Assembly (NCBI GenBank): GCA_913041495.1
Contig: CAJWHT010000031.1
Span: 1-39,899, forward strand
Length of the DNA stretch: 39,899 nt
Source: an uncultured Desulfobacteraceae bacterium
GTDB taxonomy: Bacteria > Desulfobacterota > Desulfobacteria > Desulfobacterales > Desulfobacteraceae
Direction: 5' to 3'
Shown: positions 1-39,899 of the stretch, one piece after another
Layout: each line of letters starts with the position of its first letter
How positions within the stretch are numbered: the stretch's first letter is position 1
Position numbers and translations under genes: made by a program
Notes under the pieces: generated by a model
What the model was told of the DNA's origin: nothing
The model's input: only the letters and a program-made list of their open reading frames with translations
Databases searched by the model: none

Positions 1-1160
1 TTGAGCGTATCTATGAATCTTAGGGCGTCGGTGTGGCGGATATTTTCCACTGGGCAGTCCGGGCCGCAGTTTTTGAAGTAGGACGGCTGGGTTCCCATGA
101 CGTCCAGCCATTGTTGCTGCGTGACTTCCGTGGTTTGAAGATAATAGTCCTGGGTCAGTGTTACCTCATGGAGGATTTCGTTGGAATCCCGTCCGATCTC
201 CGTTTCAGGGCTCCCCATCATGAAGGTGCCGGCCGGCACCCGGATGAATTTCATTCCAAAGGAATTCACATATTCATTGGGCTGCCTGGGGGGGGCATAG
301 GCGCTCCCCATGGCCATGCCGCGGTTGTCCAACTTGTTTTGGTCCATTGGAATGGAGGGACCCAGATCCATCATGGGCGGCATTGATGCAGTCCGGTTCC
401 GGGATTCGCCGAAAAGGGCCATGATTCTGACAAACCGGTACCGTTTATTGATATCTTCAGCAGCGTCTTTGGGGCTGTATGCTTCTCCGGTGCCGTATAC
501 CTTGTGGTAGGAATGGGGGACATTAACCAGGTACTGGTCAATGATGGGAACCGGTGCATTGGCCCGCTGCCTGGACAAAATCTGGTTGTGGTTTGCTTCG
601 CCCGTGGCAGAGGCACTTCCGATGATGACAAACACCAGTTCCCGTTCCCGGTTATTGCGTTCCAAGGAGTCCAGGTAGCGGATCAGTCGGTTGTGCTGCA
701 GGGAGTTTTCCTGGATCTGCGCTGAATTATGGGGGAAAAAGATGGTGATATCTCCGGTACCCTGGTCTTCAGCGATCCGGCGCAGGGCCTGGTAGCTGTC
801 CTTGGAGACCTCAAGGTTGTTGCTGTATGAGCGGATCAATTCCTGGGAGCGCTGATGGTCGTTGTTCATGGCGGCAACGCTTAAAGCCTCTTTGTCCATG
901 ACTGCCTGATTATAAGAGGTGGCGAACCGGGCGGCGGTCCGGGAAACAGGGTCCTGTTCTGCCACTGCCTGGGCCGGGTTGGCTTGGGCCTGATTATACT
1001 GGGCCGGGTTATGCTGGGATTGAACCGGCTGGGCAGCGGGGGCTGTTTGCTGGGGGGCCTGCGGCGCCTGCCGGGACTGGCCACTGGTTGAACATCCTGA
1101 GGTCAAAAGAGAAATCATGCAGATGATGCATGCGGTTATCCGGACAGGCGTAGCTCTCAT
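1..1160 (-). CDS. Lipoprotein with OmpA-like region and FGE-sulfatase (SUMF1) domain, 3' end outside window
   Basis: Reading the minus strand from ATG at 1160 gives an open frame of 386 codons that runs off the window. The start has a good Shine-Dalgarno (AAGGAGA, 7 bases before ATG). Residues 1-23 form a lipoprotein signal ending in LTSGC (lipid Cys23). Residues about 28-70 are a Gln/Pro/Ala-rich linker with repeated NPAQ/NQAQ units. Residues about 140-255 resemble a degenerate OmpA/MotB peptidoglycan-binding domain (ITIFFPHNSAQI, then NQILSRQRA). From about residue 297 the sequence matches the start of a formylglycine-generating-enzyme-like domain (NSFGMKFIRVPAGTFMMGS, TTEVTQQQW, CPVENI). 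Such domains are common in secreted or periplasmic proteins and often are not true sulfatase activators. The active-site part lies outside the window, so activity cannot be judged. Probably anchored to a membrane facing the periplasm. The fusion is unusual. Confidence 0.8.
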   Translation of the reverse strand, partial: MRATPVRITACIICMISLLTSGCSTSGQSRQAPQAPQQTAPAAQPVQSQHNPAQYNQAQANPAQAVAEQDPVSRTAARFATSYNQAVMDKEALSVAAMNNDHQRSQELIRSYSNNLEVSKDSYQALRRIAEDQGTGDITIFFPHNSAQIQENSLQHNRLIRYLDSLERNNRERELVFVIIGSASATGEANHNQILSRQRANAPVPIIDQYLVNVPHSYHKVYGTGEAYSPKDAAEDINKRYRFVRIMALFGESRNRTASMPPMMDLGPSIPMDQNKLDNRGMAMGSAYAPPRQPNEYVNSFGMKFIRVPAGTFMMGSPETEIGRDSNEILHEVTLTQDYYLQTTEVTQQQWLDVMGTQPSYFKNCGPDCPVENIRHTDALRFIDTL

Positions 1161-1336
1161 TAAACGTCTCCTTCATCTCACGGAAATTCGGCGGTGTTGG
1201 GGCACCGGGGCTCGGGTTTTCTATTTCTTACGTTATTTTGTGTGAAAAAACAAGAAAAGCCTGGCCAGAACGCCTTTGCTGCTCTCAGGCAAACGCAGTG
1301 AACGATGTGGATAGGTGTTTTTTATCGTTTGGAGGC

Positions 1337-1362
1337 CGAAAGGGGAGAATAGATCCCTTTCG
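1337..1362 (-). other. Perfect 8-bp stem-loop just downstream of the acyltransferase gene
   Basis: CGAAAGGG and CCCTTTCG flank a 10-base loop, a few bases past the stop codon at 1366. There is no clean U-tract after it on the minus strand, so it would be at best a weak terminator or an mRNA 3'-end stabiliser. Confidence 0.3.
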
Positions 1363-1365
1363 ATA

Positions 1366-1956
1366 CTAATATTTGCCGCATTTGTCCGCGTAAAATGCCT
1401 TCATGCTGTCAAGATCCGCTTCAAGGTCCCCGGTGGGATGAAAAACCGGGCCCACCCCTCCGATTTTGTTACGATAGTCCACAAAGCCCAACACCAGAGG
1501 GACTTTGGCCTGGTCCGCAATTCTGTAAAATCCGGATTTCCAGGTTTTTGTCTTGCTCCGGGTGCCTGACGGGGCGATGGTGACGATCATCTGGTCGGCG
1601 GAACGGAATGTATCTGCCATGATTTGCACAGTATTTCCCTTGCGGGTACGGTCAATGGGGATCCCCCCCAGGCGTTTGAGCATCCCCTTGAACGGCGGGA
1701 TGAACATGGTGTGTTTGCCCATCCAGTGCACGGGGATCTGGAATTTGAAGATGATCAGAAGAAAAATTACAAAGTCCCAGTTGGTGGTATGGGGGGCTGC
1801 CACCAGGACAAATTTTTTCAGGTCCGGCATTTCCCCTTTGGTCTTCCACCCCAGAAGAAATAGTCCGATTCTGGCAATCATATAAAATACAGGTTTTAGT
1901 ATCGGGTTACTTAAAAGGCTGGGTTTCAAATTCAAGGTCTTAACTCCCCCGTGCAA
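1366..1956 (-). CDS. PlsC-like glycerolipid acyltransferase family protein
   Basis: A 196-residue protein of the 1-acyl-glycerol-3-phosphate acyltransferase superfamily, which moves acyl chains to lysophospholipids or other lipid acceptors at the inner membrane. The HX4D catalytic motif is visible as HTTNWD, followed by MGKHTMF, GGIPIDR and a variant of the FPEGTRS block (APSGTRSKTKTWKSGF). The N-terminal third is hydrophobic (FYMIARIGLFLLGW, FVIFLLIIF). The protein is short, like the small acyltransferase subgroup found beside unrelated genes in Gram-negatives. Start choice is uncertain. The ATG at 1956 has no Shine-Dalgarno, whereas a TTG seven codons later (1935) is preceded by GGGGGAG at good spacing. 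The acceptor lipid cannot be told from the sequence. Confidence 0.8.
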   Translation of the reverse strand: MHGGVKTLNLKPSLLSNPILKPVFYMIARIGLFLLGWKTKGEMPDLKKFVLVAAPHTTNWDFVIFLLIIFKFQIPVHWMGKHTMFIPPFKGMLKRLGGIPIDRTRKGNTVQIMADTFRSADQMIVTIAPSGTRSKTKTWKSGFYRIADQAKVPLVLGFVDYRNKIGGVGPVFHPTGDLEADLDSMKAFYADKCGKY

Positions 1957-2221
1957 ATGGCAAAAATAAACAAATAAATATATCCTGCAATTGGGCGTTT
2001 TTCCAAACGGAGCGAACGGCTTTTACAAAAAAAATACAAAGGCGCGAATGGCACGAATGGCAGGAATACCGTATGCTTTCCCGGAAATGCAGTTGCGTAT
2101 AATAAGGCGGAACCCATGATGCAGAATATATTATAAATCAAAACGGGAAAATCGTTTTGTATATTTAGAAAATCTGGTATTTTGTCCGAACAAAAATAAG
2201 ACAACCGACCGGAGGCGGACC
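1957..2221. promoter_or_regulatory. Divergent AT-rich intergenic region between acyltransferase and Lrp-type regulator
   Basis: No convincing gene lies here. On the plus strand a perfect TATAAT occurs at 2098-2103 but without a clear -35 box. Closer to the regulator gene, AAAACG and CGTTTT form a short dyad around 2142-2160 in an AT-rich stretch, which would suit binding of an Lrp-type protein to its own promoter. Both assignments are tentative. Confidence 0.25.
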
Positions 2222-2707
2222 ATGGGGCTGGACAGGATTGACAAGAAAATTTTGAATACCCTTCAGGAAAACGGGAAAATTACGAATTCCAAATTATCTC
2301 AAATTGTGGGTATTTCCGCCCCGGCCACCCTGGAGCGGGTAAAGCGGTTGGAGCAATCCGGTGTGATTTCCCATTTTACTGCGGTGGTGGATCCTGAAAG
2401 AATCGGTTTTTCCATCATGGCCATCGTCTCCATCTCTCTGAGCCTGAGCAAGCTTTCATCCCTGGACAAAATCAAGGAGCGGTTTGCGAAATTGGAAGAG
2501 GTGATTGAATGCTACCAGATTGCAGGGGCCAACGACTTTATCCTTAAGGTCTTTGCAAAGGACATCAAGGCCTACGGGGAATTCATGAACCGGAAACTGA
2601 CCCAGATCGAAGGCATCCAGAGCATCCAGTCTTCTTTCATCATTGATAACATCAAGAATAAAAAGATGCTGAAACTGGATCTGGAAACGGAGTACGAGCG
2701 GGCCTGA
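2222..2707 (+). CDS. Lrp/AsnC family transcriptional regulator
   Basis: A 161-residue regulator. The N-terminal winged-helix HTH (residues about 1-60: DRIDKKILNTLQENGK, then SKLSQIVGISAPATLERVKRLE) is typical of Lrp/AsnC proteins. The C-terminal alpha-beta RAM domain (residues about 70-150) usually binds amino acids and drives dodecamer or octamer assembly. The start is fixed by GGAGG seven bases before ATG. The gene converges on the transporter operon: its stop lies 40 bases from the stop of the PaaK-like gene. Lrp-type proteins often control amino acid transport, so the adjacent liv-type operon and its own promoter are plausible targets. That is inference from position only. Confidence 0.9.
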   Translation: MGLDRIDKKILNTLQENGKITNSKLSQIVGISAPATLERVKRLEQSGVISHFTAVVDPERIGFSIMAIVSISLSLSKLSSLDKIKERFAKLEEVIECYQIAGANDFILKVFAKDIKAYGEFMNRKLTQIEGIQSIQSSFIIDNIKNKKMLKLDLETEYERA

Positions 2708-2746
2708 TCCGGGGACAAAGCCTAACTCAAGCCCTCATTCAATAAT

Positions 2747-3991
2747 TCAGTTTCTTTTTTGCATCAGCCGTATTGTGACGGGAACCCCTAAGTTTTCCGT
2801 CAGGGACCGTTCCGTTGTAAACATCAGCTGCTCCAGGTTTTTAATCTCATCGGAGAACAGGGCGTCATCCAGAACCAGTGAAATTCCCAGTGCCTCTGTG
2901 CCGTTCAGCCGGATTCTTTCCATATCGCAGTCCGGGTCAGAAATCCCCAGTGCCTGCTTGAGATACACAGCGGTCTGCTCCTGGGAGACTTTAATTCCTG
3001 AAATAATCATATAATCATCCGCCCGTTCCGTCAGCCATTCCATGCGTATGAATGGGGAGCCGCAACCGCAGGGCTCGGTGATGAGCCTGGCCATGTCGCC
3101 GGTGCGAAACCGCACCAGAGGGAGGGCCCGTGCGGACAAGGTCGTCAGCACCAGTTCCCCTGCGGTGCCTGCCGGCAGGGTCTGGCCCGTAGCCGGATCG
3201 ATGATTTCAGGCAGGATGTGGTCGTCACAGATATGCAGCCCGCAGTGGTCGCCGCATTCGTGGGCAATGGCCGGACCGGGAATTTCACTGAGCCCGTAGT
3301 GCTGCCAGATATCCGCATGGAGGCGTGCCTCAAGGTCCTTTACAATGTCTTTTGTTACGGGTTCTCCCACCAGGATGATCCGTTTCAGGTTCAGTTCATT
3401 GGGATGGCGCTCCCGTTCGAACATATGATCTGTAAGCTGTTCGGCAAAGGCCAGGGTGGTCACCAGAGTGGTGGTCTTGTAGTCCCGCAGCACCATCAGG
3501 GTTTTGGAAAGGGACAGCATGCTGTTTGGAATAACGCTTGCCCCCAGAAGTTCCCCGCCGTCCTTATAATCCCTGCCCCAGTTGGCCAGGCCCGCGGGCA
3601 GGTGAATCTGGAGGATGTCCATATCCGTTACCCCGCAGGCGTTAAGGCTTCGGGCCACAAGTTTTTTCCATATCAGCAGATCTGCCTGGGTGTAGCCGCT
3701 GATGGAGGGGCGGTCCCCCGTGCCGGGGGCCGTGTGAATCCGGACGATATCCCTCAAAGGAACGGCAAACAGACCGTAGGGATAGTGCAGCCCTAAATCA
3801 GCCCGTTTCATGAACGGCAGTTTTTCAATGTCTTCAAGGGCGCCTATTGCCTGGGGGGTAAGGTTGTGTGATTCAAACCGTTTCCGGTGGAAGGGCACGT
3901 TTTTGTAGGCCCGGTTCAATGTGCTCTGGAGCCTTTCCAGTTTCAGTTGTTCTTTGTCCGCCGTATCCATTGGGTTGGTTCCGTTCGGCAT
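2747..3991 (-). CDS. Divergent PaaK-like (phenylacetate-CoA ligase family) protein, probably adenylation-impaired
   Basis: A 414-residue protein of the AMP-forming acyl-CoA synthetase family, closest by eye to phenylacetate-CoA ligases. It aligns well with the intact PaaK at 20123-21427: [11 protein letters not shown]-like N-terminus, YGLSE in the adenylate-binding region, and the CGCG/CTCG turn. Key sites differ. The phosphate-binding loop SSGTTGKPT of the paralogue is APGTGDRPS here. The IIRG turn is IISG. The chain ends before the C-terminal SQGK block that carries the catalytic lysine. It may therefore bind a substrate or partner without activating it, or use other chemistry. It is the last gene of the transporter operon. 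Its ATG overlaps the livF stop (TGATG) and has GGGAGGGG upstream, so it is translationally coupled to the transporter. Confidence 0.8.
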   Translation of the reverse strand: MPNGTNPMDTADKEQLKLERLQSTLNRAYKNVPFHRKRFESHNLTPQAIGALEDIEKLPFMKRADLGLHYPYGLFAVPLRDIVRIHTAPGTGDRPSISGYTQADLLIWKKLVARSLNACGVTDMDILQIHLPAGLANWGRDYKDGGELLGASVIPNSMLSLSKTLMVLRDYKTTTLVTTLAFAEQLTDHMFERERHPNELNLKRIILVGEPVTKDIVKDLEARLHADIWQHYGLSEIPGPAIAHECGDHCGLHICDDHILPEIIDPATGQTLPAGTAGELVLTTLSARALPLVRFRTGDMARLITEPCGCGSPFIRMEWLTERADDYMIISGIKVSQEQTAVYLKQALGISDPDCDMERIRLNGTEALGISLVLDDALFSDEIKNLEQLMFTTERSLTENLGVPVTIRLMQKRN

Positions 3992-4737
3992 CAGTTTCCC
4001 CTCCCGTCGTAAAAATCTCCGTAATCCTGCCCCAGATAAGCCCGTTTGACGTCATCGTCCACCAGCAGCTCGTCCGCACTGCCCTGGAGCACCATTTTCC
4101 CTGTTTCCAGCACATATCCGCGGTCAGCGATCTTCAGGGCCGCCCTGGCATTTTGCTCCACAAGAAGGATGGTTACCCCCTGGTTCCTCAACGTTTCAAT
4201 GGTCTCAAATATCATATCCACGATTTTGGGTGCCAGTCCCATGGAGGGTTCGTCTAGAACCAGTAAGCGGGGCCTTGCCATAAGGGCCCGGGCAATGGCC
4301 AGCATCTGCTGTTCCCCGCCGGACAGGGTGCCGGCAAGCTGGTCGGCACGCTCCCTGAGAATCGGGAACATTGAAAGGACCATCTTAAAATCTTTTTCCA
4401 CCTCGGCCTTCATCCGTTTGCGGTACATGGTGTAAGCGCCCATCTTTAGGTTGTCCATGACGCTCAAGGGAGAAAATATCTGCCTTCCCTCCGGCACCAT
4501 GCTGATACCGGCACGTACAATGGACGGCGGGGACATGCCCCGCAGGGAATTATCCTCAAACGAGATTTCCCCGGACCAGGTTTTCATCAGGCCGCAGACG
4601 GCCAGCAGCAACGAGCTTTTGCCCGCACCATTGGCCCCGATAATGGAGATCAGTTCTCCTTTCTTAACGGAGAGGCTGACCCCGTGGACCGCCGTGATGC
4701 TGCCGTAACTGCACTTCAGGTTCTTAATTCTCAGCAT
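3991..4737 (-). CDS. livF: Branched-chain/aromatic amino acid ABC transporter ATPase LivF
   Basis: A 248-residue ABC ATPase of the hydrophobic amino acid uptake family (HAAT). Visible motifs are Walker A GANGAGKS, Q-loop region PEGRQIF, signature LSGGEQQ, Walker B LLVLDEP and the H-loop replaced by LVEQN, as is usual in LivF. It pairs with LivG to power LivHM at the cytoplasmic face. The ATG at 4737 has AAAGGA seven bases upstream. That Shine-Dalgarno lies inside a small upstream reading frame that begins with a near copy of the livF start. The end overlaps the PaaK-like gene. The leader of this operon suggests the substrate may be aromatic rather than Leu/Ile/Val. The sequence alone does not settle it. 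Confidence 0.93.
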   Translation of the reverse strand: MLRIKNLKCSYGSITAVHGVSLSVKKGELISIIGANGAGKSSLLLAVCGLMKTWSGEISFEDNSLRGMSPPSIVRAGISMVPEGRQIFSPLSVMDNLKMGAYTMYRKRMKAEVEKDFKMVLSMFPILRERADQLAGTLSGGEQQMLAIARALMARPRLLVLDEPSMGLAPKIVDMIFETIETLRNQGVTILLVEQNARAALKIADRGYVLETGKMVLQGSADELLVDDDVKRAYLGQDYGDFYDGRGN

Positions 4738-4795
4738 CGTTGGTCCTTTGAAATAGGCTGCGGTAACTGTGCTCCAGGTTTTTGATTCTCAGCAT
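4699..4795 (-). repeat. Partial tandem copy of the livF 5' end, forming a 23-codon overlapping reading frame
   Basis: Minus-strand bases 4795-4757 match 4737-4699 (the first 13 codons of livF) at 33 of 39 positions. Two of the changes are synonymous (ATC/ATT, AAA/AAG), and both copies read MLRIKNL. The upstream copy starts six bases after the livG stop with GGGGGGA before it. It runs 23 codons and stops at 4724, inside livF in another frame. It looks like the relic of a second livF start, perhaps left by recombination between paralogous transporter operons. It may now couple livG translation to livF. Confidence 0.75.
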
Positions 4796-4798
4796 CTT

Positions 4799-5590
4799 TT
4801 ATCCCCCCAGGTAGGCCGCCATGACCGCTTCATCGTTCTGTATCTCCCTCGGGGTGCCCTGGGCAAGCTTTCTGCCCTGGTCCAGCACGATGACTTTATC
4901 CGATATGCCCATGGCCAGGCTCATGTCATGTTCCACCAGCATCATCGTCACCCCCCTGTCCTTAACGGCCCGGATCAGTTGCCCCAGGTTTTCCGTTTCA
5001 ACGGCATTCAGTCCGGCGGCAGGTTCGTCCAGAAGGAGCAAGAGCGGATCTGATGCCAGGGCCCTGGCGATTTCCGCGGTCTTCTGCCGTCCCACGGGCA
5101 GGTCCCCCGCAGGTTTATGGGCGTCGTCAATGAGCCCGGTGAACTCAAGCAGGGATTCGGCCTTTTCCACGGCGGCCTTTTCCTCCCGGTTTACCCAGGG
5201 AAAGCGGGTGACGGCGCCCCAGAATCCGCAGCGGGTGCGTACATGCATACCCACAAGCACGTTTTCAAGCAGTGTCATGGAACCGAACAGTTCTACATGC
5301 TGGAAGGTCCTGGCAATGCCGGCCTTTACCAGCTGGTGAACCGCCATTTTCCGGGTGTTCCGCCCGTTGAAAATCACCTGTCCGTTGTCCGGGGCATAGA
5401 TGCCCGTGATCATGTTGAACAAGGTGGTCTTCCCGGCACCGTTGGGACCGATGAGGCCGCAGACAATACCGGGTTCGATGGAAAAGGAAATGTTGTCCTG
5501 TGCCTTTACCCCGCCGAAGAGTTTGGTCAGCCCCTGGACGTCCAGTATCGGCTGCTGTGACTGGGCCTGTCGAAGATCCTGATTTGTCAT
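4799..5590 (-). CDS. livG: Branched-chain/aromatic amino acid ABC transporter ATPase LivG
   Basis: A 263-residue ABC ATPase of the HAAT family. It shows Walker A GPNGAGKT (about residues 46-53), a LivG-type signature LPVGRQKTAEIARAL in place of LSGGQ, Walker B LLLLDEP followed by AAGLN, and the H-loop LVEHDM. LivG also has the characteristic C-terminal block ending in VMAAYLGG. It forms the ATPase pair with LivF. The ATG at 5590 overlaps the last codons of livM, which is the usual tight packing in these operons. The first 15 residues (TNQDLRQAQSQQP) are a polar extension before the conserved ILDVQGLTK. Confidence 0.94.
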   Translation of the reverse strand: MTNQDLRQAQSQQPILDVQGLTKLFGGVKAQDNISFSIEPGIVCGLIGPNGAGKTTLFNMITGIYAPDNGQVIFNGRNTRKMAVHQLVKAGIARTFQHVELFGSMTLLENVLVGMHVRTRCGFWGAVTRFPWVNREEKAAVEKAESLLEFTGLIDDAHKPAGDLPVGRQKTAEIARALASDPLLLLLDEPAAGLNAVETENLGQLIRAVKDRGVTMMLVEHDMSLAMGISDKVIVLDQGRKLAQGTPREIQNDEAVMAAYLGG

Positions 5591-6552
5591 TGTCTCTTTT
5601 TCCTTGAGGCATGGTAGATATCCAGAAATCCGCGGGTGAGTCCCTGGGGCATAAAGATCATCACCAGCATCAGAACCAGGCCGAAGACGATCATTTCATA
5701 TTCGGCAAATCCGTGCAGGACCTCGGGCAGCAATGTTAAAAGGCCTGCGCCCAGCAGGGCCCCCCAGATGCTTGCCATACCACCGATCACTACCATGGTG
5801 ACCATCTTTACGGAGACCATGAATCCGAAGGACTCTGGACTGATAAACAGGACAAAGTGGGCGTACAGAAAACCGGCAACGGCCCCCAGTGCCGCCGCAA
5901 ACATGAAGACTTTCAACTTGAGGTAATGGGTGTTCACCCCCACGGCCAGGGCGGCGTTTTCCCCGTCGTGTATGGCACGCAGCGCCCGTCCCATCCGTGA
6001 CCTAAGGATTCTGCGGCAAATGAGGATGGCCGCAAGTACCACGGCCCACACCAGAAAGAAGTAGGATTTTCCGGACATGAATACCATGGGGCCTGCCTCA
6101 AGCACCGGGATGCCCACAAATCCTGATGCACCGCCTGTCACACTGCTCCACTCCCGGAACAGGATATTGACGATCATACCGAACCCCAGGGTACCCATAC
6201 CCAGGTAATACCCGGAGAGGCGGAGCGTGGGCAGCCCCACGATAAAGGCCACCAGAACGGCACCCCCAACGGCGCAGATCAGGGCCAGCCATGGGGAAAG
6301 GGCATAGGTGCCGGATAAAATCGCCGTGGCATAGGCTCCGATACCGTAAAAGGCGGCATGTCCCAGGGATACCTGGCCGGCATATCCCATCAGCATGTTC
6401 AGTCCCAGGGCCAGCAGGGTGTTGATGCCGATAAAGGTCATTATTTGGAGATAATAGGTGTTTTCCGTGACCAAACCCAGAAGGATGACGGCCGCAAGGA
6501 ATATGCTGTTTTCGATACGTGCTCTGGAACGTGCGCTTAATTTGTCACTCAT
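5587..6552 (-). CDS. livM: Branched-chain/aromatic amino acid ABC transporter permease LivM
   Basis: A 321-residue inner-membrane permease of the HAAT family with about eight to ten hydrophobic segments. Family landmarks are LNMLMGYAGQVSLGHAAFYGIGAY near residues 50-75, the SGYYLGMGTLGFG block, and VKMVTMVVIGGMASIWGALLGA near the C-terminus, which contains the coupling-helix EAA-like loop. It pairs with LivH to form the channel. One base separates its start from the livH stop. The C-terminus (HASRKKRQ) is basic and cytoplasmic. Confidence 0.94.
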   Translation of the reverse strand: MSDKLSARSRARIENSIFLAAVILLGLVTENTYYLQIMTFIGINTLLALGLNMLMGYAGQVSLGHAAFYGIGAYATAILSGTYALSPWLALICAVGGAVLVAFIVGLPTLRLSGYYLGMGTLGFGMIVNILFREWSSVTGGASGFVGIPVLEAGPMVFMSGKSYFFLVWAVVLAAILICRRILRSRMGRALRAIHDGENAALAVGVNTHYLKLKVFMFAAALGAVAGFLYAHFVLFISPESFGFMVSVKMVTMVVIGGMASIWGALLGAGLLTLLPEVLHGFAEYEMIVFGLVLMLVMIFMPQGLTRGFLDIYHASRKKRQ

Positions 6553-6553
6553 G

Positions 6554-7429
6554 CTAAAACCGCTTTGCCTCTTTGGCTGCGAAGAGTCCGCCAGGGCGGA
6601 TGTAGAGGATCAGGAGAAGGAGAATAAAGGCAATGGCATCTTTCAGACCCGAAGAGATCAGGCCGGCGCCCAAAGATTCCAACACCCCCAGCAGGATACC
6701 GCCGGCAAAGGCCCCCCACAGGCTGCCCAGCCCCCCGATCATGGCGGCGCAGAAGCCCTTGAGGCCCAGAATGGTGCCCATATCGTAGGAACTCATGGTG
6801 ATGGGGGCAATGAAGATCCCGGCGATGGCCCCGCATCCCGTGCTGATGGCAAAGGCCAGCACGGCCATCCGTTCGGAGGGAATGCCGGATAGCCAGGCCG
6901 CCTTCTGGTTGACGGCGCAGGCCACCATGGCTTTCCCGGTCAACGTTTTTTTCAGAAAAAAATGAATTCCCCCGGCAAGACCGATGGCTCCCAGTACAAT
7001 CCAGATGCTCTGTGGCAGCAGTGCCGCCCCGAGAATCTCGATGGACTCGTGACTGGAGAAGGAGGGGACGCTGAACGGGTCCTTGCCCCAGGCGAGCATG
7101 CCGGTGCCCCGCAAAAAGATCGAGGCCCCGACGGTAATGATCACCAGCACGATGGGGTTTGACGCTTTTGCCGTGCGTATAGCGAACCGCTCGAACAGCA
7201 GTCCCAGGGTGCAGCCCAGCGCCATGGCGGCCAGTATGGCCAGGGGCAGGGGCCAGGCCAGATGTACCCAGAAGGTCACCATGGCCATGGCCCCCACCAT
7301 GACAAACTCACCGTGGGCAAAGTTGATGAGTTCCGTGGAGCTGTACAGCATGGACAGCCCCACGGCAATCACCGCATAAATGGCACCGGTGGTTATTCCT
7401 GAAAAGAGGTATTGGATGATTTCCTGCAT
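6554..7429 (-). CDS. livH: Branched-chain/aromatic amino acid ABC transporter permease LivH
   Basis: A 291-residue polytopic inner-membrane permease of the HAAT family. It opens with the typical IIQYLFSGITTGAIYAVIAVGLSMLYSSTELINFAHGEFVMVGA and contains the LKGFCAAMIGGLGSLWGAFAGG coupling loop near residue 220-240. It dimerises with LivM. Its start lies eight bases after the livK stop. Length and membrane pattern are normal for the family, and nothing is missing. Confidence 0.94.
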   Translation of the reverse strand: MQEIIQYLFSGITTGAIYAVIAVGLSMLYSSTELINFAHGEFVMVGAMAMVTFWVHLAWPLPLAILAAMALGCTLGLLFERFAIRTAKASNPIVLVIITVGASIFLRGTGMLAWGKDPFSVPSFSSHESIEILGAALLPQSIWIVLGAIGLAGGIHFFLKKTLTGKAMVACAVNQKAAWLSGIPSERMAVLAFAISTGCGAIAGIFIAPITMSSYDMGTILGLKGFCAAMIGGLGSLWGAFAGGILLGVLESLGAGLISSGLKDAIAFILLLLILYIRPGGLFAAKEAKRF

Positions 7430-7437
7430 TCACTTCC

Positions 7438-8583
7438 CTATTTAATAAGTTTCCAGGTGCCGTTCTGGATCTCCACCATGACGAAGGCTTTCGGAGAAAG
7501 CCCGTTGTGGTCTTGGGCGGAGAAGTTAAACTCGCCTGTGGTGCCCATGTGGCCCTGGGTGGATTCCAGTGCATCACGGATCTTGTTCTTATCACCGCCG
7601 CTGCCCTTCAAGGCACCGGCAAGCAGGTTCACGGCATCGTAGGCATAGCCGCCGAAGCCGGATACATTGGCGTTGTACATGGCATTATAATCCTTCTGGT
7701 AGTCTTCCAGGATGGCCCTCTGGGGATCACTGCCGTCAAGCAGACCGGTCACAAGGATCTTGCCCGTGGGAAGGATAATACCGTTGGCTGCATCCCCGGC
7801 CAGCTCAATGAACTTGGGCGAGGCAACCCCGTGGCTCTGGTACAGGGGCAGATCAATTTTAAGCTGCTTTACGTTTTTGGCCACAACCGCAGGTCCGGGG
7901 TTGGTGCCCCAGCATACGATGGCATCGGGACCCGCCGCCTTGATCTTGGTCAGCTGGGCTGTCATGTCAGTGTCTTTGGCGCCGAAACTGTCCGCCTGAA
8001 CCACTTCAAGACCGAAATCTTTGGCCTGGTTCAGCAACTGGTGCTTACCGCTTTCCCCGAAGGAGTTGGAGACGGTGAGGACACCGATCTTTTTAATACC
8101 CCGGGCCTTCATATGCTGATAAACGGCAGCCACGGCCAGAAGGTCACTCTGGGCGGTTTTAAATACCCATGGTTTTACCGGGGAGGTGATCTTCACACCG
8201 GCGGCGCAGGAGATCAAGGGGACCTGGGCCCGCTCCACAAAGTTCACGATGGCCAGGGTAGTGGGGGTGGTGGACGGCCCGATGATCGCCAGGACCTTGT
8301 CCTTGTGCAACAGTTTGTTCACGGCGGATACCGCTTTTGCGGGATCGCCTTCGGAATCGTAAATCACAGCTTCCAGTTTGACGCCGTCAATACCGCCCGC
8401 GGCATTTATCTTTTCGATCATCATCTCCATGGTCTTCTGCTCGGGATCCCCCAGGAACGATGCCCGGCCCGTGGAAGAAAAAATACCGCCGATTTTGTAA
8501 ACCGATGCGGCATACAGGCCGTCCGCTGCCAACAGGGCCATCACCAAAACTGCAATTGCCATTGAGATTCGCTTCATGATCAT
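7438..8583 (-). CDS. livK: Periplasmic substrate-binding protein, LivK/LivJ family
   Basis: A type I periplasmic binding protein of about 381 residues that captures the transported amino acid or related compound and delivers it to LivHM. It begins with a Sec signal (MKRISMAIAVLVMALLAADG, likely cut after YAA), then the family start VYKIGGIFSSTGRASFLG, the IIGPSTTPTTLAIV loop and GYAYDAVNLLAGAL. There is no lipobox Cys. Three ATGs are in frame (8589, 8583, 8577). The middle one is about nine bases from AAGGAGA and is preferred. It is the first gene of the operon, about 300 bases downstream of the promoter, after a leader with a Phe-rich peptide and a terminator. The substrate is unproven. The leader argues for an aromatic amino acid. 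Confidence 0.9.
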   Translation of the reverse strand: MIMKRISMAIAVLVMALLAADGLYAASVYKIGGIFSSTGRASFLGDPEQKTMEMMIEKINAAGGIDGVKLEAVIYDSEGDPAKAVSAVNKLLHKDKVLAIIGPSTTPTTLAIVNFVERAQVPLISCAAGVKITSPVKPWVFKTAQSDLLAVAAVYQHMKARGIKKIGVLTVSNSFGESGKHQLLNQAKDFGLEVVQADSFGAKDTDMTAQLTKIKAAGPDAIVCWGTNPGPAVVAKNVKQLKIDLPLYQSHGVASPKFIELAGDAANGIILPTGKILVTGLLDGSDPQRAILEDYQKDYNAMYNANVSGFGGYAYDAVNLLAGALKGSGGDKNKIRDALESTQGHMGTTGEFNFSAQDHNGLSPKAFVMVEIQNGTWKLIK

Positions 8584-8650
8584 CGTCATTCTCTCCTTTT
8601 CCTCATTAAAAAGAAAAATTAAAATTAGCCGCAGGACGTTTTCTTCTCAT

Positions 8651-8687
8651 CATAAAAAAAGGGCTGCGGGATGTCCCACAGTCCTCT
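8651..8687 (-). terminator. Intrinsic terminator in the liv operon leader
   Basis: On the minus strand CTGTGGG (8681-8675) and CCCGCAG (8670-8664) form a 7-bp stem with one G-U pair around the tetraloop ACAT. A weaker extension (AGAGG with CCTTT) leads into a run of seven U residues at 8659-8653. It lies upstream of livK and downstream of the leader peptide, so it would stop transcription before the structural genes unless it is disrupted. Confidence 0.8.
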
Positions 8688-8689
8688 AT

Positions 8690-8787
8690 ACGCAACAAAA
8701 CCATGGGGAGCCCTTTTCGGTCTGCCCATGGCCTCCGGGGTGTTGCGTTTGTTTTCCGCGTTTTACCTGGATGCCTACCGGGCAGAC
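8690..8787 (-). promoter_or_regulatory. Competing leader hairpins (attenuator switch) of the liv operon
   Basis: Several mutually exclusive helices can be drawn on the minus-strand RNA. Helix 1:2 is GTCTGCCC (8787-8780, overlapping the last codons of the leader peptide) with GGGCAGAC (8727-8720), 8 bp perfect. Helix 2:3 is CCATGGG (8731-8725) with CCCATGG (8707-8701), closed outside by ACGCAACA (8748-8741) with TGTTGCGT (8697-8690). In addition AAAAGGGCT (8717-8709) can pair over 9 bp with AGCCCTTTT (8665-8657), which would open the terminator. Segment 2 is shared between 1:2 and 2:3. Which state favours read-through cannot be decided by eye. Confidence 0.7.
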
Positions 8788-8843
8788 TTTATAAAAAAGA
8801 AGCCGGTAAATCGTTGGAACCAGTAAAAAAAACGGAAAGCCAT
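8775..8843 (-). CDS. Phenylalanine-rich leader peptide (attenuator) of the liv operon
   Basis: A 22-codon reading frame in the transcript leader, with GGGGA five bases before ATG at 8843 and a TAG stop at 8777-8775. An in-frame ATG at 8849 is less well placed. It encodes Phe at codons 3, 5, 6, 9, 12, 15, 16 and 17, Tyr at 7 and Trp at 8. That is eight Phe and two other aromatic residues in 22, including FRFFYWF and FFF runs. This closely resembles the known leader peptides of E. coli pheA and pheST in style, not by homology. The last codons overlap the first arm of the leader hairpins, so a ribosome stalled at the FFF run would cover that arm. The role is inferred, but the combination is hard to explain by chance. 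Confidence 0.75.
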   Translation of the reverse strand: MAFRFFYWFQRFTGFFFIKSAR

Positions 8844-8893
8844 TCGCATCCCCAATACATATAAAAAAGGTAAATCTTAAAAAAACAGCTTCT

Positions 8894-8922
8894 TTCCTAA
8901 TGGACCGCCGTCCAATAGTCAA
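8894..8922 (-). promoter_or_regulatory. liv operon promoter overlapped by a TetR-type palindrome
   Basis: On the minus strand TTGACT (8922-8917) is a good -35. Seventeen bases on, TAGGAA is a poor -10. The spacer is filled by a 22-bp palindrome at 8897-8918 with arms CTATTGGAC and GTCCATTAG around GGCG, one mismatch only. Such GGAC-N4-GTCC dyads are typical of TetR-family operators, though no regulator gene is next to it. Transcription would begin about 45 bases before the leader peptide. The remaining bases up to 9048 are AT-rich, with no gene or structure I can support. Confidence 0.5.
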
Positions 8923-9048
8923 GGCTTTTTGAAACCATGTGTTTATGGGGCTTTTGGCGTTTTGTAGGCCTGAAAATTAAAAGGCTTGCGATTGTTTTGC
9001 CGAATGCGATTTTTTGCTGGGAAAATTAGCAGAACGGGTTTGTTTTCT

Positions 9049-9098
9049 TAATATAAAAAAATAGCAGGCCACCCGATTATCTTATCGGGCAGCCTGCT
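9049..9098 (-). terminator. Strong intrinsic terminator of the GcvT-like gene
   Basis: Minus-strand AGCAGGC and CCCGAT pair with ATCGGG and GCCTGCT around a short loop, interrupted by a two-base internal mismatch. ATTTTTTTAT follows. It lies about 30 bases after the stop codon at 9130. Confidence 0.9.
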
Positions 9099-9129
9099 GG
9101 CCTGTTAAGGGACAAAAAAATAACGGGGA

Positions 9130-10224
9130 CTATCGGGTTTTGATGTCGTAAACCGGGAATTTCACCACGGTGGCGGTGCACATACCTTGTTCCCGCTGGA
9201 TTTCAAGTTTGGTGCCCACGGGTTTAAGTTCGGGGATTACATGGGCCAGGGCCAGGGATTTGTTCATTCGATGGGTCCAGACCGGCTTGTCATGGACCTG
9301 GCCGACCTGCTCACCGTTTACAAAAATCTTTTCTCCGCCCTTGAGGGCTTCTGTGATATCAACGTCCAGTCCCACCAGTTTATATCGCTCTTTGCCCTCA
9401 GCGGCCATGAGTGCCTCTTTGCCCCGAAAGTCGCCTTTATTGCGATCCACAGACCACCCCATGTTGACTTCCCAGGGGGTGTTTTCCATGAGGTCAAAGC
9501 GTCTCCACAGAAGTCCTGCTTCCATTCTCAGGGGGAAGACGCTTTCAACGGCGCAGGGCAGCATGCCCATGGGTCTGCCGTATTCCAAAATGCTGTCCCA
9601 GACCGTTACGGCCTGGTCCGGGCCGCACATGATTTCATAGCCGCGCTCACCGGAAAAACCGGTGCGGGAAATCATAACCTTGCAGCCGAACAGTTCTGTT
9701 TCGTTGAGATGGGTGAAATAATCAAGGGCTGCAATATCATCGGGGGAATGGGCATCCAGAAGCTCCACAGCTTTAGGACCCTGCAGGGAAATCAGATGGG
9801 TCCAGTAATCGTACTCCACCACGCAATCCAGACCTTCGGCAGAAAGCTCCACCATGGCCCTTGCGCAGCCGTCACCGTGGCAGCCCAGCCATTGGTCATT
9901 GCCCAGGTTAAAGACGATGCCGTCATCACAGATCACACCGGTTTCCCTCAGGTAAGGACCGTATTTGGACTGACCGGGTTTGATTTTGTTCACATCGAAG
10001 GTGACGGCGTGGTCCAATGCCTTTGCCGCATCGGGCCCTGAAACCCTGAATTTGAGAAAAGCGGTGAAATCATACATGCCGGCGGCTTCCCGGATGGCAT
10101 CGTGTTCTTCTTTGGGGTCTGTGTTGTAAGTCAGGGGCACTCCCATACGGATATACTCTTGAAGGTCGCCGCCCAGGTCTATATGGCGGGCGGTCAGCGC
10201 TGATGTCCGCGTAATTTGTGTCAT
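9130..10224 (-). CDS. Solitary GcvT/DmdA-family aminomethyltransferase-like protein
   Basis: A 364-residue protein of the folate-binding T-protein superfamily. Members move a one-carbon unit from an aminomethyl, dimethylsulfonio or methylamine group to tetrahydrofolate. Visible blocks are the N-terminal AAGMYDFTAFLKFRVSGPDA, the CDDGIVFNLG strand, ISLQGPKAVELL, RTGFSGERGYEI and the C-terminal OB/GCV_T_C region starting near FRGKEALMAAEG. ATG at 10224 is chosen because AAAGGAGA lies five bases upstream and the family homology starts at once; the frame is open further upstream but that part is not protein-like. No gcvH, gcvP or lpd is nearby, so it is probably not a glycine cleavage subunit. 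A DmdA-like or methylamine/betaine demethylase role fits the family, but the substrate cannot be read from the sequence. Confidence 0.85.
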   Translation of the reverse strand: MTQITRTSALTARHIDLGGDLQEYIRMGVPLTYNTDPKEEHDAIREAAGMYDFTAFLKFRVSGPDAAKALDHAVTFDVNKIKPGQSKYGPYLRETGVICDDGIVFNLGNDQWLGCHGDGCARAMVELSAEGLDCVVEYDYWTHLISLQGPKAVELLDAHSPDDIAALDYFTHLNETELFGCKVMISRTGFSGERGYEIMCGPDQAVTVWDSILEYGRPMGMLPCAVESVFPLRMEAGLLWRRFDLMENTPWEVNMGWSVDRNKGDFRGKEALMAAEGKERYKLVGLDVDITEALKGGEKIFVNGEQVGQVHDKPVWTHRMNKSLALAHVIPELKPVGTKLEIQREQGMCTATVVKFPVYDIKTR

Positions 10225-10582
10225 GTCTTTCTCCTTTGTTTTTTTATGGGTTATTTGGATATCTGTTTGCAAAATTTGAATCCAAAAGCTTTCAGTTTGC
10301 AATGGGCTTCGCAATTGATGTGCCAGAAGATGGGGTGGAGCGTAAAAGGTCATTATTTCAGGTAGTTGGGTGTGTGTCCGGGGGGGGCAGGTTGTCTGGG
10401 AAGCTAATAAAATTCTTAAATTCCGGATCTGGGATTTAAGGAATTTGTCAAATTGGGTGGCATTCCTTTTATTTTGTCCAATTCCGTCGTTTGGTCCCGT
10501 CGCTTGGCTGTGGTTGATTTTACCGGGACGAACCGGTATTGTGTGAGCCTGATTATTAAATAAGGTAAATGGCAGGGGGAAT
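10225..10582. promoter_or_regulatory. Divergent intergenic region with inverted repeats
   Basis: No gene is supported here. The most obvious structure is an AT-rich imperfect palindrome at 10410-10446 (arms like AAATTCTTAAATTCC and GGGATTTAAGGAATTT, offset by one base). It lies just downstream of a minus-strand TTGACA at about 10446-10451. It could be an operator for the GcvT-like gene. There is an 8-G run at 10380-10387. The nitrilase promoter is listed separately. Confidence 0.4.
10514..10542 (+). promoter_or_regulatory. Probable sigma70 promoter of the nitrilase-rfaE2-pgeF-selD cluster
   Basis: TTGATT and TATTGT are separated by exactly 17 bases, 41 bases before the nitrilase ATG. The spacer and the start of the -10 box hold an 18-bp dyad (TACCGG, six bases, CCGGTA at 10521-10538) that could bind a repressor. 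Confidence 0.5.
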
Positions 10583-11371
10583 ATGCAACCGGTATTTAAG
10601 GCGGGAGCCGTACAATTTGATGTTACCGATGGTGACGTTGACGGCAATCTTGCAACGGCATTCCTGATGCTGGATGAACTGGCGCTAAAAGGTGTCGCAC
10701 TGGCCGTCCTGCCCGAGTTGTTTTCCTGCGGGTTTGACAATGAGCGGATTGGCCGGCATGCCCAAAACACGCCTGAGGTGCTGGCGCGAATGACACGGTT
10801 TGCCAGGGACAGGGATATGGCAGTGGCCGGGACTCTGCCGGAAGCCGACGGCGGCCGGGTGTTCAACACCCTTTATTTTATAGACCGGGACGGGGAAATC
10901 CGGGGGACGTACCGGAAACTGCATCTGTTTCCACTTACCGGTGAACACCTTTATTATACGGCAGGCAACAGGGCGGTGGCCGTTGATACCAGTTTCGGCC
11001 GGATCGGGCTGATGATCTGCTATGATTTGAGATTTCCTGAACTTGCCCGGAAACTGTTTCTGGACGCTGCCGATGTTTTTGTGGTGTCTGCACAGTGGCC
11101 CACTCCGCGTGCCGGGCATTGGCAGGCGCTGATCCGGGCACGTGCCATAGAGAACCAGGCCTTTTTTATCTGCAGTAACCGGACGGGGGGGGGGGACGGG
11201 GAGCTTATGTTTCCCGGGCTGTCCACCGTGGTGGGCCCCACCGGGGACGTGCTGGCGGAAGCCGGGGATACACCGGGTGTGATTTGTTGTGATATGGATA
11301 TGGGGCAGGTGGCAGCTTTCAGGCGGACCATTCCCATCAGAAAAGACAGAAGGGAAGATATATATGGCTGA
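10583..11371 (+). CDS. Carbon-nitrogen hydrolase (nitrilase/omega-amidase family)
   Basis: A 262-residue cytoplasmic amidase of the nitrilase superfamily. The Glu-Lys-Cys triad is present: Glu45 in LPELFSCG, Lys112 in YRKLHLFP and Cys146 in MICYDLRFPELAR. The YDLRFPE and SCGFDN contexts resemble the Nit2/omega-amidase branch, which hydrolyses alpha-ketoglutaramate-type amides, but substrate assignment is uncertain. The start has GGGGGA upstream. An uninterrupted run of 11 G (11185-11195) encodes the TGGG of the CNRTGG block, a likely slippage site. The gene overlaps the next one by eight bases, so the cluster is translationally coupled. Confidence 0.88.
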   Translation: MQPVFKAGAVQFDVTDGDVDGNLATAFLMLDELALKGVALAVLPELFSCGFDNERIGRHAQNTPEVLARMTRFARDRDMAVAGTLPEADGGRVFNTLYFIDRDGEIRGTYRKLHLFPLTGEHLYYTAGNRAVAVDTSFGRIGLMICYDLRFPELARKLFLDAADVFVVSAQWPTPRAGHWQALIRARAIENQAFFICSNRTGGGDGELMFPGLSTVVGPTGDVLAEAGDTPGVICCDMDMGQVAAFRRTIPIRKDRREDIYG

Positions 11372-11852
11372 TAAACGGGCCTCCCTGGATGAAATCCGGG
11401 CCCTGGCTGCGGACTACCGGGCACAGGGAAAATGCGTGGTGTTTACCAACGGGTGTTTTGATATCCTCCATGCCGGGCATGTGTCGTACCTTGCCAAAGC
11501 AAAGGCGTGCGGTGATGTGCTGGTGCTGGGGCTGAATTCAGATGCCTCGGTCCGGGGGATAAAAGGGGATAAAAAGCCGGTGATCAGTGAGGATCAGCGG
11601 GCCATCGTGATGTCGGCCCTGGAGATGGTGGATCATGTGGTGCTGTTTGAAGAACCTGATCCGGAAAACCTGATCCATGCCGTGGTACCCCAGGTGCTGG
11701 TGAAGGGGGCGGACTGGCCGGAAGACCAGATCATCGGCGGAGATTTTGTGAAGGCCAACGGGGGCAGGGTGGAGCGGATTGCCTTTGAGCAGAATATCTC
11801 CACCACAAAGATTATTGAACGGATCGGGCGGCGGTTTTATGGGGCGTCCTGA
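11364..11852 (+). CDS. rfaE2: D-glycero-beta-D-manno-heptose 1-phosphate adenylyltransferase (stand-alone HldE C-domain)
   Basis: A 162-residue nucleotidyltransferase that activates heptose-1-phosphate to ADP-heptose for the LPS inner core. The cytidylyltransferase-fold signature is complete: FTNGCFDILHAGHVSYL holds the HxGH motif, then LNSDASVRGIKG and the C-terminal ISTTKIIERI block. In E. coli this domain is fused to the heptose-7-phosphate kinase. Here it stands alone, so a separate kinase (HldA type) is expected elsewhere. ATG at 11364 overlaps the nitrilase stop and has AAGGGAAG before it. The frame is open upstream, but that region codes for the nitrilase. Confidence 0.92.
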   Translation: MADKRASLDEIRALAADYRAQGKCVVFTNGCFDILHAGHVSYLAKAKACGDVLVLGLNSDASVRGIKGDKKPVISEDQRAIVMSALEMVDHVVLFEEPDPENLIHAVVPQVLVKGADWPEDQIIGGDFVKANGGRVERIAFEQNISTTKIIERIGRRFYGAS

Positions 11853-12645
11853 AAAGATGACAAGCCGTGGGGTGGTGCCGTTGCGGTTTGACCACCTGGC
11901 TGCGGTGCCCGGTATCGTTCACGGTGTGTTTCCCAGAACCTGTGGTGTGAGTGACGGGGCTTTTTCCGGGTTGAACCTGGGGCTGGGCTGCGGGGATGAT
12001 CCGGCGCTTGTGGCTGAGAACCGGCGGCTGATGCTGGCTTCCCTTGGGCTGCAAAGATCCGTGTTTCTCAAACAGGTCCACGGCACCCGGATACAGGTGT
12101 TAAAGCAGGGCGATACTATTAAGGATAACCTGTGGAATCCGGAAACCGGCACAACACCGGTCCCTCTGGAAGGAGACGGTGTGGTGACGGACATCCCGGA
12201 TGTGGGGCTGGTCATCCAGGTGGCGGACTGCCAGGCAGTGGTGCTGTATGATCCGGTCCGGGGTGTGGTGGGCAATGTACACTCGGGATGGCGGGGAAGT
12301 ATTTCCGATATCCTGGGAAAATCTGTGTGGGTCATGACAGATGCGTTCGGCTGCCGGCCTGAAGATATGCTTGCGGGTATTTCCCCCTCCCTTGGTCCCT
12401 GCTGCGCGGAGTTTATCAATTATAAGGAAGAGATTCCCGAAGGTTTATGGCAATATAAGGCGGATGGGCGGCCATACTTTGATTTCTGGCGGATGTCCCG
12501 GGACCAGTTGACGGCATGTGGCGTGAAACAGGGCAATATTCAGCAGATGGACCTATGCACGGTGTGTCATACAGACCGTTTTTTCTCCTATCGGGGTGAA
12601 AAGACCACAGGACGGTTCGGGGCGGTTATCGCTTTGACAAAATAG
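11839..12645 (+). CDS. pgeF: Peptidoglycan editing factor PgeF / polyphenol oxidase (YfiH/LACC1) family
   Basis: About 268 residues of the YfiH family. E. coli PgeF removes mis-incorporated L-serine-containing muropeptide precursors, and other members show purine nucleoside phosphorylase or oxidase activity. The zinc and active-site residues are in place: LKQVHGTRI, VADCQAVVLYD and GNVHSGWRGS. The N-terminal block GVSDGAFSGLNLGLGCGDD and the C-terminal CTVCHTDRFFSYR are both present. The start at 11839 overlaps the rfaE2 stop by 14 bases. A second ATG at 11857 is possible. The precise reaction in this organism is not determined by sequence. Confidence 0.9.
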   Translation: MGRPEKMTSRGVVPLRFDHLAAVPGIVHGVFPRTCGVSDGAFSGLNLGLGCGDDPALVAENRRLMLASLGLQRSVFLKQVHGTRIQVLKQGDTIKDNLWNPETGTTPVPLEGDGVVTDIPDVGLVIQVADCQAVVLYDPVRGVVGNVHSGWRGSISDILGKSVWVMTDAFGCRPEDMLAGISPSLGPCCAEFINYKEEIPEGLWQYKADGRPYFDFWRMSRDQLTACGVKQGNIQQMDLCTVCHTDRFFSYRGEKTTGRFGAVIALTK

Positions 12646-12665
12646 CACAGCTTTCAGAGAAACAT

Positions 12666-13742
12666 ATGAGCGTGAACCGGAAAAAAAACGAAATGAAACC
12701 CAGGACACGAATCAACCTGACCCAGAAGGTCAAGGCTGCCGGTTGAGCGGCAAAACTGGATCCGGGGGCACTGGATCTTATCGTGTCGGGCTTGAACGTG
12801 CCGGGACATCCGGATCTGCTCCGGGGCCTGGAGACACCGGATGATGCCGGGGTATTCCGTATCAACGAAGACACCGCCCTGGTGCAGACCTTGGACTTTC
12901 TGACACCGGTGACGGATGATCCTTTTGATTTCGGCAGGATTGCCGCAGCCAATTCCCTGTCCGATGTCTATGCCATGGGTGGCAGGCCGCTGACCGTGAT
13001 GAACATCGTGTGCTTTCCGTCATGTGACCTTGCTACCGATATCCTGCCGGATATCCTTGCCGGCGGCATGGAAAAAATAACCGAAGCGGGTGCCGTGCTT
13101 TTAGGGGGGCATTCGGTGGATGACCCCGAGATAAAATACGGGTTGTCGGTTACCGGTATCGTCCATCCGGACCAGATACTGGCAAATTCAACGGTGCAGG
13201 CGGGCGATGATATTATCCTTACAAAACCTGTGGGCACCGGGGTCATGTCAACGGCGCAAAAAGGCGGGCTTGCAACAGACGCGCAGGTGAGAACCGCTGT
13301 TGAAAGTATGGCGGCACTCAACCTCTATGCGGCGGAAGCCATGGCAGGTATTGATATCCATGCCTGCACAGATGTCACCGGGTTCGGTCTGGCGGGCCAT
13401 CTTTTGGAAATGGCAAAGGGCGGGCGGAAGCACCTAACGCTTTTTGCAGGACAGGTGCCCCTGCTGGACGGGGCACAGGATTTTGCGGCCATGGGGATGG
13501 TGCCGGCAGGGGCCCATAAAAACCGTCAGTTTTTTGAAGCCCATACCCGGGTGGCTGGTGGTGTTGACAGAAGCTTGACAGACCTTTTGTTTGATCCCCA
13601 GACATCGGGGGGGCTGCTGGTGAGTTTGCCGCCGGATCAGACCGGTTTATACCTTGAGCAGCTAGAAGAAAAAGGGATATCAGGACGTTGCGTGGGGCGG
13701 GTGAAAACCGAGCATATCAACGGTTTTCTGGATATTTGCTAA
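12666..13742 (+). CDS. selD: Selenide, water dikinase (selenophosphate synthetase), itself a selenoprotein
   Basis: Makes selenophosphate from selenide and ATP, the selenium donor for Sec-tRNA. Read from ATG at 12666, the frame is 358 residues with one in-frame UGA at 12744-12746. The local sequence is KAAGUAAKLDPG, so UGA sits at the position of the catalytic Cys/Sec (Cys17 in E. coli), three residues before the conserved Lys30. Stopping translation at UGA, or starting after it at 12783, would remove the catalytic N-terminus. The rest is normal: ADP/Mg-binding LVQTLDFLTPVTDDP, LSDVYAMGGRP, GGHSVDDPEIKYG, CTDVTGFGLAGHL and FDPQTSGGLL. The Shine-Dalgarno is weak. Because SelD is needed to make selenocysteine, its own synthesis depends on selenium. 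It ends the nitrilase-rfaE2-pgeF-selD cluster. Confidence 0.93.
12744..12778 (+). promoter_or_regulatory. UGA(Sec) codon with candidate bacterial SECIS hairpin in selD
   Basis: UGA at 12744-12746 is followed by a stem GATCC (12759-12763) with GGATC (12773-12777), extendable by a G-U pair, around the 9-base loop GGGGGCACT. The loop begins with G and starts 17 bases after the UGA, which agrees with the loose rules for SelB-binding bacterial SECIS elements. Confidence 0.65.
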
Positions 13743-13754
13743 AGGGTTTTTTCA

Positions 13755-13772
13755 CGTTGACTTAGGTCAACG
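13755..13772 (+). promoter_or_regulatory. Perfect 18-bp palindrome of CRP/FNR type before the F0 ATPase genes
   Basis: CGTTGAC-TTAG-GTCAACG is an uninterrupted dyad whose core TTGAC-N4-GTCAA fits the general CRP/FNR-family half-site spacing. It lies between selD and atpZ. Its TTGACT could also serve as a -35, with TATTTG 17 bases on. There is no U-tract, so a selD terminator is less likely. Confidence 0.45.
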
Positions 13773-13844
13773 CATATGATATTTGCTCTCAAGATAATTG
13801 AAATTTTGGACGCCGGAAGATGACACGTCCGTAAAGGTAGACTG

Positions 13845-14063
13845 ATGAAAAAGGACAAAGGCAAAGCCTTTAGGGAAATAGGGTATTTTGCCAGCCTCGG
13901 CATGTCGGTGGCCCTCTCCATTTTCATCGGGCTGGGCATCGGTATCTGGCTGGACAAAAAATTCGATACAGAGCCTATCCTGCTTTTTGTGGGGCTGTTT
14001 TTCGGCATTGCTGCCGGGTTCAGCAACATCATCCGGGCAGGGCAGAAAGGCAAAAAGTATTAA
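13845..14063 (+). CDS. AtpZ/AtpI-type small membrane protein of the F0F1 ATP synthase operon
   Basis: A 72-residue protein with two membrane segments (YFASLGMSVALSIFIGLGIGIWL and ILLFVGLFFGIAAGFSNII) and basic ends. This is the usual form of the AtpZ/AtpQ-type protein at the head of ATP synthase operons, where with AtpI it is thought to help Mg2+ handling or c-ring assembly. The hallmark GLGIGIWLDKKF is visible. ATG at 13845 follows AAAGGTAG. It is the first gene of the atp cluster and is separated from atpI by 25 bases. Confidence 0.85.
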   Translation: MKKDKGKAFREIGYFASLGMSVALSIFIGLGIGIWLDKKFDTEPILLFVGLFFGIAAGFSNIIRAGQKGKKY

Positions 14064-14088
14064 AAGGGATACGAAAACGGATTTTTAA

Positions 14089-14490
14089 ATGGCGGATCTT
14101 GAAAAGATAGTCAACTTTGTCACGAAAACCAACTGGATCCTGTTTCTGGCTACCAGTTTGATTGCTCTGACGGCGATGCCCCAAAAAGTGTATCTGGGGG
14201 TATTCATCGGCGGGCTGATCGTGGCGGTTAACTTTCATCTTCTCAAGCAGACCGTCATTAGAAATATTTGCCATGAGCGTGTAATGGAGAAGGGGAGTTC
14301 CCTGGTGGGAAACCTCCTTGTCAAGTATTACATCCGATTTGCAATAAGCGGGGCGGTTATTTTCCTGCTGATATCAAACCATATTGTTCATCCGTTAGGA
14401 CTACTGGCGGGCCTTTCGGTTGTAGTTGCAAGTATGTTTATAGCAACGGTGATTGAGTTAACAAGGATATTATTCAAGGAGGCGGTATAA
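14089..14490 (+). CDS. atpI: ATP synthase subunit I
   Basis: A 133-residue membrane protein with four hydrophobic segments, in the position and size of AtpI. AtpI is proposed to assist assembly of the c-ring into the F0 sector. Typical features are the NWILFLATSLIALTAMP opening, the VAVNFHLLKQTV segment after the second helix and the C-terminal IELTRILFKEAV. It is not an essential catalytic subunit and is poorly conserved in sequence. The assignment rests on topology plus its place between atpZ and atpB. Its stop is directly followed by the atpB GTG start. Confidence 0.85.
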   Translation: MADLEKIVNFVTKTNWILFLATSLIALTAMPQKVYLGVFIGGLIVAVNFHLLKQTVIRNICHERVMEKGSSLVGNLLVKYYIRFAISGAVIFLLISNHIVHPLGLLAGLSVVVASMFIATVIELTRILFKEAV

Positions 14491-14491
14491 G

Positions 14492-15181
14492 GTGGAACAT
14501 CCATATTTAGTTCTTACTTCATTGTTCGGTATATTCGGTTTGGAAGAATGGGCTGCAAGTCATCCTCACGTGGTTTACATGTGGCTGGCCATGGCCATCC
14601 TCATCTTTTTTGGCTGGCTCGGCGGCAAGAGCATCTCTTTGGTGCCCAAAACTGCGCAGAACGTATTTGAGGTATTGATCTCCGGTCTGGAAGAGTTCAT
14701 GGTAACCATTACCGGTGAAGAAGGCCGCAAGTCCTTCCCCCTGGTTTTCACCATTTTTCTCTTCGTCCTTCTGGGAAACCTGATGGGTCTGGTTCCCTCT
14801 TTCTTTCCGCCCACGGCAAACATTAACACCACCCTGGCCCTGGCGCTCATCGCCGTTGTATGGAGCCACGTTATCGGTGTACAGATGCACGGTGCCAAAT
14901 ACATCAAGCATTTCCTGGGACCCGTACCTGCGATGATTCCCCTGTTCCTTCCCATTGAAATCATCGGTCACTCTGCAAGGGTTCTGTCGCTTACCTTCCG
15001 TCTTTTCGGAAACATGGCAGGCCATGAGCTGGTTGTGGTTATTCTGCTGACCCTGGGCGGTGCATTCCTGGCACCTCTGCCGGTTATGGCCCTGGGTTCT
15101 TTCGTGGCCCTGGTACAGGCCTTTGTATTCTTCCTGCTTTCCACCATGTACATCGCCGGTGCGATCGAGGAAGCGCATTAA
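14492..15181 (+). CDS. atpB: F0F1 ATP synthase subunit a
   Basis: A 229-residue inner-membrane subunit that forms the two ion half-channels against the c-ring. The essential arginine is in LSLTFRLFGNMAGHELV, and the C-terminal helix VALVQAFVFFLLSTMYIAGAIEEAH is typical. A GTG start at 14492 is preferred because AAGGAGG lies nine bases upstream. This operon holds only atpZ-atpI-atpB-atpE. The b and F1 subunit genes must be elsewhere, a split arrangement known from Desulfobacterota. Confidence 0.95.
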   Translation: MEHPYLVLTSLFGIFGLEEWAASHPHVVYMWLAMAILIFFGWLGGKSISLVPKTAQNVFEVLISGLEEFMVTITGEEGRKSFPLVFTIFLFVLLGNLMGLVPSFFPPTANINTTLALALIAVVWSHVIGVQMHGAKYIKHFLGPVPAMIPLFLPIEIIGHSARVLSLTFRLFGNMAGHELVVVILLTLGGAFLAPLPVMALGSFVALVQAFVFFLLSTMYIAGAIEEAH

Positions 15182-15221
15182 ACATTCGAAACTCACAGTT
15201 TTCGATTGAACACGAGTTCTT

Positions 15222-15253
15222 ACGGGACTTTTGGAAGAAGCCCGTTTATTTTT
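15222..15253 (+). terminator. Terminator-like hairpin between atpB and atpE
   Basis: ACGGG(A)CTT pairs with AAGCCCGT around a 7-base loop, with one bulged A, and is followed by TTTATTTTT. It is 28 bases before the atpE start and inside the operon. It could trim or stabilise the atpE mRNA, or end part of the transcripts. Confidence 0.5.
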
Positions 15254-15281
15254 AATACATATTTAACTTAAGGAGTAAAAC

Positions 15282-15551
15282 ATGGAATTTCTAGTTGGTA
15301 GTGTTTGGGCAGCAGGTCTTGCTATTGGTATCGCAGCTTTCGGTTGCGGCATTGGCCAGGGTCTTGGTCTTTCCGGCGCAATGAGCGGTATCTCCAGAAA
15401 CCCTGAAGCTGCTGGTAAAATCCAGGTGAACATGCTGATCGGTCTGGCCATGATCGAATCTCTGTGTATCTACGCACTGGTTGTATCTTTGATCCTGATG
15501 TATGCTCATCCCGCACTTAAAGGTGCCGTGGCTGCCCTGGGCGCCCACTAA
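15282..15551 (+). CDS. atpE: F0F1 ATP synthase subunit c
   Basis: An 89-residue proteolipid with two helices and the polar loop [10 protein letters not shown]; its ring carries the translocated ion. The ion-binding carboxylate is Glu59 in [12 protein letters not shown], and Gln26 in GIGQG lies on helix 1. The set Gln26, Glu59, Ser60 and Tyr64 matches the positions that coordinate Na+ in the Ilyobacter tartaricus c-ring (Gln32, Glu65, Ser66, Tyr70). The Thr67 position is Leu61 here. Many proton-type rings with Gln have Ala after Glu. Na+ coupling is therefore possible but not certain. AAGGAG before the ATG is strong, and a clear terminator follows. Confidence 0.96.
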
Positions 15552-15581
15552 GCCTTACCGCTTTCATTAGAAAGTTCTTTT

Positions 15582-15616
15582 GGGGCAATCCCTTTTTAGG
15601 GGTTGCCCCTTTTTAT
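15582..15616 (+). terminator. Intrinsic terminator of the atp operon
   Basis: GGGGCAA(T)CCC pairs with the matching GGGGTTGCCCC arm around a T-rich loop and is followed by TTTTTATT, about 30 bases after the atpE stop. Confidence 0.92.
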
Positions 15617-15738
15617 TGTCTTCTCTATTATAGGGCAGGCGACTTTTTGCTTGCCCGGTGCATTGCCACCTGATAGTATTCAGTGATTGTGTAATAAAAC
15701 TCACAAAATTACAGTTAATTGCTGGCGGGAGAAACGCC

Positions 15739-16137
15739 ATGACCGAAGACTCCATAGATTTCCAGCCGTTACCGGACGCTGTCTCCAACGAGACCCCGGT
15801 ACGCAAATCCTTCCGGGTGCCTGTCTCCCACAAGGAGAATATTCTGGCCATCATCGACGGCCATACCTATCAGGTTGCCAATATCTCTAAAACCGGAATC
15901 GCCATCCACGCAGACTCATGCCTTGAGTTCGACGCCGGACAAATTCTTTCCGGCACCGAGCTTCTGCTGGGGACTCAAAGACTAAAAGAACTCACCGGAA
16001 AAGTGATTCATTGCTCGGTTCATGACGGGGGCTTTCTTCAGTTCGGCATCAAGTGGCAGGGGATGTCCGCGCAGGACGTAACCATTCTGGAGAACGCCAT
16101 CGTAAAGCTTAAGGACCAGGCGTTGAAACAAGAGTGA
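15739..16137 (+). CDS. PilZ-domain protein
   Basis: A 132-residue protein, essentially a single PilZ domain, the common receptor for the second messenger c-di-GMP. Both binding signatures are present: RxxxR (Arg22 to Arg26, RKSFR) and the [D/N]xSxxG turn (NISKTG, residues 48-53). The tail ends in a short amphipathic helix (LENAIVKLKDQALKQE). ATG at 15739 is chosen for GGGAGA seven bases upstream; the open frame extends further 5' without support. It heads a run of four genes on the same strand with an unknown protein, a ParA-type ATPase and a histidine kinase. Confidence 0.85.
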   Translation: MTEDSIDFQPLPDAVSNETPVRKSFRVPVSHKENILAIIDGHTYQVANISKTGIAIHADSCLEFDAGQILSGTELLLGTQRLKELTGKVIHCSVHDGGFLQFGIKWQGMSAQDVTILENAIVKLKDQALKQE

Positions 16138-16173
16138 TGTCCCGGAATACGGGACTTCTGGGAAGATGGGAAA

Positions 16174-16524
16174 ATGGGTAAGAAAAAAGATGTGATGGGC
16201 AGTATCCTCGGGGCGGATGACAAGGAGTTTGAATCCCGTACCCGGGAACTGGACTGCTTGATATACCGGACAGGGGTGCCGGGCCCGGATAAATCGAAAC
16301 CGGACACGTCTGAACCGGACCGGACTGACGCGCCTGATGCATCAGGCAGGCAAACCTCATGGAAAGCCTCCAGGGGAAGTGTTTCCGTTGAAATCTGGGA
16401 GGGCAGAGCCAAGATAAGGATAAAGGTGGGGTCTGACGCGTCCGGAAAGGTTTCCATGAAACGCTTGGCCAGTATTGCAGTGGATGCCATCATGGCAGAG
16501 TTAGAAAAGGAGGGTTCAAAGTGA
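16174..16524 (+). CDS. Hypothetical protein between PilZ and ParA-type genes
   Basis: A 116-residue protein I do not recognise. The first 65 residues are charged and low in complexity, with Lys, Asp and Pro-rich repeats (PGPDKSKPDTSEPDRTDAPD), probably disordered. Residues about 66-116 look folded, with a strand pattern (VSVEIWEGRAKIRIKVG) followed by an amphipathic helix (MKRLASIAVDAIMAELEKEG). There is no signal peptide or membrane segment. Its stop overlaps the GTG of the following ATPase gene (GTGA), so the two are translationally coupled and likely work together. Confidence 0.75.
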   Translation: MGKKKDVMGSILGADDKEFESRTRELDCLIYRTGVPGPDKSKPDTSEPDRTDAPDASGRQTSWKASRGSVSVEIWEGRAKIRIKVGSDASGKVSMKRLASIAVDAIMAELEKEGSK

Positions 16525-17480
16525 TCATCGTCTGTCCCCAGTGCGCCAGAAAGCACAAGGTTAATCCGGGCACCATCAAATCCTATGCGGAAAGCGGAAA
16601 GAAAAACGTACTGGCCACATGCAGATCCTGTAAATTCAAGTTTCCCGTCATTCTGGACACCCTTCTCAATCCTGACGAAGTCCAAGGTGATCCAAAGACC
16701 GAGACCGCATCCATCAAAAAACCGGCACGGAAAATATGCATCACCCTGAGCAAGGGCGGGGTAGGGAAAACCACAACCAGCGTGAATCTGGCTGCAGGCC
16801 TTGCCCTTGCCGGAAACAAGGTGCTGCTGGTGGATACCGACACCCAGGGGCAGTCCTCCTATATCCTGGGCCTGCGTCCCAACGCTGGACTGACCGAGCT
16901 TCTCACCAAAGAGCTGCCTGCCGAAGAGTGCCTGGTTGAAGCCCGGAAAAATCTTAGCCTGCTGAGCGGGGGCAAGTCCCTTGCCGGGGTAAAACGGATC
17001 ATCGACCGCAAAAGCTTTGGGGCGGAATGGACCCTGTCAGAAGCGCTGAATCCGTTGGACCGGCAGTTCGATTATATATTGATCGATACCTCCCCGGGAT
17101 GGGATCAGTTGATTGTCAACGTCCTTTTCTATGCCACCGAGGTGCTGGTTCCGGTGGCACTGGAAGTCATGCCCCTGCACGGCCTGTCTGAGTTTATTAA
17201 AAGTCTTGGAGCAATCCAGAAATACCGTCAGGAGATTGAGTTGAAGTATATTCTTCCCACCTTTTTAGATTCCAGAATAAAAGGTCCCCAGAACCTTTAC
17301 GACCAGCTTGAAAAGTTGTATCCCCAATACCTTTGTCAGCCGATCCGCTACAATGACTGCCTGTCAGAGGCCCCCTCGTTCGGAAAGACCATCTTTGAGT
17401 TCGCGCCGGGATCCAATGTATCTGAAGATTATCGGGAATTGGTTCGAAAAGTATCCGGGGATCAGTCCGCCCTTGTCTAA
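16521..17480 (+). CDS. ParA/MinD-family ATPase with N-terminal zinc ribbon
   Basis: A 319-residue cytoplasmic protein. Residues 1-45 form a zinc ribbon of the MJ0042 kind (Cys5, Cys8, Cys34, Cys37). A linker leads to a ParA-type ATPase with the deviant Walker A SKGGVGKTT (78-86), VDTDTQGQSS for the A' box and IDTSPGWD for Walker B. ParA relatives position DNA, chemosensory arrays, pili or flagella by patterned ATP-driven binding. There is no ParB or parS partner here, so chromosome partition is unlikely. The start is GTG with AGGAGG upstream. The PilZ and kinase neighbours suggest a role in placing or controlling a surface structure or signalling complex, which is inference. Confidence 0.85.
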   Translation: MIIVCPQCARKHKVNPGTIKSYAESGKKNVLATCRSCKFKFPVILDTLLNPDEVQGDPKTETASIKKPARKICITLSKGGVGKTTTSVNLAAGLALAGNKVLLVDTDTQGQSSYILGLRPNAGLTELLTKELPAEECLVEARKNLSLLSGGKSLAGVKRIIDRKSFGAEWTLSEALNPLDRQFDYILIDTSPGWDQLIVNVLFYATEVLVPVALEVMPLHGLSEFIKSLGAIQKYRQEIELKYILPTFLDSRIKGPQNLYDQLEKLYPQYLCQPIRYNDCLSEAPSFGKTIFEFAPGSNVSEDYRELVRKVSGDQSALV

Positions 17481-17546
17481 AGTCTGGATCTGTGCAAGTA
17501 TGGGGCGTAACGTCTTTTATCTTTGCATTTCACGGGAAAGAGCTAC

Positions 17547-19586
17547 ATGGGCCTGAGGTCGCGAATCATCACGGTTGTGGTCGTTGCATGCAGTATTATC
17601 AGTCTGTTTCTGTCCTTTTATATTACCGAACAGGTCCGCAAGCTGGAGCTTTCGAGCCTCAGGACAAAAATCGACAAGGCCGCATACGTCATGCGCCTGG
17701 TCAACACCCGCCCTCTCTACAACGTTGATCTGGAAACCCTCAGGGTCAACATGGAGACTTTTTTTGACGACGAGAATATGAAAAGCATTGCCATTCTCGA
17801 GTCTGACATCGATATCAATATCCATCTGGAGCGCGAATTTGAACCCGGTGGCATGGATATCCATAAAAACTTCTACATCTACTACAATGGCCTGAAACTC
17901 GGAAAGATCAGCGTTGTCTATTCCACCAGTTTAATTGAAAAGAAGCTGGCCGGGTTCAGAACCAAAATGCTCTGGTTCACCTTCAGCGTCATCCTGGTTT
18001 TGGCCATTGCCTTGGTATTTCTAATTAACGCCCTGATGAAGCCTGTGACCAACCTGGCCGAGGTGGCCTCTGAGATTGCCGCCGGGAATCTGGACAAGGA
18101 AATCGAGGAAAATGGTGTGGGGGAAGTGGGCATCCTGTCAAGAAATTTTGCCATAATGCGGGATGCCATCAAGGATAAGATCGAAGATCTGGCCCTGACC
18201 AACAAGAACCTGGAAGGGGAGATCCGTCAGAAAATTCTGAAAGAAAAAAAGATACTCCATCAGAGCATGGTCATCTCCTCGGTGAACACTTTTTTTCAAA
18301 AGTCCATGCTTGCCGAGTCCTACCGGGAAATCGCCGAGCTTTTCATCCCCATTGCCCAGGCGGTAATTCCCAGCCGTTACTGCTTTGTGGGGGAAACCGA
18401 TGAGGATCGCAAGCAGGTCCGGATCCTTGCGGTCTCAGATCAGGCCAGAGAGGACTGTGAGGTACCGGGCCGAACTGAAGATGCCAAGACCCTGAGTACC
18501 TGCACCCAGGGCATCTGCTCGCGGATCGTGCTGGACAAGCAGGCCGTGCTTATCAATGATCCCACCGGCCATCCCATTTTTTTCAACCTGCCGGAAAATC
18601 ATATTCCCATTGACGCCTTCATGGGCATTCCCATGGTGCTGGGGTCCGATGTTCTGGGAATGGTGGCCTTTGCCGGTAAGGAAAAAGGATTTACCAAGGA
18701 AGACCAGGATGCCGCACAAATGCTCTGCGTCGCACTGGTGGAAGCCTTAAGCCTTAAAAAGCAGGAAGACGATAAAAACCGGCTGGAGGAAATGATTGTC
18801 CAGTCCGAAAAAATGGTGTCATTGGGGGGGCTTGCCGCTGGTATGGCCCATGAGATCAACAACCCTTTGGCCGGCATACTCCAGAATACCCAGGTCATCC
18901 GGAACCGGATCCAAAGCCCCATCCCCGCCAACCTGAAGGCGGCCGAAGCGCTGAACATTGAATTTGCTTCGCTCAACGCCTATATGGAAAGCAGGGACAT
19001 TCACAAGATGCTCGACTCGGTAATGGATGCCGGCAAAAGGGCGGCAGCCATCGTGGCCAACATGCTTTCCTTTTCACGGAAATCCGCTTCGGGATTTCTG
19101 CCAGAGGACCTGTCACTGCTACTGGACCAGACCCTGGAACTCGCTGCCTCGGACTATAATCTCAAGAAAAAATTTGACTTTAAGCAGATCCGGGTGGAAC
19201 GGGACTATGATCCCCATCTTCCCAAAACTTATTGCAAGGCCAGTGAGATCCAGCAGGTTTTTTTCAATATCCTTTCAAACGGCGCCCAGGCCATGTTCGG
19301 CTCGGACAAGAACAGCTCCCCCACCTTTTTTATGCGTACGTATATGGAGAAGGATAAGATTTGCGTGGAGATCAGGGACAATGGCCCCGGCATGTCCGAA
19401 GATGTCAGAAAACGGATATTTGAGCCCTTTTTCACCACCAAGGCCGTGGGGGAAGGCACAGGGCTGGGCCTGGCCGTATCCTACTTCATTGTGACGGAAA
19501 ACCACAAAGGAGAGATTGAAGTGGAATCCAGGGAGGGCGCAGGTACGGTCTTCAGGGTCCGTTTGCCCATGAGTGACCAACGCTGA
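17547..19586 (+). CDS. Membrane sensor histidine kinase (HAMP-GAF-HisKA-HATPase)
   Basis: A protein of about 679 residues. A first membrane helix (ITVVVVACSIISLFLSFYI) and a second (LWFTFSVILVLAIALVFLIN) frame a periplasmic sensor region of about 110 residues. A HAMP linker (MKPVTNLAEVASEIAAGNLDK) and a GAF-type domain follow. The H-box is MAHEINNPLAGI, with phospho-acceptor His435. The N-box (FFNILSNGAQAM) and G-boxes (DNGPGM, GTGLGLAVSY) are intact, so kinase activity is expected. No response regulator is adjacent, so the partner is elsewhere. Start 17547 puts the first helix next to the N-terminus; a start eight codons upstream is also open. Gap to the ParA gene is 66 bases. Confidence 0.92.
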   Translation: MGLRSRIITVVVVACSIISLFLSFYITEQVRKLELSSLRTKIDKAAYVMRLVNTRPLYNVDLETLRVNMETFFDDENMKSIAILESDIDINIHLEREFEPGGMDIHKNFYIYYNGLKLGKISVVYSTSLIEKKLAGFRTKMLWFTFSVILVLAIALVFLINALMKPVTNLAEVASEIAAGNLDKEIEENGVGEVGILSRNFAIMRDAIKDKIEDLALTNKNLEGEIRQKILKEKKILHQSMVISSVNTFFQKSMLAESYREIAELFIPIAQAVIPSRYCFVGETDEDRKQVRILAVSDQAREDCEVPGRTEDAKTLSTCTQGICSRIVLDKQAVLINDPTGHPIFFNLPENHIPIDAFMGIPMVLGSDVLGMVAFAGKEKGFTKEDQDAAQMLCVALVEALSLKKQEDDKNRLEEMIVQSEKMVSLGGLAAGMAHEINNPLAGILQNTQVIRNRIQSPIPANLKAAEALNIEFASLNAYMESRDIHKMLDSVMDAGKRAAAIVANMLSFSRKSASGFLPEDLSLLLDQTLELAASDYNLKKKFDFKQIRVERDYDPHLPKTYCKASEIQQVFFNILSNGAQAMFGSDKNSSPTFFMRTYMEKDKICVEIRDNGPGMSEDVRKRIFEPFFTTKAVGEGTGLGLAVSYFIVTENHKGEIEVESREGAGTVFRVRLPMSDQR

Positions 19587-19607
19587 TGGCGCAGGTTACG
19601 CCTTAGG

Positions 19608-19650
19608 GAAAAATAAAACCGCCCTGAAAGACGCCGTCTTCCAGGGCGGT
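19608..19650 (-). terminator. Terminator of the long minus-strand operon, possibly bidirectional
   Basis: ACCGCCCTG pairs with CAGGGCGGT, continued by AAGAC with GTCTT after one mismatch, loop GCC. On the minus strand TTTTATTTTT follows, 27 bases after the ACT gene stop. The plus-strand kinase gene ends 22 bases away and could share the hairpin, but its T-run is poor. Confidence 0.9.
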
Positions 19651-19676
19651 TGTGTGTTCAACGGGCGATAAGTCCG

Positions 19677-20108
19677 TTAAAGACCGCTGAGTTCTTTTCC
19701 GTCAATCACCTTGATATCTTTTTGGGCCAGGATTTCCTTGGCCTTGTCAATATCGTCGAACCGGAAGATCATGATAGCGTTTTTGCACTGGGGATTGGCA
19801 AAGGCATACATGTATTCCACGTTGACGTCCTGTTCGCATAAGGGGTCCAGGACTTTGTTCAGGCCGCCGGGTTCATCGGTGACTTCAACGGCCAGTACCT
19901 GGGTCTTGCCCACGGTAAAGCCTTCCTTTTTCAGGGCGGCCGTGGCTTTGTCATTATCGTTGACGATGAGCCTAAGTACCCCGAAGTCCGTGGTGTCGGC
20001 CAGGGACAGGGCCCGGATGTTCACCTGGGCATCCCTTAAAATGGCAGTGACTTCGGCCAGCCGGCCTTCCTTGTTTTCGATAAATATGGATATCTGTTCC
20101 GCCATCAT
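19677..20108 (-). CDS. Tandem ACT-domain protein paired with PaaK
   Basis: A 143-residue protein made of two ACT domains (residues about 3-65 and 72-135). ACT domains bind amino acids and act as ligand-controlled dimers. The first opens with QISIFIENKEGRLAEVTAILRDAQVNIRAL and the second with VLAVEVTDEPGGLNKVLDPL, both with the Gly at the ligand turn. Stand-alone ACT proteins of this kind are often found next to phenylacetate-CoA ligase genes in anaerobic bacteria and archaea. Here it starts 15 bases after the paaK stop, with AGGAGA before the doubled ATG. It probably senses an amino acid linked to the acid the ligase activates. It is the last gene before the terminator. Confidence 0.9.
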   Translation of the reverse strand: MMAEQISIFIENKEGRLAEVTAILRDAQVNIRALSLADTTDFGVLRLIVNDNDKATAALKKEGFTVGKTQVLAVEVTDEPGGLNKVLDPLCEQDVNVEYMYAFANPQCKNAIMIFRFDDIDKAKEILAQKDIKVIDGKELSGL

Positions 20109-20122
20109 ATGATTCTCCTGTA

Positions 20123-21427
20123 TTATAATTTGCGGTTATCAATGACCCGGACAGCTTTGCCCTGGCTTCTTTCAATGGTTTTGGGTTCCACAAGCGCCAC
20201 CCTGGCGGATACGCCCAAATGTTCCTTGATGTCGTGGGAGAGCTTCGCCTCCATGGCCTGGAGCCCTTTGATGTCGTCACTAAAGGAGGTCTCGTCGATT
20301 TCCACCTTGACGGTGAGGGTATCCAGGTTGTCGATGCGGTCCACCTCAAGCTGATAGTGGGGGGCCACTTCCCTTGTTTCCATGAGCACGCTTTCGATCT
20401 GGGACGGGAACACGTTGACGCCCCGGATGATGAGCATATCATCGGTTCTGCCCGTGGGTTTGTTCATCCGGACATGGGTCCGGCCGCAGGTGCAGGGGGT
20501 CGGATTCAAGGAGGTGATGTCCTTGGTCCGGTAACGGATGACCGGGAACGCTTCTTTGGTGATAGAGGTGAACACAAGTTCGCCGGGTTCGCCGTAGGGC
20601 AGGGGTTCCAGGGTATCCGGATCCACCACTTCCACGATGAAATGGTCTTCGAAAACGTGGAGTCCTTTTTGTTCTTCTACACATTCGATGGAAACGCCTG
20701 GCCCGATCACTTCACTGAGACCGTAGATATCCACGGCCTTTAAATTGCATTTGGCTTCAAGTTCCTGGCGCATTTCTTCGGTCCAGGGCTCTGCGCCAAA
20801 GATGCCGGATTTGAAATACAGGTCCTTGAAATCAACCCCCATTTCATCCGCCACTTCCGCCAGGTGAAGAATATAGGACGGTGTGCCGCAGAGAATGGTG
20901 GGTTTGAAGTCCTGCATAATGGTGATCTGGCGCTTGGTGTTGCCGCCGGACACCGGAATAACGGATGCCCCCAGGCGTTCCGCTCCGTAATGGGCACCAA
21001 GGCCCCCGGTGAACAGGCCATAGCCCCAGGCATTGTGGATGATATCCCCGTTGGTGGCACCGGCCGCGGACATGCTCCGGGCCATCAGTTCCGCCCAGGT
21101 GGCGATATCCCGCTTGGTATACCCCACAACCGTGGGTTTGCCCGTGGTTCCTGAGGACGCATGGATCCTGACGATCTGTTCCATGGGCACGGCAAACATG
21201 GCGTAAGGGTAGTTGTCCCTCAGATCCTGTTTGGTGGTAAAAGGCAGACGCCTTAAGTCGTCCAGGCTTTTGATGTCTGTGGGTTTGATGCCGGCTTTAT
21301 CGTAAGTTTCCTTGTAGAAGGGTACCGTGGCGTAAATCCGTTCAAGTGTGGTCTGAAGGCGGCGGAGCTGAATGGCTTCCAGCCCCTCCCTGGGCATGGT
21401 TTCGAAGTCAATGTCAAAAATGGGCAT
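20123..21427 (-). CDS. paaK: Phenylacetate-CoA ligase
   Basis: A 434-residue AMP-forming ligase that turns phenylacetate (or a related aryl acid such as indoleacetate) into its CoA thioester. All adenylation motifs are present: P-loop [20 protein letters not shown] in the A5 region, the YRTKDI aspartate block, [13 protein letters not shown], and the C-terminal [11 protein letters not shown] with the catalytic lysine. This contrasts with the impaired paralogue at 2747-3991. ATG at 21427 follows GGGGAGA; a TTG at 21448 is possible but less likely. It lies between the crotonase gene and the ACT gene, all tightly spaced. Physiological substrate is inferred from family only. Confidence 0.92.
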
Positions 21428-21463
21428 GGTGTTTTTTTCTCCCCTCAATTCTCCCGTGTGTAT

Positions 21464-22252
21464 CTATTTGAGTTCGCCTTTGAATTCAGGCTTTCTTTTT
21501 TCAAGGAAGGCAGCGGTGCCCTCTTTGGCATCTTCACTGCTCATGGTCAATCCAAAGGCGTCATTTTCAATTCTGCAGCCGGTTTCAAGGTCCGTGGCCG
21601 TACCGTTTTGGATCACTTCCTTGGCCGCCCTCAGGGCCACTTTGCCCTTGGAAGCGATGAGGCCGGCGGTCTTTAGCACCTCATCCATCAGGCTTTCAGG
21701 GGCGCAGATTTTGTTCACCATACCATATTCCAGGGCCTTATCAGCAGGAATATTTTTACCGGTGAATACCAATTCCTTGGCGCGGTTGTTTCCTACCAAT
21801 CTTGCCAGGCGCTGGGTGCCGCCGAACCCTGGGATCAGACCCAGGTTGATTTCAGGCAGGCCGAAAACCGCCTTTTCGGAAGCGTAGATGAAGTCGCAGG
21901 CCAGGGCCGCTTCGCTGCCGCCGCCCAGGGCAAAACCGTTGACCGCGGCGATGGCGGGAATGGGCAGCTGTTCAATTTTGGAAAAGATCTTCTGGCCCTT
22001 GCGGGAGAAGTATTTTCCCTGCAGCGGTGTCATTTTGGAGAGTTCAACGATGTCTGCCCCGGCCACAAATGCCTTGTCGCCGCTGCCGGTGAGAATCAGC
22101 ACCCGCACCTGGCTGTTGTCCGCGATCTGGTCCAGGGCTGTGTCAAGTTCGTCAAAAAGGGCGTTGTTCAATGCATTCAATGCTTTGGGACGGTTAAAGA
22201 AGATGGTGGCAATGTTGTTTTCGATTTCCAGAATGATGTTTTCAAAAGACAT
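21464..22252 (-). CDS. Enoyl-CoA hydratase/crotonase family protein
   Basis: A 262-residue crotonase that probably hydrates short-chain enoyl-CoA, for example crotonyl-CoA. Oxyanion-hole and catalytic blocks are intact: AFVAGADIVELSKM, ALGGGSEAALACDF with the first Glu, and GLPEINLGLIPGFGGTQRL with the second Glu. ATG at 22252 has AAGGAGA upstream and matches the family N-terminus MSFENIILEIE. The gene ends 36 bases before paaK. Substrate range cannot be fixed by eye, and related folds include isomerases and thioesterases. Confidence 0.9.
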   Translation of the reverse strand: MSFENIILEIENNIATIFFNRPKALNALNNALFDELDTALDQIADNSQVRVLILTGSGDKAFVAGADIVELSKMTPLQGKYFSRKGQKIFSKIEQLPIPAIAAVNGFALGGGSEAALACDFIYASEKAVFGLPEINLGLIPGFGGTQRLARLVGNNRAKELVFTGKNIPADKALEYGMVNKICAPESLMDEVLKTAGLIASKGKVALRAAKEVIQNGTATDLETGCRIENDAFGLTMSSEDAKEGTAAFLEKRKPEFKGELK

Positions 22253-22271
22253 GGCTTCTCCTTGGTATGGG

Positions 22272-24086
22272 TTAGAGATGTTTTGGATTTGTTGCATTGA
22301 TATAGGCTTCAACCCCGTCGGTGATGGCGTTGCAGATATCCCTCCGATAGGATTCGGTCATCAGTCGCTTGCACTCCCGTTTGTTGCTGATAAAAGAGGC
22401 CTCCACCAGGATGGATGGCATCCGGGCGCCAAGAAGCACGTAAAAAGGCGCCTGCTTTACTCCAAGGTCGTTGATGTGGGAATACTTCGTCTTCATCCCC
22501 TTGACCATGGATTTGTGCACGTCGTTGGCAAGGCGGGTGGACTCTTCAATTTTAGCATGTTTCATCAGGTCGCTTAGAATGTATTCCAGGTCTGAAATAT
22601 TTTTTTCAGAGGTGGCATTTTCCCGTGCGGCCACGGCAATGGCCTGGTCATCGGTTGCAAGGTTCAGGATATAGGTTTCAATGCCGGCCAGCTTCTTGTT
22701 CCGGGCCGCGTTGCAGTGCATGGAAATAAAGAGATCCGCCCGCTGGGTATTGGCGATGGCGGTCCGTTCTTCCAGGGTGAGTTTCTTGTCCGTTTCCCTG
22801 GTGAGTTGCACCTCGCAGTTGAGTCTGCTGCGAAGCTGCTGGGCAAGTGTTTTTGCAAGTTTCAGCACAATATCTTTTTCCCATATGCCCTTAACGTATC
22901 CCGGTGCCCCGGGATCTTTGCCCCCGTGGCCCGGATCAATAACGATCTTTCTGACCCCTAAGGCCAGTTGCCGGGCGATGTCCGAGGATTTCAGATTGTC
23001 CGTGGTCACCCGGTCCGTCTTTTCAGGTGTGGATTCCGCAGGCGTGTCCAGGGTGGCCTGCATTTCTTTCATGGGGTCCTTGGCACTGCCGTTTTCCCCC
23101 CAGACATCGATGACGATCCTAAACGGGTCTTTCAGGGAAAAGATCTTATAGTTTTCAAAGGCCTTGATATCCACCACCACCCTTACGGTGTGGGGCTGGT
23201 ACTGGCCGGCCCGGGCCTGTTTGAGAAGGTCGTCGTTGATGGGAGTATGTTCGGCAACCCCTTGCCCAAGCCGTGCCTTTTCAATGTCCACGTAAAGGCG
23301 CTGAAAGGGTTTGTTGATTTTGGGATCTTTCTTGAGCAGACGGTGGACGTAGGGACGTTCATGGTCGGCGTTGACAACGATCCGCGTGTATTCCGGGTTG
23401 GACCAGAACCGCAAGCCGGTTACCTTTGTATCTCCTTTGGGAACCGGGACCTTTGGGGGCTGGGATACTGGTTTTTTAAGGGAGATGGGCGTTTTGGGAG
23501 CTGAAGGTGCTTCCGTGGCACGTCTTATAATGTCTTCGGGAGTGTCGGCTTCGTTCAGGTTGGCTTTATACCTGGCGATGGCCGCATCATCCCGGGTTTG
23601 TGCCTTCTTGGACTTCAGGGTTTTAATGTTGTCTTCGACTTTGGGGCTCGGCAGGTCGGCTATGGTTTTTTCTAGTGTCCTGCTCCGCCGGCTGTAGGCA
23701 CTTTGGGGGTACCTGCGTTTGATCCGGGTCAGCAGGTCGCGGCTCCGGGAGACATAGGTGCGGTTGGCCGAGCGTTTGTAAAGCTTAAGGTAGAGTTCGG
23801 CGGCCTTGTACATGCCGGCCGGGGCCCAGGAACTTGAGGGATGCCGCTGGTAAATGTTTTCATATTTTTCGATGCAGCTCAGCCAGGCCGATATGCGCTG
23901 GCTGTCTGCGGGATTATTGCGCAGTTTTTTAAGACAGGTATCCGCCCGCAGATATCTTGTCTTTGCAGGGTTTGCCCAGGCAGTTGTGACCGAAGGCCCC
24001 ACATTCGCCCATCCCAGGAGCATCCAGGCCAGCCAGACAACGGTCAGGGCTGCAAAGAAGCGGGGAACGGGCGGAGAGGATATCAT
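22272..24086 (-). CDS. N-acetylmuramoyl-L-alanine amidase with AMIN domain
   Basis: A 604-residue exported cell-wall hydrolase of the AmiA/B/C class that cuts the lactyl-Ala bond of peptidoglycan, usually at the septum. After an N-terminal signal or anchor (residues about 8-37) comes a TPR-like helical region, a Pro-rich linker, an AMIN domain (about 220-330, VTGLRFWSNPEYTRIVV) that binds peptidoglycan or guides localisation, and a C-terminal Amidase_3 zinc domain. The metal ligands and catalytic Glu are visible in DPGHGGKDPG, WEKDIV, ISMHCNA and SILVEASFISN. The TPR-like insert before AMIN is longer than in E. coli AmiC. Its ATG overlaps the mutS stop (ATGA), so the two are coupled. Confidence 0.92.
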   Translation of the reverse strand: MISSPPVPRFFAALTVVWLAWMLLGWANVGPSVTTAWANPAKTRYLRADTCLKKLRNNPADSQRISAWLSCIEKYENIYQRHPSSSWAPAGMYKAAELYLKLYKRSANRTYVSRSRDLLTRIKRRYPQSAYSRRSRTLEKTIADLPSPKVEDNIKTLKSKKAQTRDDAAIARYKANLNEADTPEDIIRRATEAPSAPKTPISLKKPVSQPPKVPVPKGDTKVTGLRFWSNPEYTRIVVNADHERPYVHRLLKKDPKINKPFQRLYVDIEKARLGQGVAEHTPINDDLLKQARAGQYQPHTVRVVVDIKAFENYKIFSLKDPFRIVIDVWGENGSAKDPMKEMQATLDTPAESTPEKTDRVTTDNLKSSDIARQLALGVRKIVIDPGHGGKDPGAPGYVKGIWEKDIVLKLAKTLAQQLRSRLNCEVQLTRETDKKLTLEERTAIANTQRADLFISMHCNAARNKKLAGIETYILNLATDDQAIAVAARENATSEKNISDLEYILSDLMKHAKIEESTRLANDVHKSMVKGMKTKYSHINDLGVKQAPFYVLLGARMPSILVEASFISNKRECKRLMTESYRRDICNAITDGVEAYINATNPKHL

Positions 24087-26782
24087 TGGGCCTGGGTCAC
24101 CTTCTGTTTGAGGTCATTGAGGAAGTTCAGTGCGTCCAGGGGGGTCATGCAGGCAATATCAACGCTGTCCAGCATTTGTCGAAGTGCTGCAACTTCAGGG
24201 TTTGCCGGGGCAAAAAGGTCCATTTGGCCTGCGTCTCTATCTTTCTTCTGGCGGCTTGCCGTTCGCTTTGCCTTTGTTTTTTTGTTGTTCACAGGGGGCG
24301 CAGGCTGCGGTTCTTTTGGGGGGGCGCCTGTTTCCACGCTGGTCAGAACGGTTTTGGCAACGTCGATAATCTCATCCGGGACGCCTGCCAGCCGCGCCAC
24401 CTGGATGCCGTAGCTCTTGTTGGTGCCCCCTTCCACCAGCCGGCGCAGGAAGACGATGTTGTCGTTGAACTCCTTTACCGCAATATTGTAGTTTTTGATC
24501 CGGGGCTTGGTCTCCTCCAGGCGGATGAGTTCGTGGTAGTGGGTGGCAAACAGGGTTTTGACCCCCCTGCCGTTCAGGTCGTGGAGATATTCGGCCACGG
24601 CCCAGGCGATGCTCATCCCATCGTAGGTGGAGGTGCCCCTGCCGATTTCGTCCAGGATCACCAGAGAGTTTTCCGTGGCGTTGTTGACGATGTTGGCGGT
24701 TTCTTCCATCTCGACCATGAAAGTACTCTGGCCGGATGAGAGATTATCCAGGGCTCCGACCCGGGTAAATATCCGGTCCGTCAGGCAGACCGAGGCCCTT
24801 GCCGCAGGGACAAACGATCCCATCTGGGCCATGAGAACGGTGAGGGCCACCTGCCGCAGCACGGTGGACTTGCCCGCCATGTTGGGGCCTGTGATCAGCA
24901 GTTGCTGCCGTTCTGAGTTATCCAGGTAAACGGAGTTGGGCACGTAACGCTCACCCTGGATCAGTTTCTCCACTACGGGGTGACGCCCCTCCTCAATGTC
25001 AATGATGCCGTCCGTGTTGAGTTCGGGTTTCACGTAGTTGTTTTCACTGGCCCCCCGGGCAAGCCCCTGCAGCACGTCAACCGTGGCGATGAAATCCGCC
25101 ATGGTCAGGATGTCACGGGCCCGGTCCACCACCTGGTCCCGGACCTGGCAGAAAATGTCATATTCCAGGGCGCTTCTGCGGTCCTGGGCATTGAAAATGG
25201 TGCTCTCCACCTCTTTCATCTCTTCGGTGATGAAGCGTTCGGCATTCACCAGGGTCTGTTTCCGGATATAGTGTTCCGGCACACGGTCGGACTGGGCCTT
25301 GGAAACCTCGATGAAATAGCCGAAGACCTTATTGTACTTTATTTTCAGGGAGGAAAGCTGGGTTTTTTCTTTTTCTTTGGCTTCGGTTTTTGCAATCCAG
25401 GACTTGCCGTCACGGGTAATGGCCAGAAGCTCGTCCAGGTCTGGGCTGTACCCGTCGTTGATCAGATTGCCCTCGTTCAGGACATGGACTGCATCCTCCC
25501 GGATGGCGGTCTCGATCAGCGATGCCAGTTCCTCCAGCCGTGAAATAAGGGCGTGCTGGTCCTCAAGACCGGTACCGTTGAGCATGGGGTGGGTAAATCC
25601 GGCAAGGTCGTTGAACAACACCGGCAGATTCTTCAAGGAGTTCTTCAGGGCGATTAGATCCCGGGCATTGCCCTGTCCCATGGAGATTTTGCTGCCCAGC
25701 CGTTCCAGGTCGTACACCGACTTGAGGTGGGTCATGACGGATTCCTGCACATGGGGGGCATTGAGAAGCTCTTCCAGGCAGTCCAGCCGTTCCCGGATCT
25801 TTGATTCATCCACCAGGGGATAGCGGGTCCACTGTTTTATCAGGCGGCCGCCCATGGCCGTGACGGTTTTGTCCAGCACATGGATCAGTGTCCCTTTTTT
25901 ATCCTGGGTCTGGATGTTGGACAGAAGTTCCAGGTTTTTACAGGACCGGTCGTCGATCACCAGAAAATCCTCAAGATCATAGGGGGCGATTTTGAAGATG
26001 TGGCGGGTGTCCTGCATCTGGGTTTCCGCCACGTAGGACATGATGGCCCCGGCCGCAGACACCGCACCGGGCATCCGTTCAATGCCGAAGCCTTCCAGGC
26101 TGCGGGTGGCAAATTTATCCAGCAGGCGTTCCCTGGCTTCTTCAAGGTGAAATGCCATGCGGTCCAGATAGGTGATGCGGTTACCGGCGAATGCCTTTCT
26201 GACCGCAGCGTAGGCCGGATCGGTTTCAAAGGCTGCGGGCAGCAGAATTTCACCGGGAGAAAGCTTCAGTGCTTCGTCGATCAGTGCGGCGGGCAGGGCT
26301 CCGGAACGCCGCGGGACTTCGCAGACCCGGAAGGTGCCGGTGGATATATCCAGGCAGGCCAGGCCGGCTGCATCCTTTACCCTGGCGATGGCCACCAGGA
26401 AGTTGTTTGAGCCCCTGTCCAGAAGGGATTCGTTCAGGATCATACCCGGGGTGATCACCCGGACCACCTCCCGGCGCACAAGTCCCTTGGCTTCGGCCGG
26501 CTCTTCCACCTGTTCGCATACCGCCACCTTGCAGCCGTGCTCAATGAGTTTGGCAATATAGGTGTCGGCGGCTTTGTAGGGCACCCCGCACATGGGGACG
26601 GGGTCTTTGTCGTTCTTGTTCCGGGAGGTCAGGGCGATTTCGAGGATGCCGGCAGCTTCCACGGCATCTTCATGGAACATCTCATAGAAGTCCCCCATCC
26701 GGTAGAAGAGTATGGCATCCTGGTAAGTCTCTTTGATGGCCAGGTACTGGGCCATCATGGGCGTGTGTTTCTTTTTGGTCAT
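24083..26782 (-). CDS. mutS: DNA mismatch repair protein MutS
   Basis: An 899-residue mismatch-recognition ATPase. The mismatch-wedging Phe-x-Glu motif is FYE at residues 32-34 (RMGDFYEMF). The ABC-type ATPase has Walker A GPNMAGKST near residue 630, Walker B VILDEIGRGTSTYDG and THYHEL. Near the C-terminus GQMDLFAP fits the beta-clamp-binding consensus, after a lysine-rich disordered linker. Length is normal for MutS1. The Shine-Dalgarno is weak; the gene starts 23 bases after the LapA-like gene. No mutL is in the window. Confidence 0.97.
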   Translation of the reverse strand: MTKKKHTPMMAQYLAIKETYQDAILFYRMGDFYEMFHEDAVEAAGILEIALTSRNKNDKDPVPMCGVPYKAADTYIAKLIEHGCKVAVCEQVEEPAEAKGLVRREVVRVITPGMILNESLLDRGSNNFLVAIARVKDAAGLACLDISTGTFRVCEVPRRSGALPAALIDEALKLSPGEILLPAAFETDPAYAAVRKAFAGNRITYLDRMAFHLEEARERLLDKFATRSLEGFGIERMPGAVSAAGAIMSYVAETQMQDTRHIFKIAPYDLEDFLVIDDRSCKNLELLSNIQTQDKKGTLIHVLDKTVTAMGGRLIKQWTRYPLVDESKIRERLDCLEELLNAPHVQESVMTHLKSVYDLERLGSKISMGQGNARDLIALKNSLKNLPVLFNDLAGFTHPMLNGTGLEDQHALISRLEELASLIETAIREDAVHVLNEGNLINDGYSPDLDELLAITRDGKSWIAKTEAKEKEKTQLSSLKIKYNKVFGYFIEVSKAQSDRVPEHYIRKQTLVNAERFITEEMKEVESTIFNAQDRRSALEYDIFCQVRDQVVDRARDILTMADFIATVDVLQGLARGASENNYVKPELNTDGIIDIEEGRHPVVEKLIQGERYVPNSVYLDNSERQQLLITGPNMAGKSTVLRQVALTVLMAQMGSFVPAARASVCLTDRIFTRVGALDNLSSGQSTFMVEMEETANIVNNATENSLVILDEIGRGTSTYDGMSIAWAVAEYLHDLNGRGVKTLFATHYHELIRLEETKPRIKNYNIAVKEFNDNIVFLRRLVEGGTNKSYGIQVARLAGVPDEIIDVAKTVLTSVETGAPPKEPQPAPPVNNKKTKAKRTASRQKKDRDAGQMDLFAPANPEVAALRQMLDSVDIACMTPLDALNFLNDLKQKVTQAQ

Positions 26783-26805
26783 GGATGATCAGGACGTGGG
26801 ATGCC

Positions 26806-27336
26806 TTAAACCCCTTTTTTTTCGGGTGTTTCTTCGGGGGCTGCGTCCTCCGTTACAATATCTTCTTCAGCAGTCTTGTCCAGGGCAGGCGTTTCTGTTT
26901 CCAAAGCTTCGGGAATCGCCTCGTCAGGAGTCCTCTCTTGGGCTTTGGTCTCATCGGTGGTGTCACCCGCTTCCTTTGCCTCATTCTTGGCAAGGGCATT
27001 TTTGATATAAGGATCATGGATGAACACATCCAGCCGTTCCTGAAGATCGGTGATTTTCCCGTTGAGGGTGTCGATTTTGCTGTCCCGGCGTTTGATTTCA
27101 CGGCCCAGTTTAAAAGATTTGATCATCCCCTTAAAGGCCATGTACAGGAAGGCGATGGCAAAACAGATTCCCCAATAGGCATAATTGGGCAGGGGATAGG
27201 CCGTATAATGGATGGATTTCACCTTCAGGTCGATGTTCAGGGCAGTGGTCGCAAGAAAGTAGTCCTGGTTCTGGTAGCCAAGCAAGCCTAAAAAGCCCAG
27301 GATAATGAGAAAAAACAAGAATTTTATGGTTTTCAT
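26806..27336 (-). CDS. LapA-like two-helix membrane protein with coiled coil and acidic tail
   Basis: A 176-residue protein. Two membrane helices (FLFFLIILGFLGLLGYQN and YWGICFAIAFLYMAFKGMI) frame a short periplasmic loop, the topology of LapA (YciS) proteins that work with LapB in envelope and LPS assembly. A charged coiled coil (KLGREIKRRDSKIDTLNGKITDLQERLDVF, residues about 75-105) and a long acidic Glu/Pro/Thr tail extend into the cytoplasm. The tail is longer than in LapA. No LapB-type TPR gene is adjacent, so the name is only by resemblance. It is the promoter-proximal gene before mutS. GGAGAGGATGA precedes the ATG. Confidence 0.75.
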   Translation of the reverse strand: MKTIKFLFFLIILGFLGLLGYQNQDYFLATTALNIDLKVKSIHYTAYPLPNYAYWGICFAIAFLYMAFKGMIKSFKLGREIKRRDSKIDTLNGKITDLQERLDVFIHDPYIKNALAKNEAKEAGDTTDETKAQERTPDEAIPEALETETPALDKTAEEDIVTEDAAPEETPEKKGV

Positions 27337-27458
27337 TCATCCTCTCCGTTTAAATTAGCAGGTGCATTGTAAATTGAAGCTGATCATAGATCAAATTTTC
27401 TTTTTTTTCAATTCTTCTTTTAGGGCTTCTCTTGGGTTTTAGGCCCCTTGGATACTGA

Positions 27459-27488
27459 ATTTTAGGCGTGTTTGGTATGGTGTGTCAA
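27459..27488 (-). promoter_or_regulatory. Strong sigma70-type promoter for the LapA-like/mutS operon
   Basis: On the minus strand TTGACA (27488-27483) and TAAAAT (27464-27459) are 18 bases apart, giving a leader of about 115 bases. A small dyad TGATC-TAT-GATCA lies in the leader at 27381-27393. The promoter sits just past the end of the M23-type gene. Confidence 0.7.
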
Positions 27489-27524
27489 AAGGGGGCGCGG
27501 CGGGGGTTTTATGCCGTGGGGAAT

Positions 27525-28106
27525 TTAAAGGAATACAGGATTGATGTGAGTAACCCGGCGGCGGTCGGCAAAGAGCGACCAGTCAAGGCTTTTGTCCGGT
27601 ACCTTCGCCGGAATAATGATACAGGAAAGATGGAGATGGGACAGGAGTTTGGACCGTTTGATCCGTGTGTCGAAGGTGCGGGCGATGACCTGGCCCTCCC
27701 TGACCTTTTGACCGATGGACAGCGCTGGGTCCGGCACCGTATGGGAATAGACCAGGATCACACGTGCATCTTCTTTCTCCCGGGTGTCAAAGGAAACCAC
27801 CAGGGTATGCCCGAGAAGATCCTGGGAGATATTGAGCAGGGTGCCGGATGCCATTGCAGGCACCCGGGTCCCCGGTGCAAGTGTAGATATTCTTCCCTTT
27901 TTCCGGTAAAAACAGATATCGATCCCCTCGTGGCGGGCATGGCGCAGGCCGAAATCCGCCCACCATTTTTCCGGACTGTCCTGTAGCATACCGGGATAAA
28001 ACGGCCATTGGATGGCGGCGAGCGGATCGTTTCCGGATTTTTCATCCGGCAAATCCAGTCCGTTGACCCGGGCGATACGGTCCAGGTAGGCGGGAAACGA
28101 CATCAT
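27525..28106 (-). CDS. M23/LytM-type metallopeptidase domain protein without signal peptide
   Basis: A 193-residue protein whose C-terminal two thirds follow the LytM/M23 fold: RHEGIDI (HxxxD, His59 and Asp63), the GT.VPAMASG strand, VYSHTV (His122), IGQKVREGQVIA and SHLHLS (HxH, His157 and His159). All zinc ligands and the catalytic His are therefore present, so peptidase activity on peptidoglycan-type cross-links is possible. No signal peptide or membrane segment is visible, which is odd for a wall enzyme. It may act in the cytoplasm, reach the periplasm another way, or have a new role. Its ATG overlaps the stop of the CooT-like gene. Confidence 0.75.
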   Translation of the reverse strand: MMSFPAYLDRIARVNGLDLPDEKSGNDPLAAIQWPFYPGMLQDSPEKWWADFGLRHARHEGIDICFYRKKGRISTLAPGTRVPAMASGTLLNISQDLLGHTLVVSFDTREKEDARVILVYSHTVPDPALSIGQKVREGQVIARTFDTRIKRSKLLSHLHLSCIIIPAKVPDKSLDWSLFADRRRVTHINPVFL

Positions 28107-28297
28107 TATTCGGCTTTAAGGATAATCTTATGTCCCATGAGGTTGATGTCCTCGATCACACCTTTGACTTCCTTTTGCTCCCCTAAAAGGCCCCTGAGAA
28201 GAAAGGTGCCGTCTGCCGACGGTGTGATGGCCGCTACGTTTTCCATCAAAAGCTCTTCAGTGCCGTCATGTTTCATATATACGTTGGATTCGCACAT
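28106..28297 (-). CDS. CooT-family small nickel-binding protein
   Basis: A 63-residue protein starting MCESNVYMKHDGTEELLME. This MC.SNVY opening with the N-terminal Cys2 and the later GEQKEVKGVIEDINLMGHKIIL strand pair are typical of CooT-like proteins, small dimers that bind nickel through Cys2 and are linked to nickel enzyme maturation such as CO dehydrogenase. No CODH or hydrogenase gene is nearby. The stop overlaps the start of the M23-type gene (TAATG), a strict coupling that hints at a shared function. Recognition is by memory of the family and not by alignment. Confidence 0.75.
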   Translation of the reverse strand: MCESNVYMKHDGTEELLMENVAAITPSADGTFLLRGLLGEQKEVKGVIEDINLMGHKIILKAE

Positions 28298-28365
28298 GGA
28301 TCCCCCTTATTGTCTCTTGTATTGGGTGGTTTTTCGAAACGCTCAAGGCGTCCTGAGGCTGTGTA

Positions 28366-29022
28366 TCATTCGATGGTGTCCGGATGCAAGAGATTTACAC
28401 GGGGCGGGGCTCCTTTTTCAAGGTCTATGATGGCGCCTGCACCGGATTTGCCCATACTGCAGTTGACCACTGTGGTGCGGCCGACTGTGGTTTTGCCGGG
28501 CTGTTCGTGGATGTGGCCGCAGAGCAAAAGGCCCGGTTCCGCCTGCCGGATAAACCTGAGCAAGCCGCTGCTGCCGCTGGAAAACCTTCCGGCGACCCGG
28601 TCAAGTATCCCCCTGGGCGGGGGATGAACGACCAGCACGGTATCTTCATCCATGGGGCTGGGCAGTGTCTCCAGCCGTTCTTTTTCTTTCAGGCCGATGC
28701 GTGAGGCAAATGGCAGCAGGAAAGTCCCGCCGATGCCCGTAAAGGAAAAGCCGTTGATCCGTTTGGGTTCCGGGGTGAGCAGATCCATGTTGCCGGCCTG
28801 TGCGATGGCGGGTTCCACCCGTTTGAAATCGGTATTGCCCCGGATGGCCAGAACTTTTACGGGCAGGCTGTCCAGTTGGGATATGCCGGTGCGCCAGTTG
28901 AAAAAATGGGTGAGATCACCGGCCGCCACCACAAGATCGGGAGAGAATTTATCCAGCACCTTGTAAATCGTGGTAAGGTGGCCGGGCCGGCCGTGGATGT
29001 CTGCCAGGGCGTAAATTTTCAT
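28366..29022 (-). CDS. Calcineurin-like metallophosphoesterase
   Basis: A 218-residue phosphoesterase of the YfcE/MJ0936-like group. Metal ligand motifs are in order: ADIHGR (DxH), AAGDLTH (GD), RGNTD (GNxD, the usual GNHE changed), VVHPPPRG (H) and LCGHIHEQPG (GHxH). The metal site is complete. The substrate is unknown; members act on cyclic nucleotides, nucleotides or phosphodiesters. The start follows GGAGATATCC. It lies 16 bases downstream of the ATPase gene and about 70 bases upstream of the CooT-like gene, probably in one transcript. Confidence 0.88.
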   Translation of the reverse strand: MKIYALADIHGRPGHLTTIYKVLDKFSPDLVVAAGDLTHFFNWRTGISQLDSLPVKVLAIRGNTDFKRVEPAIAQAGNMDLLTPEPKRINGFSFTGIGGTFLLPFASRIGLKEKERLETLPSPMDEDTVLVVHPPPRGILDRVAGRFSSGSSGLLRFIRQAEPGLLLCGHIHEQPGKTTVGRTTVVNCSMGKSGAGAIIDLEKGAPPRVNLLHPDTIE

Positions 29023-29037
29023 GGATATCTCCGTGGA

Positions 29038-30129
29038 TTATCTCAGCATTAGATAGGCACCGGCCGCAACGAGAACGCCGACAATGGCTGCGGCGATAAT
29101 CACCAGCTTTTTTTTGTTTCTTTTTTTCGGGATCTTTTCTGCAGCAATGTGGTTCTGGTGGGGGGCCAGATCCCGTTTGGGTTTGTCTGCCCGTACCGGT
29201 GACTGATTACCAGTCTTACTTTCGGTTTCAGAAGGGGTCCCCATCTCCGGGACAGGTTCCGGCGGGGCCGGTTGATCGCCGTTGGCCTGAACCACCGGTG
29301 CCCGCCTGCGCTCCGGCGGTGCGGTGATCGCCAATTCCCTGGCGCATTCCCGGATGATGCCTGCGTTAATTCGCTTGAGATTTTTGACGTATCCCGTCAG
29401 CAGGGCATGGTCGCAGATAATGTTGATTTTCCGGGGCAGGCCGTCGGAAAATCTGTGGATCTGCTGGACCGCCTCGGGATCGAAAAGGGTGTCGGAAGTG
29501 CCGGCCACCTGGAGCCTGTAGCGGATATATTCATCGGTTTCTTCATAGACCAGGGCGTCAATGTTGTAATTGAGGGTGATGCGCTGGGTCAGTGCCCGGT
29601 TTGCAGGTCTGTTCAAGGTGCCCCGCAATTCGTTCTGCCCCACCAGAAAGGTGTGGATCAGGCTCTGGCCGTCCTTTTCCATGTTGGAGAAGAGCCGGAT
29701 TTCTTCCAGAAGTGTGTCCGACAGCAATTGGGCCTCGTCCACCACCAGAAGCACTTTTCTGTTTTTTGCATTGGCGTTTTGCAAAAAGCGTTCAAAGCTG
29801 ATGAGAAACCTGTGTTTTGAAGTAAATTCCTTTTTACTGCCGAAGGCCGCAGCAATATAGTTGAGAAAATCCAGGCCCTCAAGGCTGGGATTGGTCACCG
29901 CCACCCGGATGATGCGTTTATCCAGGCTTTTGAAAAGGGCGTTGATCAATGTGGTTTTGCCGGTTCCCACATCTCCGGTGAGCAGGAGAAGCCCTGTGTG
30001 GCCATCTCCCTGGATCCCGTATCTGAGCATGGAGATGGCTTCCCTGTGCTTTTCTCCCAGCCAGAGAAAGGTGGGGTCGGTGCTGATTTGAAACGGCAGA
30101 GCATTTAGCCCGTAATATGATTGATACAT
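29038..30129 (-). CDS. ExeA/GspA-like AAA ATPase with C-terminal membrane helix
   Basis: A 363-residue protein opening with YYGLNALPFQISTDPTFLWLGEKHREAISML, the signature start of ExeA-family ATPases. Walker A is GDVGTGKTT (about residues 52-60), Walker B LLVVDEAQLL, sensor-type QITLNYNIDAL follows, and the domain ends near residue 270. A Pro/Glu-rich linker leads to a single C-terminal helix (LVIIAAAIVGVLVAAGAYLML) that would anchor it in the inner membrane. ExeA relatives help assemble secretins or serve exopolysaccharide/EpsH-type export clusters. No secretin, ExeB or exosortase is in the window, so its client is unknown. Confidence 0.85.
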   Translation of the reverse strand: MYQSYYGLNALPFQISTDPTFLWLGEKHREAISMLRYGIQGDGHTGLLLLTGDVGTGKTTLINALFKSLDKRIIRVAVTNPSLEGLDFLNYIAAAFGSKKEFTSKHRFLISFERFLQNANAKNRKVLLVVDEAQLLSDTLLEEIRLFSNMEKDGQSLIHTFLVGQNELRGTLNRPANRALTQRITLNYNIDALVYEETDEYIRYRLQVAGTSDTLFDPEAVQQIHRFSDGLPRKINIICDHALLTGYVKNLKRINAGIIRECARELAITAPPERRRAPVVQANGDQPAPPEPVPEMGTPSETESKTGNQSPVRADKPKRDLAPHQNHIAAEKIPKKRNKKKLVIIAAAIVGVLVAAGAYLMLR

Positions 30130-30238
30130 AGTCTCAAGGGTCTGGTAAGAGGTTGCTGTCAGGGTGCTGGCCTAAAGTCTCCACGGTTAGGATTTACCAG
30201 TACGGTGGGCATAAATCAACCCGTATTTTGCCCGGAAT

Positions 30239-33200
30239 TTAACCGGGACGCCCTTTGTCCGCGGGCTTGAGTGCCGTTAAAACCTGCCTGATCTGATCCG
30301 GTTTAAACCAGTCCCTGTGAGTGCCGTCCACAGGGATGCGCCGGACATTACCTTTGGCGTAGGTCCTGAGTTTGGGGTCATACTTTTCCATCCAGTTCTT
30401 GGAATCCATCACAAGGATATCTCCCTTATAGGGCCTTGGCAGATATGATTTATAGGCTTTCCAGAAGGCTGATTCCATCAGCCGGAACTGGGTTTTTTCC
30501 GGCAGCGGTATGCCCAGCCTGGGGTATATCCTTCCCCGCAGGTCGTCCAGGGCAAGGCTGTACATGTGCAGTTTTTCCCGCAGTTTGGGAATGATTTTTT
30601 TCAGTATGTGTCCGATGCCGAAACGGAACATGCCCTTCATGTGATGCCCCACGAAGGCGGACATGCGTTTGGTCTGCCAGAATTCGTCCAGAAAGACAAG
30701 GTGCTCCACCTCTTTTCCCATGCTGATGAGCTGTGAGGCGATTTCAAAGGCGGCAATGGAGTACCGGCAAAACCCGATGATGATATAGGGGCCCGAGGGG
30801 GCCGCGTGGGTGATCTCTTTGACGTTTCGCCGGGCGATCTCCCACAGATCCATGGGAATGATCCGGTTGTTTACGGTTTTGTGGGCAAATACGGTGAGGG
30901 TAAAGAAAGGGTGCCCCATCAGATCCTGTTTGGCATAGGCATCGGTATCCTCGCTGGTGCCGGCCACAAAGATAATGGGCGGACGGTCCCCTTTGGGTTT
31001 GATGACCCTCAGATTCCTGAACACGAAACCCGTGTCGTTTTCCCTGAGAACGGCGGCCAGGTCTGCCAATACCGGGTGCCTGAATATGGCCAGGACCGGA
31101 ATGTCGATGCTAAAGGCCTTTTCAATCGACGTCACCAGGCGGATGGCGGTGAGGGATGAGCCGCCGATATCAAAAAAATTGTCTGTGAGGCGAATCTCGG
31201 TTCGGTTGAGGATCTGCTGCCAGATCCGGATCAGTCCGGTGACGTATGCGTCATCATTCGCGCTCTCAACAGGTGTGTCAGGCAGGGACGAGTTGTCCAC
31301 CGGCCTGATATCAAGGGACTTGTAATCTATTTTCCCGGCAGTGGTCAGGGTAAATGCGTCCGTAAAACCAATGGTTGACGGCACCATGTAGGCCGGCAGC
31401 CGGTCGGACATCCATTGTTTAAGGGTGTCTGCGTCCGGTGTGTCCGGCAGGTCTTTTTTAAGGATAACCACCAGATGAATATCAATGTGCGCCTGATTGT
31501 TGCCGCAGATCTTTACGGCGGCTGTTTCCACCCCGGGGTGGGTCATGGCGGTTTTTTCGATTTCATCGGGTTCCACCCGGTAACCGTTGATCTTTATCTG
31601 CCGGTCGGACCTGCCCAGGAAGATAATGTCTCCTGACGGCATCATGTATGCGTTGTCGCCTGTTTTGAAAAAGCGGATGTCCTGCCGGTCCGTCCCGGGG
31701 GAGAGAAACCTGCGGGCGGTGAGTTCCGGCAGGTTCAGGTATCCTGCAGCCACCTGGGGGCCCCCGATATGGATTTCGCCATTCACCCCGGGCGGTGCCG
31801 GCTGGTTAAAGTGGTTCAATATGGCGATGCTGACATCGGAAAAGGGCCTGCCGATGGAGGTCCGGTTATTTACGGGCTGGGCGGATGTCAGGTCCGCAAC
31901 GGTCACAGCCACTGTTGTTTCTGTGGGACCGTAAGTGTTGAGCAAACGGATCCGGTCTCCGACGGCCTGCTGCCAGGCTTCCAGCTTGTCGGCCCGTGCG
32001 GCTTCCCCGCCGATAATCACGAGACGCAGGGTGTCCGGAAGGGGCAATTCCTTGACCTGGTCAGCGATCAGGTGCCAGTAGGCGGTGGGCAGATCTGCCA
32101 CGGTGACGGCATTGTCGTTGCAATAGGCAAAAAATTGTTCCGGTGTCAGTACGGCATCCCTGGATTTGATCACCAGACAGGCACCTGAAAATAAGGTGGG
32201 ATAGATTTCTTCTGCAGAGGCATCAAAACTGATGGAGGCAAACTGGAGCACCCGGTCCGTGGGCTGGATGTCGTAGGCTGTGGCCGCAGACTTGGTGAAT
32301 GCGGCCAGGGCGGAATGCTGGACCACGACACCCTTTGGGGCCCCGGTAGACCCCGAGGTATAGATAATGTATGCAGTGTGGCCCGGGGCCACGGGAACCT
32401 GGGGATTGGTATCGGCACACCGGGTGATGGCATCTTTCTCCCTGTCCACCAGCACCAGGTCCGCAACGGTGCCCGGCATCAGATTCAGCCTTTCGGTGTC
32501 CGTGAGTATCAGGTCTGGCCGGGCATCATCCATGATGACCTTGAGCCGTTTTTTCGGATAGCTGATGTCCGCAGGAATATAGCAGGCACCGGATTTCAGA
32601 ATACCCAGCAGGAAAACAATGAGATCCGTGGTCTGGGGCAGGAAAACCAGCACCCGCTTCCCGGGACCACCGCCCACGGCCAGAAGAAAGTGGGCGACCT
32701 GGTTGGCCTGCCGGTTCAGGTCCTCGTAGGTCAGGGTTTTGCTGCTGTCCGTCACCGCAGGCACCGATTTGTTTACCGTGGCCTGGATTTCAAACAGGCT
32801 GTGGATGCAGCTTGTGGGGTTCAGGTGCCGGCGGGTGGTCTGGAGCTTCTGGTCAATGGCCTGGGTTTCTGCCGGGGTTAATACGGGCAGCTCGGTGAGC
32901 CGGGCATCCGGTGTGTCCGCCGCCACGTTAAGGAAATTGGCAAAGTGGCTCAGGATCTGGCGGGTGGTCTTTTCATTGAATTTACGCTGGTCGTATTCAA
33001 TGGTCGCTTCCAGTTCATCCGTTCCCTGGACCGTAAGGAAAATGGCTGCCGGCGTTCGTTCCAGAAGGGATACGCTGGAGCATCCCACCCCTGATTTATA
33101 GGGGGTAAGGGATTGATCCAGGGTGTTGTAATCGTAGGAAAAGTAGATTTCCGACAGGGGGAGGCTGCCGCGAATGGGGCTCAATGCATGGATATCGGTC

Positions 33201-36200
33201 AGCGAGAGGTGGTCATGTTCCCTGATGGCCTTCCACTGCCTGCGGATAGCTGATATGAAGTCGGTAAAGGAGAGTGCGGGGTCGATTTTGATCCTTACCG
33301 GCAGGGTGTTGATATACATGCCAGTCCGGTCGGGGCTGTCTGGTGAGGTACCCGGATGGGCTTTACCATCTGGCCGGTTGTCAAAATTGCGGACAGATAC
33401 CGTGGTGCCGAAAAGAATATCCGCCTTGCCCGTATAATGACTGAGAAGCACGGCCCAGGCTCCCATGAGGAAGGTGTTCACGGTCAGTCCTTTTTCCGTG
33501 CACAGGTTTTTGATTTTACGGGCGGTAACCGCGGGCAAAAATGACCTGTGGGTGCCTGTGGTAAGAGGCATGGCGTGCTGCTGGCGGCGTCCGGGGGCCG
33601 TATCTTCACGGTTCATCCGGAAGGGAAACACCAAAGGTTCGGTAAATCCGTCCAGATACCCGGCCCAGAATTTCTTAGCCGGTGATGTGGGATGGCGGTT
33701 CAGCCATGAAATATACTGGCGGAACGAGCCTGCAGGGGGCAGCGGTATCTCGGGATTCCGGTAGGTGCGGAACAAGTCCCTTAAAATAAAGGTCATGGAG
33801 CGGCCGTCCCCGATGCAGTGGTGGAAACTCCAGACACAGACGTACCGGTTGTCGGTCCGCTTGAAAAGGGCCACACGCAAGGCCGGCGGAGTGCTCAAGG
33901 AAAATCCGAGCCGACGGTCCGCCTTGAGAAACATATCCAGGAATTCGTTTTGTTCCGATGCGGCAAGATTGCTCCAGTCGTTGAATTCCAGGGAGAAGGT
34001 CCCCGGCGGGGTAATGAATTGCTCCGGGTGATCCAGGCCCTGCCAGGTAAAGCCCAGCCGCAGCACCTCGTGGTGGTTGACAACCCGTGTCCAGGCATCG
34101 GAGAACCTGTCCACATCAATGGACTGCTTCATTTCAAAAACGATTTGCTCCACATAGCACCCGGCCCCCTGGGGGGCTCTCAGGGTTTCCATCAGCATGC
34201 CGTGCTGCATGGGGGACAGGGGGAACCGCTGCATCCCGCCCCGGGTGGCGATGGGGTGATCGGGTGTGTCAAGCCCTTGCAAAATGACCGCATTTAACGC
34301 CTTGGCCATCCGATCTATTTCCGTCTTTTGGAATCTGTTCGTCCGGTATCTGAGCCAGCCTTGGAACCCCTCCGGGGTTTCCCAGAGTTCAAGGGTGAGA
34401 TCGACGTTGGTATCTGAGGGTTTGTGGTGGAGAAATTTGCTTTTGGCCCCGGATAGTTCCAGGTGGGGAAAGTCCATGGTCTGCATCAAAAATAGCGTGG
34501 TGAGGCACAGCGGATGTCCCAGGGTTTCGGTACAGAGCCGGCTGACCTCCTTAAACGGTGCTTCCGCATTCCCGTACAGACTGTCCAGTGTTTGTTTTAC
34601 CTGGCCGAGTATTGTCTTGAAATCCATACCTGAGGTGATCCGGCTGCGTACCAAAAGGGTGTTCATCAAAAAACCGATTTGGGTCTCGCTGGCTGTTCCC
34701 TGGCGGTTGGCCCAGGCAATACCGGTGATATGATCTTCCTTGCGGTATCTCAGGTAGAGCATAATCTGGAAAAATCCGAGCAGAACGGTGAAAGGGCTGG
34801 TCTCCAACTGGTGGGCAAGCGACCGGATCTCCTGTTTGACGGGTATGTTAACCGGAACTGCATCGGCGCGCCAATCACCTGCCGCGTCTGTGTTGGGAGG
34901 CTGGGTATCAAGGCCGGACAGGTAGGATGCATAAAATTTTCGGGATTTTTCCCAGGCAATGTCGGCGGCATGGCGCCGTTGCCGGATGAAGGAACGATAC
35001 TCTGTTAGGACGTCGGCCGGATCAGGCCGTGGAATGCCGCCTGGTGTGTTATAGGCTTGGGCCACCGATCGTGTAAAGAGGGCGGCGGACCATCCGTCAA
35101 AGACCAGGTGGTGGAAAACAAAACAGACCAGGGTACGGTCTTCGCCCAGGTGAAGCACTGAGGTTTTGAACAAGGGCCCCTTGTCCAGATCAAAAGGGGG
35201 GTTTATCCGGGTGTCCAGCCAGGACTTGATCCCGGGAGCGATGCCCTCTGTTTGTGAATGAGATCCCGGGGCTTCACTTGAATCTGTTTCAAACCAGATA
35301 TCCGTCGCCCCCGGCATTTGAAACGGTTCTCCGTTCTTATGGTGCAAACGGGTCGTCAGTGCCGGATGGCGTTCGGCCGTAATACTCAAGGCCCGGCGGA
35401 ACCGTTCCGGATCAAAATTCCCCCGGATGTCATACACCAGGGGGATGTGGTAAACGCAAGATCCCGGGTTAATCCGTTCGAAGACCCAGATGACTTCCTG
35501 GTCCGGCAGCAGGGGGAGCGGTTCGTCCGCGGATATGTCTGTAGTTCTCGTGTCCGTTGTTTTAAGGTCCGGTGACCCGGACACGGCTTTTACAAAGTCT
35601 GAGAATTTTGGCCGGGAGAACAACACGTTCAGCCGGACATCTTTACCGAGGCGGTCCCTGATCCGTGAAATGATCCGGGTGCCTAAGATGGAATCCCCGC
35701 CCAGCAACAGGAAGTGGTCGTCGCCGGACGACAGCGTGATCTTTAGCGTGTTTTCCCAGATGTCCGCCACGGCATCCCCAAGATCCCCTGTGGCGGATAA
35801 GGCGGCCTTTTTTCGGGCTGCCTGGGATTTTTCCAAGAAATTTATACCTGTGGCCTTTCTTTTTTCCATGGTCCGCAATGCATCCCGGTCTATTTTACCC
35901 TGTGGGGTCTGGGGCAGGGCCTCCATGGAAACCACGGCGGCAGGCAAATGGGTCCGTGGCAGCCTGTTTTTAAGAAAATCAATCACTTTATCGGCTGATA
36001 CACGGGCATCCACGTATGCGGTAAGTCGTCCGGGGCCTTTGTCGGGCGTTGCCAGAACAACGGCTGCCTGGCTGACACCGGGATAGGCCCTCAGGTGGCT
36101 TTCGATTTCACCGGGTTCGATCCGGATCCCCCGGTGCTTGATCTGAAAGTCCTTTCTCCCCATGAAGACAAGGTCTCCGTTTTCCAGGGCATAGGCCATG

Positions 36201-37345
36201 TCCCCGGTCTTGTAGCTCCAGACGCCGTTTTGTTCGGAAAACGCCCCGGCGGTGCGGTCCGGATCATTGATATACCCGTTTGCCACCTGGCAGCCGGCAA
36301 TAATGATTTCGCCGGGTTCTCCCGGGGGCACCGGCAGCCCTTTCTCGTCTGCCAGGAAAATGTCCAGGTTGTCCACGGCTTTGCCGATGGGGGCTTTGCC
36401 TTGGCGCGACGGGGTGTCGGGCACGGTGTAAAGCGTGGCGCATACGGTGGCTTCAGCCGGGCCGTATCCGTTGATCAGGGCCAGTCCGGGAATCCGTTTT
36501 TTGATGTCGCAGAGCAGGGGTTCGGGGATGGGGTCCACACCGGTGAGCATCCGCCTCAGGCACAGGTCGACGTCCTTTGTGGCCATCCGTTCAATCATGA
36601 AGGGCGGCACATAGGCGCTGGTAATCTTTTCCATTGCCAGCCATGCCAGGAACAGGTCCGGATCAAATCGGCTGCGGTCCTCCGGGATAAACAGGGTTGC
36701 CCCGGCCATGAGGGCCGACCAAATTTCGTAAACCGAGACGTCAAAGCTCAGGGCGGACCAGAGGCTGCACCTGTCACCGGGGGATACGGGACGGATACGG
36801 TTAAATGCCTGGAGCAGGTTTCTTACGGCATCATGGGAGATTCCGATTCCCTTTGGCCTGCCGGTGGAGCCTGAGGTGTGGATGATGTAGGCGTGGTTTT
36901 CAGGGGCGACCTCAAGGCATACCACGGGGCTGGTTACTGCGGGGGGCAGCGCTGTCCCCGGATATGTATCCATGTTCAGGGTCCTAAGCGCCGGGCTGAA
37001 TCGGGGCGCTTCCGACGACAGGGTGACGGCAAGCGAGGCATGGAGCCTGTCCGCCATGCCCCGGGTTCTGTCCGCGGGATCATTGATATCCAGGGGGACA
37101 TAGGTGCCGCCGGCTTTGAGCACGGCTAGGGCGGTCCGGATGAAATCGATTCCCGGGGGCAGGCAGATGGGCACTCGGCTGCCGCAGGTCACACCGGCGG
37201 CAGACAGATCCTCCGCCAGGTCTTCTGCGGCCTGTTCCAGCTCGCCGTATGTGATCCGTCCCTGGGGAGAGACCACTGCCGCATGGTTTTCGTATGTTCT
37301 GGCAACGGCTGAAAAATGTCGGTGGAGCAGTTCCTGCCCTGTCAT
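30239..37345 (-). CDS. Non-ribosomal peptide synthetase, A-PCP-C-C-A-PCP-TE
   Basis: A 2368-residue cytoplasmic enzyme. Domains in order: A1 (1-495, HTSGSTGRPKG), PCP1 (Ser552 in LLGGDS), C1 (about 603-1035, HHLVFDG with His746), C2 (about 1045-1475, HHCIGDG with His1176), A2 (about 1490-1985, YTSGSTGAPKG), PCP2 (Ser2064 in IGGSS) and TE (about 2085-2360). Both C domains keep HHxxxDG, and no PCP lies between them. The TE has GFCRYS, so Cys2193 replaces the usual Ser; Asp in VFLDEF and His in DGTHRDWF complete a triad. By the Stachelhaus alignment A2 has Glu and Asp lining the pocket, which suggests a basic amino acid. A1 starts without a C domain, so it is an initiation module. A di- or short peptide product is likely. 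The Shine-Dalgarno is weak. No PPTase or exporter is clearly linked. Confidence 0.93.
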   Translation of the reverse strand: MTGQELLHRHFSAVARTYENHAAVVSPQGRITYGELEQAAEDLAEDLSAAGVTCGSRVPICLPPGIDFIRTALAVLKAGGTYVPLDINDPADRTRGMADRLHASLAVTLSSEAPRFSPALRTLNMDTYPGTALPPAVTSPVVCLEVAPENHAYIIHTSGSTGRPKGIGISHDAVRNLLQAFNRIRPVSPGDRCSLWSALSFDVSVYEIWSALMAGATLFIPEDRSRFDPDLFLAWLAMEKITSAYVPPFMIERMATKDVDLCLRRMLTGVDPIPEPLLCDIKKRIPGLALINGYGPAEATVCATLYTVPDTPSRQGKAPIGKAVDNLDIFLADEKGLPVPPGEPGEIIIAGCQVANGYINDPDRTAGAFSEQNGVWSYKTGDMAYALENGDLVFMGRKDFQIKHRGIRIEPGEIESHLRAYPGVSQAAVVLATPDKGPGRLTAYVDARVSADKVIDFLKNRLPRTHLPAAVVSMEALPQTPQGKIDRDALRTMEKRKATGINFLEKSQAARKKAALSATGDLGDAVADIWENTLKITLSSGDDHFLLLGGDSILGTRIISRIRDRLGKDVRLNVLFSRPKFSDFVKAVSGSPDLKTTDTRTTDISADEPLPLLPDQEVIWVFERINPGSCVYHIPLVYDIRGNFDPERFRRALSITAERHPALTTRLHHKNGEPFQMPGATDIWFETDSSEAPGSHSQTEGIAPGIKSWLDTRINPPFDLDKGPLFKTSVLHLGEDRTLVCFVFHHLVFDGWSAALFTRSVAQAYNTPGGIPRPDPADVLTEYRSFIRQRRHAADIAWEKSRKFYASYLSGLDTQPPNTDAAGDWRADAVPVNIPVKQEIRSLAHQLETSPFTVLLGFFQIMLYLRYRKEDHITGIAWANRQGTASETQIGFLMNTLLVRSRITSGMDFKTILGQVKQTLDSLYGNAEAPFKEVSRLCTETLGHPLCLTTLFLMQTMDFPHLELSGAKSKFLHHKPSDTNVDLTLELWETPEGFQGWLRYRTNRFQKTEIDRMAKALNAVILQGLDTPDHPIATRGGMQRFPLSPMQHGMLMETLRAPQGAGCYVEQIVFEMKQSIDVDRFSDAWTRVVNHHEVLRLGFTWQGLDHPEQFITPPGTFSLEFNDWSNLAASEQNEFLDMFLKADRRLGFSLSTPPALRVALFKRTDNRYVCVWSFHHCIGDGRSMTFILRDLFRTYRNPEIPLPPAGSFRQYISWLNRHPTSPAKKFWAGYLDGFTEPLVFPFRMNREDTAPGRRQQHAMPLTTGTHRSFLPAVTARKIKNLCTEKGLTVNTFLMGAWAVLLSHYTGKADILFGTTVSVRNFDNRPDGKAHPGTSPDSPDRTGMYINTLPVRIKIDPALSFTDFISAIRRQWKAIREHDHLSLTDIHALSPIRGSLPLSEIYFSYDYNTLDQSLTPYKSGVGCSSVSLLERTPAAIFLTVQGTDELEATIEYDQRKFNEKTTRQILSHFANFLNVAADTPDARLTELPVLTPAETQAIDQKLQTTRRHLNPTSCIHSLFEIQATVNKSVPAVTDSSKTLTYEDLNRQANQVAHFLLAVGGGPGKRVLVFLPQTTDLIVFLLGILKSGACYIPADISYPKKRLKVIMDDARPDLILTDTERLNLMPGTVADLVLVDREKDAITRCADTNPQVPVAPGHTAYIIYTSGSTGAPKGVVVQHSALAAFTKSAATAYDIQPTDRVLQFASISFDASAEEIYPTLFSGACLVIKSRDAVLTPEQFFAYCNDNAVTVADLPTAYWHLIADQVKELPLPDTLRLVIIGGEAARADKLEAWQQAVGDRIRLLNTYGPTETTVAVTVADLTSAQPVNNRTSIGRPFSDVSIAILNHFNQPAPPGVNGEIHIGGPQVAAGYLNLPELTARRFLSPGTDRQDIRFFKTGDNAYMMPSGDIIFLGRSDRQIKINGYRVEPDEIEKTAMTHPGVETAAVKICGNNQAHIDIHLVVILKKDLPDTPDADTLKQWMSDRLPAYMVPSTIGFTDAFTLTTAGKIDYKSLDIRPVDNSSLPDTPVESANDDAYVTGLIRIWQQILNRTEIRLTDNFFDIGGSSLTAIRLVTSIEKAFSIDIPVLAIFRHPVLADLAAVLRENDTGFVFRNLRVIKPKGDRPPIIFVAGTSEDTDAYAKQDLMGHPFFTLTVFAHKTVNNRIIPMDLWEIARRNVKEITHAAPSGPYIIIGFCRYSIAAFEIASQLISMGKEVEHLVFLDEFWQTKRMSAFVGHHMKGMFRFGIGHILKKIIPKLREKLHMYSLALDDLRGRIYPRLGIPLPEKTQFRLMESAFWKAYKSYLPRPYKGDILVMDSKNWMEKYDPKLRTYAKGNVRRIPVDGTHRDWFKPDQIRQVLTALKPADKGRPG

Positions 37346-37407
37346 AGTCGTCGCAATCGAAATTATGGGTGCCTAGGTCTGTAAAACGCCTTGTATACCT
37401 GATTACA

Positions 37408-37436
37408 GCTATATACTATCACCCTGGATTTTTCAA
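37408..37436 (-). promoter_or_regulatory. Candidate promoter of the NRPS gene
   Basis: On the minus strand TTGAAA (37436-37431) and TATAGC (37413-37408) are exactly 17 bases apart and lie 63 bases before the NRPS ATG. Plausible but not distinctive. Confidence 0.4.
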
Positions 37437-37437
37437 A

Positions 37438-37464
37438 CTAAAGTATGACTCTGATGTACTTTAG
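37438..37464 (-). other. Perfect 8-bp inverted repeat overlapping the stop of the reductive-dehalogenase-like gene
   Basis: CTAAAGTA and TACTTTAG are separated by 11 bases, and the TAA stop (37463-37461) lies in the first arm. TTTGAAAAA follows on the minus strand. It may be a weak terminator between this gene and the NRPS, or an operator next to the NRPS promoter. Confidence 0.45.
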
Positions 37465-38810
37465 CTGTCCAGGATGGTGTCGGGATTTGATTTGGGAAGC
37501 GTTTTCTTTCGCCCGTAAAGAAGATCGTCCATAAGCAGGGCAATGCGCTGGTTGACGGGATTCCTGGAAATATACAGGCGCACCAGCCGGTGGATCAGGG
37601 TGTCCGGTTTGGTGTAGGGGCAGACGGCGATGCACATGCCGCAGTCCGATCCGATGGTTTTCCAGTAGGAAAAGCAGCGGGCCTGGTCGATGGACCAGTG
37701 GCGGAATCCCCGGGACTCCTGTTCATCGCCGTCGGTGATGGACCCAGAAGGGCAGTTGTCCGCGCATTTTTTACAGATCCGGCAAAAGGCGTCCATATGC
37801 AGCGGGGGGCCGGAAGCTGTGGAGGGAAGGATTAAATCCGTGGTAACCACGGCCAGGCGAGCACAGGGGCCGTGGACCCGGTGCATGAATATGCCCATGC
37901 GGCCCAGTTCCCCCAATCCCGATTCCACGGCCAGTGGCACACAGAGGGTGTCGTAGTTGGCATCGTTGTGCGCCCTTGCCCGGTATCCGAAACCCCGGAT
38001 ATACGTGGCGAGGATATTGGATATCTTGGCGGCTTCCACGTATTTTTGGGCAGATTCCTGGATGACACAGGAGGTGGGGCCTTGTTTGAGCATGCCCGGC
38101 CGCATGGGTACCGCAATCACAATGGCGGTGGGATAGGATTGGTCCGGCGGTGTTCCCCAGTCTTTGGCATGGCGGCCCTTATGGCTGTAATAATGGTGGG
38201 GTGCTGTAGCAATGATGCCGGTGTCGCATCCCCCGTAAAAGCGGACCATCTGTTCCACTTCCCTTGAGAAACGCGCAGGATCGATCGCTTTTTTTTCGGG
38301 GGCAGGTTCCCCGTCCGACAGGGGGATAGCGGCCTCCATATATCTGAAGGCCGACAGGTATATGGGGGCGGTGTAGGCATCGTGAAATGTCTGGCGGGGA
38401 TCCCCGAAATCCGGCTTGTTGTGGATTTGTCTGTCTATCGTGGTGTTTTCCGGCCGCATCCGGTAGTAGGTTTTTGCAAGATCCGGGTGATTCTTGAGAT
38501 TATTCCGGGCGAACATGGTATCCCGTTCATCGTATTGGACTGCGGTGTCTGTGTGACGTTGGGCGGGGGCTTTAGGAAAAAAATGTATGAGAGAAATGAT
38601 TGTGAAGGCGACAAGTGTCAACAGGAAGATCGCTTGGGCAACGGTGCCAAATTTGGGGATAATTAACAAAAAGACCACGCCCGATAAAACGGCCAGTCCC
38701 AGGGAAATCCATGCGGCCCGGTTTTCAAGCTCCTGAAGCGACGAGGCTGACAGGGTTAAAAAGAACAGGGCACATCCGGCCCCGGCCAGTCCGCTCAATA
38801 TATCCAGCAT
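37461..38810 (-). CDS. Membrane-anchored reductive-dehalogenase-like 4Fe-4S protein
   Basis: A 449-residue protein. Three N-terminal membrane helices (about 3-22, 33-51, 57-78) are followed by a domain like reductive dehalogenases (RdhA): ISNILATYIRGFGYRARAHND, ESGLGELGRMGIFMHRVHGPCARLAVVTTDL, and two Fe-S motifs, Cys343-Cys346-Cys349-Cys353-Pro and Cys379-Cys390-Cys393-Cys397-Pro. The spacing in the second motif is that of RdhA and its epoxyqueuosine-reductase relatives, so a corrinoid cofactor is expected. There is no Tat signal (RR motif), so the domain may face the cytoplasm. Canonical RdhA is exported and tethered by a separate RdhB. The real substrate is unknown; dehalogenation is only one option. 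AAGGA precedes the ATG, 10 bases after the hutI stop. Confidence 0.88.
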   Translation of the reverse strand: MLDILSGLAGAGCALFFLTLSASSLQELENRAAWISLGLAVLSGVVFLLIIPKFGTVAQAIFLLTLVAFTIISLIHFFPKAPAQRHTDTAVQYDERDTMFARNNLKNHPDLAKTYYRMRPENTTIDRQIHNKPDFGDPRQTFHDAYTAPIYLSAFRYMEAAIPLSDGEPAPEKKAIDPARFSREVEQMVRFYGGCDTGIIATAPHHYYSHKGRHAKDWGTPPDQSYPTAIVIAVPMRPGMLKQGPTSCVIQESAQKYVEAAKISNILATYIRGFGYRARAHNDANYDTLCVPLAVESGLGELGRMGIFMHRVHGPCARLAVVTTDLILPSTASGPPLHMDAFCRICKKCADNCPSGSITDGDEQESRGFRHWSIDQARCFSYWKTIGSDCGMCIAVCPYTKPDTLIHRLVRLYISRNPVNQRIALLMDDLLYGRKKTLPKSNPDTILDS

Positions 38811-38819
38811 CTTTATTCC

Positions 38820-39899
38820 TTAAGGTGTTGAGTTCTCTTGCTGGCGGTAGACCGTTTTTCCGGCGATCACCACCCGGTCCACCGCATCTCGGCCTAAGAA
38901 ATAGCAGAGGTCTGCCGGGGAATCAATATTCCATACGACCAAATCCGCGTCTTTACCTGTTTCAAGGCTGCCTTTGCGGTCGGCCAGCCCGAGCGCCCTG
39001 GCCCCGTTGATGGTGACGCCGGCCAGGGCCTCCTCACAGGTCATATCGAAGAGAAGGCAGCCCATGTTCATGACGGGGGTGAGGCCGAATACCGGGGATG
39101 TGCCGGGATTGATGTCCGTGGACAGGGCCATGGGGATGTCCAGTTCCCGGAGCATCTCCACCGGTGGTTTCCGGGTCTCCTTGAGATAGTAAAATGCACC
39201 GGGCAGCAGAACGGCGGTAACGCCATGGGCAGCCATGGCTTTTGCACCTTTACGGGAAAGATATTCCAGGTGGTCGCAGGACAGGGCCTTGAAGCCTGCG
39301 GCCAGGGCGGAACCGTCACTGTCCGATAATTGTTCGGCGTGGAGTTTTACCCGGAATCCCAAGTCGGTGGCGGCCTGGAATACCTTTTCGGTCTGTTCCC
39401 TAGAAAAGGCGATGCCTTCGCAGAATACGTCCACAGCCGTGGCGACTCCCTGGGAGACCACGGCCGGAAGCATTTCGGAGGTAACCAGGGATACATAGTC
39501 GTCGGACCGGCCGGCGAACTCCGGGGGCAGGGCATGGGCACCGAGGAAGGTGGGCGCTATATGAACCGGAGACGATTGAGAGAGGCGGCCGGCAACGGCC
39601 AGCATTTTAAGTTCGTTTTCCGTGTCCAGGCCGTATCCGGATTTGATTTCCACACAGGTGACACCCTGCCGGAGGAACCGGGTGAGGCGGTCCTGGGCCA
39701 GATCAAAAAGCCTTTCTTCCGGTGTTTCCCGAACCGCCCTCACCGTGGAGAAAATCCCCCCCCCCTGCTTAGAAATTTCCTCGTAGGTGGCCCCTGCCAG
39801 GCGCATCCGGAATTCTTCCGCCCGGGAACCCGCCCAGATCATGTGGGTGTGGCAGTCCACGAATCCGGGAAGAATCCACTGTCCGCTGCAGTTGATGAC
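38820..39899 (-). CDS. hutI: Imidazolonepropionase, 5' end outside window
   Basis: The third enzyme of histidine breakdown, hydrolysing imidazolone propionate to formiminoglutamate. About 359 residues are visible; the frame continues past the end of the window (VINCSGQWILPGFVDCHTHM), so the N-terminus is missing. The metal-binding HxH of FVDCHTHM, KSGYGLDTENELKML, HAEQLSDSDGSALAAG, and the STDINPGT block are all intact. The conserved GGGI turn is coded by a run of 10 C on the plus strand (39756-39765), a possible slippage site. The next gene starts 10 bases downstream, so the reductive-dehalogenase-like protein is probably co-transcribed. No hutH, hutU or hutF is in the window. Confidence 0.95.
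   Translation of the reverse strand, partial: VINCSGQWILPGFVDCHTHMIWAGSRAEEFRMRLAGATYEEISKQGGGIFSTVRAVRETPEERLFDLAQDRLTRFLRQGVTCVEIKSGYGLDTENELKMLAVAGRLSQSSPVHIAPTFLGAHALPPEFAGRSDDYVSLVTSEMLPAVVSQGVATAVDVFCEGIAFSREQTEKVFQAATDLGFRVKLHAEQLSDSDGSALAAGFKALSCDHLEYLSRKGAKAMAAHGVTAVLLPGAFYYLKETRKPPVEMLRELDIPMALSTDINPGTSPVFGLTPVMNMGCLLFDMTCEEALAGVTINGARALGLADRKGSLETGKDADLVVWNIDSPADLCYFLGRDAVDRVVIAGKTVYRQQENSTP

Follow-up and report, generated by a model that had tools for sequence, protein, structure and literature searches.

The leader region and its operon

The window (the whole stretch of DNA analysed, 39,899 nucleotides of a contig from an uncultured Desulfobacteraceae bacterium) contains a liv-type transporter operon on its minus strand. 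The first gene encodes a livK-type periplasmic binding protein (7438–8589) and is followed by genes for a livH-type permease (6554–7429), a livM-type permease (5587–6552), a livG-type ATPase (4799–5590), a livF-type ATPase (3991–4737) and, as the last gene, a PaaK-like CoA ligase (paaK2, 2747–3991), which was absent from the first-pass annotation. Other liv-type operons are present in the genome. A second phenylacetate-CoA-ligase-like gene of a more typical kind (paaK1, 20123–21448) was found on the same strand, a short gap after an enoyl-CoA hydratase ORF, and is followed by a gene for a protein with a pair of ACT domains (19677–20108). Both ligases are named PaaK-like here because they score below the cut-off of 646.3 bits for the PaaK family TIGR02155, paaK1 narrowly (631.4 bits) and paaK2 with 277.6 bits.

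A promoter-like sequence, TTGACT-N17-TAGGAA (8894–8922), precedes a short leader ORF upstream of livK, and the sequence TTGACA-N17-TAGGTA was seen upstream of the leader in six of the 12 relatives scanned. The ORF (MAFRFFYWFQRFTGFFFIKSAR followed by TAG, 8775–8843, minus strand, with the stop codon at 8777–8775) has homologous aromatic-rich leaders in relatives. It comprises 22 codons, among them eight for Phe, one for Tyr and one for Trp, exactly as first annotated. The ribosome-binding site is a GGGG (8850–8853) six nucleotides ahead of the ATG at 8843; it had been called good, which is generous for so short a site. A second in-frame ATG at 8849 touches the GGGG, and the ATG at 8843 is therefore the likelier start. 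When the bases of the ORF were shuffled (9842 stop-free shuffles), ten or more Phe, Tyr or Trp codons arose in five shuffles and eight or more Phe codons in none.

The leader contains a chain of segments with alternative partners. Segment 1 (GTCTGCCC, 8780–8787) lies within the last codons of the ORF and pairs perfectly over 8 bp with segment 2 (CCATGGGCAGAC, 8720–8731; 8787–8780 with 8727–8720). Segment 2 is common to this antiterminator helix 1:2 and to the putative terminator T1, in which it pairs perfectly over 7 bp with segment 3 (CCCATGGT, 8700–8707; 8731–8725 with 8707–8701). The coordinates first given for these two mutually exclusive helices were exact. The U run after T1 is weak in the window (UUUUGUUG). 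Segment 3, the 3′ arm of T1, has an alternative partner in segment 4 (ACTGTGGG, 8675–8682), with two G-U pairs (8707–8700 with 8682–8675), a pairing which had been overlooked earlier. Segment 4 is also the 5′ arm of a second putative terminator, T2, in which it pairs at 8681–8675 with segment 5 (CCCGCAG, 8670–8664) with one G-U pair; segment 5 and the following bases with their U run form the 3′ part of T2 (8657–8670). This terminator-like hairpin (8681–8664, then the U run) is the hairpin with a U-tract that had been reported ahead of livK. The T1 loop contains a further sequence (AAAAGGGCT, 8709–8717) whose proposed 9-bp pairing (8717–8709 with 8665–8657) is indeed perfect; it is a candidate extension of the 3:4 antiterminator. 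The fold of the 199-nt leader lies 4.1 standard deviations below dinucleotide shuffles (z = −4.1), with none of 200 shuffles equally stable. A search of the window against Rfam gave no match at the gathering score, and the same search of eight relatives (E ≤ 1) gave four matches, each of which falls in locus L224, scores below gathering and belongs to an unrelated family.

Directly upstream of the leader lies a gene for a GcvT-family protein (9130–10869, minus strand), whose listed GTG start seems too early, and a strong terminator-like hairpin (9098–9063) stands between this gene and the leader promoter. At the other end of the operon, a gene for an Lrp/AsnC-family regulator (2222–2707, plus strand) faces paaK2 and might add amino-acid control. 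Elsewhere in the window, a selD-like gene with AIRS domains (12657–13742, plus strand) has an in-frame TGA near its start (VKAAGUAAKL), presumably at the usual selenocysteine place of selenophosphate synthetase, and likely encodes a selenoprotein. A 2368-aa protein (30239–37345, minus strand) with two matches each to condensation, adenylation and carrier domains is a two-module nonribosomal peptide synthetase.

Distribution of the element and its target genes

Relatives (Desulfobacterales and allied 'Deltaproteobacteria') were searched with two covariance models, R1 built from ten copies and R2 from A3, an alignment of 101 matches described below. With R1 at E ≤ 0.1, matches were found in 25 of the 86 genomes of the family and, in the order sample, in at least 152 of 389 genomes and at least 71 of 150 genera, a threshold at which some 39 chance matches (about a tenth of the genomes) are expected in the order sample from the E-value alone. 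The counts at E ≤ 0.001 are safer for this reason, namely 97 of 389 genomes in the class sample (R1) and 92 of 395 in the phylum sample (R2). Nine gamma- and alphaproteobacterial genomes, a small control without a known positive, gave no R2 match at E ≤ 0.1. The genome of the window has a single R1 match at E ≤ 0.1, and no attenuator was found at the paaK1 gene of the window.

Order-sample loci were fetched among the matches listed, down to E of about 0.0016. An aromatic gene or livK was present within 1.5 kb downstream in 99 of the 107 fetched loci, a count that leaves out L139, L143 and the livK set L119–L135. The gene was paaK1 in 67 loci, ADH synthase (ADHS, 2-amino-3,7-dideoxy-D-threo-hept-6-ulosonate synthase) in 20, DAHP synthase in seven, prephenate dehydratase in three (one of which, L136, is by eye a DAHP synthase fusion) and livK in two. 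In two relatives (L237 and L243) the element stands on the PheA-type gene itself. The eight loci without such a gene comprise five weak matches (L138, L140, L141, L142 and L147, E 0.017–0.07), two on contigs ending early (L168 and L206) and L238. The last of these (G114:C12:13802–13913) is a strong match (E = 3.5e-4) with an aromatic ORF, MRDGICFRALLFAGGYGIFFFRKFARGKKRC, and no reference gene in the fetched downstream DNA. The 19 loci from the phylum search, of which L255 and L265 duplicate order-set loci, gave paaK1 in 13 (in L260 only at 1.1 kb), ADH synthase in one and another start in five; two of these five were checked and both are DAHP synthases scoring over the cut-off. The first-pass annotation had placed a Phe leader and attenuator before a liv-type operon. 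This is supported by the relatives, but the element is not specific to liv operons, since other aromatic genes lie behind most of the copies that were fetched.

Of the 86 genomes of the family, 30 have a LivK orthologue (E ≤ 1e-80). Aromatic-rich leaders lie upstream of livK in the window and in L007, L008, L009, L010, L021, L030, L031 and L032, as well as in L064 from outside the family orthologue set. The leader of L009 is that of Desulfocicer vacuolatum DSM 3385 (L039), and the sequence of L010 is that of Desulfobacter vibrioformis (L040), where the leader is shorter and starts with TTG. A run of T follows the 2:3 hairpin in the leader-bearing livK loci and is weakest in the window. Desulfamplus-type loci showed none of these leaders upstream of livK. 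The window's genus has 16 livK loci, and in 11 of them (L011–L020 and L024) the leader ORF is decayed: the conserved leader stop is missing in three, the frame is broken in two and no usable start precedes the aromatic codons in six, including L016 where just a distant TTG is left. In several Desulfobacter-type relatives the T1 sequence is kept while the start of the leader, or all of it, is gone, which forms a natural decay series. It should also be noted that the LivK orthologue of L008 (1501–2649, from the same-genus genome G020) contains one in-frame TGA (IVC*GTNPG) at a position that is Trp in the LivK of the window; a sequencing error, decay or recoding are possible.

Several genomes contain more than one copy. 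G057, G058 and G059 each have two, before livK and before paaK1. The same holds for G097 (L190 before livK, L173 before paaK1), and G164 has copies before livK (L148, a duplicate of L064), paaK1 (L165) and ADH synthase (L212). Desulfobacteraceae bacterium Eth-SRB1 (L060) carries, in this order, an enoyl-CoA-hydratase-like ORF, the attenuator, paaK1, the ACT gene, livK, livH, livM, livG, livF and paaK2, with paaK1, ACT, livK and paaK2 scored, the other genes named by eye and the attenuator ascribed from the match G294:C29. This undivided operon is headed by paaK1, followed by the ACT gene as in the window. The older site of the element in the lineage was probably ahead of paaK1-ACT-livKHMGF-paaK2, an operon which would since have split and left a copy before livK. 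G057–G059, in which both halves of the divided operon carry the element, are a natural case of regulation tracking gene rearrangement.

Conservation of the helices and of the leader peptide

Alignment A3 holds 101 matches from 100 loci, with one weak second match in L224, and leaves out L128–L143, L147, L206, L222, L232, L236, L238, L240 and L242–L244. Helix 1:2 is paired in 95.8% of its cells, against 34–48% for partners slid by 1–3 columns, and has two-sided changes at ten of its 12 pairs in 72 cells, which none of 500 shuffles matched; helix 2:3 is paired in 99.0% of cells, against 16–47% for slid partners, with two-sided changes in 33 cells (none of 500 shuffles) and at four of seven pairs (18 of 500 shuffles), all of these counts leaning upward because of the shared ancestry of the rows and the fitting of A3 to the 1:2 structure. 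As the rows are related by descent, the two-sided changes represent fewer events than cells. In an unfitted alignment of ten copies, 89.2% of cells were paired in helix 1:2 and 100% in helix 2:3, with one two-sided pair in each.

In a looser scan (without L136, L137, L138, L140, L141, L142, L147 and L148), 89 of 109 loci have a T2-like hairpin after T1; a stricter scan gave 44 of 111. In 88 of the 89 loci the 5′ arm of T2 agrees with segment 3 at six or more of seven positions, as against 29 of 89 at the best place elsewhere. The paired change of segment 3 to CTCATGG and segment 4 to CTGTGAG in seven loci (L153, L160, L162, L163, L168, L175 and L188), some of them closely related, also supports the 3:4 pairing. 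A hairpin A:B further upstream (GGCTTC..GAAGTC) has all six pairs in 32 of 101 copies, with a total of 457 compared with a shuffle mean of 445 and maximum of 459, and ADH-synthase copies have a different hairpin; a his-like first hairpin ahead of the segment chain is no more than suggestive.

The leader peptides were compared according to the downstream gene. Leaders before paaK1 contain 471 Phe, 85 Tyr and 17 Trp codons and those before prephenate dehydratase (PheA) 21, 6 and 0, while ADH synthase leaders have 74 Phe, 89 Tyr and 16 Trp and DAHP synthase leaders 18, 39 and 5. The split between Phe and Tyr follows the target gene, as expected of a tRNA sensor. Five or more aromatic residues were found in 66 of 67 paaK1, 3 of 3 PheA, 20 of 20 ADH synthase and 7 of 7 DAHP synthase leaders, total contents which are biased upward because the most aromatic ORF was picked, a choice that does not select for the Phe:Tyr split. 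Among paaK1 leaders, likewise picked as aromatic, the aromatic codon share is 0.32 in frame, compared with 0.17 and 0.24 in the two alternative frames. In leaders of equal length, and using the codons ahead of segment 1 only, pN/pS was 0.41 in the leader frame against 1.30 and 1.05 in the remaining two (paaK1, 20 distinct leaders) and 0.62 against 2.39 and 1.55 (ADH synthase, 11 distinct leaders). The first-pass annotation had proposed to give up its reading if neither ORF nor helices recurred in relatives; both are conserved there.

Proposed mechanism, alternatives and function

The stretch 8922–8657 of the minus strand is, very probably, a ribosome-mediated transcription attenuator which senses the charging of tRNA-Phe, perhaps also of the Tyr and Trp tRNAs, and controls livKHMGF-paaK2. 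With the same high confidence, as part of this explanation, the element is taken to be one of a set of copies spread through the phylum on aromatic genes. Computed anatomy, conservation, two-sided changes, target genes and codon bias are the basis from which we infer termination, stalling, the direction of the response and the history of the element. The region combines a short ORF rich in the regulating codons (by sequence and selection), the intrinsic terminators T1 and T2 before livK (again by sequence) and a first antiterminator arm that a ribosome at the stop codon would cover (segment 1 at 8787–8780, stop at 8777–8775). Association with the metabolism of the sensed amino acid is seen in 97 of the 107 fetched loci (paaK1, ADH synthase, DAHP synthase or PheA) in addition to the two livK loci; in the window's own operon this link runs through PaaK2 and the relatives.

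When charged tRNA-Phe is ample, the ribosome would get to the stop codon and mask segment 1, so that 2:3 (T1) and 4:5 (T2) form as two terminators in series. The U run after 2:3 in relatives suggests that this hairpin is itself a terminator. When charged tRNA-Phe is scarce, the ribosome would halt upstream in the Phe codons and 1:2 would pair before segment 3 is transcribed, releasing segment 3 and the T1 loop; these would then pair with segment 4 and the T2 3′ arm and allow read-through into livK. With segment 1 hidden, the free RNA folds to T1 and T2 (−47.4 kcal/mol). When states were forced over 8790–8654, 1:2 with 3:4 and 2:3 with 4:5 were equal (−55.3 kcal/mol each) and the mixed state of 1:2 with 4:5 was weaker (−52.5 kcal/mol). 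The unconstrained fold with segment 1 free still gives T1 and T2, and antitermination must therefore rest on the order of folding during transcription. From the coordinates, the last two Phe codons are near segment 1 and a halt there would mask part of it. The 9-bp pairing, earlier noted as antiterminator-like, forms together with 3:4 as its extension when the helices are forced, and in this antitermination state T2 is deprived of its 3′ arm and of the U run behind it. Its location in the T1 loop, previously raised as a difficulty, is no contradiction, as a closed T1 would hide this partner and an open T1 would free it.

It had been left unsettled whether a stall gives read-through or stop. 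Read-through is now the best reading and stop is judged less likely, given the position of segment 1 and the occurrence of the same element on three kinds of biosynthetic gene. An arrangement of the opposite sense, in which abundance of Phe would give read-through and the operon would degrade phenylalanine or phenylacetate and be induced by either, could draw on the PaaK-like ligase at the operon end and on an IorA in the genome scoring over its curated cut-off, PaaK and indolepyruvate:ferredoxin oxidoreductase (IOR) being enzymes which we associate with aromatic degradation. It is nevertheless improbable, because the same segments stand on the biosynthetic genes for DAHP synthase, ADH synthase and prephenate dehydratase, where induction by starvation makes sense, and because a ribosome that completes the ORF would mask segment 1 at its end and favour T1 and T2.

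The strong conservation of the RNA with its two-sided changes, the ACT-domain protein in the undivided operon of L060 and the T1 sequence outlasting the decayed ORF in several Desulfobacter-type loci would each also suit hairpins that work without a ribosome, as in a ligand riboswitch, T-box or protein-binding leader with an incidental aromatic ORF. Against this, the window has no match in the Rfam library used, which we believe includes T-box models, the frame of the leaders in relatives is constrained with aromatic codons enriched in frame (in ORFs picked as aromatic), and the Phe/Tyr content tracks the target gene; we regard such a leader as very improbable. Still less credible, to the point of being negligible, is a plain terminator region in which a Phe-rich ORF arose by chance: Phe codons are favoured by the high T content here, but the ORF shuffles and the frame constraint in pN/pS contradict chance, as do the conservation across genera and families, the paired changes and the single class of target genes.

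Phe-rich leader peptides with a terminator competing against an antiterminator under control of Phe-tRNA charging are known from pheA and pheST (pheM) of E. coli, which the ribosome-mediated attenuator proposed here resembles in layout. It differs from them in its two successive terminators, in targets that include an uptake and CoA-ligase operon and in that neither the window nor the eight relatives searched match an Rfam family. In the enterobacterial his attenuator the pairings A:B, C:D and E:F alternate with B:C and D:E, and the position of the ribosome decides the last hairpin. The mechanism, ribosome-mediated attenuation with alternating segments, is already known from the his operon, and the pairing chain is of the same alternating kind. 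The differences from his are that the middle hairpin 2:3 precedes a U run in relatives, giving two terminators, that the codons are aromatic and that A:B is merely suggestive. Because of the two linked terminators and the PaaK-Liv target, we judge the element to be a new variety of attenuator.

Compared by description, the uORFC-13-1 motif upstream of aroF likewise has a Phe-coding upstream ORF and a terminator before DAHP synthase; in the part of that paper available, its range differs, being limited to Acholeplasma and environmental sequences (PMC8632094). Also similar by description are two candidate uORFs, conspicuous for their Phe and Tyr codons, at genes of shikimate metabolism in the available part of PMC6429828, where no word starting with 'Desulf' occurs in the main text. 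The uORF of Corynebacterium ilvB-II, as available in PMC11109978, shares regulatory codons, a terminator/antiterminator pair and discovery by comparative genomics, and differs in its Ile/Leu/Val codons, its occurrence in Actinobacteria and its one terminator. No description of the element was found in the literature searched (open-licence papers only), nor in the available parts of PMC2965389, PMC8632094, PMC11109978, PMC6429828 and PMC2704228.

The transporter had been annotated as branched-chain, and while a liv-type operon with a Phe leader stands, this label is doubtful in view of the LivK score, the solved relatives and the PaaK-like ligase. LivK reaches only 91.5 bits against the cut-off of 477 for the branched-chain binding family PRK15404 (NCBIfam). 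Among solved structures 7ylt is the nearest, followed by 3uk0, 3tx6, 4jb0 and 3ukj (E 5e-42 to 2e-40), compared with about 1e-13 for LivJ and LBP, and the LivK stretch YQSHGVAS aligns with YQTHGAAS in 3tx6. We take 3uk0, 3tx6, 4jb0 and 3ukj to be aromatic-acid binders of Rhodopseudomonas. Aromatic-acid binding proteins are described from R. palustris in the available part of PMC3223731. IadK2 is an indole-3-acetic acid solute-binding protein which does not bind phenylacetic acid, according to the available text of PMC10374108, in which the code 7ylt does not appear. Since copies of the element precede genes for making or handling aromatic amino acids in many related bacteria, the transporter labelled 'branched-chain' may in fact take up aromatic compounds.

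A degradative role for the operon is possible. The predicted rise on phenylalanine starvation means that these operons probably serve uptake or salvage, and starvation control of PaaK and a transporter would fit a salvage route. Aryl acids are substrates of a second aromatic amino acid route in Methanococcus maripaludis, according to the available part of PMC4162585. With a chance that we put slightly below even, the phylum-wide double-terminator aromatic regulon, a reductive PaaK/indolepyruvate:ferredoxin oxidoreductase pathway and the transporter could together represent salvage of aryl acids to phenylalanine and not degradation, the PaaK-Liv genes being induced by starvation alongside DAHP synthase, ADH synthase and prephenate dehydratase.

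The result points to a conserved attenuator with a double terminator, where a single alternating pairing chain governs both terminators, and would provide a regulatory assignment for many anaerobe operons of the PaaK and 'branched-chain' transporter types. If the salvage proposal is true, these anaerobes import phenylacetate-type acids and convert them into phenylalanine.
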